Source of the DNA: Lentinus brumalis
Taxonomy: Eukaryota; Basidiomycota; Agaricomycetes; Polyporales; Polyporaceae
Reading direction: 5' to 3'
DNA length: 64,000 nt
Assembly (NCBI GenBank): GCA_001792895.1
Contig: MARA01000042.1
Span: 124,001 to 188,000, forward strand
In this document: positions 1 through 64,000 of the stretch, piece by piece
How the letters are laid out: each line of letters starts with the position of its first letter
Position numbering within the stretch: position 1 is the stretch's first letter
The notes under the pieces: generated by a model
Told to the model about the DNA's origin: nothing
Database searches by the model: none
What the model saw: only the letters and a program-made list of their open reading frames with translations
Program-made: the position numbers and the translations under genes

Positions 1-851
1 CAGGAGGCAAGAGGACAGAGGACGCGTCAAGCAGAGCGTGGACGCGCGACGAACGCGACTGCTCGAGTCCCCAGAGAGTCGAGTTGCAGGGAGAGAGGCT
101 CTGTGTGGTCGAGGACAAGCCATGACGTCGCTTCGGCGCCTTGCGCGCACGATCCTCGATCGCCGATCGAGATAGACTTTGTAGACACGCTGTCCCTCGT
201 CCGCGACGCGAGCGTTCTTGTGCTTGTCACTGGAGCTGGGCACGACGCGATGCTGGGAAGTAAAATGGCGACCCGACACGCGACTTGATCTCCCCCGACG
301 TGATTCGCTGATCGAGACGTCTGCACAGCAGACATGAAGACGATTCGAAGCTGCGAGCCTGCGAGGAGAGGTATAGAGACGAGGGGGTAGGACGAGCGAA
401 CTCCGGTCCCGGGCACCTCGAGTGGGTGGCGATTGACATTCCCCACGGAAGGTATGTTCATGACGTCTTGCTAGTTGCATCAGTCGCTCCCCGCCGGCGT
501 CGCCTACTAGCAGGCTTTCTTCATCCAATCCCCGCGCGAATCTCAGGCCGACGGGGTGGCCATCAGCCAGCATCAGCCCCGCCTTGTTGCGATCAGTCCC
601 GCCCCGGCCTCAGTAGTTTGTGCCCTGCATTGCAGACCCCGTTGCCTCGGTGGCTTGCTCCCTACCGCCACCTTCTGCGTTATTACATATACCCATCCTA
701 GTTCCAGGGCCCGGTCACCCTGGGAGTTCGACTTTGTCCTTTCCCCTTCCTTCTGTGCTTGAATCGCCGCTGACGCGACGATCTCTCTCTAATCTACCCG
801 GCGACAGGTCGTCTTAATTACCCTCACGATCCTTCCAAGATACCCTGCACG
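1..851. other. No supported gene; probable upstream region of the DUF6533 gene
   Basis: I see no open frame with convincing codon use or a recognisable protein in this stretch. The last 100 bases are pyrimidine-rich and probably hold the promoter and 5' leader of the gene that starts at 852. No TATA box stands out. Confidence 0.5.
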
Positions 852-2628
852 ATGTCTCTAGTCCCAACTTCCACCGTCTTTCACGAGCTCTCCGCAACGA
901 GGTACATGAGCGGTGAGTTCTTCAAAGTCACCTCAAGAGGACGCCTCACTGAAGATGAATATCCACATATAGCTATCGGCCTCATGGTACTCTTGTACGA
1001 CCATATCCTGACGTTCGCGGATGAAGTCAAGCTCATATGGACTGCCCCCGCTACCTACGCGAAGTACATCTTCTTGCTGAACCGATACACGGTGCTGGGC
1101 ACGCTTCTCGCCGTAGCATATGGTACGTCCATCAGCTATGAGTCCCCTAGTTATTGAAACGACCGCATATATGCGCACAGAAACGTGCGGTTTCGTGAAT
1201 ACCACGTTCACTGACACAGTGCGTATCCCTTCTACGTAAGTATCAGAGCTTATACAAGCTTACATGATATCGCTCGTTGCAGGGGTAGGTGCTTATCAAA
1301 GCTCACTTCGGTGGAAGGCGGCTGAACGTGCAACAGATGCAAGCACTTCATCTTCACCTGTTCAATGTTTGCCATCATCTCGGTCGGAATCGCGAACCTC
1401 CTCATCCTCCAGCGAGTAGTCATACTCTGGGAGCACCGCCCGGTACGTTCTCCTCGCGCATACACTCATTGTCTTGCGGCCACACCGCACCTGCTCCCCA
1501 ATCACGGCTTAGCGCGCTTTCGGTGACATTTTGGCAGATCGTCCTCAAAATCATGACAGTAGGCTTCCTTGTTAGCTTCATCGCCCAGGTCGCCACGATG
1601 ATTGTCACGCTCATCAACTTACTGCGTGAGTTCGCCTCGCGCCTCTCGTATCTCACGGACGTCCGGCTGACCACGCATATACTTACGTGACGCAGCCTTC
1701 ATCTCATGGTCTGGCGTCGTAGGCATGTGCGTCGCGACCAAGTCTTCGCCGCTGCTGGTCGCAGTATGGGCTTCTCCGGTGCGTGGTCTTTCACCCGCGA
1801 GTGACGGGACTTGCGAGCCGACCACGCCTACTGATGCACACCGACAGATGCTCTTTGAGGTGTTCGTGCTCGGCTCGACAGCGCTGAACGCGTTGGACCG
1901 GCCGCGGACGATCGAGCTGCCCATCATAAAGGCGTTGCACTCGGACGGGCTCGGGTTCTTCCTCGTACGTCTCTATTGCACGTCAAACTATGACGCGGAG
2001 GACTGACTATATGCGCCTGATATACGCACAGAGCATCACCTTGTTCCGCATCCTCAATCTTACCTTCGCAGCCCTCTCCCGCCCGTCGCTCACCTTCCTC
2101 GCCGTTTTGTGCGTCGCGCTCATCCTCCAGTGCTGTCCGCCTATCTAACACGTTGATGCAGCTTCATCTGGGCGATGACGACCACCGTCCTCGGCCGCCT
2201 CCTCATCCACCTCCGCCGCACCGAATGCCGCCCACACATCACCCGCTCATCGTCGCCCGCCTCCCCATCCTCACCATACGACAACGAAGACGACGACGAC
2301 ATGGACGAGTACTCCCTCCGCCGCCGCAGCCGCGTGATCTCGCCATTCGGCCTCGTCCCGCTGAACAGGAAGACCTCCTCCGGGAGCGCACACAGCGGCG
2401 GCTACTGGGACGGCGACACGGACGCAGACGCGGCGGCGGGTCACGCGCGTGCATTCTCGGCGGACAACCCGCTCGAGATCACGCAGATCCCGCTCGCGTA
2501 CCCGTACCACTACCGAAAGAGGGCGCATGACCCGCGTGAGTGTTGTGCTGCGTGCACATCTCCATGTCGCGATATTTTACCCAAAGGCTGACATGGTCGT
2601 TGCTGCAGATGTACGACCATGGGATTGA
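852..2628 (+). CDS. DUF6533 multi-pass membrane protein
   Basis: This is a basidiomycete-type membrane protein of unknown function. The second exon carries the DUF6533 signature: a hydrophobic helix running into LLYDHILTFADEVKLIW and then a short helix with LNRY. Further helices follow in later exons, including a segment with LDRPRTIEL and one with SITLFRILNLTF. The protein ends in a polar, serine-rich, acidic cytoplasmic-looking tail. The start is the ATG at 852. The first intron is 913-972, which joins the N-terminus directly to the DUF6533 core; about seven more short GT-AG introns follow, and the last exon ends with TGA at 2626-2628. The family is large in Agaricomycetes and its biochemical role is not known; a receptor-like topology is sometimes suggested. 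Confidence is high for the family and moderate for each exon edge. Confidence 0.8.
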
Positions 2629-2839
2629 TTAGATCGGACTGTTGTATGTGTTCCCTTGAGGGATGTACGTGTTTCGACAGGCTGAGACCTTCGATGTACC
2701 TGCTTCTGTACAGTATCATGCCCCGAGGGTCTTTCGTTGATACGCTACGAGGCTCAACGTTGAGAAGTTTGTGAGACGTCGACAACAACGTGGCATAGCG
2801 CATGTTGCCTTGTCTCAGCCAAGAAGAATGGATAGAGAC

Positions 2840-2844
2840 AAAAA
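2840..2844 (-). terminator. Probable RNA polymerase III terminator of the tRNA
   Basis: Five A residues on the + strand give a TTTTT run on the minus strand about 20 bases downstream of the tRNA 3' end, which is the usual fungal pol III stop signal. Confidence 0.55.
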
Positions 2845-2865
2845 GATTCTTCGTGTACTTTTTAG

Positions 2866-2947
2866 CGACGCCAGCAGGATTCGAACCTGCGCCTCCAAAG
2901 GAGAACAGATTTCTAATCTGTCGCCGTAACCACTTGGCTATAGCGCC
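2866..2947 (-). tRNA. tRNA-Ser (anticodon AGA)
   Basis: Read on the minus strand, the 82-nt sequence folds as a type II tRNA. A 7-bp acceptor stem pairs GGCGCTA with TGGCGTC (two G-U pairs) and leaves a G discriminator. The D-loop region contains AGTGGTTA. The anticodon stem ACAGA/TCTGT closes a 7-nt loop with anticodon AGA, and the T-arm contains GGTTCGAATCC. The long variable arm (TCTCC..GGAG type) is typical of serine tRNAs. No intron is seen. It reads UCU, and UCC by inosine. Confidence 0.93.
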
Positions 2948-3066
2948 GTGAAAGAAACGGCAGCATGCACCACTATACCCGTCCCGCCGTAGCTCAACGT
3001 AGCAAAAGCCAACACACACCAGTATAATACAGCAGCAACACACACAGCAAGCATCCTATCCATAAC

Positions 3067-5545
3067 CTACGGGTATCGCGCGCCCTCCCTGAGCAGCCCC
3101 ACGCAGATGTTGACCCAGCCGTCCGCCCCGGCCATGCACGCGCCGAGCCACGCCATCTCCGTGTCCGGGGGCGCGGGGACGCCCTGGATGAGCGCGTACG
3201 CGAGGTTCGGCTTCTTGGAGTGGGGGTCGGGGAAGAGCAGGGGCAGGTGGGCGGTGAGGAAGGCGCCGAGGGTGTGCATCGAGCCTGGGGGTGTGCATGC
3301 GTCGTCAGTGTGGGTGCTCGTGAGATCGTACGGTTAGATGGACGGGTGTGGGGGTGTGAGTGGGTGGGTGTAGGACGTGGTGTGTGGGAGAAGAAATACG
3401 CGAGGCCAGACGAGGGAAGAGGAAGGAAGGGAAAGAAAAAAGGGACGCACCATCTTCGAGCACGGGCGGGACGAGGTCCTGCAGGACGGGCCCGTCGGGG
3501 AGGTATATGCGGGCGGGGATGTTGCGGACGTTGGAGGCGCCATCACGGTCGGGCGCCGCGGTCGAGCCCGGGTCGGCGGACGGGGGGCGGGTGTGCAGAG
3601 AGGTCGAGGTCGGCGGGGGCGGGGGCGAGGTGGAGCGCGTGGGCGTCGTCGTGGGCGTGATCTTGGAGGCGACGCGCCAGTATTCGTCGAAGTTGTCTGT
3701 GGGGTCGGTGAGTACGTGAACGGAGTGAAGGAAGGATAGAGATGTGTGGAGGGTGAGGTACGCGAGGAAGAACGAAGGGATGGAGCTGGGAATGTCGTTG
3801 TCGCAGCCATTATGACGAGTACTGTCTCCCATGACCGCGGAGGTGCGATGTCGCGTGCGGGTGCAGCTGATCGTCGTCTGCCGCGCCGCTGGGCACTGGG
3901 ACGCATAGGGTAATGAAGGCAGACTGGCCGGCTTCTTGCGCGATTCTCAAGTCAGGACGTGGCAGATAGCCTCGACAAGCGCGAGTGTTCCCTGCCTGGT
4001 CATGGTCCGATCACGGCAAGAGCCTTCCTCGGCGATGCGCAGACCATATCGCCGCTCCGAAGGAGTAGCTGTATGTATGCGCAAGGCCCCGTCTGGAGTT
4101 CGAAGAGCGTAACAACTTCGACAAGGAGCTCGAGTCGGAAGTTGGCAAACAAATTCCGGGAGCGTCAATATGCCCTCCCGAGTAGGACAAGAGTTCTGCC
4201 TCTGCTCCTGATATCTGGGCCTGTCCTATCCGGGTAGCAGGATCCGCGGAGTAAGCGCAAAGAGCACGACGTGCTCATCCACGCTGCTCGGGGACTGAGT
4301 GCGTCCTCCCGAGTAGGGCACGAGCGATGTCACTGCTCCTGCTGTCCGCAGCTATACGGACAGCCGTATGCGCGACCCAAGTCCTACGAATGCAAGACGG
4401 GCATCAAACAGGACGGACAGGACTTCAGCGATCGGTCGGGGGCATATATACGTCCTCCCGAGTAGAGCAAGAGTTCTGTCCCTGCCCTTCTACCTGAACC
4501 CACTGCAGCATCGCAGGGACAAGTACAACGAGTGCCGGACGATGATCGAACATGAACGGGACGCTTCGTTTAGCAGTTGATCGGAGAGTCCCGAGCAGGC
4601 AAGAGTTCTGTCTCTGCAGGACATATCCTTCCAGCTGTGCGGGCGCGGGGCAGGTGCAACGAATGCACAGAGATGACCGACCACGGCCGGATTCTCGGAT
4701 CAGCAGTGGTCGGGAACTCTTCCCCGCACAGGGCAGGCGTTCTGTCCCTGGCCTATGCGGGAGCCAAGTTTTACGAATTCCAGACGGGGAGCGAACACGG
4801 ATAGGATTCTGCATTTAGCAGCTGGTCGGGGTCTGCGAATACGTCCTCCAGAGAAAGGGAAGAGTCCCATTTGACGCGCGGGACGGTGATCGAACACGGA
4901 TAGGACTCACGTTCTTTGATTCCCTCCCAGAGACCGTCCTGCTCTGCCTTCCGGAGCCCGGTCATGCGCTTGGTGTTCCCCCAACGGATGAAGTCTGCCT
5001 CCTTGAGCTGGCCCATGAATGCCTGCTTGCACGCCTCGGCGGAGGGGGACATGAGCAGCTTCTCCGTGGGCGGGGAGGCGAGATGGAGGACAATGCGGAG
5101 AGGGGCGAAGAACGAGGCGGCAGTGGTCGGGCGGACGGACTGCGAGATGGCGTGGTGGTCGTAGATGAGGCCGATGGGCCAGTGCCTGCACATAATGAGC
5201 AAGCCGGTGTGGCGGAATCATAAGACGGACGCACCACTTGAGCAGGCCGCCGCCGTCGCTCTCGAACCACCACTCCTCCTCCTTCATGGTGCGCGCTGCG
5301 GTCTCATCGAAGACGACGTCCTGGAGGAAGCGTTTTATCTCGGGGACGAGGAGGGGGAGGTAGCTGACGCGCGGGGCCTGGATGTAGTAGCACTCGAGGC
5401 CGCGGTCGGAGTTGGCGGGGAGCTCATTGGGGTCGACGCGGATCTCGAGCGGGACGGTGCCCTCCCATGTCAGGCGGCGGAAGAGGGTCGTCGAGGCGGG
5501 CGTGGAGAACGCTGACGGCGAATGGCGCGGCGCGTACGAAGACAT
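3067..5545 (-). CDS. ATG5: Autophagy protein Atg5
   Basis: Atg5 is conjugated to Atg12 and, with Atg16, forms the E3-like complex that lipidates Atg8 on the growing autophagosome. The reading is complement(join(3067..3284,3451..3696,4911..5185,5235..5545)), which gives 349 residues, close to the usual fungal size. Recognisable conserved stretches are RRLTWEGTVPLEIRVDP near the N-terminus, GLECYYIQAPRVSYLPLL, KWHWPIGLIYDHH across the first splice junction, IPARIYLPDGPVLQDLVPP in exon 3, and the C-terminal LLFPDP..AYALIQGV and AWLGACMAGADGW. The ATG at 5545 fits the family. Introns one and three are short (49 and 166 bp), but the second (3697-4910) is 1,214 bp and filled with tandem repeats. 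The gene diverges from the membrane-protein gene at 5825. Confidence 0.95.
4174..4905. repeat. Degenerate tandem repeat, about 120-150 bp unit, inside the large ATG5 intron
   Basis: About six imperfect units can be followed by a core CCTCCCGAGTAG at 4174-4185, 4305-4316 and 4454-4465, with weaker versions near 4588, 4720 and 4844. The core is followed by (A/G)GCAAGAGTTCTG. Each unit also holds a TCGAACA(C/T)GGA-like block and a CAGCAG(T/C)(T/G)GGTCGG block. The last unit abuts the splice donor of exon 2 at 4910, so the intron appears to have grown by local tandem duplication next to the donor. Confidence 0.75.
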
Positions 5546-5824
5546 CCCCGTCCCCCTCCAACGCCCGCCTGCAACCTCAACTCCTGCCACGCGGCTGCGA
5601 CGGCTGGGAACGCGGCCCGCAAAAGGAAACTGCGCGTGCGTTCCAGGCCCCACGTGTGCGCGCGCCGGTCACGGGGCCCTGGGACCTGACGTCAGAGCAT
5701 GCATTGCGTCGCCTGCTTGCACTCTTGCGCCAAGCTGCGCCCGTTCTATAAAGCCTCGCCGCGCACGCCCCACTCCCCTCACTCCTGCCTCTTGCCTCCG
5801 ACGACCTCCCCGACGTCCGCAACG
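5546..5824. promoter_or_regulatory. Shared divergent promoter of ATG5 and the TspO-like gene
   Basis: The two start codons are 279 bp apart on opposite strands. A TATAAAG at 5747-5753, 72 bp upstream of the ATG at 5825, is a good TATA box for the rightward gene. A CACGTG E-box lies near 5651. Nothing TATA-like faces ATG5. Confidence 0.55.
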
Positions 5825-6936
5825 ATGCCGTCCCACAGCAGCTGGTCCGATGGGCTCTTGCTCAAGGTCCGTCGCGACGTTGCTCACACACGTCGCTTTT
5901 TCGCTCACCGTCTGTCGTAGATCGTCAACGTTCTCGTGTATTTGCTCTTTTTGGGTTCCAACGTCTACACCGTCGCAGGCCCTAGCGACGTCTACTACAC
6001 CGGTAAAGAGACCTACGTGACTCCCGCCCCGTGGGCTTTCCTCATCTGGTACGAAGTCGCGCCATTACGTATCGACGCCCCTCCTGACCAGGCCTCGACA
6101 GGTCCCTCATTCACCTCCTCCTTCTGGGAACCGTCATCTACCAGTTCTTCGACGGCGGCAAGCAGGTCATCATCGACGGCATCGGCTGGCGTCTTCCCCT
6201 CCTCGCCGTCCTCAACGCTGTCTACGTGAACGTGTGGGCCAGGCACTACTACATTGTCGGTGCGTAGTCCGCTCCACACCTCCAGCGCGCCCCGTGCCTG
6301 ACTGTGTACCTCCGCAGCTTTTGTCTTCTCGCTCTTCGTCAGCTCTGCGGTCACTGTGAGTACTCCACATTGCCAGTCTATACCATACGGGCAACAGCCG
6401 CTCACACTGCGCGCGCAGCATATTTACTACATCGTCAAGAAGTATCACGAGCCCCAGAGCACTGCCGACGAGCTCTTCGTCCACCTCCCCTTCTCGCTCT
6501 ACCACGGCTGGACGACCGTCCTTGTCGTCCTCACCGCCTTCGAGGCGTTCGGCAACAACGCCGCTGTCGAGCCCGCCGGCGTCTGGACTGACGTCTTTGC
6601 CTTCCTCGCTTTGTACGTCATCATCTCGAGTATGACGTTCTGTCTTAAACTTACACCGCCTCCCTTAGCTTCTTCCTCGAGGCCACCGCTGCGACTTACG
6701 CGTTCTCCTCGTCCGAGGGCGACCTCCCCGCGAGCATCGCCATCTCCTGGTCGCTCTGGGCCATCTTCGCTCGCCAGCGCTACCCCGCGTTCATCCACTG
6801 GAGCGCCCTCGCCTTCGCCATCCTCTCCCTCGTCTGGGTCGTGAAGGCTGCCATCGGCGTCGGCCTCAAGATCCGCAACGGCGGCCGCGGCATCTCGCTC
6901 GACGAGGAGCGCGCGCCCCTCGTCGGCGGCAACTAA
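5825..6936 (+). CDS. Multi-pass membrane protein, TspO/DUF1774-like
   Basis: The spliced product is roughly 290-300 residues with about six hydrophobic helices. The first exon encodes a short polar start, then [17 protein letters not shown]. The motif [19 protein letters not shown] with the following VIYQFF resembles the TPAPWAFGIW core of TspO/MBR-type proteins and of fungal DUF1774 proteins; I cannot decide between these families by eye. Five short introns interrupt it, with donors near 5867, 6049, 6260, 6356 and 6613. The acceptors keep the frame open to TAA at 6934-6936, and the C-terminus ends in a charged tail with [10 protein letters not shown]. It shares a promoter with ATG5, but I infer no functional link. 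TspO relatives bind porphyrins and sterols; whether this one does is unknown. Confidence 0.72.
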
Positions 6937-7765
6937 AGAAAGGCACAGGCACAGGCAACTGTGCGCCTGTGCGCCTGAGCCGCCATGAGGCTCACGCAAA
7001 CACGACTGAACGACCGAACGACTGAACGACTGAACGACTGGATGAATCGTCACGAATTGAACAATTGGACTCGGATGTCTTTTCCCCATACCACTTGTAC
7101 TCGAGTCTCAGTGCTTCTCGTATCGTAGCTATTGCCAGTAGCTTGTATACTCGCTAGCTTGCTTCAGTTGTAATTGTAATAGTCGTACCTGTTGTCTTAA
7201 CCATCCTCTCGCGTTGCTCGAGTCCGTTGCGAGTGTGTGATCCGACGATTGTGCATGCGTGACAGCTTTGTCATTGCAAGTAAGTATTTGGCGGGATGGG
7301 GTCCTCCGCATGATGCATGACAGATGGTTGAGTACGACACGCAGAGTCAGGCTTGCATCCAGCCTCAGCCACGGACAGCCCGCTACCAAAAGGCTCATGA
7401 TACTGTACAGTGTACGGTGGACGTTTTCTCGCCCATGTAAAACGCGAAAGCTCTGCTCATACAAAGGCTCTGTTCCCGCGAAGTTCTGTCGGCCCAACAT
7501 CCAAGTCAACACAGCATACTACTGCCCCTCGACTACTAGTACATTCTTCTTCTCCCTTGACCCCAAAGAGCCCTCCGCAGATCGCGGTGCGAGTCCTGCC
7601 CGGAATCTCGAGGCACGCCGGGGTACTGCATGACGGTGCTGGTGTACCCGGACGGACCAGCCTGAGGGGACTCGGTCACGTTCTTTTCGTGCGGCGTCGG
7701 GGAGTCGTTCGACGCGCATCTGGTTGAGCAGAAGGTCGAACGAGACGGCGGAGTGCGTCGCTACG
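6937..7765. other. Intergenic stretch, no supported gene
   Basis: It holds the 3' flank of the membrane-protein gene, including a short 8-bp microrepeat. Between about 7080 and 7765 I see short open frames in several phases but none with a recognisable product. Confidence 0.45.
7002..7041. repeat. Short tandem repeat (GAACGACT, about 5 units)
   Basis: The 8-bp unit GAACGACT (one unit GAACGACC) is repeated about five times in the 3' flank of the TspO-like gene. It is too short and simple to assign a role. Confidence 0.8.
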
Positions 7766-8490
7766 ATGAGCATGGTGAAGATCGCGGAGACGCTGGGCCA
7801 CGAGAAGGTCATGTACTGGGGCTTCGTGACCTCGTGAGTACAGTACTTCAGCTTCCTATCGTATCGGTGAGAATGACAAACAGTTGCAGAGCTACGGGGC
7901 GGTCCGCGGACGAGTCATCATCGACGGCGTGTTAGACGGGCAAAACTACCGCGCGACGCTCTGGAACTCGAATCTCTTCGACTTTGAGAAGATCGTCGTG
8001 TCCCTCTTCACCTAATGCTTCCAGGCTGGACCGCTGCGATGCCCGCTGTACGAACCGGCTCCGTGAGCGGTGGTACTTCGAAGTCCTCGACGCGGTCGGG
8101 CACAGGCCGGTGCGCGTGAGTCCCCCCCCATGGTCGTGACGTCCTAGAGCTCGTTTGGCAGGTATGCACCTCGACCTGCCGCAACGTCGTCGTCGACGCC
8201 ATCCGCGCTATCGAGGCAGGAAACCAGCCCACGCTCACCGCCCTCGCACCGACGATCCATGATGCATCATCCGCCAGCCGACCCCGGTGGGCCCGTTGCG
8301 CAAGTGGTATGCTGGAGCAGGGCTGCTCGTGCAGGATGGGAAGCTGCCCGCCGAGAGCACGGTGTGCGAGGCGGACGAGTTGCCGTTCGTTCGGGCTGTG
8401 GGGGACGTCAGAGCAATGTCCGTCGAAGACCAGGAGTTGTTGGATGCGCTGCGAGGATTGGCGGAGTGGGTGACAATGTTCGGGTTCTAG
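7766..8490 (+). CDS. Uncertain hypothetical gene, probably incomplete
   Basis: Several exon-like pieces have coding-type codon use but I do not recognise the protein. One begins near the ATG at 7766 and ends WGFVTS at a GT donor at 7835. It continues after an AG at about 7886 as SYGAVRGRVIIDGV and LDGQNYRATLWNSNLFDFEK, then reaches a stop. A second piece near 8032 reads RCDARCTNRLRERWYFEVLD and crosses a short intron to VCTSTCRNVVVDAIRA. The last frame ends at 8490 with WVTMFGF. The pieces are in different phases, and no single set of splice sites joins them convincingly. It may be a decayed gene or one with sequence errors. Confidence 0.3.
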
Positions 8491-8917
8491 TTTTTATTGT
8501 CCGCTGCCGCTGCTTGCCCAGAATTACGCTTACACGAGCAATAGCCTCTTGCGCTCCTGTCGTCTCCCCTCCCCACAACTCCGGCTTCGTTCGCCTTCGC
8601 GTGGATGCGCCGAGCGCCGAGCGCCGTGAGCGAGGGGGCGATTGCTGAGCTCGTCGACATCGTCCTCCAGACCCGGAGACCTTGCGGCGGAGAAGGTTGA
8701 TGAGGTGCACGTAGACAAAGCCGACCTTGTGCAGGGCGCTGCACGGCGGCGGCAGCAGCAGCGTGGCTGGATGGAAGCTATTAGCTGCGCATCGAGTCTA
8801 TGTCCGGAGACCACTGCAACGTTCGGTCATGAATGCTTCTGGGGTCCGATGGAGTCAGCTATTGCCACTTGCTGCTCATGACGATATGTGGATCATACTT
8901 GGGCACGTACCGATGGA
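8491..8917. other. Intergenic stretch between converging genes, nothing recognised
   Basis: Only short open frames without family resemblance are seen here. It separates the 3' ends of the uncertain gene on the left and the F-box gene on the right. Confidence 0.45.
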
Positions 8918-10773
8918 TTACTCCTGCTCCGTCGCATCCGAGTGTTCTATCAACACCCAGGAGCTAACGGCCTCATCAAGATTGCCCCAGTATCGCCACT
9001 TCTGCTCTTCTTCGCGGATGGATGCGTACACATCGGTCGACCACGCAACCTGGCTCCATATCCACTGTTGCTCTTCGACCTGGGGATCGATCGGTACGCC
9101 GTCGGATGTCTCTAGTATATCCAGTTCCGGCCCAGAAAGTTCCGTCAGATAGTGTATTTTGTGTAGCCAGGGAAACCACTGCGACAGCACAGCAGCGACG
9201 CCTGTGATGTCTTCCTTGAGGAGCACTGACGGGCCGACGCCCAAACTCTTCAGCGGACAGGCTGTCCTGAAGAGACCTAAGCCCTCGCACATGTAGTCAA
9301 TGATAGGCTCATATATCCGTGGGGGCTTGAGCGTGAGTAGATGATCCACTTCCGCATGGGTGATGTTTGCTAGGGGGATCTCGATCGTCTCGATGGCCTG
9401 GCACCGTTCTTTAATGGCGGCGAGCCCCGACAACGTCACGCGAGGTGCATCGGAAACACCGAAGCGTAGAGTCCCGGAGGAGCAGAGCTTTGCGACGCGG
9501 ATGCGTATCCAGGCTTTTACTGTCGCAGCCAGCGCGGCGTCATCAAGAGCAGCGTAACACCCCGCTTGAGAATGACCTCTTCCAGTTCGCGGAGAGGGTG
9601 GAGGATGGCGAAGACTCCTGGCGGAATGGGCACTGGATCCTGGTCCTGACGTTCGGAGGGATGAGGGCCAAATCCAACAGTGAGACGCTTCAGAACGTGG
9701 GCAGATGGGCAGTCCGCGATGACAGTGGCCAGGGCGCGGAAGTCGTCCGACGTTACAGCTTCAGAGGAGTCCACTTCGAGCGTCTCGATGAACGATGAGC
9801 GAACTTCCCGCAGAAATGCAGCGCAGAGGAGTGTCGAGTTCGTCTGAATCTTGACGGTTCGGAGAGATGCGAATGGCGAAACGTCGAAGAGGAAGACGCC
9901 GTCAGGGTAATCGTCGCTCAACAGGGTGATACTGAGCGTTTGTAACGTGGATATCGTGGCGAGATGAACCAGTGTTGCAAGTGGCAAAAGACCGGGTTTC
10001 GAGCCGAGGAACTGGAAAGATACTAAACGCATGGGCGCAATGCTCGGTATACCCGTCAAGAATCTCGTTATCCAGCGCTTTGCAGGGTCAGGGACAGGGT
10101 CTTTCCAGCGGATGAGCCGAGGGGGGACGATCTCATAATTGAGATTGCGTAGACTGTTGCAGAGGAAGGTATGCATGGCTTCGACCATGACAGGCAAAAT
10201 TTCGAATTTGTGGATTGAACGCAGGTTGGGGAGACAATTGGGTGGTAGGACGTCCTCGAGATTGGCCCATGCACTCGGGCTGATGGTGAATTGAGCTTGG
10301 TGGGGCCCACGATCGTTCACAACTTTGACATATGGGGCGTACTTGCGGAACCTAGCGAGGTCCGAAGAGTCGATCGGGCGAGCAAATGACTGGACCCGAA
10401 TAAATCAGTACGGAGATACGCCGTGAACACGACCACTGCATGACTTGCAGATTCCAAGAACTTGGATATGTGCGCGGCTTGGCAAGTTATGTGTTTGCCA
10501 GGCGATGCCGTTCAGAGTCAAACGAGTGGCACGTAGACTGACCAATGTAACGTAAGCAATCCCGTCCGATTCCTCTAATTCCTGAACCCATAACTCTCGT
10601 GACAGCGTGTATGCGATAGTGCCGAATGATGGTATTGTGGACCATATTTGCGACGATGCATGTTCAGACAGCATTCGACATGTTGCCGCGAGGTTGATCA
10701 ATGATCCCGGCAAGCAGTGGGCACATATAAGCGTTAGAAGGTCGGGAGACAGGTCGAGGATGCTAGCGATCAT
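8918..10773 (-). CDS. F-box protein with leucine-rich-type C-terminal region; apparent frameshift
   Basis: The ATG at 10773 opens with an F-box: ILDLSPDLLTLICAHC followed by LINLAATCRMLSEHASSQIW. F-box proteins recruit substrates to SCF ubiquitin ligases through Skp1. After an intron near 10384-10440, whose donor I could not fix (a GC-AG donor is possible), a long exon has the loosely repetitive leucine pattern usual in agaricomycete F-box proteins (LVHLATISTLQTLSITLL, SFIETLEVDSSEAVT). Near 9545 the frame stops, but the next phase continues exactly in family style with DDAALAATVKAW and then PRVTLSGLAAIKERC, running to the stop at 8918. One missing base would join them. This is either a real inactivating deletion or a sequence error. 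Substrate is unknown. Confidence 0.7.
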
Positions 10774-10938
10774 GGTTCGGGTGAGGAAGATGAAATAGGG
10801 AGTGGTTGATTGAAGAAGTTCGAGTTAGGTAAGCGTAAGCACTTCGTAAGCTTAGTAAGTAAATTTCCTGTAAACGAGATAAACACTGAGTAACAAAGAC
10901 ATAAGAAACTAGTAACAGCGCTAGCGAATTCAGCAGCT

Positions 10939-12124
10939 ATGCTACCTCTCCCCATTTCCTTCACCTCCTCCTCCCGACATTCTCGTAGACCTGGCTCGCG
11001 ACACTATCGAAGTACGCGCGACGTTCTTCTGACTCGGGCACGCATCACAAATCTTGGGTTCCTGCTTCTCGCCAGCTTCGCAGCGTTCTCCTTCCTCTTG
11101 AACCTCGCGTGGTACCTCAACGGCTCCAACGAGCATGTACACGACCATGAAGGACCATACGCTGCTCCTAGAGGGATCTGGGAGACATTAGCACGAGATC
11201 GTGCTCTGGAAGACATAGACCACCTGATCATGGTGCCGGGCCATGCCATCTGGAAAGGGACGAACTTGGAGGCGCGGCTGGACGAGGAACAGTGGGTGCT
11301 TGAGCCTTACCAGCGCGGAGGAGGGCGCGTGTCTGCATTTTTCAGACATATTATGGCAGGGTTCGTTTCCCTTGGTCTCTAAATCATTCATCAAGCGTGC
11401 TCAATCTGTGCAGCGCGGAGCTCGCGCGAGATGACGAGCATTCGCTCTTGGTATTCAGCGGGTGAGTGATGAAGTGTCTCCATCCCGCTCCACTGGTCAG
11501 TAACGCTGCCAACCAGCGGACAGACCCGTCCCTCGTCGACGACCACCGAGGCCGAGTCTTACATGCGGCTTGCGTACATATCCAACCTCCTGCCGAGGAC
11601 CTCGTCAGATGTCCTGCGTGCGACGACGGAGAACTACGCGCTGGACTCGTACCAGAACCTCGTCTTCTCGATAGCCCGCTTTCATGAGTACACCGGTCGG
11701 TGGCCTGCGCGCATCACCGTGGTCGGATACGAGATGAAGCGGAGACGTTTCACCGAGCTGCACCGCGCCGCGCTTCGTTGGCCGCTGGACCGGTTCGAGT
11801 ACGTTGGCATCGACGCGCAGGGCGATACGGAAGCCGCGCAGCAGGGCGAGGTAGGTCGTGTCACTCAGTTTACCCGTCAGCGTATTGACCGGCTCGGGTG
11901 CCGCGCAGCTTCAGAACGGATATCTGCCGTATACGCAGGACACGTATGGCTGCCATGGTTCGCTGCTCTCGAAGCGGCGGGCGCGCAATCCCTTCATGCG
12001 CTACCACTCGTACTACTCGTCCGCTCCGGAGCTCGGTCCCCTCCTGAACTGGTGTCCGGGGCCAACAGAAGGCGGGCCAACGGCGAAATACCCTGGGCCG
12101 TTACCTTGGGACCGCGGCAAGTGA
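10939..12124 (+). CDS. DUF218 (YdcF-like) domain protein with N-terminal membrane anchor
   Basis: The ATG at 10939 gives a basic N-terminus, then one hydrophobic helix (LGFLLLASFAAFSFLLNLAW), consistent with a type II membrane anchor. The luminal-looking domain begins IDHLIMVPGHAIWKG, the opening strand of the DUF218 fold. It continues across two short introns to HSLLVFSGGQTR and TTTEAESYM, matching the SGG-x-T...SEA pattern of this family. A third intron lies near 11851-11907. The C-terminus contains YLPYTQDTYGCHGSLL and ends at TGA 12122-12124. The ATG is chosen because it precedes the anchor and there is no upstream in-frame alternative. DUF218 proteins are conserved from bacteria to fungi, and the eukaryotic role is unknown. 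Confidence 0.82.
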
Positions 12125-12721
12125 AGGCGGCTTCGTAGCGGAGGGACGTCTGCCACCATGCTACCACCACATCTCGTAGGACATTGCGACTTTACGAACG
12201 AAGCTCTGTGCAGCATCACTTCACCGACCGGTGGAGCACGGTCCATTATACCGACATTACGCGAATACCCAGCATACCTAGATGTCGCTGTAGACTCTCG
12301 CAATAGTCACACGGGTACTCCTTGGACGGTGACTTCATATGATCTACCCCTTCTATGCGTGCTCAATTAGAAACCGTGGTTAACGCGGTGTCAATGCTGT
12401 GCACACCGACACCAGCGCTTCCTTGCGTCACGGTTGACTAGTGACTCGTCTCTTGGGATCCTTCATCTTGACCTCCTATCTCTTCCGTGCAGGATACGTC
12501 CGTACATTGTGCTGATGGATGAGCAAGACCACGCAAGATGCATCACCGACATACAGCTCATGACATCAGCAGGTTCTCCACGTGGACGAATGGTCGAGCC
12601 TTGAGAGCCAAGTTCTTCTGAGCGCGCGCGGCAGAGGTGGAGTTCCGACTCCCAAAGGGCTTCAAACTCTCGAGCTCCTGTCTTGTACCTCTCAGGACTG
12701 ATCATCGAGTCTGGGACGGGC
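12125..12721. other. Intergenic stretch, no supported gene
   Basis: I find no coherent coding frame between the DUF218 gene and the first exon-like piece of the deaminase-like gene. Confidence 0.45.
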
Positions 12722-14647
12722 ATGGCAGTCACGGGCGCCATCGCATCGCACAGGGCCGCCGTCGCGATCGTGGTCTCGTCTCGCCCTGGAGTCCGTGAGT
12801 CGGAGGAGTCCTCCGCTGCACCATTCGAGCTCTTTCCTGTGCTCCCTCACCCGGAATGCGATTCAGAACCGATCAGCGTGGCAGAGGTCTTTGAAGCGGA
12901 TCAGTGCGTGTTCATGAACTCCTCGACGCCCCTCTTCTCACCCCCACTAAGTAGGTCGAAGGTTCCCGTTCTCGCCGAACATGCTCGAGATCTGTTCCGA
13001 GCGCTCAAGTACGTCCACGAGGGCGCATGCAACATTCACGATGTAAGTCTCAAATTTGACCGGTACTTAGGCCGCGGCCACACTCAGAAAGGCAAAGCGA
13101 TGGGTGTTGTCCCGGTGCCGCCGCAAGCTCGTCGCTCGTCTGAAGGTGGTCCACACCAGCTGGCGAGACCCGGGCCTCATCGCCCTCCTAATAACATGGC
13201 AGACTACATTAAAGGAGGTCATTACGGGTTATATGGACTTGTCCTCGCCAGAGTACGAACTCGTTGTGGACACAATCAGACGGTGGGGCGTTGTCGACGA
13301 CGACAAGCGTGTGCAGTTGAGCGGTGGTGGGCCGCCCGATTCGTCGGTGATTGCCTTGCTTTTATCGTCGAGCGCATCCAGGACTTGGTGGTTTCTCAAT
13401 TGAAGCCGGACGACTTAACCTTCGTCCTTGGAGTGCTGTGAATCCTTCGAGTCCTGTTGTTGCTTGAGAAAACGAAGTGACTTTTCACGCAGACGTCGCT
13501 CGCATCCCATGTCAAGCCATGTAAGCCCTATCTCCTCGTGCATATTTTGATCTGCGGCACTTATCACGTCTGACATACCAGCGCCCCAAGTCGTCCGCCG
13601 GCCTGTCTCCGCCGCACGTACAGGACCACGTGGAGATGCCGGAGGATTCTCGGTCGTGGAAATTAGGCTCAAGACTGAGAATATGTGCGCCGTAGCCTCC
13701 GAATTGGGGCCCGAAGAACACGCGGCTGGCTCGGACATCAATACTGAAGCGAATGGAGATGCGTCGGCGGATTCACATGCGAGCAAGCATAGCGGTGACG
13801 AAGTCAACACCGAAGAGTACGACGCAGACATAGATGCGTAGTAGCAGTTCCATACAAGCAACAACAGCCATTCCAACTTGCTCTTGCAGGCATTGTCGCC
13901 GAGGAACTTCGTAAGTGGCGGAGGTGGTCTCAAGGGTTACTCCAGTCTCATCGTTCCCTGTAGCGGCCTCCAGCACTTACAACGAGGAGTTCGCATACCA
14001 GTATTTGGTGAGCCTGACAGCAGGTCTTGCCGCCGTGGACTACCTCTGTTGGAATGGCGTCCTCCCTCATATTCAAAGTGATACCGCTACCGTCGTCATG
14101 CTCGGCGAACCTCCGACCCAACCAACCCTCGAGCAGCCATCAATCCTCTTCGACGCCATAGACAAACACGGGGACAAGATACTCCAGGGGGATACCAAGG
14201 AAATCCTCCGCGGCAAATTAGCCTCTGCAGGAGGAGCGAGCTGCCGAGTCCATGCCGAGGCCGGACTCATGGCGCTGTATGCGCAACTGCATGGTGCGGA
14301 AGTGCCGGCGGACATGCAAGAGGTCGCTACGACATTCGTGAGTGCATCATCGAACTTTTCGGGGCGCTGACGGTTGGAGCATATCGGAGCGCTGCCTGTC
14401 GGGACCGCCGAGGTGTGTTGCTGGGCGTGCATGAGGCTATCGCAACGGCTCTTGAGAGAACTCCGTGAATGCTCGGTACTTGCACGCGGTCCTAGAACCT
14501 CGGGCGATGCTGATACGTGTTCTCCAAGACTTTCTTCTGCCGGATTCCCATAGAGTGGCGTATCCGTGGTCGCCTCCTCCCTTCGGCGTGCCTCCGCACA
14601 TCCTGCGCGCACTCCGGGACGACTTGGTAGCGGCAGTAGTGCAGTAG
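12722..14647 (+). pseudogene. OTT_1508-like nucleotide/nucleic-acid deaminase gene, frames broken
   Basis: The best evidence is at 13970-14647. An exon with YNEEFAYQYLVSLTAG leads to CRVHAEAGLMALYAQLHG, and after an intron near 14338-14383 to IGALPVGTAEVCCWACMRL. A histidine-containing HAE motif followed at a distance by a C-x-x-C type cluster is the zinc site of the deaminase superfamily. The VHAE..L...IG....CxxC arrangement fits the OTT_1508-like family known from fungi. The expected C-terminal pattern (RVAYPWSPPPFGVPPHIL) is present but in another phase; one base near 14463 would join them. Upstream pieces at 12722-12950 and 13104-13320 (WRDPGLIALLITWQTTLKEV, EYELVVDTIRRWGV) look coding but do not join cleanly. 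The gene is either degraded or has sequence errors. Substrate unknown. Confidence 0.5.
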
Positions 14648-16421
14648 GCTATCGAGCAAGCCGACAGCATACACGAGGACAAGAGTAAGCGTGACTTCGA
14701 GATATAAAATCCGCCAGTTTGGAAAAGATCGTTGTCCCCTTACTGGCTGGCAATGCTGGGTAAAGAAAGCTAGGCATGGGGTCACATAACCGCACAGTGT
14801 GTGCGTCGATGAACCTGTACGTACTAATTTACAAGCTTCTTTTTGTCGGCCGCGACGCATCCAGTGCCATGCAGGATGGTCATCGTCGTTGAAACCTCAG
14901 CTCTCAATGGTTCGTCGCGGGGCGCTGAACAACCGCTCCCGAGATCAAGGCACCGAGATCATGCTGGCTTCGACGAGCCCGCCTAGGGCTGAGTACTCAT
15001 GGTAGAGGTGTTCCGCCACGTAATATCCTGCGAGGTCGCCGAGGCGTCATCGAGCAACATACTGGGTGTAGGTCACCGCACACGCACACTCTCGTCTGCA
15101 CACGCGTTCCCTGGTACTTACTTGTTTCGAACAACCGGTCCTCCGGGATATTACGCTCGCGCAGGCTCTCATCGACAACGATCACATCTGCATCCGCCGA
15201 CATCCGCGATTAATTTTCGTGCGAACAGTTCAATGTTTGTGCGAGTCCGGTGTGCCTCGATCCGACAGGCACCAGCCGTACGCCGCACAGCATCGCGGGG
15301 GCAGATGCATTGAGTGACAGGGAACATGCACCGGCCATAACGTGTAGAGCGATCGCGACGGGGATATCCCGGTCCGTCGATGGCCATGCCAGGCACGGCC
15401 CTGGGGAGACAGCTCGGGTGCAGATGAGACTCGTCCGGGACGCGGAAGCAACCAAGCCGCGTCCTGCATCTCGCATCCCGCATCCTCGGGACCTGTGATC
15501 GCGGCCGCGGCAGTCGAGGCGTGGAGGGACCGCCAGGCGCGCTGTTCCTACTGAGATCTGGGTGGTAGATACAGGTACAGCAGGCCAAGGATACACTTGG
15601 CTAGGAATCCAGCGTATGGTGTAGGACATGCCGTGCTACGTTGTGACAGTGTCTGGACTCTGATTCATGATAGACGTGCAAGCTCGCGACAGTACTGTGC
15701 CTCCTCAGACAGCCTTTGCGTACGTACGATGGACATGTCGTATGGATCGATACAAACGTGAATGTCTGAACGTTCACGCTCCGGACCCGGGACTGGGAGC
15801 CCACGACCACTGACCACAACTGAAGGAGAGATACTTACAGTATGAATGTATGCGCGCAGCAGCTTGAGCTTGATCACGGGAATGGATTGCGCTTTGAGTG
15901 ACGGATCCGAGTACTTCTCGTCGCCGCGAAGGGCGGGTCTTGCCAGTGACTATCCAATGTATCGATACCAATACATTTGAAGTAACGCGTAACACGGGGC
16001 TACCAGACACCCGCACGGTATCTTCCGTGAAAGATGATCTACCCGACTCCAGCGCCGCGAGGATGCATGAATGTAGTCAGGTACTGTACACACGACACGT
16101 CCGCTTCTGAATCATAGACGGAGACGAACTGGTGTCAGCTCGAGACTTGAGGTCGTGCGGCCGTGCAGCTCAGCTCTGGAGTCTGGACCGTAGACGGAGG
16201 GTGTCCTCAGAGTCAGTCCTGTGCGAGCGCAGATGCCGAGGCCGAGGTACGTGTACTTACTCTCGGTACCCCGAGCACTAGCCAAACGGCCCCTAGACTC
16301 GGTCAAGCTCAAGACGGACCGTGACGAAGAACGCTACTGCCAGTGTAGCAGCCACCATCCCATGTCCGTCACGATTGCGGTATGTATTAGTATTGGTGGC
16401 CAGTGCAGTGCAGTGCCGGAG
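14648..16421. other. Gene-poor left flank of the tandem element
   Basis: Nearly 1.8 kb contains only short open frames with no recognisable protein, and no transposon ends were found. Its last bases (ending CCGGAG at 16421) abut the first GAAGCA of the element array. Confidence 0.5.
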
Positions 16422-16439
16422 GAAGCACGGTTCGGCCCA
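16422..16439. repeat. Left boundary: core GAAGCA plus right-hand half-site
   Basis: GAAGCA (16422-16427) is followed by CGGT and the 8-mer TCGGCCCA (16432-16439), the half of the inverted arm pair carried by the element's left end. Confidence 0.75.
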
Positions 16440-17295
16440 CCGACGATCTCAGTCCTCCGGCTGTCTGACATAAGCACAGCTACAGTCCTCGGCCGTCGCC
16501 TAACGGAGCGTCCGGACAGCGACCGAGGACCCCAGAGCGCGGAAACACGGGCGGCTGCAAGGCAGGAGGCCATCGAGCGAAATGACAAGTCCGCCGCGCT
16601 CTCCGACCTTGCAGCGTCGGAGTAACTGGTGATGAAACAGTCGACCTGCCCATTGAAATGAGAGACGAAGGTGGAGGACATGCACAGGAACGCGGCGGTC
16701 GAGAGTCCGCGCGCATCTTAGCGAATACAGAGGCTACCATAGTACTATGATAGTAGTCAGTACTTACCGTCCAGTGTAATCACAGCTCGAACGACTGTGC
16801 CCAGTCTTGTTGCGGCTCGTTTCGCCTTCCGTTAGACGCGTGAAGACGTTCAGAGGAACGAGCATATGTGGTCCACGAAGCTCCAGAGTTCTGCAAGGTG
16901 TCGCTGCAAGCGCGAACTCGCGGACGGCGGCGAAGCCTTCCGAATTTGGATGCAACTGGCGGCGGGCAGGTCACGAGATCCGGTTGACCGCTAGGACTGT
17001 AACTTTCCCACTTGGACTGTAACTCTTCCCTGAGGCAGCGGATTTCCCTACCCCCTGAATCTTGCAGGCGGCCCAGCAAAATGCAGCAAGCAGCGATTCC
17101 GATACCGATCAGTCACAGTCCTCAAGTTACAGTCCCTCGGCGGACGCCCCGCCCTGTGATGACGGCTCTCCTCCTGTCCCCTCTGTCCCCACCTCTCTCT
17201 CTCTGTATCTTCGTCGCATTCTTCGTCGCTTGCAACGCTCTCGGCTCGTGCCCAGTCCCCGTCGACGCACATCGTGAGCAGACTGTGCTTTTGTA
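16428..17295 (+). promoter_or_regulatory. Non-coding left end of the element with repeated GGACTGTAAC-type motifs and an inverted repeat
   Basis: No gene is supported in these 868 bp (also 26264-27131 and 36089-36956). GGACTGTAAC occurs directly at 16994-17003 and 17014-17023 and inverted as GTTACAGTCC at 17126-17135, with one-mismatch inverted forms at 17112-17121 (GTCACAGTCC) and at the extreme left end, 16479-16488 (GCTACAGTCC). An imperfect inverted repeat pairs TCCTCGGCCGTCGC (from 16486) with GCGACCGAGGA (16519-16529). These could be promoter elements of the nuclease gene or recombinase accessory sites; both are inference. Confidence 0.45.
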
Positions 17296-19887
17296 ATGGG
17301 CGTGAAAGGACTCTGGACTGTATGTTCCAGTCTCCTCCTCGCTCGTCGAAGTTACTTACCGTCTCTACAGCTGTTGAAGCCAGCATGCGTTACCGAGTCC
17401 TTTCGGACGTTATGCATACGAGAAGGGTTTGAGGGCGATCGACAAGACCGTCTATACTGGATTGGGATCGACGTCAGGTATGTCTACATTGCGTTCAGCT
17501 CTCCGCTCCCCCTAGCTCTAACACTTGCACTTCTTATTGCAGCATCTGGGCACGGCAATTCCAACTCGCACCGTACTCTCGCGGTCATGTACAGGCAGGA
17601 GAGAATCCAGAGTTGCGAGGGTTCTTCTACCGCCTTGCCAAGCTCGCTGAGCAACCTGTCCACCTCATCTTCGTCGCCGACGGACCCCGCCGACCATCGC
17701 AGAAACGCGGAAAACGAGTCAAGAAGACTCCGAACTGGATGATGGACCGAATGGAGAAGCTTGTCAAGGCATTTGGTTTTGGTTGGTTGGTTGTGAGTTC
17801 GCCAGTGTCCTCTCGCGCATGTCTCCTGACTCACTTCGTCATAGGCTGCTGGAGAAGCGGAGGCCGAGCTTGCGAAGATGAACGAGCTTGGCATCATCGA
17901 CGCTGTCATGACAGAGGATAGCGACGTCTTCATTTTTGGAGCACGCGTCGTTATCAGAAGGTACGTTACACCGTCCCGATTGTTCGCACCATGTCTGGAC
18001 TCTTGAGCCTGACGATGACATAGTCTTGACTTCAAGAGGGGTGCAAAGGATTACGTGGAGGTATACCGCAGCACGCGGATCCTCGAGAAGATGGGTCTCG
18101 CCCATGCCGACCTCGTTCTCCTCGCGCTGCTCAAGGGCAACGACTACGACAAGGTACACTTACCACGCTCCTCTTGTATGCCCTATGAGCCTGTCTAACT
18201 ACTCTTTCCTCGCCAGACCGGCCTTCCTCGATGTGGACTGCAGAAAGCCCACGGCCTCGTCAAGTATGGGCTTGGCAGGTCGCTCTATGACACCCTGGTA
18301 GCGCGCACAGACAACGACCTTCGGGTGCATCTGACGATCTGGCGCGAGCAACTCAGAGCCAAATTGCGCTCCGATCCAGATGGTTTCATTGGTCACGCGT
18401 GTCCCTCTCTCGCCATCGCTGTTACCGACAGCTTCCCCAAGCTCAAGGTCGCGTCACTCCTAGCTCGACCCGCGCTCCTCAGCCCAAGGGCTTATGATAC
18501 ACTATCCGGGCCTCGGCGCATGGATCTTGCGCAGATTGCAATGTTCTGTGAGGTCCACTTCTCCTTTGGGAGTCGTGCAGAGTTGTTAGTCGCCCTTCGC
18601 AAGGCGCTTTGGCCTGATGAAGCCGTGCGAATGCTAATCGACGAGGGCTTGAGACGCGCTGCAGATCATTCCCAGGTATGCTTCAGTTTTGCTGACATCG
18701 CGTTCCCCACTGACACTAATCCTTGACCAGATTCGCCACGTCGTCGACGTCAAGGTGACTACTGTGGGCGAACCACCAGCAAACGGCTATGCGCTCTGCT
18801 CGGTCTCCATTGAGGACACTGGTTTCAACGACATCGTCACCAGGTCGCTGCGCGATCTTCGCTCGCATCGCACTACCGTACAACTCTCAGAGGCTGAGAT
18901 GCTCGCGAAGGCGCAGCGCCCGTGCAGGGTTCGTTTACCCGCACTCATCGTGGAACGCGCACGTCCCCGCTTGGTCAACCCCAGGTTTGACATCGAAGGC
19001 TACCTCTATGGACATGTTCCGCCCCCCGCCGTGGCCGCATCTGTACCACCTTCAGGTGAGGCTTACGTCACATTGGTGTTTCTTCTGACCATGACCGAAT
19101 TACTCTCCACTGTCCAGGTCCCTCGCGCTCTGACATATACGACCAGCTTGCTAATATGGAGCTCGAGGATGTGGACGAATCCCTGCAGGGCTCACACTCA
19201 AGCTTACCATGTCTCGGCGTGCGTGCGCACCCTCTGGATATCGTGTCACCACCTAGGACCATCACGGAGATCCTCGATTCGGACTCTGACGACGACAACA
19301 ACGGCATGTTCATGGACATCGCTGACATCCTGCGCGAAGCTGCCGAGCTGCGCGAGTCACAATCAGTAGCGACGACGATGACTGCCCCCAGTTCTTTGGC
19401 TGCGCGCGCCGCCGCTCCGCAATCGGCTTTGAGCATGCCTTCCACATCTCAACTATCTTCCTCATCGGCTTCTTCGACTGCGACCGGCCCACAGAACGAC
19501 CCTGCTTCCTCCCCTTCTTCTCCCATCACGTCAATGACCATTCCCGCACCTTGCACGATGTCCTCCACCGCCGCGTCGTCTAGTAGCATCACAGCTACAC
19601 TGTCCACTTCGTCGCTTATGTCTTCCAGGTCGTCTCGCACCATGCCGTTCTCGCCGTCATTCACCGCCTCACCTGCATCACCGCCCCGCACGATGTTGTC
19701 CTCGAGCAAGAGGACATCATCATCCTCCATCCCTCGTGTCCTCCCGCCTCCCTTGGACATCATCGACCTAACCCATGAGCCTGTTGGGCAGGCTTATGAC
19801 TCAACCATGATAGACTTGACTTACGAGCCTGTTCCGACCCCTGCACAAGTTACGTTCGACGATGTCATCGATCTTACTTTGGACTAG
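17296..19887 (+). CDS. XPG/FEN-family structure-specific nuclease with C-terminal SIM-like triplet (copy 1)
   Basis: The family cuts flaps, bubbles or Holliday junctions with two metal ions. Reading join(17296..17319,17371..17477,17543..17792,17845..17960,18024..18153,18217..18675,18731..19055,19118..19887) gives 726 residues. MGVKGLWT opens the XPG N domain; D42 lies in WIGIDVSIW. The XPG I domain has GEAEAEL (E131, E133) and VMTEDSDVFIFG (D152, D154), followed by LLKGNDYDKTGLPRCG (D206), so the acidic active site is complete. A basic stretch KRGKRVKKTP precedes domain I, as in GEN1/Yen1-like members. The tail after about residue 480 is acidic and serine-rich and ends with three SUMO-interaction-like cores: IIDLT (685-689), MIDLT (701-705) and VIDLT (720-724). 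Position inside the element suggests a role in its recombination or replication; that is inference. Confidence 0.88.
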
Positions 19888-20365
19888 TATCTGTATCTCT
19901 ACCTCGGCTTTGTGTATCTGTAGCCCCCATTGTAGCTCCTTTACACCTGTAACTCTGTACATTAGCTCTGTATAACATATATTGCATGGTCCATAAGCAG
20001 AATCTGAAACTGTGTCCACGCGCGAACACCACCGATAGGATTTGGCCAAGCGCCTATTTCGATTAGGTCCGCTTACTTACTTTGACTACTACAAATATTC
20101 AATGTCCGCATAAGCTCCTTCTAAGCATTTTTAGCATCTGTGGGACATTCATACAATTCAAACTATCACTGTTTCAACCCCGCTTTCACTGTCCGAAACA
20201 GCACACAACTCTGCCCAGCTCCGGCGCTTGTTCTCGCCTCTCTTGCTCTCAGCTGCTGGCACGGTGCCGTCCTCAGTACTATTCCACGTACGTTCTGCTC
20301 GCTTTTGTTGTCAGTCTGGCTACCATTTGACACGTCTGTTCTAGACTGAAGAGGCTGGAATCGGA
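19888..20365. other. Spacer after the nuclease gene
   Basis: 3' flank of the nuclease gene (also 29713-30190 and 39549-40026). A possible upstream exon of the next gene reads in an open frame near 20165-20285 and ends at a GTACGT donor, but it has no ATG, so it is not annotated as coding. Confidence 0.4.
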
Positions 20366-21399
20366 GTGTTGTGTTGTGTCGCATCGCGTGTCGCGAGGTG
20401 TGTCGCGAGGCGTGTTGAGAGGCGTGTCGAGGGGCATGTCGAGAGGCGTGTCGAGAAACAGGCTACTGAGGTATGTACGTCGTGCTTCATTGTGACTGGG
20501 CAATCTTACCTGGTACCCTGCTGGCGAAGCGCGTCAATGTTAGTGCTTGCTCCAGGTGCTGGCTGGCTGACCTTCCGCATTATCAGACGCGGTCAACTGC
20601 CCTCCTGCACGCGACGCGGGTTTATGCCTCTCAAGGCGAAGAAGCTCCTTCAGATTGCGCAGCAACACATGAGCGAGGCCCAGCACGCGGCTGAGCTCTC
20701 GAAGGTCGTCGTCCAGGCCTCCGAGCCCGTTGAACTTGTCACCAGAAGCAGTCTCCGCCGCGACTCCTCCTTCCCAGCTCGCGCCCGACCTGTGGCAGTT
20801 CCCTCGCGTTCTCCGTTGCCCACCGTCCTCGGTGTGGTCAATGCAGCTCTGACGCGAGAACGTCGACGCGTGCCACCCCGCCCTCGTTGCTATCCCATGG
20901 CCTGCATCATACGCAGTCTGGCGGCTGCTGGTGATTCGTACGTGCTCTTCTCTCCCTCTTCGTTGCCATGCACTTACTCATCCTTCGGCAGTATATGAAA
21001 TTCCGCAAGGAACGCAGAAGTTGACAGGTCCTGCATGGGTCACCGCAACGGCCTCGTTGATGGGATCAACTTCGTCATCGCGGACCACACCCACATGCAA
21101 GGCAAGTTCCTCCTCCCTTCAACAACTCCACCCACGTTCTCGCCATCTCGGACCTCTCCGTCGCGTACCCCGTTCACAAGAACTGCTCCGGCCGCGTTCA
21201 AGTTAGCCGTGCCTGGCGCAATCTGATCTCCCTCATGCCAGCTCACCGCTCACAGAACCCGGTGGAGGACGCAACTGGAGTTCCGTGCACGATGCTCAAC
21301 GTTCTCGTCGTCTCGCTTGCCACTGTCCCGCACCCGCAGTCGTTCATGTTCCTCCTCCAGACGCTGTACACGCTCAAGGTCCCATGGCTCCTCGACTAG
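20366..21399 (+). CDS. Unresolved element gene of unknown function (copy 1)
   Basis: Codon use is strongly coding in parts, but I recognise no family and cannot join one clean frame. A 5' part includes a 12-bp-period repeat giving arginine/valine/glutamate-rich VERR-type residues. The middle contains KKLLQIAQQHMSEAQHAAEL and LPTVLGVVNAALTRERR. After a probable intron (20939-20994) come YEIPQGTQKLTGPAW, then GLVDGINFVIADHTHMQG in another phase, and finally STHVLAISDLSVAYPVHK through to a TAG at 21397-21399 in a third phase. Each of the last two switches would be cured by one extra base in a short G or C run (near 21039 and 21116). All three element copies share them, so they are either real decay before amplification or a systematic error. 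Confidence 0.4.
20386..20456. repeat. Imperfect 12-bp tandem repeat (GCGTGTCGAGAG-like)
   Basis: About six units of a 12-bp motif, variants of GCGTGTCGAGAG, in the 5' part of the unresolved gene. The same block occurs at 30211-30281 and 40047-40117 in the other copies. The period is a multiple of three, so the repeat could be expanded within a coding frame. Confidence 0.7.
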
Positions 21400-21734
21400 C
21401 TCGTCCCTGTGCTGAAGCTGATAGTCGTGTTCCTCACGCGCGAGAACCCGCAGCCCCGCGCTAATTACTCGAGATGCGCCGTGCAAGTTCTGTTTAGATA
21501 TTCTGTCTTTGCTCATTTGGTACTCTCCCTTGTCATTCAGTATATGTGCGAGTATGGTACATTACCGATATGTAGCGAGCGCGTTTGTATGAAGATCGTG
21601 CTAGTATGGTACATTGTAGGCGCATTGTCAATACATACACAATCATAATACGACATCAATGTCCATGCGAGAAATGAAGTAAGTACCCTGCCAATATTGA
21701 ACGAGCAAGAAGACATCACAACAACTACATGAGC
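21400..21734. other. Spacer between converging genes of the element
   Basis: AT-richer 335-bp stretch (also 31225-31559 and 41061-41395) separating the stop codons of the unresolved gene and the recombinase. GTATGGTACATT appears twice (near 21553 and 21605). It probably holds both 3' ends; no gene is seen. Confidence 0.45.
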
Positions 21735-23536
21735 CTACGCACAAGGACAGGTGCGACCGCACGCTGTGCACGGGTCACCGGCCTTGCGGTTCGGGTTGAA
21801 GTAGTCCTTTCGTGCGACTTTCGGAGCGTCCACCCATGACAGGAGGTACCGGAAGATTGTTCCTGGGTTGTCGAAATCCTCAGCCCAGCCGCCCCACTCG
21901 CAGATCGTCCGGATAGGCCAGCGAAGTTCTGTAGCCAGGTACTGGCAACCTCCGCGTCGGAACGAGTGCATGCCGAAGGGACGGCCGTCAATTCCGATGT
22001 CGGCGAGGTTGTTCTGGAAACAGGCACGAAAGCTCTCGGGCGACTAAGAAGGTACGCGTATGTGAGGGAGGTCAAGGCTCATGCGATAGCGCAAGACTTA
22101 CCATGGCATCCATAGGATCACTGCTGAACTGATCGAAGCCGCGTCGCGAGCGGAAGACATAGCCGCTGTGCTTGAGCCCCATCCGTTCCCATATGAGCCA
22201 CCACCTCGCCCATGCAGCGACAGGATCCAGATGCGGACGCTCTCGGTCTGGCCAAAGGTAGAAAGGCTCGACGTCTATGTGAAGTCAGGCTCAATCATGA
22301 GAAGGACGACTCTGAGGGCGAGAGCGCATCACTTACTCCCAGTCTGAGCGTTCTTCCGGCAGTTCAACTTGATCTCGACGATGGGAACGCCGTCTTCGGA
22401 CTTCAGGAACTGGACATGTTCCCACATGATGCGCAGGACTTCGTCGTAGCGTAGGAGGCAGAGCGTAGATGTCTCGTAGGATGTCTCGAGCATGACGCGC
22501 TGCTTGAAGCCACCCCAGTACGCCGGATTCTCGGCTTTCTGCTTCCGTGTCACCGAGTCCAGTTCCATGGGGAACGCCATATTGAAGTCGTATAGCTGCT
22601 TGAGGATGATGTGATCGACTGCGCGTGCGCTGGTGACGACTTCACCAGCTCGGGCCTAGCGCACTCGTTAGTGACTAATTCCGAGAACAGATCGTGGCCC
22701 GAGAGGCAGCCGGAGCGCACCTTACGACGACGCAAGCTTGTCATGTATTGGTTCACAACATGCGCGAGTGCTGGGTTACCTAGGTAAGAGCCTGGCTTGA
22801 GCGGATCTTGTACCCAGTCGCGCAGGCTGATCTTGAAATCGCGACAGAACTTATGGCTCAGCGCAGCTCGCATTTTCTGCGCTTGAGCGTATTTGACCCG
22901 GACAACTTGCGGGTCCTTCCACTCGCCCGTGATGGGGTCGATGTCGTCTGCCCTGCAGTGGCGTAGTCAGCAACATATGTCGGTGACCAGATGAAGCCCA
23001 GTGAGCCGTTAGTACTCACTTGCTCATAAGCCATGTAATGATCCAGACAGGTGAGCGCACAGGTAAGGTGCTCCAGAATTCGTCGTCATTCTCTTCTGAC
23101 TGAATAAAATCATGGTTGACGCAGAACTGGGTGAACGCTGCCCACAATCTGTCGCAGTGTGAGTGACGACGGGCTCACATTGCAAACAGTGGAAGAAACA
23201 CGCATGGACGAGCACTCACAACATGTAAGTCTTCCGTGTCTTGGGAACAATGACATCGGCGGATGCCTTCTCAATGATCTTCTCCAGATCGACGTACGAC
23301 ACCTTCTCCGAGGAAGGCTTGACAGGAGAAGGTAAGTAAACATAGTTGTCGTTCTCATCATCATCGAAGCCGTCGAAGTGAATGACAGTGTCCATCGTCT
23401 CATTCTCGTCAGCGATGTTCGCTTCGACCTCTTCAGGACTGACATCCTGGACAAGTTTGGCAATGCATGACTCGGCGATGGTGAAGCTGGACTGGCCCGG
23501 GAGAGTTGCCAAAGGATTGGCATTGAACGCAGACAT
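21735..23536 (-). CDS. Tyrosine recombinase, Crypton-like (copy 1)
   Basis: This enzyme should integrate and excise the element by cutting, forming a 3'-phosphotyrosine link and exchanging strands. Reading complement(join(21735..22043,22102..22274,22337..22655,22721..22952,23020..23148,23220..23536)) gives 492 residues. The N-terminal 90 residues are acidic; a SAM-like core-binding region follows (TYMLLWAAFTQFCVNH, then SLRDWVQDPL). The catalytic domain has box I R295 in LCLLRYDEVLRIMW, K327 in the hairpin LNCRKNAQTG, H416 and R419 in GMHSFRRGG, W443 in WGGW, and the nucleophile Y456 in IFRYLL. The set is complete. The C-terminus carries a cysteine cluster CTACGRTCPC that could bind zinc. The first ATG in good context is at 23536. 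It is transcribed divergently from the SAP gene 201 bp away. Confidence 0.92.
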
Positions 23537-23737
23537 GTCGCCAGGGGGTTTTTGAGAGCGTAAGTCCAACGAGGACTGAAGTGGGCGGCGATTCCGAGGA
23601 TATCCGACTCAACGCAGAAGTGATCGGCGGTCGGGTGGGGCCGCAGCCAGTGCAAAAGAGGTTGAGTGCCACCGGCTAGTGTACGACTCAATTCTATGCC
23701 GCACTGTATGATAACCTCCCTCTAATTCTTATTCCCA
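23537..23737. promoter_or_regulatory. Divergent promoter between recombinase and SAP-domain genes (copy 1)
   Basis: 201 bp separate the two start codons on opposite strands; the same spacer is at 33362-33562 and 43198-43398. No TATA box is obvious. Shared control of recombinase and its putative DNA-binding partner is an inference from the layout. Confidence 0.5.
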
Positions 23738-25577
23738 ATGAGCGTCGAAGGAAGTGCCGACGATGTAGAAGTGTTGGTCTTGCCTTGTCCAGGTCAGACC
23801 CTCCGCGAGTCGGAATCTCGCAGGCTCAAGACTTTCAAGCTGCGCATGTGAGTACTTGATATACAAACCGCTTGAGGAGTGAGCTCACCTGATGTATACG
23901 CGACATGGAATAGTGACAAAAAGCTCAAGAAATCCGATATGAAGAACTACCTGTCAGCATTCAGCCTCCCGAAGTCAGGGAACCGCGAAGTGCTGCTTAC
24001 GCGGCTGCGGGAGTACTCGCGGGATCCGGAGAAATGGGCCAGGTGTGCCAAACATGCTCACCTCAAGTCTGTGTATTATGCTGATATGGGTTTCCGTGTA
24101 CAGCATGTTCCGTGCCAATCCTGGTCGTAAACGGGGTAGCATCTCCGCACGCAAGGCTACCAAGAGCCGCGACGCACAGCGGCTACTTGATGAGTTCGGT
24201 CCTCAAGAGAGTGAAGTTGGGGCGTATAAGGCAAAGAAGAGTGGAGTGGAGGTTCGTCCAGAGGCAACAGGGCTAAGCGAAGAGACGGTTCGCGGGAACA
24301 GTGCATGGGTGCGTCCTAGAGATCTTCTCCTCGAGCGTGCGCGCGTGAAGTTGCGGTCATACCGACTTGAGCTGCAGGCGACCGAAGTGTTAGCTGGTTT
24401 ACACACAGAAGCCCCAAGACAGGCTGGCCAAGGCAGCAGTGAGGAGACTCGGGGGCAGGAAGCTGAGCAAGTACCGGCCGCGGTCGGATCCACGGAAACT
24501 CCGAATAAGGTATGTTTCAGCCCACGGCCAGGACAATGGTGCGCATGATATTAATTCAGGCCAGCAGATCACCGGCATCAGGCGTATTGAACATCAGGTC
24601 ATTCGCATGGACAAAGCCTTTTCGACCGAGTTCGCGCTGGTAAAATCCGAGCTATGTCGCATCAACGCGCATCTGTCCGAAGCTCTTCACGTTGCTGCCG
24701 TCCAGGCCCACTCACCTACCGGCAACCCGAGCGAGTCTGCAGATCGAATCTTTACAGAGCTGCCCTCACCAACCACGGTGTCCCGAGGTCAGCTGCACAG
24801 GACCGCAACTGCAACACCGCTGCCCGTGCAACCACCACGCTCGGCACTCTCCGCGCAAACCAATGCTCTCCCTCACATCTTCCGCCCTCCGCTGCGCGTC
24901 CTTGCACAGCACGAAATCCCCGCAGACAAGCTCGCGCTCTTGGACATCGACGGAGACGTCTTGGCATTTGACAAGACCAGTGTTCCTGTCCCGCCATCCC
25001 TCAGCTTTTCTGATGTCTCGAAGCTCTTCCGTGACTGGTATACGTCCACAGATCTCGTGGTCAACGGCCGCGGGATTCCTATCCGGCACTGGAAGCGGCT
25101 CTACACGATGGTCGGTGGCTGGAAGGCCATCAAGGCGCAGTGGAGCAGATTCCAGGTGAGCCTTCATGTTCATGCGCTTGTGCTCCATCATCTGATCCTG
25201 GCATGTCGTAGTTTCTTGTGCAGGAGCGCGAGTTGTTCGCCAGCGAGGACGCCTTCTGGGCGAAGTACAGCCATGAAGACGGTCGCAGGTACAACTACCA
25301 GAGGATCGTCGACACGCTCCAACGCGCGCGCGTACGCACGAATCATCACGATGCATCCGCGGCACTGTTTTTCTTCCACAACGACCTCACACAGGACCGC
25401 GCACTCAATTACTTCAAGTACGTCAGGAGCAGCGAGGTGATATATTGCGAGAAGCCCGCCATCGTCGCGGAGCGTTGGCGACGGCTCCTCATCGACCACC
25501 CGGACATCGCAGTGCAGTGGGAAGCCGTCCGCGAAGACTTCGAAGCTCAATACGATCCATCCAGTCAGCCATCATGA
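23738..25577 (+). CDS. SAP-domain protein with GCR1_C-like DNA-binding region (copy 1)
   Basis: Reading join(23738..23847,23914..24042,24104..24509,24565..25155,25212..25577) gives 533 residues. Residues about 40-75 form a SAP motif (KKSDMKNYLSAFSLPKSGNR then LLTRLREYS), a helix-extended-helix that binds DNA and is common in chromatin and repair proteins. The middle is a basic, low-complexity linker. Residues about 361-450 (DVSKLFRDWYTS, then IPIRHWKRLYTMVGGWKAIK and YNYQRIVDTL) resemble the GCR1_C domain, which many fungal Cryptons carry fused to the recombinase. Here it would be a separate gene. GCR1_C resemblance is by pattern only; the SAP call is firmer. A likely job is to recognise element ends or host DNA for the recombinase; that is inference. 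Confidence 0.8.
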
Positions 25578-26257
25578 TCATCTCATGATGGTCAGCAGCG
25601 TAGCGCACGGCCGCTCTCAGGCTCTCTCACCGACTAACTCTACTACTCAAACCGCTCTCTGCAATCTCAAGTCCCCTTCGAGTCCTAATTTCCGAGCGAC
25701 ACCCACCATCACGCAGCACCTCAACCGGGTGTACACGGAAACCCGGGGGCTCGCGTCATCGATCCCCGTCCTGCGTACGTGCCCCCAGTGCGGCCATGGT
25801 ACTCTCGCGACGACTGTCACATACTAGCATACAACGCCTCTGTATATTGCTCATATGCTTACATCTTGTCTAGTACCTCCTGTCCGGCCTCTCTGCGGGC
25901 GATAATATACCACGCTCCCTTTTTCTTGACTTCCCATCCGAGCCGCCGCTGCTCGCGCAGGCGACCGCGACGTCCGCGCCGGCGAGCGATTGACTGGTAA
26001 TGCAAGTCCGCCCGTCAACCTCTCCCTTCGCACTCCGACCGACCCCGCACTCCGACGACCCATATCGAGAGCACGAGCCGTGCGCGATGACGCGAGCACG
26101 GAGGAAAGTCGTCGATCGCGTTGTCCGGGGGGCGGGAGGAGCGCAGGTGGAGCGGACGATCGCCAAGCGAGGCGTTTAGGACGCCGGTGGCCCCATATGG
26201 TAGGTGTGGGAATTTGGACCAGGACCGAGCGCCCAAAGGACCGCAACTGGCCCGAGA
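25578..26257. other. Non-coding right end of the element
   Basis: 680 bp after the SAP gene (also 35403-36082 and 45239-45917) contain no supported gene. It ends in the left arm TGGCCCGA and GAGA before the next GAAGCA. A G-run near 26127 differs by one base in copy 3. Confidence 0.5.
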
Positions 26258-26275
26258 GAAGCACGGTTCGGCCCA
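26248..26275. other. Internal junction 1: candidate attachment site of the recombinase
   Basis: TGGCCCGA (26248-26255) and TCGGCCCA (26268-26275) are inverted copies with one mismatch in eight. They flank 12 bp that contain the core GAAGCA (26258-26263). Inverted binding arms around a short crossover region are the normal layout for tyrosine-recombinase sites. The arms are formed only when the element's right and left ends are joined, as in a circle or a tandem array. The assignment is inferred, not tested. Confidence 0.65.
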
Positions 26276-27131
26276 CCGACGATCTCAGTCCTCCGGCTGT
26301 CTGACATAAGCACAGCTACAGTCCTCGGCCGTCGCCTAACGGAGCGTCCGGACAGCGACCGAGGACCCCAGAGCGCGGAAACACGGGCGGCTGCAAGGCA
26401 GGAGGCCATCGAGCGAAATGACAAGTCCGCCGCGCTCTCCGACCTTGCAGCGTCGGAGTAACTGGTGATGAAACAGTCGACCTGCCCATTGAAATGAGAG
26501 ACGAAGGTGGAGGACATGCACAGGAACGCGGCGGTCGAGAGTCCGCGCGCATCTTAGCGAATACAGAGGCTACCATAGTACTATGATAGTAGTCAGTACT
26601 TACCGTCCAGTGTAATCACAGCTCGAACGACTGTGCCCAGTCTTGTTGCGGCTCGTTTCGCCTTCCGTTAGACGCGTGAAGACGTTCAGAGGAACGAGCA
26701 TATGTGGTCCACGAAGCTCCAGAGTTCTGCAAGGTGTCGCTGCAAGCGCGAACTCGCGGACGGCGGCGAAGCCTTCCGAATTTGGATGCAACTGGCGGCG
26801 GGCAGGTCACGAGATCCGGTTGACCGCTAGGACTGTAACTTTCCCACTTGGACTGTAACTCTTCCCTGAGGCAGCGGATTTCCCTACCCCCTGAATCTTG
26901 CAGGCGGCCCAGCAAAATGCAGCAAGCAGCGATTCCGATACCGATCAGTCACAGTCCTCAAGTTACAGTCCCTCGGCGGACGCCCCGCCCTGTGATGACG
27001 GCTCTCCTCCTGTCCCCTCTGTCCCCACCTCTCTCTCTCTGTATCTTCGTCGCATTCTTCGTCGCTTGCAACGCTCTCGGCTCGTGCCCAGTCCCCGTCG
27101 ACGCACATCGTGAGCAGACTGTGCTTTTGTA

Positions 27132-28815
27132 ATGGGCGTGAAAGGACTCTGGACTGTATGTTCCAGTCTCCTCCTCGCTCGTCGAAGTTACTTACCGTCT
27201 CTACAGCTGTTGAAGCCAGCATGCGTTACCGAGTCCTTTCGGACGTTATGCATACGAGAAGGGTTTGAGGGCGATCGACAAGACCGTCTATACTGGATTG
27301 GGATCGACGTCAGGTATGTCTACATTGCGTTCAGCTCTCCGCTCCCCCTAGCTCTAACACTTGCACTTCTTATTGCAGCATCTGGGCACGGCAATTCCAA
27401 CTCGCACCGTACTCTCGCGGTCATGTACAGGCAGGAGAGAATCCAGAGTTGCGAGGGTTCTTCTACCGCCTTGCCAAGCTCGCTGAGCAACCTGTCCACC
27501 TCATCTTCGTCGCCGACGGACCCCGCCGACCATCGCAGAAACGCGGAAAACGAGTCAAGAAGACTCCGAACTGGATGATGGACCGAATGGAGAAGCTTGT
27601 CAAGGCATTTGGTTTTGGTTGGTTGGTTGTGAGTTCGCCAGTGTCCTCTCGCGCATGTCTCCTGACTCACTTCGTCATAGGCTGCTGGAGAAGCGGAGGC
27701 CGAGCTTGCGAAGATGAACGAGCTTGGCATCATCGACGCTGTCATGACAGAGGATAGCGACGTCTTCATTTTTGGAGCACGCGTCGTTATCAGAAGGTAC
27801 GTTACACCGTCCCGATTGTTCGCACCATGTCTGGACTCTTGAGCCTGACGATGACATAGTCTTGACTTCAAGAGGGGTGCAAAGGATTACGTGGAGGTAT
27901 ACCGCAGCACGCGGATCCTCGAGAAGATGGGTCTCGCCCATGCCGACCTCGTTCTCCTCGCGCTGCTCAAGGGCAACGACTACGACAAGGTACACTTACC
28001 ACGCTCCTCTTGTATGCCCTATGAGCCTGTCTAACTACTCTTTCCTCGCCAGACCGGCCTTCCTCGATGTGGACTGCAGAAAGCCCACGGCCTCGTCAAG
28101 TATGGGCTTGGCAGGTCGCTCTATGACACCCTGGTAGCGCGCACAGACAACGACCTTCGGGTGCATCTGACGATCTGGCGCGAGCAACTCAGAGCCAAAT
28201 TGCGCTCCGATCCAGATGGTTTCATTGGTCACGCGTGTCCCTCTCTCGCCGTCGCTGTTACCGACAGCTTCCCCAAGCTCAAGGTCGCGTCACTCCTAGC
28301 TCGACCCGCGCTCCTCAGCCCAAGGGCTTATGATACACTATCCGGGCCTCGGCGCATGGATCTTGCGCAGATTGCAATGTTCTGTGAGGTCCACTTCTCC
28401 TTTGGGAGTCGTGCAGAGTTGTTAGTCGCCCTTCGCAAGGCGCTTTGGCCTGATGAAGCCGTGCGAATGCTAATCGACGAGGGCTTGAGACGCGCTGCAG
28501 ATCATTCCCAGGTATGCTTCAGTTTTGCTGACATCGCGTTCCCCACTGACACTAATCCTTGACCAGATTCGCCACGTCGTCGACGTCAAGGTGACTTCTG
28601 TGGGCGAACCACCAGCAAACGGCTATGCGCTCTGCTCGGTCTCCATTGAGGACACTGGTTTCAACGACATCGTCACCAGGTCGCTGCGCGATCTTCGCTC
28701 GCATCGCACTACCGTACAACTCTCAGAGGCTGAGATGCTCGCGAAGGCGCAGCGCCCGTGCAGGGTTCGTTTACCCGCACTCATCGTGGAACGCGCACGT
28801 CCCCGCTTGGTTTGA
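27132..28815 (+). pseudogene. XPG/FEN-family nuclease, C-terminally truncated (copy 2)
   Basis: Same exons as copy 1 shifted by 9,836 bp. The catalytic N and I domains are intact. An 11-bp deletion after position 28811 causes an immediate TGA at 28813-28815, so the product is 444 residues and lacks the acidic, serine-rich tail and all three SIM-like motifs. The orphaned tail coding sequence remains at 28816-29712. Substitutions relative to copy 1: I to V (base 28251) and T to S (base 28597). The truncated enzyme could still cut DNA but would lose any SUMO-dependent targeting; that is inference. Confidence 0.85.
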
Positions 28816-30190
28816 CATCGAAGGCTACCTCTATGGACATGTTCCGCCCCCCGCCGTGGCCGCATCTGTACCACCTTCAGGTGAGGCTTACGTCACATTG
28901 GTGTTTCTTCTGACCATGACCGAATTACTCTCCACTGTCCAGGTCCCTCGCGCTCTGACATATACGACCAGCTTGCTAATATGGAGCTCGAGGATGTGGA
29001 CGAATCCCTGCAGGGCTCACACTCAAGCTTACCATGTCTCGGCGTGCGTGCGCACCCTCTGGATATCGTGTCACCACCTAGGACCATCACGGAGATCCTC
29101 GATTCGGACTCTGACGACGACGACGACGGCATGTTCATGGACATCGCTGACATCCTGCGCGAAGCTGCCGAGCTGCGCGAGTCACAATCAGTAGCGACGA
29201 CGATGACTGCCCCCAGTTCTTTGGCTGCGCGCGCCGCCGCTCCGCAATCGGCTTTGAGCATGCCTTCCACATCTCAACTATCTTCCTCATCGGCTTCTTC
29301 GACTGCGACCGGCCCACAGAACGACCCTGCTTCCTCCCCTTCTTCTCCCATCACGTCAATGACCATTCCCGCACCTTGCACGATGTCCTCCACCGCCGCG
29401 TCGTCTAGTAGCATCACAGCTACACTGTCCACTTCGTCGCTTATGTCTTCCAGGTCGTCTCGCACCATGCCGTTCTCGCCGTCATTCACCGCCTCACCTG
29501 CATCACCGCCCCGCACGATGTTGTCCTCGAGCAAGAGGACATCATCATCCTCCATCCCTCGTGTCCTCCCGCCTCCCTTGGACATCATCGACCTAACCCA
29601 TGAGCCTGTTGGGCAGGCTTATGACTCAACCATGATAGACTTGACTTACGAGCCTGTTCCGACCCCTGCACAAGTTACGTTCGACGATGTCATCGATCTT
29701 ACTTTGGACTAGTATCTGTATCTCTACCTCGGCTTTGTGTATCTGTAGCCCCCATTGTAGCTCCTTTACACCTGTAACTCTGTACATTAGCTCTGTATAA
29801 CATATATTGCATGGTCCATAAGCAGAATCTGAAACTGTGTCCACGCGCGAACACCACCGATAGGATTTGGCCAAGCGCCTATTTCGATTAGGTCCGCTTA
29901 CTTACTTTGACTACTACAAATATTCAATGTCCGCATAAGCTCCTTCTAAGCATTTTTAGCATCTGTGGGACATTCATACAATTCAAACTATCACTGTTTC
30001 AACCCCGCTTTCACTGTCCGAAACAGCACACAACTCTGCCCAGCTCCGGCGCTTGTTCTCGCCTCTCTTGCTCTCAGCTGCTGGCACGGTGCCGTCCTCA
30101 GTACTATTCCACGTACGTTCTGCTCGCTTTTGTTGTCAGTCTGGCTACCATTTGACACGTCTGTTCTAGACTGAAGAGGCTGGAATCGGA

Positions 30191-31224
30191 GTGTTGTGTT
30201 GTGTCGCATCGCGTGTCGCGAGGTGTGTCGCGAGGCGTGTTGAGAGGCGTGTCGAGGGGCATGTCGAGAGGCGTGTCGAGAAACAGGCTACTGAGGTATG
30301 TACGTCGTGCTTCATTGTGACTGGGCAATCTTACCTGGTACCCTGCTGGCGAAGCGCGTCAATGTTAGTGCTTGCTCCAGGTGCTGGCTGGCTGACCTTC
30401 CGCATTATCAGACGCGGTCAACTGCCCTCCTGCACGCGACGCGGGTTTATGCCTCTCAAGGCGAAGAAGCTCCTTCAGATTGCGCAGCAACACATGAGCG
30501 AGGCCCAGCACGCGGCTGAGCTCTCGAAGGTCGTCGTCCAGGCCTCCGAGCCCGTTGAACTTGTCACCAGAAGCAGTCTCCGCCGCGACTCCTCCTTCCC
30601 AGCTCGCGCCCGACCTGTGGCAGTTCCCTCGCGTTCTCCGTTGCCCACCGTCCTCGGTGTGGTCAATGCAGCTCTGACGCGAGAACGTCGACGCGTGCCA
30701 CCCCGCCCTCGTTGCTATCCCATGGCCTGCATCATACGCAGTCTGGCGGCTGCTGGTGATTCGTACGTGCTCTTCTCTCCCTCTTCGTTGCCATGCACTT
30801 ACTCATCCTTCGGCAGTATATGAAATTCCGCAAGGAACGCAGAAGTTGACAGGTCCTGCATGGGTCACCGCAACGGCCTCGTTGATGGGATCAACTTCGT
30901 CATCGCGGACCACACCCACATGCAAGGCAAGTTCCTCCTCCCTTCAACAACTCCACCCACGTTCTCGCCATCTCGGACCTCTCCGTCGCGTACCCCGTTC
31001 ACAAGAACTGCTCCGGCCGCGTTCAAGTTAGCCGTGCCTGGCGCAATCTGATCTCCCTCATGCCAGCTCACCGCTCACAGAACCCGGTGGAGGACGCAAC
31101 TGGAGTTCCGTGCACGATGCTCAACGTTCTCGTCGTCTCGCTTGCCACTGTCCCGCACCCGCAGTCGTTCATGTTCCTCCTCCAGACGCTGTACACGCTC
31201 AAGGTCCCATGGCTCCTCGACTAG
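30191..31224 (+). CDS. Unresolved element gene of unknown function (copy 2)
   Basis: Shifted by 9,825 bp from copy 1 and identical as far as I can read, including the two phase changes near 30864 and 30941. Family and exact exons remain unknown. Confidence 0.4.
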
Positions 31225-31559
31225 CTCGTCCCTGTGCTGAAGCTGATAGTCGTGTTCCTCACGCGCGAGAACCCGCAGCCCCGCGCTAATTACTCGAGAT
31301 GCGCCGTGCAAGTTCTGTTTAGATATTCTGTCTTTGCTCATTTGGTACTCTCCCTTGTCATTCAGTATATGTGCGAGTATGGTACATTACCGATATGTAG
31401 CGAGCGCGTTTGTATGAAGATCGTGCTAGTATGGTACATTGTAGGCGCATTGTCAATACATACACAATCATAATACGACATCAATGTCCATGCGAGAAAT
31501 GAAGTAAGTACCCTGCCAATATTGAACGAGCAAGAAGACATCACAACAACTACATGAGC

Positions 31560-33361
31560 CTACGCACAAGGACAGGTGCGACCGCACGCTGTGCACGGGT
31601 CACCGGCCTTGCGGTTCGGGTTGAAGTAGTCCTTTCGTGCGACTTTCGGAGCGTCCACCCATGACAGGAGGTACCGGAAGATTGTTCCTGGGTTGTCGAA
31701 ATCCTCAGCCCAGCCGCCCCACTCGCAGATCGTCCGGATAGGCCAGCGAAGTTCTGTAGCCAGGTACTGGCAACCTCCGCGTCGGAACGAGTGCATGCCG
31801 AAGGGACGGCCGTCAATTCCGATGTCGGCGAGGTTGTTCTGGAAACAGGCACGAAAGCTCTCGGGCGACTAAGAAGGTACGCGTATGTGAGGGAGGTCAA
31901 GGCTCATGCGATAGCGCAAGACTTACCATGGCATCCATAGGATCACTGCTGAACTGATCGAAGCCGCGTCGCGAGCGGAAGACATAGCCGCTGTGCTTGA
32001 GCCCCATCCGTTCCCATATGAGCCACCACCTCGCCCATGCAGCGACAGGATCCAGATGCGGACGCTCTCGGTCTGGCCAAAGGTAGAAAGGCTCGACGTC
32101 TATGTGAAGTCAGGCTCAATCATGAGAAGGACGACTCTGAGGGCGAGAGCGCATCACTTACTCCCAGTCTGAGCGTTCTTCCGGCAGTTCAACTTGATCT
32201 CGACGATGGGAACGCCGTCTTCGGACTTCAGGAACTGGACATGTTCCCACATGATGCGCAGGACTTCGTCGTAGCGTAGGAGGCAGAGCGTAGATGTCTC
32301 GTAGGATGTCTCGAGCATGACGCGCTGCTTGAAGCCACCCCAGTACGCCGGATTCTCGGCTTTCTGCTTCCGTGTCACCGAGTCCAGTTCCATGGGGAAC
32401 GCCATATTGAAGTCGTATAGCTGCTTGAGGATGATGTGATCGACTGCGCGTGCGCTGGTGACGACTTCACCAGCTCGGGCCTAGCGCACTCGTTAGTGAC
32501 TAATTCCGAGAACAGATCGTGGCCCGAGAGGCAGCCGGAGCGCACCTTACGACGACGCAAGCTTGTCATGTATTGGTTCACAACATGCGCGAGTGCTGGG
32601 TTACCTAGGTAAGAGCCTGGCTTGAGCGGATCTTGTACCCAGTCGCGCAGGCTGATCTTGAAATCGCGACAGAACTTATGGCTCAGCGCAGCTCGCATTT
32701 TCTGCGCTTGAGCGTATTTGACCCGGACAACTTGCGGGTCCTTCCACTCGCCCGTGATGGGGTCGATGTCGTCTGCCCTGCAGTGGCGTAGTCAGCAACA
32801 TATGTCGGTGACCAGATGAAGCCCAGTGAGCCGTTAGTACTCACTTGCTCATAAGCCATGTAATGATCCAGACAGGTGAGCGCACAGGTAAGGTGCTCCA
32901 GAATTCGTCGTCATTCTCTTCTGACTGAATAAAATCATGGTTGACGCAGAACTGGGTGAACGCTGCCCACAATCTGTCGCAGTGTGAGTGACGACGGGCT
33001 CACATTGCAAACAGTGGAAGAAACACGCATGGACGAGCACTCACAACATGTAAGTCTTCCGTGTCTTGGGAACAATGACATCGGCGGATGCCTTCTCAAT
33101 GATCTTCTCCAGATCGACGTACGACACCTTCTCCGAGGAAGGCTTGACAGGAGAAGGTAAGTAAACATAGTTGTCGTTCTCATCATCATCGAAGCCGTCG
33201 AAGTGAATGACAGTGTCCATCGTCTCATTCTCGTCAGCGATGTTCGCTTCGACCTCTTCAGGACTGACATCCTGGACAAGTTTGGCAATGCATGACTCGG
33301 CGATGGTGAAGCTGGACTGGCCCGGGAGAGTTGCCAAAGGATTGGCATTGAACGCAGACAT
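31560..33361 (-). CDS. Tyrosine recombinase, Crypton-like (copy 2)
   Basis: Exons of copy 1 shifted by 9,825 bp: complement(join(31560..31868,31927..32099,32162..32480,32546..32777,32845..32973,33045..33361)), 492 residues. All catalytic residues and the C-terminal cysteine cluster are kept, and I see no change from copy 1. Confidence 0.9.
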
Positions 33362-33562
33362 GTCGCCAGGGGGTTTTTGAGAGCGTAAGTCCAACGAGGA
33401 CTGAAGTGGGCGGCGATTCCGAGGATATCCGACTCAACGCAGAAGTGATCGGCGGTCGGGTGGGGCCGCAGCCAGTGCAAAAGAGGTTGAGTGCCACCGG
33501 CTAGTGTACGACTCAATTCTATGCCGCACTGTATGATAACCTCCCTCTAATTCTTATTCCCA

Positions 33563-35402
33563 ATGAGCGTCGAAGGAAGTGCCGACGATGTAGAAGTGTT
33601 GGTCTTGCCTTGTCCAGGTCAGACCCTCCGCGAGTCGGAATCTCGCAGGCTCAAGACTTTCAAGCTGCGCATGTGAGTACTTGATATACAAACCGCTTGA
33701 GGAGTGAGCTCACCTGATGTATACGCGACATGGAATAGTGACAAAAAGCTCAAGAAATCCGATATGAAGAACTACCTGTCAGCATTCAGCCTCCCGAAGT
33801 CAGGGAACCGCGAAGTGCTGCTTACGCGGCTGCGGGAGTACTCGCGGGATCCGGAGAAATGGGCCAGGTGTGCCAAACATGCTCACCTCAAGTCTGTGTA
33901 TTATGCTGATATGGGTTTCCGTGTACAGCATGTTCCGTGCCAATCCTGGTCGTAAACGGGGTAGCATCTCCGCACGCAAGGCTACCAAGAGCCGCGACGC
34001 ACAGCGGCTACTTGATGAGTTCGGTCCTCAAGAGAGTGAAGTTGGGGCGTATAAGGCAAAGAAGAGTGGAGTGGAGGTTCGTCCAGAGGCAACAGGGCTA
34101 AGCGAAGAGACGGTTCGCGGGAACAGTGCATGGGTGCGTCCTAGAGATCTTCTCCTCGAGCGTGCGCGCGTGAAGTTGCGGTCATACCGACTTGAGCTGC
34201 AGGCGACCGAAGTGTTAGCTGGTTTACACACAGAAGCCCCAAGACAGGCTGGCCAAGGCAGCAGTGAGGAGACTCGGGGGCAGGAAGCTGAGCAAGTACC
34301 GGCCGCGGTCGGATCCACGGAAACTCCGAATAAGGTATGTTTCAGCCCACGGCCAGGACAATGGTGCGCATGATATTAATTCAGGCCAGCAGATCACCGG
34401 CATCAGGCGTATTGAACATCAGGTCATTCGCATGGACAAAGCCTTTTCGACCGAGTTCGCGCTGGTAAAATCCGAGCTATGTCGCATCAACGCGCATCTG
34501 TCCGAAGCTCTTCACGTTGCTGCCGTCCAGGCCCACTCACCTACCGGCAACCCGAGCGAGTCTGCAGATCGAATCTTTACAGAGCTGCCCTCACCAACCA
34601 CGGTGTCCCGAGGTCAGCTGCACAGGACCGCAACTGCAACACCGCTGCCCGTGCAACCACCACGCTCGGCACTCTCCGCGCAAACCAATGCTCTCCCTCA
34701 CATCTTCCGCCCTCCGCTGCGCGTCCTTGCACAGCACGAAATCCCCGCAGACAAGCTCGCGCTCTTGGACATCGACGGAGACGTCTTGGCATTTGACAAG
34801 ACCAGTGTTCCTGTCCCGCCATCCCTCAGCTTTTCTGATGTCTCGAAGCTCTTCCGTGACTGGTATACGTCCACAGATCTCGTGGTCAACGGCCGCGGGA
34901 TTCCTATCCGGCACTGGAAGCGGCTCTACACGATGGTCGGTGGCTGGAAGGCCATCAAGGCGCAGTGGAGCAGATTCCAGGTGAGCCTTCATGTTCATGC
35001 GCTTGTGCTCCATCATCTGATCCTGGCATGTCGTAGTTTCTTGTGCAGGAGCGCGAGTTGTTCGCCAGCGAGGACGCCTTCTGGGCGAAGTACAGCCATG
35101 AAGACGGTCGCAGGTACAACTACCAGAGGATCGTCGACACGCTCCAACGCGCGCGCGTACGCACGAATCATCACGATGCATCCGCGGCACTGTTTTTCTT
35201 CCACAACGACCTCACACAGGACCGCGCACTCAATTACTTCAAGTACGTCAGGAGCAGCGAGGTGATATATTGCGAGAAGCCCGCCATCGTCGCGGAGCGT
35301 TGGCGACGGCTCCTCATCGACCACCCGGACATCGCAGTGCAGTGGGAAGCCGTCCGCGAAGACTTCGAAGCTCAATACGATCCATCCAGTCAGCCATCAT
35401 GA
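33563..35402 (+). CDS. SAP-domain protein with GCR1_C-like region (copy 2)
   Basis: Same exon pattern as copy 1 shifted by 9,825 bp; 533 residues, no visible change. It is divergent from the copy 2 recombinase across the same 201-bp spacer. Confidence 0.8.
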
Positions 35403-36072
35403 TCATCTCATGATGGTCAGCAGCGTAGCGCACGGCCGCTCTCAGGCTCTCTCACCGACTAACTCTACTACTCAAACCGCTCTCTGCAATCTCAAGTCCC
35501 CTTCGAGTCCTAATTTCCGAGCGACACCCACCATCACGCAGCACCTCAACCGGGTGTACACGGAAACCCGGGGGCTCGCGTCATCGATCCCCGTCCTGCG
35601 TACGTGCCCCCAGTGCGGCCATGGTACTCTCGCGACGACTGTCACATACTAGCATACAACGCCTCTGTATATTGCTCATATGCTTACATCTTGTCTAGTA
35701 CCTCCTGTCCGGCCTCTCTGCGGGCGATAATATACCACGCTCCCTTTTTCTTGACTTCCCATCCGAGCCGCCGCTGCTCGCGCAGGCGACCGCGACGTCC
35801 GCGCCGGCGAGCGATTGACTGGTAATGCAAGTCCGCCCGTCAACCTCTCCCTTCGCACTCCGACCGACCCCGCACTCCGACGACCCATATCGAGAGCACG
35901 AGCCGTGCGCGATGACGCGAGCACGGAGGAAAGTCGTCGATCGCGTTGTCCGGGGGGCGGGAGGAGCGCAGGTGGAGCGGACGATCGCCAAGCGAGGCGT
36001 TTAGGACGCCGGTGGCCCCATATGGTAGGTGTGGGAATTTGGACCAGGACCGAGCGCCCAAAGGACCGCAAC

Positions 36073-36100
36073 TGGCCCGAGAGAAGCACGGTTCGGCCCA
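36073..36100. other. Internal junction 2: candidate attachment site of the recombinase
   Basis: Identical to the first internal junction: arms at 36073-36080 and 36093-36100 around core GAAGCA at 36083-36088. Confidence 0.65.
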
Positions 36101-36956
36101 CCGACGATCTCAGTCCTCCGGCTGTCTGACATAAGCACAGCTACAGTCCTCGGCCGTCGCCTAACGGAGCGTCCGGACAGCGACCGAGGACCCCAGAGCG
36201 CGGAAACACGGGCGGCTGCAAGGCAGGAGGCCATCGAGCGAAATGACAAGTCCGCCGCGCTCTCCGACCTTGCAGCGTCGGAGTAACTGGTGATGAAACA
36301 GTCGACCTGCCCATTGAAATGAGAGACGAAGGTGGAGGACATGCACAGGAACGCGGCGGTCGAGAGTCCGCGCGCATCTTAGCGAATACAGAGGCTACCA
36401 TAGTACTATGATAGTAGTCAGTACTTACCGTCCAGTGTAATCACAGCTCGAACGACTGTGCCCAGTCTTGTTGCGGCTCGTTTCGCCTTCCGTTAGACGC
36501 GTGAAGACGTTCAGAGGAACGAGCATATGTGGTCCACGAAGCTCCAGAGTTCTGCAAGGTGTCGCTGCAAGCGCGAACTCGCGGACGGCGGCGAAGCCTT
36601 CCGAATTTGGATGCAACTGGCGGCGGGCAGGTCACGAGATCCGGTTGACCGCTAGGACTGTAACTTTCCCACTTGGACTGTAACTCTTCCCTGAGGCAGC
36701 GGATTTCCCTACCCCCTGAATCTTGCAGGCGGCCCAGCAAAATGCAGCAAGCAGCGATTCCGATACCGATCAGTCACAGTCCTCAAGTTACAGTCCCTCG
36801 GCGGACGCCCCGCCCTGTGATGACGGCTCTCCTCCTGTCCCCTCTGTCCCCACCTCTCTCTCTCTGTATCTTCGTCGCATTCTTCGTCGCTTGCAACGCT
36901 CTCGGCTCGTGCCCAGTCCCCGTCGACGCACATCGTGAGCAGACTGTGCTTTTGTA

Positions 36957-39548
36957 ATGGGCGTGAAAGGACTCTGGACTGTATGTTCCAGTCTCCTCCT
37001 CGCTCGTCGAAGTTACTTACCGTCTCTACAGCTGTTGAAGCCAGCATGCGTTACCGAGTCCTTTCGGACGTTATGCATACGAGAAGGGTTTGAGGGCGAT
37101 CGACAAGACCGTCTATACTGGATTGGGATCGACGTCAGGTATGTCTACATTGCGTTCAGCTCTCCGCTCCCCCTAGCTCTAACACTTGCACTTCTTATTG
37201 CAGCATCTGGGCACGGCAATTCCAACTCGCACCGTACTCTCGCGGTCATGTACAGGCAGGAGAGAATCCAGAGTTGCGAGGGTTCTTCTACCGCCTTGCC
37301 AAGCTCGCTGAGCAACCTGTCCACCTCATCTTCGTCGCCGACGGACCCCGCCGACCATCGCAGAAACGCGGAAAACGAGTCAAGAAGACTCCGAACTGGA
37401 TGATGGACCGAATGGAGAAGCTTGTCAAGGCATTTGGTTTTGGTTGGTTGGTTGTGAGTTCGCCAGTGTCCTCTCGCGCATGTCTCCTGACTCACTTCGT
37501 CATAGGCTGCTGGAGAAGCGGAGGCCGAGCTTGCGAAGATGAACGAGCTTGGCATCATCGACGCTGTCATGACAGAGGATAGCGACGTCTTCATTTTTGG
37601 AGCACGCGTCGTTATCAGAAGGTACGTTACACCGTCCCGATTGTTCGCACCATGTCTGGACTCTTGAGCCTGACGATGACATAGTCTTGACTTCAAGAGG
37701 GGTGCAAAGGATTACGTGGAGGTATACCGCAGCACGCGGATCCTCGAGAAGATGGGTCTCGCCCATGCCGACCTCGTTCTCCTCGCGCTGCTCAAGGGCA
37801 ACGACTACGACAAGGTACACTTACCACGCTCCTCTTGTATGCCCTATGAGCCTGTCTAACTACTCTTTCCTCGCCAGACCGGCCTTCCTCGATGTGGACT
37901 GCAGAAAGCCCACGGCCTCGTCAAGTATGGGCTTGGCAGGTCGCTCTATGACACCCTGGTAGCGCGCACAGACAACGACCTTCGGGTGCATCTGACGATC
38001 TGGCGCGAGCAACTCAGAGCCAAATTGCGCTCCGATCCAGATGGTTTCATTGGTCACGCGTGTCCCTCTCTCGCCGTCGCTGTTACCGACAGCTTCCCCA
38101 AGCTCAAGGTCGCGTCACTCCTAGCTCGACCCGCGCTCCTCAGCCCAAGGGCTTATGATACACTATCCGGGCCTCGGCGCATGGATCTTGCGCAGATTGC
38201 AATGTTCTGTGAGGTCCACTTCTCCTTTGGGAGTCGTGCAGAGTTGTTAGTCGCCCTTCGCAAGGCGCTTTGGCCTGATGAAGCCGTGCGAATGCTAATC
38301 GACGAGGGCTTGAGACGCGCTGCAGATCATTCCCAGGTATGCTTCAGTTTTGCTGACATCGCGTTCCCCACTGACACTAATCCTTGACCAGATTCGCCAC
38401 GTCGTCGACGTCAAGGTGACTTCTGTGGGCGAACCACCAGCAAACGGCTATGCGCTCTGCTCGGTCTCCATTGAGGACACTGGTTTCAACGACATCGTCA
38501 CCAGGTCGCTGCGCGATCTTCGCTCGCATCGCACTACCGTACAACTCTCAGAGGCTGAGATGCTCGCGAAGGCGCAGCGCCCGTGCAGGGTTCGTTTACC
38601 CGCACTCATCGTGGAACGCGCACGTCCCCGCTTGGTCAACCCCAGGTTTGACATCGAAGGCTACCTCTATGGACATGTTCCGCCCCCCGCCGTGGCCGCA
38701 TCTGTACCACCTTCAGGTGAGGCTTACGTCACATTGGTGTTTCTTCTGACCATGACCGAATTACTCTCCACTGTCCAGGTCCCTCGCGCTCTGACATATA
38801 CGACCAGCTTGCTAATATGGAGCTCGAGGATGTGGACGAATCCCTGCAGGGCTCACACTCAAGCTTACCATGTCTCGGCGTGCGTGCGCACCCTCTGGAT
38901 ATCGTGTCACCACCTAGGACCATCACGGAGATCCTCGATTCGGACTCTGACGACGACGACGACGGCATGTTCATGGACATCGCTGACATCCTGCGCGAAG
39001 CTGCCGAGCTGCGCGAGTCACAATCAGTAGCGACGACGATGACTGCCCCCAGTTCTTTGGCTGCGCGCGCCGCCGCTCCGCAATCGGCTTTGAGCATGCC
39101 TTCCACATCTCAACTATCTTCCTCATCGGCTTCTTCGACTGCGACCGGCCCACAGAACGACCCTGCTTCCTCCCCTTCTTCTCCCATCACGTCAATGACC
39201 ATTCCCGCACCTTGCACGATGTCCTCCACCGCCGCGTCGTCTAGTAGCATCACAGCTACACTGTCCACTTCGTCGCTTATGTCTTCCAGGTCGTCTCGCA
39301 CCATGCCGTTCTCGCCGTCATTCACCGCCTCACCTGCATCACCGCCCCGCACGATGTTGTCCTCGAGCAAGAGGACATCATCATCCTCCATCCCTCGTGT
39401 CCTCCCGCCTCCCTTGGACATCATCGACCTAACCCATGAGCCTGTTGGGCAGGCTTATGACTCAACCATGATAGACTTGACTTACGAGCCTGTTCCGACC
39501 CCTGCACAAGTTACGTTCGACGATGTCATCGATCTTACTTTGGACTAG
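36957..39548 (+). CDS. XPG/FEN-family nuclease with SIM-like triplet (copy 3)
   Basis: Exons of copy 1 shifted by 19,661 bp; 726 residues, complete. It carries the same I-to-V and T-to-S changes as copy 2, and two N-to-D changes (bases 38958 and 38961) that lengthen the acidic run after ILDSDSDDD. Catalytic acids and the three IDLT-type motifs are intact. Confidence 0.88.
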
Positions 39549-40026
39549 TATCTGTATCTCTACCTCGGCTTTGTGTATCTGTAGCCCCCATTGTAGCTCC
39601 TTTACACCTGTAACTCTGTACATTAGCTCTGTATAACATATATTGCATGGTCCATAAGCAGAATCTGAAACTGTGTCCACGCGCGAACACCACCGATAGG
39701 ATTTGGCCAAGCGCCTATTTCGATTAGGTCCGCTTACTTACTTTGACTACTACAAATATTCAATGTCCGCATAAGCTCCTTCTAAGCATTTTTAGCATCT
39801 GTGGGACATTCATACAATTCAAACTATCACTGTTTCAACCCCGCTTTCACTGTCCGAAACAGCACACAACTCTGCCCAGCTCCGGCGCTTGTTCTCGCCT
39901 CTCTTGCTCTCAGCTGCTGGCACGGTGCCGTCCTCAGTACTATTCCACGTACGTTCTGCTCGCTTTTGTTGTCAGTCTGGCTACCATTTGACACGTCTGT
40001 TCTAGACTGAAGAGGCTGGAATCGGA

Positions 40027-41060
40027 GTGTTGTGTTGTGTCGCATCGCGTGTCGCGAGGTGTGTCGCGAGGCGTGTTGAGAGGCGTGTCGAGGGGCATGT
40101 CGAGAGGCGTGTCGAGAAACAGGCTACTGAGGTATGTACGTCGTGCTTCATTGTGACTGGGCAATCTTACCTGGTACCCTGCTGGCGAAGCGCGTCAATG
40201 TTAGTGCTTGCTCCAGGTGCTGGCTGGCTGACCTTCCGCATTATCAGACGCGGTCAACTGCCCTCCTGCACGCGACGCGGGTTTATGCCTCTCAAGGCGA
40301 AGAAGCTCCTTCAGATTGCGCAGCAACACATGAGCGAGGCCCAGCACGCGGCTGAGCTCTCGAAGGTCGTCGTCCAGGCCTCCGAGCCCGTTGAACTTGT
40401 CACCAGAAGCAGTCTCCGCCGCGACTCCTCCTTCCCAGCTCGCGCCCGACCTGTGGCAGTTCCCTCGCGTTCTCCGTTGCCCACCGTCCTCGGTGTGGTC
40501 AATGCAGCTCTGACGCGAGAACGTCGACGCGTGCCACCCCGCCCTCGTTGCTATCCCATGGCCTGCATCATACGCAGTCTGGCGGCTGCTGGTGATTCGT
40601 ACGTGCTCTTCTCTCCCTCTTCGTTGCCATGCACTTACTCATCCTTCGGCAGTATATGAAATTCCGCAAGGAACGCAGAAGTTGACAGGTCCTGCATGGG
40701 TCACCGCAACGGCCTCGTTGATGGGATCAACTTCGTCATCGCGGACCACACCCACATGCAAGGCAAGTTCCTCCTCCCTTCAACAACTCCACCCACGTTC
40801 TCGCCATCTCGGACCTCTCCGTCGCGTACCCCGTTCACAAGAACTGCTCCGGCCGCGTTCAAGTTAGCCGTGCCTGGCGCAATCTGATCTCCCTCATGCC
40901 AGCTCACCGCTCACAGAACCCGGTGGAGGACGCAACTGGAGTTCCGTGCACGATGCTCAACGTTCTCGTCGTCTCGCTTGCCACTGTCCCGCACCCGCAG
41001 TCGTTCATGTTCCTCCTCCAGACGCTGTACACGCTCAAGGTCCCATGGCTCCTCGACTAG
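40027..41060 (+). CDS. Unresolved element gene of unknown function (copy 3)
   Basis: Shifted by 19,661 bp from copy 1 and apparently identical, with the same phase changes and the same 12-bp repeat. Confidence 0.4.
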
Positions 41061-41395
41061 CTCGTCCCTGTGCTGAAGCTGATAGTCGTGTTCCTCACGC
41101 GCGAGAACCCGCAGCCCCGCGCTAATTACTCGAGATGCGCCGTGCAAGTTCTGTTTAGATATTCTGTCTTTGCTCATTTGGTACTCTCCCTTGTCATTCA
41201 GTATATGTGCGAGTATGGTACATTACCGATATGTAGCGAGCGCGTTTGTATGAAGATCGTGCTAGTATGGTACATTGTAGGCGCATTGTCAATACATACA
41301 CAATCATAATACGACATCAATGTCCATGCGAGAAATGAAGTAAGTACCCTGCCAATATTGAACGAGCAAGAAGACATCACAACAACTACATGAGC

Positions 41396-43197
41396 CTACG
41401 CACAAGGACAGGTGCGACCGCACGCTGTGCACGGGTCACCGGCCTTGCGGTTCGGGTTGAAGTAGTCCTTTCGTGCGACTTTCGGAGCGTCCACCCATGA
41501 CAGGAGGTACCGGAAGATTGTTCCTGGGTTGTCGAAATCCTCAGCCCAGCCGCCCCACTCGCAGATCGTCCGGATAGGCCAGCGAAGTTCTGTAGCCAGG
41601 TACTGGCAACCTCCGCGTCGGAACGAGTGCATGCCGAAGGGACGGCCGTCAATTCCGATGTCGGCGAGGTTGTTCTGGAAACAGGCACGAAAGCTCTCGG
41701 GCGACTAAGAAGGTACGCGTATGTGAGGGAGGTCAAGGCTCATGCGATAGCGCAAGACTTACCATGGCATCCATAGGATCACTGCTGAACTGATCGAAGC
41801 CGCGTCGCGAGCGGAAGACATAGCCGCTGTGCTTGAGCCCCATCCGTTCCCATATGAGCCACCACCTCGCCCATGCAGCGACAGGATCCAGATGCGGACG
41901 CTCTCGGTCTGGCCAAAGGTAGAAAGGCTCGACGTCTATGTGAAGTCAGGCTCAATCATGAGAAGGACGACTCTGAGGGCGAGAGCGCATCACTTACTCC
42001 CAGTCTGAGCGTTCTTCCGGCAGTTCAACTTGATCTCGACGATGGGAACGCCGTCTTCGGACTTCAGGAACTGGACATGTTCCCACATGATGCGCAGGAC
42101 TTCGTCGTAGCGTAGGAGGCAGAGCGTAGATGTCTCGTAGGATGTCTCGAGCATGACGCGCTGCTTGAAGCCACCCCAGTACGCCGGATTCTCGGCTTTC
42201 TGCTTCCGTGTCACCGAGTCCAGTTCCATGGGGAACGCCATATTGAAGTCGTATAGCTGCTTGAGGATGATGTGATCGACTGCGCGTGCGCTGGTGACGA
42301 CTTCACCAGCTCGGGCCTAGCGCACTCGTTAGTGACTAATTCCGAGAACAGATCGTGGCCCGAGAGGCAGCCGGAGCGCACCTTACGACGACGCAAGCTT
42401 GTCATGTATTGGTTCACAACATGCGCGAGTGCTGGGTTACCTAGGTAAGAGCCTGGCTTGAGCGGATCTTGTACCCAGTCGCGCAGGCTGATCTTGAAAT
42501 CGCGACAGAACTTATGGCTCAGCGCAGCTCGCATTTTCTGCGCTTGAGCGTATTTGACCCGGACAACTTGCGGGTCCTTCCACTCGCCCGTGATGGGGTC
42601 GATGTCGTCTGCCCTGCAGTGGCGTAGTCAGCAACATATGTCGGTGACCAGATGAAGCCCAGTGAGCCGTTAGTACTCACTTGCTCATAAGCCATGTAAT
42701 GATCCAGACAGGTGAGCGCACAGGTAAGGTGCTCCAGAATTCGTCGTCATTCTCTTCTGACTGAATAAAATCATGGTTGACGCAGAACTGGGTGAACGCT
42801 GCCCACAATCTGTCGCAGTGTGAGTGACGACGGGCTCACATTGCAAACAGTGGAAGAAACACGCATGGACGAGCACTCACAACATGTAAGTCTTCCGTGT
42901 CTTGGGAACAATGACATCGGCGGATGCCTTCTCAATGATCTTCTCCAGATCGACGTACGACACCTTCTCCGAGGAAGGCTTGACAGGAGAAGGTAAGTAA
43001 ACATAGTTGTCGTTCTCATCATCATCGAAGCCGTCGAAGTGAATGACAGTGTCCATCGTCTCATTCTCGTCAGCGATGTTCGCTTCGACCTCTTCAGGAC
43101 TGACATCCTGGACAAGTTTGGCAATGCATGACTCGGCGATGGTGAAGCTGGACTGGCCCGGGAGAGTTGCCAAAGGATTGGCATTGAACGCAGACAT
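41396..43197 (-). CDS. Tyrosine recombinase, Crypton-like (copy 3)
   Basis: Exons of copy 1 shifted by 19,661 bp, 492 residues, full R-K-HxxR-W-Y set. No visible change from the other copies, so all three recombinase genes could be active. Confidence 0.9.
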
Positions 43198-43398
43198 GTC
43201 GCCAGGGGGTTTTTGAGAGCGTAAGTCCAACGAGGACTGAAGTGGGCGGCGATTCCGAGGATATCCGACTCAACGCAGAAGTGATCGGCGGTCGGGTGGG
43301 GCCGCAGCCAGTGCAAAAGAGGTTGAGTGCCACCGGCTAGTGTACGACTCAATTCTATGCCGCACTGTATGATAACCTCCCTCTAATTCTTATTCCCA

Positions 43399-45238
43399 AT
43401 GAGCGTCGAAGGAAGTGCCGACGATGTAGAAGTGTTGGTCTTGCCTTGTCCAGGTCAGACCCTCCGCGAGTCGGAATCTCGCAGGCTCAAGACTTTCAAG
43501 CTGCGCATGTGAGTACTTGATATACAAACCGCTTGAGGAGTGAGCTCACCTGATGTATACGCGACATGGAATAGTGACAAAAAGCTCAAGAAATCCGATA
43601 TGAAGAACTACCTGTCAGCATTCAGCCTCCCGAAGTCAGGGAACCGCGAAGTGCTGCTTACGCGGCTGCGGGAGTACTCGCGGGATCCGGAGAAATGGGC
43701 CAGGTGTGCCAAACATGCTCACCTCAAGTCTGTGTATTATGCTGATATGGGTTTCCGTGTACAGCATGTTCCGTGCCAATCCTGGTCGTAAACGGGGTAG
43801 CATCTCCGCACGCAAGGCTACCAAGAGCCGCGACGCACAGCGGCTACTTGATGAGTTCGGTCCTCAAGAGAGTGAAGTTGGGGCGTATAAGGCAAAGAAG
43901 AGTGGAGTGGAGGTTCGTCCAGAGGCAACAGGGCTAAGCGAAGAGACGGTTCGCGGGAACAGTGCATGGGTGCGTCCTAGAGATCTTCTCCTCGAGCGTG
44001 CGCGCGTGAAGTTGCGGTCATACCGACTTGAGCTGCAGGCGACCGAAGTGTTAGCTGGTTTACACACAGAAGCCCCAAGACAGGCTGGCCAAGGCAGCAG
44101 TGAGGAGACTCGGGGGCAGGAAGCTGAGCAAGTACCGGCCGCGGTCGGATCCACGGAAACTCCGAATAAGGTATGTTTCAGCCCACGGCCAGGACAATGG
44201 TGCGCATGATATTAATTCAGGCCAGCAGATCACCGGCATCAGGCGTATTGAACATCAGGTCATTCGCATGGACAAAGCCTTTTCGACCGAGTTCGCGCTG
44301 GTAAAATCCGAGCTATGTCGCATCAACGCGCATCTGTCCGAAGCTCTTCACGTTGCTGCCGTCCAGGCCCACTCACCTACCGGCAACCCGAGCGAGTCTG
44401 CAGATCGAATCTTTACAGAGCTGCCCTCACCAACCACGGTGTCCCGAGGTCAGCTGCACAGGACCGCAACTGCAACACCGCTGCCCGTGCAACCACCACG
44501 CTCGGCACTCTCCGCGCAAACCAATGCTCTCCCTCACATCTTCCGCCCTCCGCTGCGCGTCCTTGCACAGCACGAAATCCCCGCAGACAAGCTCGCGCTC
44601 TTGGACATCGACGGAGACGTCTTGGCATTTGACAAGACCAGTGTTCCTGTCCCGCCATCCCTCAGCTTTTCTGATGTCTCGAAGCTCTTCCGTGACTGGT
44701 ATACGTCCACAGATCTCGTGGTCAACGGCCGCGGGATTCCTATCCGGCACTGGAAGCGGCTCTACACGATGGTCGGTGGCTGGAAGGCCATCAAGGCGCA
44801 GTGGAGCAGATTCCAGGTGAGCCTTCATGTTCATGCGCTTGTGCTCCATCATCTGATCCTGGCATGTCGTAGTTTCTTGTGCAGGAGCGCGAGTTGTTCG
44901 CCAGCGAGGACGCCTTCTGGGCGAAGTACAGCCATGAAGACGGTCGCAGGTACAACTACCAGAGGATCGTCGACACGCTCCAACGCGCGCGCGTACGCAC
45001 GAATCATCACGATGCATCCGCGGCACTGTTTTTCTTCCACAACGACCTCACACAGGACCGCGCACTCAATTACTTCAAGTACGTCAGGAGCAGCGAGGTG
45101 ATATATTGCGAGAAGCCCGCCATCGTCGCGGAGCGTTGGCGACGGCTCCTCATCGACCACCCGGACATCGCAGTGCAGTGGGAAGCCGTCCGCGAAGACT
45201 TCGAAGCTCAATACGATCCATCCAGTCAGCCATCATGA
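43399..45238 (+). CDS. SAP-domain protein with GCR1_C-like region (copy 3)
   Basis: Exons of copy 1 shifted by 19,661 bp; 533 residues, unchanged. It is the last gene before the right boundary of the array. Confidence 0.8.
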
Positions 45239-45907
45239 TCATCTCATGATGGTCAGCAGCGTAGCGCACGGCCGCTCTCAGGCTCTCTCACCGACTAACT
45301 CTACTACTCAAACCGCTCTCTGCAATCTCAAGTCCCCTTCGAGTCCTAATTTCCGAGCGACACCCACCATCACGCAGCACCTCAACCGGGTGTACACGGA
45401 AACCCGGGGGCTCGCGTCATCGATCCCCGTCCTGCGTACGTGCCCCCAGTGCGGCCATGGTACTCTCGCGACGACTGTCACATACTAGCATACAACGCCT
45501 CTGTATATTGCTCATATGCTTACATCTTGTCTAGTACCTCCTGTCCGGCCTCTCTGCGGGCGATAATATACCACGCTCCCTTTTTCTTGACTTCCCATCC
45601 GAGCCGCCGCTGCTCGCGCAGGCGACCGCGACGTCCGCGCCGGCGAGCGATTGACTGGTAATGCAAGTCCGCCCGTCAACCTCTCCCTTCGCACTCCGAC
45701 CGACCCCGCACTCCGACGACCCATATCGAGAGCACGAGCCGTGCGCGATGACGCGAGCACGGAGGAAAGTCGTCGATCGCGTTGTCCGGGGGCGGGAGGA
45801 GCGCAGGTGGAGCGGACGATCGCCAAGCGAGGCGTTTAGGACGCCGGTGGCCCCATATGGTAGGTGTGGGAATTTGGACCAGGACCGAGCGCCCAAAGGA
45901 CCGCAAC

Positions 45908-45923
45908 TGGCCCGAGAGAAGCA
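45908..45923. repeat. Right boundary: left-hand half-site plus core GAAGCA
   Basis: TGGCCCGA (45908-45915) precedes GAAGCA (45918-45923). The following AAACGCAACA is host flank and unrelated to the element's left end. Confidence 0.75.
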
Positions 45924-48900
45924 AAACGCAACAAGCCACACGCCACGGGGCTATCATACGACGCGCTTCCCCACGGCGATGTGCGCTGCCCAGGACCACA
46001 TGCATGCTCCGTGTCAGTGACGTCCATCCAACTCAATCACGCACCAGCGTCCAGCGTGCAGCGTCCAGCCCCACGGGTGGTTCTCATTCCCTCGTGCGTC
46101 GGTCGGCTTTCGGCTTTCTGGTTTGTCGCGCGCGGACGACGCAGGGAGCCGCTAGTCGCTAGTCGCTGGCAAGCAGAAGCAAAGGCAGGCCCTTGAGTCT
46201 CGGCGACGTCGGAGACGGACTCCGAACTCGGGGGAGGTTGTGCGGCCCGGGTGCGGGAAGCTCTGCTGGGCCGCTGGAGCCTGGCACTGGGGAGCTCGCT
46301 ATCGGAATCAGACTTGGAATTCAGTACTCGAAATCTACATAGAATCCACGCGTACGAGAGCGAGCCTAACGAGCCTAACGAGCTGATGGTGGCGGCGGCA
46401 GCGGGATCGTAGAAGCAGAAGCAGAAGCACGCCGCCACCGTCGCCTGCGTTGTCGAGATCAGCGTCTGTCTAGATCTGGTTCAGGAGGGGTATGTACGAG
46501 TACGTACAGCGGTGCATAGACTCAACACTGTCACGGGCGACGATCACGACGCACGTCCGAGTCCGCGTTGGCAGGTTTGGCAAGTGCTGGCAGCTGCGGT
46601 CTGGGACTCGTCACTCCGGATAGAGTGGTCGGACACTCGAGTGGGCTGACTGGCGATTCGTCCGATTCGTGGGTGGCAGTGGCGGTGGAGGAAGGTGGAC
46701 GAGGACGAGATGCGCTGGTGTGCACGGTGCAACTGAGGTGAGCGTCGCTATGGGGGGGCTTGGGCTTGGGGTGCCTGAAAATCATCTCATGAGGGAACGC
46801 CGCCGGACGCGCGCATATGTTGTGAGAGAACACGTCACTCCTGACTTGTCGATATGGTGTTCAAGTTTTTTCGACAGCCCGTGGATTATCGACGCAGAGC
46901 GCCAGAAGGGAGAGAAGATCGCAAGTAAGTGCTCGCTTCTTCGGGGAAGGCGCGGGGTGCGTGGACCATTGAGCTTCCCCAGGAGGGATGGTTCCGGGCG
47001 ACAGACAAACTTCTTGGGTACCCCAAGATTGAGTTGCGCGAGCATATGGGGAGGGAAAAGCGCAGCGAGGCTATTTTCTCTAGAGCGGTAGATAGGAATA
47101 ACTTCTCAACTAGCCTCTAGGAGTCCAGGACCAGCCGCTGTCGCCGACCCAAATATGTATCAGTATTCGGCGACAGCGGTCGGCCACGGGAGGAGGTGAG
47201 CCCCGGTCGCATGCAAGTTGCAACCTTGAGTATGAACCACATGTGGTCCGCGTGGTGGACGTTGACTCGTGGTGAATGTTGAAGTTGAGTTTGAACCATC
47301 TCCCTGAGCGTGAGCACGCGTTCGCGGAAATAATTATGACACGTGGGCGTGCGAGCGTGCGTATGTACCTCTCGAATCGAACCTCTCGAGCGCGGATGGT
47401 CGCCAGCGAGAGCGAAGGCCTGAGTAAGTGTCAAATGATTATCTCGACAGGTGGCGGAGAGATGCGTAGTGCATATTAAAAACGCATCTGCGAAGTTCGA
47501 AGCTCAACTTCGAAATTCGAAGGCCGAATCGTTCGTGATCAGACTCAGAGCCTCTGGCACTGGCACAGACTGCGATGGAAGGGCGGTGGCGAACCATTAT
47601 TTGACGGCGAACTGAAAACGAAGTCGAAGGCCATACGCCGCGACATCCTGGGGCCAGGCTGCGCGCGGGTGGCGCGATAAGCTCAGAGGTGGGCTGATGG
47701 ACAGGCTACAGCAGGGGACACCGTGCACGCTGGAAGGTGTATGTTGCCGGATGGGGGAGGGGTTCTGTGCTGGGTCCGTGCTGAGCGGTGCTTAGGCTAT
47801 GCCCGATTCGCGCACGGAGCCCCCGGGGAAACTTGAGCTGAGGGGGCACGCACGACGAGATGGCTCGCCGCATGCCTCGAGGTGGACGACGCCTTGTGGA
47901 CCTTGTGGAGGGTCCGAGTCCGAGTCCGCCCGGGGTCCGAGGAGAGCACGAGAGGTCGGATCGCCCGACGGAGGGGCTGCTGGCGACCGGGCGAGACGCT
48001 AGCGCTGGGTGTTCGACAAGTGCCCGTGCCAGATCTACTTAAAGTCTAGAGAGGGGACCGGGGGTAGACACGCCGGACGCGCAGCTGGGAGAAATCGAAG
48101 ATGTGCGAAGAGTTGGGCTGGATGTGGACGCCGTCGAGGACAAGCACAGCCCGCGGGGACACAGGCAGTACAGTACTGGTTCTCTTGATGATCACACGAA
48201 GCCATGGGGCGGGCGGGTGCTGAGCCTGCAAACTCAGATGGATCATGGAAAAAGAACAGCACGGCTGGCACCAGTTTGCCCTCCACAGCGTCGCCATCCC
48301 GACCGAGCTCCCCGCTGAGAGGTGCAACTCCTCGCGAGAAGGTCGGGCTTCCGGGGCGTTGGAGCGCGTCGGGGAGGCCAGAGATCATGGTTCATACGGC
48401 CACCCAAAGCGCGGCGAAGAGGCAGGCAGGACCGAGAAAGCAGGAAGAAAGATGGATCTGGCAGGAGGAGTGCAGGAAGGCGGATGGCCGAGTGATATAT
48501 GGAGGCACCAGCTGTCAGACATCGAAGACAATATGGCGAAGATAATGAAGCACGATCCGGGCGGCGAAGGAGAAGCAGGTTGGGCGTGCCCTGGGCGGCG
48601 AGGGTCACATTGGCCATCAAGAAGAATTAGTGGTTGGATGGGGGAGCACCGTGGTCGGAAAGGACGTGCCAGCAGAGTCCTCGAAGAGGTGCTTGGGGGC
48701 CTGCACGGGCGGTTGCCCGCGATGCTTGTGCGGACATGAAATCGAGGCTTCAGTTTGACCAAGCAGTCCTTGAGAGCGTGCACGTCAACCTCTGCCCTCA
48801 TGTGTTTGGAAGTCTCGTATGAGTAGGGTCACTCGCAACACCGTCGGGGAGGTGTCTGTGCCCGTCCCCCGGGCACCCCCGGGGAACGGGGGTTGCCGGA

Positions 48901-49336
48901 AGCCTGCCATCTGTGGATGTGCCGCACTCGTCCAAGCGCTTCCGCGGGGTGCGGGCGGCTAGGGGATCGGCAGTTCAGGCTCTTGTGCCGCCTCTGCTCC
49001 TCTCTCTCCTTCCACCTCCATCTCCTCCTCCTCCGCGTCCCTGTCGGTCCGTCTCGTCGCGCCCCCGCTCTGGCTGCAAGCTCTACGCCGCCGCTGCGCA
49101 CAGGCAGCCCCGGCCTATGCAATAAGCTGTTCTTTGCTCGCTGCAGCGGTCTCATCCGACACTGAACTCGAGGCGACTCCGGCGCAAGAAATCTGCGGTA
49201 GCGCCAGATCTCACAGGCTTTCTCGTTCACTGATCCTCGCGTATCTGCATCTCTGCCCGAGGTATATGAATACCGCCCGATCTACCGGTCACAGCTTTAC
49301 GCCTCGCTTCGCGTTTCCCCTTCCCTCGCCCTCGCT
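45924..49336. other. Gene-poor right flank of the tandem element
   Basis: About 3.4 kb without a recognisable gene. Small features are AGAAGC microrepeats near 46410, and an inverted stretch near 47491-47522 where CGAAGTTCGA faces TTCGAAATTCGA. The last part (from about 48960) is pyrimidine-rich and probably includes the promoter and leader of the ankyrin gene. No transposon ends or RNA genes were found. Confidence 0.5.
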
Positions 49337-52300
49337 ATGCCCAGTGTCTCTTCTAGGACTCACCGCGCGGAGGCAAAGTACAACGTCACTCTAGACTGTA
49401 CGCATTTGCCGTTATCTTCGTACGTGTTTTCCATTGAACCTCTTCTTTTCTAGTCCCCAACCTCGGCCTCCACTCCGCTGCTGCGTCCGGTAACCTCGGT
49501 CTCGTCACCTATGCTCTCGATCACGGCCAACCCGTCAACTCTGTGCTCGATGGCGTCCTCCCACTCCACGTCGCCTCATCCGGAGGGAACGACCTCATCG
49601 TACGGTTGTTAATCGAGCGCGGTGCGGATGTTAACGCCCCAAGGTACGTCCCTCCCCGGTACGATGTTGTGCCACTATTTTTACACGTTCGTACCATGTG
49701 CGTTCGCGCAGGCTTCCCCGCAAATACTCGAGCGACCGACACAGAGATACCTCCGCACCCATCGTGGGAAGTTCGGGCGCGACGCCGCTCCACTTCGCTG
49801 CTGCGAACGGGCACGAACACGTCGTCCTCACTCTCCTCCTGCATGGCGCGCATCCGGACCGCGCGGACAAACACAATATCACCCCGCAGATGCTCGCGCG
49901 CCAGAATGGGTGGACGCGGTGCGCCGAGCTGCTCAGCAAGTGGACGCACGAGAAGGACCGGGACCTTCGCGAGCGGGAGACGCTCGCCCCCGAGCTTGAC
50001 GCGGCGTCGCGGAACGAGTGCGATTGCAAGCCGTTCGATAAGAAGCTCAAGGTGAAGCGGTCTATCGACAACGCGCTCAACAAGATTAGGCCCTCGCTTC
50101 CGACTCCCCCATCCTCGGGCCAGATAAATGAAGACGCGTCATATTCTACGTCGTCCCCTCCCATACAGGAGGGATATGCGTCCCTCGAATCCTCACCTGA
50201 CACCACCACCGAGCAAGAGTTTCCGCCCCGCAGACCATCCCTCCCACACATTTTCGATGCCGCGCCTCACGGCCCTACTCACACCCAGAGCGCGTCAACA
50301 CAACAACATCATAGCAAGTCCTCAGGGCGGCCTTCGCTTTCGTCATCGCGCCGGCCCCGTTCCGCGGGTACCGATGCCGATTCCGTCACCGCGTCCACAT
50401 CCTCGACTCCGGGACGAATAAGGGGCAAGATATCCCTCCTGCACATGTTCAAGAAGTCTGCGGGCGATTCCGCTACGTCCTCACCCGGTGCTCCCGCGAC
50501 TCCCGAGAGTTCGGGCTATGCTTCCACCAGCTCCCTGGTGACATCCGCCTCTGCGTCACCCGCCCCTGAACGCGAGAGCGAACGCAGCAGAGGACCATCT
50601 GCCAACTCTCCATTGCGCACCCGGGCCTCGGAGTCTGGATCCCTATCAGCAGCGTCCAGCTCGCAACCTTACACTGCGACGCTGACTACCGTTCCGAGCA
50701 GCCGGAGCAGGCTGGGAGGCGATAGCAAAGGTAGCTCAGAGGCGTCCTTTCCCCCACTAGCAGTCGAGCTGCACCGCAAGCTTTCGATGGAACGTGTGCG
50801 CGACCGGTCCGGTTCTGGATCTAGCACAAACGCTCCCGAGATGCCTGCGAAGGCGCAGTCGCCATCAATGCAGCCCCCGCCTCTGCCTCAGCTGCAGGGG
50901 CACAGGAGCCCACCTGTGCGTCCGGGGATACTTCGTCCCCACGCCCGGTCTGCGTCGTCGGGGCAGCCGCCTTCAGTGCCAGGCGATGGCTCGGCGCGCT
51001 CCCTGCGGTTCGATTCGACCTCTACTGCGGCGTCCGTGTCGACGAAGCGCTCGGGGCTTGGTTTGGATCTGAAGCCGAGCGGGAGTGTGAGCTCTTTGCG
51101 CGGCGAGAATCCTTCGGGTAACGGCAGCCCGCGGTCACTGTGGAGCGTGTCTTCCCAGCAGCGACTCCGTGACCAGGAGAGCGCCGGCCAGGCTGTCGCC
51201 GTAGATGACGACGACGACGAAGGGTATGGGGAGGTCATCTCCCGCGCATCGGCCTGGGGCTGGGCCTCGTCGAAGGGAAGACGCGCCTGCACGAGATCAA
51301 ATCCGAAAGCCATCCGCTGCAGCGCCGACCGTCTACCGGCTCACAGCTCTCGCGCCACTCGTCCACAGGATCGACGCTGCCGTCGCCCACTGCATCGCAC
51401 GAAGAGGCAGGGTTCGACTGCCCGTTCAGCATCAACCGCCCGCCGCTGCAGCCATCCTCGTCCGACGAACCGCCGTCGACGACGACCACGTCGGAGTCGC
51501 AGCGCAGCCTGCTGGGGATACACGGCATCGACAACCGCGGGCGCGGCGATAGCTTCGGGAGCAGCATGAGCGCGAGCACGGACGCGAGCATGCCGCAGAC
51601 GCCCGCGCCGACGCCGGGGCTGGGGCTGCAGATCCGTTCCCCAGACGCGACGTCGCTCGAGCTCCCGCTCGACGACGCTGAGTTGCTGGAGGAGCGCAGC
51701 GAGCGGGGGAAGAGGCACACGCACAGCCGTAGCCGCAGCCGCAGCCGTGCGGACTCGTCTGCGTCTCGGACGGGCTACTTTTCTGAGCTCCGTGGAGGGT
51801 ACCAGACGCGCTCGCGAACGATGTCGCCGGGGCGCATGCGCGCGCCGCCGCTGGACATCGACATCCGCGCGATCTCGTCGCACGCACAGGCCGAGGCGCT
51901 CGTGCAGCGCGCGCAGAAGAGCATCCTGGACCGGGAGGACGTGGACATCGAGCTGCCGGGGCTGGGGCTCGTGAATGGGAGCGCGGGGGCTGCGGGGGTG
52001 CCGGCTGCCGCTGCGCTGGGCGGGGGGCGGACGCCGCTGAGCGCGAAGCTGGCGGCGTATGGGGAGAGTCTGGCGATTGAGCGGCGGTTTAAGGAGAAGG
52101 AGGAGCGGGAGCGGGGGAGTCCCCGGAGAGCTCGAGGAGCATGGATACGCCTGTGGGGAGCCCGAGGACGCCCAGTCAGAGCCAGAGCCAGAGCCAGGTC
52201 CGGGCGAGGAGTCGCGACCAGCTGAGGTCGATGAGGTCTGAGAGCGGGGTGCGGAAGTTCAGCTTGGAGGAGCGGCCGGTGTTGGCGACGCCTGCTCCGA

Positions 52301-53030
52301 GACGGTCGAAGCCGAGGCGGCCTCATACCGCGGATGGTGAGTACACTCTGGTGTGTTGGGGTTGGTGTGTAGGTGCTGACGGAAAAATGAAATACAGGCG
52401 AGACGTCCGACCACACTAGTGGGGGCTTCCTCTCCCGAGCAACAGGCAGCCTGTGTCGCCCGGACACAAGCCAACGTTGTCCGGGAGCGCGATAGGGAGC
52501 TCGCGCCCGTCCCCGGCGAGCAGCGACAACTCGTACATCCGCCTCCCGGCGTCGTCCCGCACGCTCCCCGTGATCTCCTCCCCGCCGCTCGTGGACCTCC
52601 CCCCGCGGATCGTGCGCTCGCGCACGCCCGACCCGGACACGAGCTACTACTACGACGTGCCGAGCCCGGTCTCGCCGTCCGGGGGGACACGTTCGGAGTG
52701 CCGCTGTCGCGCGTGTCGACGGCGCCGCCGCGGCACGCGTCGCCGGACATTGTGACGCAGCGGAGCATCAGCGAGCAGGAGCGGGAGCGGGCGCGGGCGA
52801 ACAAGCTGATGAAGATGGGGCTGCTGGCGCACGACTCGTTTCCGCGCTCGCACTCGCCGTATGGGCATGCGCGGAATGGTGGGGGGAGTGGCGGGAGTGG
52901 GGGGAAGCAGCGGTTTGGGGGATCAGGGGGTTCGTGCAGACGCTTACGGGGAAGACGTGAGCGTTCGTTCTGCCCTGTCCCTTGCTCTGTTGCTCCTCGT
53001 TCCAAGCGTCCACAATATCCGCGAGGCTAA
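49337..53030 (+). CDS. Ankyrin-repeat protein with long low-complexity tail; several apparent frame breaks
   Basis: The ATG at 49337 starts a short exon; introns at 49398-49453 and about 49644-49711 lead into roughly four ankyrin repeats. Recognisable repeat cores are LGLHSAAASGNLGLVTYALD, LPLHVASSGGNDLIVRLLIE and TPLHFAAANGHEHVVLTLLL. The remainder is serine/proline-rich with charged patches and no domain I know. The reading switches phase near 51237, 52113, 52446 and 52683. In every case one extra base (usually in a G or C run) would restore continuity, and the new phase has the same composition (for example RIGLGLGLVEGKTRLHEIKS). I read this as one gene of more than 1,000 residues with sequence errors or recent decay. 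An intron near 52336-52397 is likely. The 3' end is uncertain (52959 or 53030). It is probably a scaffold; partners unknown. Confidence 0.65.
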
Positions 53031-54788
53031 CACTCCTCCTACCACGCAACGACGGCTTTCTATCATCCCATTCCCGTTTCCTCAAGATCCGCCACTCCGC
53101 CCCTCTTCTCATCGCACTTCACGCGCAGATGCGCTCTCGAGCGCCGTGGTCGCTCGCCCACTCGCCCGCACCCTGGCTTGATACCTCGTACGCTGTTATC
53201 TATCTTGTGCGCACTCGTCGCTCGCTCGCTTTCGTCTTCTCCTGTACTTCGTTCGGTTCCTGATTTTCTCATCGTTGTTGCTGGGAGGAGTGGCTGGTGT
53301 TCCAGCCGTGTCTGTACAGTACTTTCCCCATCTCGTCTCGTCTTGTCCACCCATATATGCATCCACACCCACTGTACAAGTGTCAACGGTCCCTGCGTTC
53401 TTGCGTGTACCTGTATCGATCCCACCCCACCTTCCCACTTCGCACTTGACATTTCACTTCGCATCCCTCTCTGCATCGATCTCCATTCCCATTCGCCACG
53501 GTTTCCCTGTCCCTCTGTCCGTTTTTATGACCTATCTGTTTTATGTATTGCGCATCCACCGCCCGTCCTCGTACGTCCTCCGTTGTTTGTATTATCGAGA
53601 TTGACCGCACACCTTCGTTGGTCGTATATCCATACCTACAGAGGCCTGCGGGCACTCATCGCTGTCAAATTATCATTGTATCTTGGATTTGTGCTGTAGC
53701 TGGATCGGTCTTTGTGTGTTATGCGTGCGCCCGCGTACCCTTGGTCCTCTCTCCCTGTGACAAGTATCAAGTTCTCAGCGCGATGCGAAACTGAACATCC
53801 GCGAGCATGGGGCGAAGCTGCTGGTCGTGAGCCGCGCGCGTTAAGGCGAGATCTGACAGGTGCGTGGACTAAGGCTAGGACCTAGGTGGGATGTGCTGAT
53901 GCACGAAGTTACGACTGAGAGAGCCCGGAGGAGGACGTCGAGCTTGTCTCGTGCATACACATTACAAGGTGCGTACATTCTGAACGAAGCGACATGCATT
54001 GCAAGGACGATCGATAGGGCAGTGTGACTCCCAATCTACGTATCACACGAGCAATGAGAAGCGTACAGTGAACCCTCTGCAACCTCCTACATAACGTCGT
54101 AGCCGCGCCTGCCCTGTGACCGTGCTCAGGCTCCCTTAGTTCCTCGTCTATCGTCTTGATCGTCCGTCCACGAGTGAAGCGCTCGTCCGAGTCGTCATGC
54201 CTCCGAAGCCACGAGAACCCTGCCGAGGATTGGCGGACGAACGAAACCAAGGGGGAGTCGGTTCCGACTCATGCATATCTCATGGATTCCGGTCTGGATA
54301 CATGGGTCGAGCGCGCACAGCGCGGAGTCGGGCGATGGAAGCTGGTCATGACCGAAGGGGTCGCGCGCAATGCGGTTGTGCGGGAGTGGTCCGGCTAGGC
54401 GACCGCGGCCTGCAGGCGGGTGTTGCCATAATCGTGACCGGGAGCTGAACGCGGATGAACCGAACTGCACGACATGAATGACTGATTCGCGTTTGACAAG
54501 ACGGTATGGAGGGAGACCGATGCACCAAGGAGTGAGTGCGTGATCGCAGAAGCAGCGGCGGATAGCGGCAGAGGGGTGAGGAGGAAGCATGTGCGTTCTC
54601 AGTATAGTCGTGTCTAGTGGTCCAAGCAAGTCGGCCCCGGGGTGAGCTGGATCGACGACTCGGACAGCAGGCAAGCAGTGTGCCCGGCTCCGGATCCCTT
54701 CCGTATGGAGTCTGGACGGTCGACTGGTAAGATCGTAATGCTCCGCTCGAAAGCGGTTTGTATAAGGTGTGCTCGACGAACCTGCTTA
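53031..54788. other. Intergenic stretch, no supported gene
   Basis: About 1.75 kb with only short unrelated open frames. The first part (53040-53700) is very pyrimidine-rich on the + strand and may include the 3' end of the ankyrin gene. Confidence 0.45.
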
Positions 54789-55872
54789 TTATACACGATG
54801 GTATGAGGCGTCCAAGACGAGCGTCCGCTCAGGATTGAGAGGACAGGGCGTAAAGGATAATGTCACCACCACCGGCAAGCATGCATCACGAACGTGCAGC
54901 TCAAACCTCTTCCGGAGTGCTGGCCATCGTAAGACGTGATCACGTGAACAGTCATGAAGAGGATAGGCTGAGAGCTTGCTGATCTCATTTCCTGACATGG
55001 CAACGCTCTTGTCATCCCCAGCTTTGACTGTCGCCCATAAGGCAGTAGACCGGCGGCGATGCTCCTGGGGTTGGCCTTCCTGCTGACATTGCCCGACGCT
55101 GATGATGGTGAAGAACGGGCGATATCCCCACTTCACGCTCCTCATCGTGAAAACGTACTCGGTGGGCAGATCGGAGTTGGCCGTCCAGGGAGAGTGAAGC
55201 CCGGCACCTCGAGTCTCAAAGTGAGTGAACCCAGAATCGTCAAGGAATTGCTGAATGCGAGCTTCGGGAAAGCGAACAGGGGCATCAAAGGTGAGCTGCA
55301 TTGGGATAGCTGGCGTAAGCCTGGACGTGGCTGAGTGTGCTGGTAGCTGGCCAGGGTCGAGATGCAGCGGAGGGCGATGTCTTATGAGGACTTCCTTCCA
55401 AGACGGGGGTGCATCAGGCGGGCGTACGGTGCGGTATGCCCCACCCAAATATGACCTTGCTAGGCGAGGTCGGCCGACCCGGTATGAGGGGCGGCGAGAT
55501 GAGCTTGCTTGACTGTCGGGGTCGAGTTCAAGACGAAGGAAAACACGGCCGCCTTGGGGGGAAGACCAGTGCAGATCTCCGAATACTTCGCCCCTCCATG
55601 TGAAGATCGGCATGCAGGCACGGATCCCGGTCGGAGAGATGGCGAACGACATATCGTTCATAGCTCCACCGCGAATCTCGGGGGGCGAGAGTGTGACCGG
55701 CGCAATCGCACCGCACACCAGAGCCACAAGGTGACTGCGAGGCAGACAGAAATTCCAACACCCTGCCTGTTCATGCGTCAGCGGCTACGTACAATCAAGC
55801 GATGCTTGTCTACTCACTTCATGGACTGTATCGGCCAGTACTTGTGTTGGTGGCGGAGGCGTGTATACAACC

Positions 55873-55880
55873 TCAATCCC
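55873..55880. repeat. Target site duplication TCAATCCC (left copy)
   Basis: The identical 8-mer occurs directly after the element's other end at 57408-57415. Confidence 0.85.
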
Positions 55881-57407
55881 CACCCCAGGCAGGGGATCAG
55901 ACCCCCTCTCAGGTAGGTTCGTTGTACATGGGAAATCCTCCTGAGAGGACCCCTCCCCGCACGGACTTCCCGCAGCCAAATCCAAATATGGTCTGGGCGC
56001 TATCGCCAATTCTGGGCTGTCCGCTGCCTTCCAGATGGGCGCCATCGTCTCCGCGCCGCTGCCCGCCCTCCACCTCCGCTGCCTCCCTGCCCCGCGCGTT
56101 GTGGTGCCTCGTTGTCATGTATATTAAGCAGACTCTGTAGACCATCAGCAAGCGTTTGAGCAATGCCAGAAGCCGATGTACTTGCCTGATAGCGTGCAAT
56201 CACGGCCACAATCCAGAAGGTTACTTCAAACAACTTCTGCGATCATTGAGTAAGTAACCTGGAAACTCGGACGTCCGTACCGACCGCTGGTCAGACGTCC
56301 GCTAAGGACGTCTGGTCCCATGTCCGCTTGCCTGAACCCGGACTTCACGGCGCTACGTAGGTCTGGGAAGCATCCCCGATTTGGATTTTTGTCGGCGTTC
56401 GAGCCGCCTCGTCCGGGTGCGGGTACCTGCTGTCAGCAGCCAATCAAAGCTCGAATATCAATCCCACTGAATGTTTTAAATTTCTGACATACCCTTCAGA
56501 CCCTCGGAAGCTGTAGCTGTGTGCCCATAAATATTTTGCAGGGCTGTGGAGACCTGTTGTAGCGATACAGGCTGTTTTTGACAGTCTTCTCTAGTGTTTT
56601 TTGACATTGTGTATCTGTTCTGCCAGGAATGCATTAATAGTTCATATAGTGCAGTATACCGAAGTGCATACTCAGTGCATACCTTGAATATGTGCACCTT
56701 CATTATGCTCCTGCAAGTAGGAACCAAGTCAGCATGAGACCTAGACTGCTTGGGACTCCACTGAAGCAACAACAGAGGTCATATCAGTGAAAACAAGGTG
56801 GAAATATGTTTTACCTGTATATTGGAGCGCTTATTCTGAACAGAGGTGGTTCGCATTTCTACTTTCTGGTGTGTAGTACACCACCCTTTGTTGCTGGTAT
56901 GATCCTGGTATTTCTATGAGCTCATGGTCGCAATTATAGGTTGTTCAGGCCAAAATACAGCCCACAGAACATACCAGTGTAAAAGCGAATTTTTAGCGTC
57001 AACCCAAGAGGATCAGGACGGATTTGGATGCCCGATGTCCCTCCGGAGGTCAGGTCTGATGTCCCTACAGTCGTCCGGTGGTATGGTCAGTATGGACGTC
57101 CGTGCAGACATTCCTGCACATGTGCGAGTGTACCCCAAAACATTAAAAGCAAGCTGTAATCGATTGAATGACTGTAAGATGAGCTACAGAGTGTAAAATA
57201 CAAGTGGAGCAAAGGACACAGCTTCAGACGCCCGCGCGGTCGTAGGATGAGTGGTCGAAAAAGGCAAGCCACGAGGCTCCGGCACCCGGAGCCGAACATT
57301 CTATTCTTAGACACAAGCAGACGTCCGCAGAGGAGGGGTCCTCTCAGACCTATTTCCCATGTACAAAGTATCGACCTGAGAGGCCCAGTCCTCCCCTGCC
57401 CTAGGTG
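55881..57407. mobile_element. Non-autonomous DNA transposon, 1,527 bp, 8-bp target duplication
   Basis: It begins CACCCCAGGCAGGGGA and, read inward from the other end, CACCTAGGGCAGGGGA. The imperfect inverted similarity continues through CCTCTCAGG and TGTACATGGGAAAT to TGAGAGGACCCCTCC, about 90 bp in all. It is flanked by TCAATCCC on both sides. The interior is AT-richer than the host, with no transposase frame; a 9-bp stem CAGACGTCC/GGACGTCTG sits at 56292-56314. An 8-bp duplication fits hAT or KDZ-type transposases; which one mobilised it cannot be told from this copy. Confidence 0.82.
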
Positions 57408-57415
57408 TCAATCCC
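57408..57415. repeat. Target site duplication TCAATCCC (right copy)
   Basis: Directly repeats 55873-55880 and lies within the HET coding sequence. Confidence 0.85.
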
Positions 57416-57868
57416 AGCGTCGCGCACGAAGTCTGATGGCGACGCAGCGAAAAGACACCTGGAGTGTCCTGACCATGCGAAGAGCGTTGTGTCTGCTGAC
57501 TGCTTGAGGATCTCCTCCTGTAGTCGTCGGAATGCATTCCTGCCCTCGCCATAAAGTGGTGGCATGTGAATATCGAAAAGTCCAAGGAGGCAGTACGCCT
57601 CATCCTCCGGCCGCGTCGTCTCCCGTAGTCCAAACCAAGACATCCGCTGAGCAATGCTGAACTCCGTAAACCTGACTTGGAACCGGAGCACGGCCGCAGG
57701 GATGTCGCACCACCATTCCATCAACTCTGCCAGGTCCGCTTTGGTTCCTATGACTTTCCAAGATGACGAGAGGAAGACGAAGAAGCGGGGAGCGATGAGC
57801 TCCTGGAGAGTCCACCCCCTCGTGAACCAGATGCTCCGCCCGAAGGACCTGTATCGCGAATGACGATA

Positions 57869-58145
57869 CTGTACCATTTCGAATAGATCGACCAGTCACG
57901 CATAACAGGCCCCCAAATTGGTCGGAATTTGGGCGCCTGTCACGCGTCACCAGGAGGCTGGTCGAAACCACCCATCCGGCGCTAAAAAATGCCGGGGGCG
58001 GCGCGCTGTCGCGCGCCCTAATTGTGGCTAATTTTGGTCGAAAGTTCGCCCAATGTCACGGTCACCGGCCGGTTGGTCGAATATGTTCGACGAAATCGGC
58101 CTGTCACGCGTCACAGGGCTGGTCGATCTATTCGAAATGGTACAG
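57869..58145. mobile_element. MITE, 277 bp, TA target duplication (Tc1/mariner-like)
   Basis: Both ends carry the same 27-bp perfect terminal inverted repeat, starting CTGTACCATTTCGAATAG. The element is bounded by TA at 57867-57868 and 58146-58147. The interior has no coding frame; it contains TGTCACGCGTCAC twice and a GGCGCGC/GCGCGCC hairpin near 57997. TA duplications point to Tc1/mariner/pogo-type transposases acting in trans. It interrupts the HET domain coding sequence. Confidence 0.9.
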
Positions 58146-58660
58146 TAACCCTTGCGCGAGTTGCGGTCCTTCTCGACGCCTTCCAGTGAGAATTCCACAG
58201 AGGAGACATCCGGCAGGTACCCGTAACAGATACGTGCGAGGGCGTAGTAGCGGAACATGGAGTTGATCGCCTCAGAGAGCTCGGCGCTGCTCGTCTTGTC
58301 GATGCAGCAGATGTCGATCCAGACCCACTTGTAACCATGCTTCTCAGCGAGCGCACAGCACCGCCTGATCTTTTCGGACACGAAGTCGCGGGGATTCGTG
58401 CCGTCCTTCGCGCAGTTCTCCTGGATCTTCCGGACATCCTGGAACGACTGCTCTTCCTTGTCCCAGACGTGCGAGAGGGCTGCGTAGCCATCCGAGACGT
58501 TTTCTGGGGAAGGGAAGAAGTGAAGCTCGGCGCGGTCGGCACTGAGGAGCCACATGGGGAGTTCTAGACACAATGGTCACGGAACGATAATCAGAGCGGC
58601 ATACAAGTAAGTTACACACCTTGGAAGAGCTCGAGAGACGATATATCACCCGACGATGGT

Positions 58661-58853
58661 TGTAATGGTTACCGTCTTGATCACGCCCGACTTGCTTAGG
58701 ACCGAGTGTATAGGCTCAGCTAGCAGGTACAGGAGTGTTGGAAAAGACGATGGAGGTCGCGCTACTCGCGACCTCCGAGATACGCGCTCTTCGGAATACT
58801 CCGATTAGCTATACAGCAGGCCTAGACGCCAAGGCGCCTATTACCTCCTTACA
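58661..58853 (-). repeat. 3' LTR (193 bp)
   Basis: On the minus strand it starts TGTAA directly after the polypurine tract and ends TTACA, giving the TG...CA ends expected of LTRs. A perfect 10-bp stem (GGAGGTCGCG/CGCGACCTCC, 5-nt loop) lies at 58752-58776. The left edge is inferred from the TTACA; the matching 5' LTR is outside the window. Flanking bases ATGGT (58656-58660) would be the 5-bp target duplication to look for. Confidence 0.7.
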
Positions 58854-58865
58854 CCCTCCCCCCTT
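58854..58865 (-). other. Polypurine tract
   Basis: AAGGGGGGAGGG on the minus strand lies immediately before the LTR's TGTAA, the primer site for plus-strand DNA synthesis. Confidence 0.8.
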
Positions 58866-58969
58866 GGATCGTGCTAACGATCCCAAAGAATATATTTGTA
58901 TCGCTTATTAGAAGTAAGGAGGGTTGGTAAGCCCTCAGTACTATACATGTAAGCGACTATTTATTGAAC

Positions 58970-59081
58970 GGTTATTACACCGTGATTCTAGTCGAGTAGT
59001 GGTAGTTATTATACTACCATACCAAATGCCGTGATAACTCATGGGTTATTACACCCGTCAGCGCAAGTTGGTTATTACACC
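58970..59081 (-). repeat. Three copies of GGTGTAATAACC in the element's 3' untranslated stretch
   Basis: The 12-mer occurs exactly at 58970-58981, 59044-59055 and 59070-59081, all in the same direction, between the last ORF and the polypurine tract. Role unknown. Confidence 0.85.
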
Positions 59082-59150
59082 AATGTTGTCGAGTTCCGTG
59101 AGTGATGTCTAGCATCACCCTGGAGACCCGAAGGTCGAGCGATGAGCGAA

Positions 59151-60988
59151 TTACGCCGAGGCGACGCTCGACAGGTCATCCGCTGACCCCTCATTCATGT
59201 CGACGTCGTCCACATCCGAGGGAAGCGGGACGTTGACGGGGTCAACGGCCTGTTGAATGGTGTTGTCGCCCTCAGCAATCAGGGTTGCTGATCCAGTGGC
59301 CGAGGATCCAGGCGCCTCTGCTTCGACCTCATTGCGCGAGGCGCAGACGTTCGAGGCCGGCTGAGCTACCGTGGGGCCTGCGACCTCTACGGGTGGCGCG
59401 TAGGTTGTGCCTACGTGCTCTCGAGCCCACGCCAGGAATGAATTAGTTACATCCCAAGGCGTAACACCGCACACGGCAGCGTGCTGACATAAATTGTCGA
59501 GCGTTATCGGGTAAGAACCCTCGTACGGCTGGTACTCTAGCTCTGCAGCTGGTTCCAAGTCCAGACGAGCTAACGTGGACTGGTAAGCGATGGGATCTAT
59601 GAATAATCCTGCCAATCGGGCGATCGTTGCTGCACGATACACCACTCGGTTCTTGTCCGTCTCGTGGAACATAAGATTGGCTAGGTATAGCCCCTCGAGC
59701 GTAGCGAGGTTTGGAGAGCCATCGGCCTCACGTCGGAGACCCTTTCGAATCGTCTCCCGGTTCTTCTGGTAATGTTTCTGCCAGTGCTCGAATGGGTGCT
59801 CCGCCGTCGGCGGCGTCATGATCGTGTATTTGTGGGGTGCTCGCATTGCATCCTGCTCTGCCTTGTACCAGGGCGGGGTCGACCATTCGATGACCCTGCT
59901 CTCGCACTCGGTGAGAGCCTGCCCCGCGTCGCGCTTTCTCAATGCCGCGCGTCGCCACTGTTTCAATTGCCACGCGCCAGACGCGCCGCCCGGGCTGTCT
60001 GCCTTTCTGATGACCTTCTCGAGCTCTGTTATCTCTGTCGGAATAGGTCCGTACGTGTCGGGGTACCGTTCCTCTCGGTACTGTTCGAATGTGGTTCGTC
60101 GAACATTAGTTGGGGTACCCGCATCCCTCCCCCTCCAGACGAGTGTGCGGGAGTCGAGACACTATCGCGGGACCCCAACGTCCCACCGTTGTTACGCGGC
60201 GGGCGCGGGATATTGACGACCGGAGTACGCTCGCGGTCGTGCATAATAATATCTTCTTCGATGACCCGGGTAGCAGCGCGCGAAGCCATTGCCGCCGCGC
60301 GCAGGTACTCGGGGTCACCTTCCCCTCTCAGGGCACGGAGTTCGGCCTCGATTTTGAGGCGTATCGACTTCTCGAACTCCGCCTCCGCGGTCGCGTTCGA
60401 GACGTCGGCCTGAGCCACTTCCAGCCTGACCTGGAGATCCTTGATCTCCGTATGCATCTCCAGACTGCGCGCCAGGGCCGGAGCCAGTTTCTGCTCGCGC
60501 GCGGCTTCACCGTCGCGGAAGCCTTCCGCATACGCGCTTTCCAGCTCGGAGACCGGCTCTGATCCGCCGGAACTGGTACTATATCGATATGACGCGGGGC
60601 TCACCTGTTTGCGCTTTGCGCCATAGTAACTCGGTTTGACCCAGCCTTTTGCGGCATGAGGTCGATCGGGGCTGCGCCCACGCGTGCTGGGACGCTCGCG
60701 TCCTCCGGGTAGGTCGGCTTGGGACTCCGGAGCTCCTTCGGTTCGGAAGGTTTTAGTGTTTTGATGCGGGCCCCGGTGTGGTTGCCGGGGTGCGTTCGGG
60801 TTGTTAGGGTAGCGGGGACGACCTTGATTCGGGTTGTACATCGTGGGGAGCGTCGTTCGAGAAGCGAGGGGATGTCGAGCGCTGATGATAGCCGGTAGGT
60901 GTGAGGCAGGACTCGACACCATGCCCTGGACCGGAAGCCGGTTGGCGCCGTTGATTCGGGTGGCTGAAGAACTATACAGCTCTGACAT
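59151..60988 (-). CDS. Additional retrotransposon ORF downstream of pol, one apparent frameshift
   Basis: The ATG at 60988 overlaps the pol stop as TGATG, the layout used for termination-reinitiation. The first part is proline/arginine-rich with PSYYGAKRK and then a probable coiled coil (ELESAYAEGFRDGEAAREQK, EIKDLQVRLEVAQADV). The frame stops at 60029, but another phase runs on from about 60092 through TFEQYREERYPDTYGPIP and WQLKQWRRAALRKRD to the stop at 59151. One extra base makes the whole span exactly 612 codons plus stop. The C-terminal part has GSPNLATLEGLYLANLMFHE and an acidic end. No zinc knuckle, envelope signal or membrane helix is seen. It is not a standard gag; function unknown. 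Confidence 0.6.
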
Positions 60989-63900
60989 CACTCAGCGCTT
61001 TCAGTGAGTTTCCAGTGCGGGCGCTTTGTTCGCCGGCCTCGCCCGAGTGCCTGAGTGGCTGTGCTCGACGCGTCGTTCCGAGTCGCGGTCACGGGGCGTG
61101 AATTCATCACGAGACCGTGTGTCCTCCCTGAGCTCTCTGCACTATTATTGTGTGTGTGCACTGCGGTAGTCTCACGGTGATGCGACTGCGGGGCATTCTC
61201 CACCTCAGTATTCGTCTGCTTTCGTGTACTCTTTCTGGCAGCAGTCTCTCGTGCCTCGTGTGTCTTACTTCGACCGTTCTTGGGTAACTGTCTCCAGTGC
61301 TTGACTCCTTGTAACTCGAAGTACCGGTCGACCGCCTCTAGATCTTTGACGGTGTCCCAACTCTCCCAGGTAAGATCTCCGTCGTCCCATTGTACCAAGT
61401 ATTGGACTGAATTGCCGTTCCATTGGTGTGCGACAATATCGTCTACCAGGAATTCTTGGTCAGGGTCCTGCCCGAAGTCATAGAATACGCCCGCCTCCCG
61501 CGTAGGAAACAGTGAGCTATCATTGGGCTCGTACCGCCGCAACCTCTCAACATGAAACGTCGGGTGAATTCCTCTGGCACGCAGGTCCGGCGGGAGTTCC
61601 AGTGTATATGTAGAGGTGGCGGGATTAGCGGAGATGATTTTGAAGGGGCCGATATACTTCGGCATGAGTTTGCGAGCCCGGCTTTTCGGCAGAGACAGAT
61701 TGGCCGTCGACAGGTAAGCCAGCCCGCCCTCTTGGAAGTCCGGGTCATTCTCCGGATTCTCAGCTCGTCTCCGTTTATTGGCTTGGTGTGTCTGACTTAC
61801 ACGACTCGCAATCAATGCATCGTGCGCTTCCCGCAGATTGGATATTGCTCGCTCCGCAAAGTCTCGTACGCCAGGAAGTGCTGGTTCCCGAGTAAGTTCT
61901 CTCATCATAGTGGGCATATAGCCGCCATTCAGATCGAACGGTGCGAAACCAGTTGAGGCATTCACGCTCGAATTAATGGCGAATTCGACCATTGGGATGC
62001 GTTCTGCCCAGTCTCTCTGATCCGGTCTCACCATTGCACGGAGTATCTGTGATGTGGTGCGGACCATACGTTCGGATGTTCCGTCCGTTTGTGGATGGAA
62101 CGCCGTGGACATGAGTAGCTTAACACCGACTAATCTGTGTAATTCTCTCCAGAATTTCGAAGTGAACTTGGTATCACGATCGGACACTATGGATTCAGGG
62201 AGGCCATGCAATCGGACTACCTCGCGCAAGAATATCCAGGCTAGTTCGGATGCGCGGACTGTAGTTTTCGTCGGTATGAGATGTGTCATTCCAGTAAGTC
62301 GACAAGTCACTATCCATAGGTAGTCGTAACCTTCGCTTTCAGGGAATGGCCCGACGAAGTCCATTGCTATGGATTGCCACGGCCTATCAGGGATCGGCAG
62401 ACTATGCAGTAAGCCCTGTGGACGTTGCGTAGACGATTTGGTTGTCTGACATGTCCCGCAGGACGCACAGAATTTCTCGACGTCCCTGGCTACTTGTGGC
62501 CACCAGAACCACCTTCGCACATATTCGTTGGTCTTCTTGTTGCCTAAATGCCCCATCACGGTATGTGCGTGCTCTAGTATGATCTGAGCTAGTCGCTTAC
62601 GACCATGCTTGTATTCTGGTACACAGAGTACCCAATGTCCTCGATTATTGAGGTGCTCGACTAATCCTTCACGGACACGGAACCTCTCATGGTGTGTCGG
62701 ATTCTCGAGTACCTTCCTGCATACTGCGTCGTGCTCATACCCTTTCTGTAGTATGTTACGCAGATCCAGGTCGCCCTCCATTTTCGTCTGTAAATTCGGG
62801 TCTTGGACCTGTGAGTCCACTGCTCTCGGGTCGTTGTCTATATCCATCACTGACGTATTATCACGCGACGATGACCCTGCGGGATTCATTACTCTAGCTT
62901 CTTCCCGCCTCGGCTCCCTGACATCAGCGACTATGCGGCTCATACGCAGTTCCGCGATGCGTCGCTCTGGGAGGTATTCGCCCTCGGGATCAAGTCGTAC
63001 GTCAGCAGACACCATATCATATGGTGGGTGTTCTTGTCCCACTGGCTCACTGGCATAGTAACGCGATAGTGAGTCTGCGACTTTATTTGTTTCCCCTTTC
63101 ACGTATATGGTGTCGAACTTGAACCGGCTAAGATATTCGAGCCATCGCTCAAGTCTTGGAGACACTTTCTTCTTGTCTCTCAAGAACTGTAGTGCCTTGT
63201 GATCCGTTACTACAGTGAATGGGATTCCGATTAATTTATCTTCCCACTTCATGAGGGCTTCGATAATTGCCAGTGCCTCTACCTCAAATGTGAAGTAGTT
63301 CATCTGAGCACTGGTGAACTTCTTGGACATGAATCCAGCTGGCCGACAGTTATGCCAGTCGGGTCCCTGTCCATATACCGCTCCGACCCCGGTAGTTGAG
63401 GCGTCGGTTATCACCCATATTTTTTCTGGCGACCGTGGGTCTATTGGTCGGAGTATCGGTGTGCGGCATGCCATGAGCTTGATTGACTCTAAGCATTTCT
63501 GGTGAAGAGGTCGCCATATAAATGATTGGCTGTTCTTCATCATCGATGATAGCGGTCCTGTGAATGTTGTGACGTCCGGCATGAAGTGTGCCAGGTACTG
63601 TACTAGTCCGAGGAACCTCTGAACATCGTTATAGTTCCGGGGTGTCGGCCAGTCTCGGACGCGGGCCATCTTATCCATGTCAGCATGGAGTCCGCGTTCA
63701 TCTATCAGGTGTCCTAGACAGTCCATTTTACTGGAGAACATGTCGCATTTCTTACGACTAAGGAACAGCTTGTTCTCTCGAAGCTTGTCGAGTGTCCAGC
63801 GGATATGCTGTATGTGTTCCTCTATCGTGTCTGAGTATACGAATATGTCGTCGAGATATACGTGAATGAATATTCCTATCTTTTCGCGGAATATTCTGGT

Positions 63901-64000
63901 CATCAGTCTCTGAAATGTTGAAGGAGCATTGCAGTCCCCCTGTTGCGTGACATTGCTGAGGAATGTTCCATAGACGGTTGCGAATGATGTCTTCCACACG
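60988..64000 (-). CDS. Ty3/Gypsy pol polyprotein, partial: RT, RNase H, integrase, chromodomain
   Basis: 1,003 residues are visible; the start lies beyond the window edge. Reverse transcriptase: GDCNAPSTFQRLM then IHVYLDDIFVYSD (YLDD at about residue 48). RNase H: WVITDASTTGVGAVYG, the conserved glutamate in FEVEALAIIEAL, and VVTDHKALQFL. Integrase: an HHCC zinc module (HTVMGHLGNKKT...CASCGTC), then the DDE core with MDFVGPFPES, IVSDRDTKFTSKFW and FHPQTDGTSERMVR. Near the C-terminus HPTFHVERLRRYEP leads into a chromodomain (FLVDDIVAHQWNG, YLVQWDDGDLTWESWD) that should guide integration to marked chromatin. The rest of the C-terminus is basic and disordered-looking. Stop TGA at 60990-60988 overlaps the next ORF's ATG. 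Confidence 0.95.
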   Translation of the reverse strand, partial: VWKTSFATVYGTFLSNVTQQGDCNAPSTFQRLMTRIFREKIGIFIHVYLDDIFVYSDTIEEHIQHIRWTLDKLRENKLFLSRKKCDMFSSKMDCLGHLIDERGLHADMDKMARVRDWPTPRNYNDVQRFLGLVQYLAHFMPDVTTFTGPLSSMMKNSQSFIWRPLHQKCLESIKLMACRTPILRPIDPRSPEKIWVITDASTTGVGAVYGQGPDWHNCRPAGFMSKKFTSAQMNYFTFEVEALAIIEALMKWEDKLIGIPFTVVTDHKALQFLRDKKKVSPRLERWLEYLSRFKFDTIYVKGETNKVADSLSRYYASEPVGQEHPPYDMVSADVRLDPEGEYLPERRIAELRMSRIVADVREPRREEARVMNPAGSSSRDNTSVMDIDNDPRAVDSQVQDPNLQTKMEGDLDLRNILQKGYEHDAVCRKVLENPTHHERFRVREGLVEHLNNRGHWVLCVPEYKHGRKRLAQIILEHAHTVMGHLGNKKTNEYVRRWFWWPQVARDVEKFCASCGTCQTTKSSTQRPQGLLHSLPIPDRPWQSIAMDFVGPFPESEGYDYLWIVTCRLTGMTHLIPTKTTVRASELAWIFLREVVRLHGLPESIVSDRDTKFTSKFWRELHRLVGVKLLMSTAFHPQTDGTSERMVRTTSQILRAMVRPDQRDWAERIPMVEFAINSSVNASTGFAPFDLNGGYMPTMMRELTREPALPGVRDFAERAISNLREAHDALIASRVSQTHQANKRRRAENPENDPDFQEGGLAYLSTANLSLPKSRARKLMPKYIGPFKIISANPATSTYTLELPPDLRARGIHPTFHVERLRRYEPNDSSLFPTREAGVFYDFGQDPDQEFLVDDIVAHQWNGNSVQYLVQWDDGDLTWESWDTVKDLEAVDRYFELQGVKHWRQLPKNGRSKTHEARETAARKSTRKQTNTEVENAPQSHHRETTAVHTHNNSAESSGRTHGLVMNSRPVTATRNDASSTATQALGRGRRTKRPHWKLTESAE

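What the first reader, a model, noticed from the sequence alone, without database searches (positions are those of the whole stretch)
17296..25577. Possible new class of mobile element: tyrosine recombinase plus XPG nuclease plus separate SAP/GCR1_C-like protein
Classical fungal Cryptons are a few kilobases with one recombinase gene that often carries GCR1_C. Here the recombinase has the complete catalytic set, the GCR1_C-like region sits in a divergently transcribed SAP-domain gene, and a FEN/XPG-type nuclease with an intact active site is carried as cargo or machinery. A nuclease of this class could process flaps or junctions during excision, replication of the circle or re-integration. I know of no described element with exactly this set.
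Basis: partly seen in the sequence, partly recalled or inferred. Interest (0 to 1): 0.95.

Follow-up and report, generated by a model that had tools for sequence, protein, structure and literature searches.

The report
Mushroom transposon pairing recombinase with resolvase
A mushroom-fungus genome carries a small jumping DNA element, present as three back-to-back copies, that pairs a cut-and-join recombinase with a captured Holliday-junction-type nuclease and a DNA-binding protein; the recombinase and nuclease also sit together in related fungi.

Summary
Window 17296-25577 is the coding part of unit 1 of an exactly three-copy tandem array (16422-45923, ~9.84 kb per unit, ~99.9% identical) bounded and joined by the 6-bp core GAAGCA. 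Each unit carries an XPG-family nuclease (+), a tyrosine recombinase (YR, -) and a SAP protein (+). The YR has the full R-K-H-R-W-Y set and a Cre-like predicted fold. The nuclease is GEN1/Yen1-type (Holliday-junction resolvase family) with conserved catalytic acids. The same trio, same order and orientation, recurs at two more loci of this genome (43-52% identity for nuclease and YR); a fourth locus is a relic. In ten named polypore species YR and nuclease lie on contigs of identical length, with consecutive gene numbers in two Ganoderma. Short ~670-bp non-autonomous elements share little but the ends and a motif cluster with the window element; three stand in tandem exactly at the end of another full element. 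This is a real YR DNA transposon moving by site-specific recombination, most likely through circles. GCR1_C was not detected. It resembles fungal Cryptons (6-bp repeats) but has a different gene set. The nuclease's role is inferred.

The parts
16422..16427 (.). Left core GAAGCA of the array (junction of host flank and unit 1)
16428..16455 (+). Conserved left terminus (28-mer shared exactly with the short non-autonomous elements)
   Evidence: 8 exact places in the genome (3 of them this array), 0 for the reversed control pattern
16422..26257 (+). Unit 1 of the element, 9836 bp core to core
16994..17135 (.). Cluster of four AGTTACAGTCC-type words, a kind also clustered in the short non-autonomous elements; putative binding sites
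   Evidence: 9 in the unit vs 2.2 expected, most of 60 shuffles 6; word chosen after seeing the sequence
17296..19887 (+). GEN1/Yen1-type XPG nuclease gene, 8 exons, 726 aa, copy 1; C-terminus with three IDLT motifs
21735..23536 (-). Tyrosine recombinase gene, 6 exons, 492 aa, copy 1
23738..25577 (+). SAP-domain protein gene, 5 exons, 533 aa, copy 1; transcribed divergently from the recombinase
26238..26257 (+). Right terminus of unit 1 (GGACCGCAACTGGCCCGAGA before the core)
26258..26263 (.). Inner core GAAGCA joining unit 1 and unit 2 (right end joined directly to left end, no host DNA)
26258..36082 (+). Unit 2, 9825 bp; nuclease gene frame-shifted by an 11-bp deletion
27132..29712 (+). Nuclease gene, copy 2 (frame-shifted)
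31560..33361 (-). Recombinase gene, copy 2
33563..35402 (+). SAP gene, copy 2
36083..36088 (.). Inner core GAAGCA joining unit 2 and unit 3
36083..45917 (+). Unit 3, 9835 bp
36957..39548 (+). Nuclease gene, copy 3
41396..43197 (-). Recombinase gene, copy 3
43399..45238 (+). SAP gene, copy 3
45918..45923 (.). Right core GAAGCA of the array (junction with host flank AAACGC..)

Best explanation
It is a tyrosine-recombinase DNA transposon of polypore mushrooms, 8.6-9.8 kb. Shown by sequence: fixed gene order nuclease(+)-recombinase(-)-SAP(+); ends at a short core of the form GAAG(C/T)N; internal junctions that join the right end directly to the left end through the core; non-autonomous ~670-bp derivatives that keep the ends and a motif cluster. 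Inferred: the recombinase excises the element as a circle at the core and reinserts it at short GAAGNN targets, including the ends of resident elements, which builds head-to-tail arrays. The SAP protein probably binds the subterminal motifs and helps assemble the synapse. The GEN1/Yen1-type nuclease is machinery rather than passenger: it resolves Holliday junctions that the recombinase leaves when the core sequences of donor and target differ, or that arise in concatemers and replicating circles.
Against: No circle, excision or empty allele was observed. Cores at the older copies are not perfect repeats: GAAGTA/GAAGTC at C63, GAAGTA/GAAGCA at C72, looser at C82 and C102. The terminal inverted-repeat score is exceptional for C63 (2/1500) and C72 (0/1500) but not for C74 (768/1500) or the two minis tested (380/1500, 176/1500); the AGTTACAGTCC word is not enriched in C63 or C72. 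Nothing tests the nuclease's activity; its GEN1_C chromodomain is not recognised by Pfam and only weakly by profile comparison (P-value 0.027, probability 1.8%). The SAP gene is confirmed outside this genome only in Polyporus arcularius, which may be the window's own or a sister species (1 database hit; only 7997 candidates were scored), and it is all but gone at C92. 17 of 29 nuclease rows had no listed YR partner (only 120 of 177 YR rows were listed). Host phylogeny could produce part of the r=0.83.
Confidence: 0.72

Rival explanations
1. The element is a YR transposon, but the GEN1-like nuclease is cargo (a captured host gene that helps host or element indirectly) and takes no part in transposition.
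For: Short non-autonomous elements carry no nuclease gene, though supply in trans would explain that. Classical Cryptons do without one (PMC3212892, sections read). Copy 2's nuclease is frame-shifted while its YR and SAP frames are open.
Against: Found at all four YR loci detected in this genome, in fixed order and orientation where the copy is whole. Linked to the YR in ten named species with correlated distances. The seven catalytic positions are invariant in the three element copies compared. Cargo in other YR elements is usually variable (recalled for Starships).
Confidence: 0.3
2. It is simply a CryptonF element whose single protein has been split into a YR gene and a separate DNA-binding gene.
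For: Terminal direct repeats of 6 bp are typical of CryptonF (PMC3212892). Two of 50 scanned YR rows weakly match NDC10_II (best 0.0066), and that paper derives Cbf2/Ndc10 from CryptonF. Ndc10 appears in the fold hits (6gyp E=8.2e-4).
Confidence: 0.25
3. The tandem arrays come from replication of the circle (rolling-circle concatemers) or unequal crossing-over after one insertion, not from serial site-specific integration.
For: Units are nearly identical (~99.9%); copies 2 and 3 share four substitutions against copy 1. The mini units are 99.85-99.93% identical.
Against: Unequal crossing-over needs a duplication to start from, and the mini array starts exactly at the core of a different element's end, which site-specific insertion predicts. 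Concatemer integration through the core remains open.
Confidence: 0.35
4. An ordinary segmental duplication of three neighbouring host genes, or an assembly artefact.
For: Three near-identical copies in one contig.
Against: Copies differ by substitutions and an 11-bp deletion. Divergent complete sets lie on other contigs. Ends are shared with gene-less mini-elements.
Confidence: 0.03

Closest known systems
CryptonF (fungal Cryptons; PMC3212892, background and two results sections read)
   Same: YR as the recombinase; 6-bp terminal direct repeat; a few kb long (size recalled); proposed circular intermediate
   Different: CryptonF encodes one protein with YR plus GCR1_C; here the YR lacks GCR1_C and two further genes are conserved, one a GEN1-type resolvase. 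Non-autonomous and tandem forms with the same ends are seen here
Starship elements (PMC12134995, passages read)
   Same: Fungal YR-mobilised elements, with direct repeats
   Different: Starships are 15 to ~700 kb, led by a 5' DUF3435 captain, and described in Pezizomycotina; here ~9 kb, YR in the middle on the opposite strand, no DUF3435 match
GEN1/Yen1 Holliday-junction resolvases (PMC5039027 and PMC4695337, passages read)
   Same: XPG-N/I core, catalytic acids, C-terminal IDLT motif also seen in host-type GEN1/YEN1 database rows such as P0149, P0156, P0159
   Different: Encoded by a mobile element, forms its own clade apart from the two host GEN1 paralogues, chromodomain not recognised by Pfam
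Tn916/Tn1549-type integrative elements of bacteria
   Different: Eukaryotic, no conjugation genes seen in the unit, and carries a junction resolvase

Membership tests
CryptonF | Tyrosine recombinase with R-H-R-Y | tested here: met
CryptonF | GCR1_C DNA-binding domain fused to the YR | tested here: not met
   YR protein ends shortly after the catalytic Tyr with a Cys-rich tail; Pfam scan of the YR and of 50 homologue rows (49 different) gives no GCR1_C at E<=1
CryptonF | 4- or 6-bp terminal direct repeats | tested here: met
   GAAGCA at C74 and at mini C89; imperfect at C63, C72 and the older minis
CryptonF | YR placed with CryptonF in a tree | not tested
CryptonF | GCR1_C anywhere in the element (SAP protein C-terminus) | tested here: inconclusive
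   no GCR1_C at E<=10 on three element versions; model block pLDDT 61-86 in that region but no PDB match; GCR1_C search of this genome had no positive control
Starship | DUF3435 captain YR | tested here: not met
   0 of 50 YR rows (49 different) match DUF3435 at E<=1; C74 YR likewise
Starship | Captain as the leading 5' gene, element of 15 kb or more | tested here: not met
   YR is the middle gene of an 8.6-9.8 kb unit; Starship features from PMC12134995 passages
GEN1/Yen1 resolvase | XPG-N/XPG-I core closest to GEN1 rather than FEN1, EXO1 or RAD2 | tested here: met
GEN1/Yen1 resolvase | Seven catalytic acids | tested here: met
   D42, D90, E131, E133, D152, D154, D206 invariant in A3 and aligned with acids of CtGEN1; list of human residues from PMC5039027 passages. 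Mapping to the human numbers is by motif position; the partner of human E75 is Asp here and in CtGEN1
GEN1/Yen1 resolvase | GEN1_C chromodomain | tested here: inconclusive
   not found by Pfam in the element nucleases scanned; weak in-register profile match to host GEN1
GEN1/Yen1 resolvase | Cuts four-way junctions | not testable with these tools
   needs a biochemical assay

The most novel reading that the evidence does not exclude
A separate superfamily of eukaryotic tyrosine-recombinase transposons, widespread in Agaricomycetes, that runs a two-enzyme transposition. The recombinase makes the first strand exchange at a core that need not match, and an element-encoded GEN1/Yen1 Holliday-junction resolvase finishes the reaction, which frees the element from the core-identity rule that limits ordinary tyrosine recombinases. 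The element propagates as concatemeric circles and carries along short gene-less satellites.
Probability: 0.3. Interest if true: 0.92.

Novelty: new variant of a known kind. Interest (0 to 1): 0.76.

Why it matters
Tyrosine recombinases normally make and resolve their own Holliday junctions, so a mobile element that keeps a nuclease of the Holliday-junction-resolvase family beside its recombinase across genera is unexpected. If the nuclease takes part, it would be a new way to finish site-specific recombination, and it would explain insertion at unlike cores. The mini-elements give ready-made minimal substrates. The trio could supply new fungal integration tools and a class of elements whose genes now sit in databases as 'DNA breaking-rejoining enzyme', 'PIN domain-like protein' or hypothetical protein (names seen).

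Tried and rejected
Host gene cluster or plain segmental duplication: rejected, because divergent complete sets lie elsewhere and the ends are shared with gene-less elements. A fourth gene between nuclease and recombinase (open frames within 20345-21399): no convincing counterpart in C63 or C72; the matches there are low-complexity stretches, the C-terminal tails of the nucleases, and matches between the other copies; dropped. GCR1_C: searched in the SAP protein, in the genome (no positive control) and by fold; not found. A scan of viral contigs with the recombinase matched 46 stretches, none confirmed as a relative. PDB sequence search with the recombinase profile gave one chance row and with the SAP profile five chance rows. 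The 40-bp identity between the C72 right flank and the C74 left end, first read as a shared host target or scar, turned out to be the left end of mini-elements. First-look motif counts were near chance for most words tried, so I rely on position and ends rather than on counts. The first assembly script assumed wrong strands and gave no result; one search replaced it. The C63 SAP model was out of frame, so the SAP profile A2 holds only C74 and C72 (31% identity). The spliced aligner added spurious small exons at the ends of several C63, C72 and C92 alignments; those stretches were left out of A1-A3. Alignment A6 misplaced exons and was not folded; A5 was used, although it too misplaces the tails of two rows, and its model has mean pLDDT 52. 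A4 holds P0090 twice, so its 50 rows are 49 different proteins. Papers: 10 searches; going by titles and abstract starts, none of the listed papers describes a YR element with an XPG/GEN1 nuclease. The library is open-licence only and the lists were capped, so this is not proof of absence.
Full report
WHAT IS THERE. The window lies at C74:124001-188000 of a 53.4-Mb, 136-contig genome, a polypore fungus by its protein relatives. Self-comparison shows one large repeat, window 16415-45923, with three head-to-tail units of about 9.84 kb at 99.85-99.93% identity. The left flank, both inner junctions and the right flank share the word GAAGCA; the inner junctions join right end to left end directly with no host DNA. 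Core-to-core lengths are 9836, 9825 and 9835 bp. The copies differ by substitutions, an 11-bp deletion in copy 2 and a 1-bp deletion in copy 3, so the array is not a copied stretch of assembly. The finding's interval is the coding part of copy 1.

GENES. Hand-built models with GT-AG introns give a 726-aa XPG nuclease, a 492-aa tyrosine recombinase and a 533-aa SAP protein. In copies 1 and 3 all three frames are open; in copy 2 the nuclease frame meets its first stop after 444 codons. Database models from Polyporus arcularius agree: recombinase 99% over 342 aligned columns, SAP 94% over 510, nuclease 92% over 727, with differing intron choices.

NUCLEASE. A three-member profile finds Chaetomium GEN1 far ahead of other XPG-family structures (8.9e-58, against 2.8e-28 human GEN1, about 7e-26 RAD2/XPG, about 3e-20 FEN1 and 1e-12 EXO1). 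The catalytic residues listed for human GEN1 in PMC5039027 (passages read) have, by motif position, invariant acidic counterparts. The protein ends in IDLT motifs; [VI]DLT occurs 23 times in 40 nuclease rows (20,435 aa) and 0 times in 120 recombinase rows (44,115 aa). Host-type GEN1/YEN1 rows carry it too. That IDLT is a SUMO-interaction motif is recalled, from no call. The genome has two host GEN1 genes with the chromodomain, C56 (1.7e-29) and C97 (1.1e-16, partial). In the tree the element-type nucleases form a group apart from both (97/93 for a wider group of 37 rows; 88/85 for the 32-row clade that holds C74, C63 and C72), with some long branches. The chromodomain is not recognised in element nucleases; a profile comparison places a diverged one in register but weakly (P-value 0.027, probability 1.8%).

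SAP PROTEIN. SAP domain near the N-terminus, a low-confidence middle and a conserved C-terminal domain of about 190 residues (block pLDDT 61-86, mean of the whole model 52) with no recognisable relative. GCR1_C is therefore unconfirmed.

DOES THE SET TRAVEL TOGETHER? In this genome the recombinase search gives four loci: C74 (three copies), C63, C72 and C92 (counts are lower bounds by the tool's own note). The nuclease is at all four. The SAP gene is at three. The fourth, C92, is a relic with stops in nuclease and recombinase, an insertion of roughly 9 kb (not read in full) in the recombinase, and only a trace of the SAP N-terminus in the sequence held up to C92:160500. Order and orientation are the same at C63 and C72, where identities are only 52%/51% (recombinase) and 49%/43% (nuclease); the SAP protein of C72 is 31% identical. 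In named species, 12 of 29 database nucleases of the element clade share species and contig length with a listed recombinase, in 10 species, where contig lengths in assumed 40-Mb genomes predict 1.03. 120 of 177 recombinase rows were visible, so this is a lower bound; contig identity is inferred from length; one of the ten, P. arcularius, may be the window's own or a sister species. Seventeen of the 29 had no listed partner. Two Ganoderma pairs have consecutive gene numbers. Over 12 pairs (3 from this genome, 9 from named species) the distances correlate (r=0.83, p=5e-5). Host relationships contribute; P. arcularius (near-duplicate of C74) and Trametes coccinea (two of each on one contig) were left out.

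ENDS AND SATELLITES. The left 28-mer of the unit occurs exactly at eight places, three of them in the window array, and never reversed. Four right ends with 2-3 mismatches lie outside C74. These belong to short elements of about 670 bp: three in tandem at C72:270006-272013, beginning exactly at the C72 element's right core; one at C89:50483-51150 with GAAGCA on both sides; older ones at C82, C102 and C100 at 78-79%; fragments at C1 and C102. C102 and C100 are identical over 850 bp, so they may be one locus assembled twice. By blastn the minis share with the C74 element only the left end and a 78-bp stretch (about 75%) holding AGTTACAGTCC-type words, besides the short right end. That word (chosen after seeing the sequences) occurs 6 times in mini C89 against 0.16 expected and 9 times in the C74 unit against 2.2; in C63 (4 against 1.75) and C72 (3 against 1.62) it is not clearly enriched. 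A CAGTC word lies at the same offset from the core, 28 bp (left) and 20 bp (right), in C63, C72 and the two minis compared; in C74 the left one is CAGTC and the right one CGGTC (read from the ends printed). The inverted-repeat score beats random windows for C63 (2/1500) and C72 (0/1500) but not for C74 (768/1500) or the minis (380/1500, 176/1500).

HOW IT MOST LIKELY WORKS. Shown: ends, core, right-to-left junctions, tandem arrays of two element kinds, insertion of minis exactly at another element's end, conserved gene trio. Inferred from the recombinase family: excision as a circle by recombination at the core and insertion at GAAG(C/T)N targets. Inferred with less certainty: the SAP protein binds the subterminal words; the GEN1-type nuclease resolves junctions that the recombinase cannot finish where cores differ, or that tie concatemers together.

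COMPARISON. The 6-bp direct repeat matches CryptonF (PMC3212892, background and two results sections read). The gene set does not: the YR lacks GCR1_C. It is not a Starship (no DUF3435, too small, YR in the middle; PMC12134995 passages). I call it a Crypton-like element of a new kind; whether its recombinase belongs to the CryptonF lineage was not tested here.

Noticed in passing
C72:270006-272013, C89:50483-51150, C82:1054061-1054716, C102:40813-41474 (same as C100:65129-65790), C102:68298-68701, C1:2576583-2576740: Family of ~670-bp non-autonomous elements with the same kind of ends as the window element, one set in a three-copy tandem array at the end of another element; fragments at C1 and C102
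   Followed up: yes
C92:142657-160500 (148269-154675 not read): Decayed copy of the element: stops in nuclease and recombinase, the recombinase split by an insertion of roughly 9 kb of unknown kind, SAP gene reduced to a trace
   Followed up: partly
window 20345-21399: Open frames between nuclease and recombinase, including a 12-bp tandem repeat (20386-20456); no convincing counterpart in the C63 and C72 copies
   Followed up: partly
window 60991-63999 (-): 1003-codon open frame that looks by eye like a reverse transcriptase of a Ty3/gypsy-type retrotransposon
   Followed up: no
G000 C56:526337-528635 and C97:66845-68723: Two separate host GEN1-like genes, both with a GEN1_C chromodomain match (partial at C97); two GEN1 paralogues in one fungus is unusual to my recollection
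   Followed up: partly
window 21735-21800 (recombinase C-terminus): Conserved Cys-rich tail (CxxCxRTCxC) after the catalytic Tyr in at least 90% of the aligned recombinase rows at its Cys positions, possibly metal-binding
   Followed up: no
window 2865-2947 (-): tRNA-Ser (AGA) gene, not near the array
   Followed up: no
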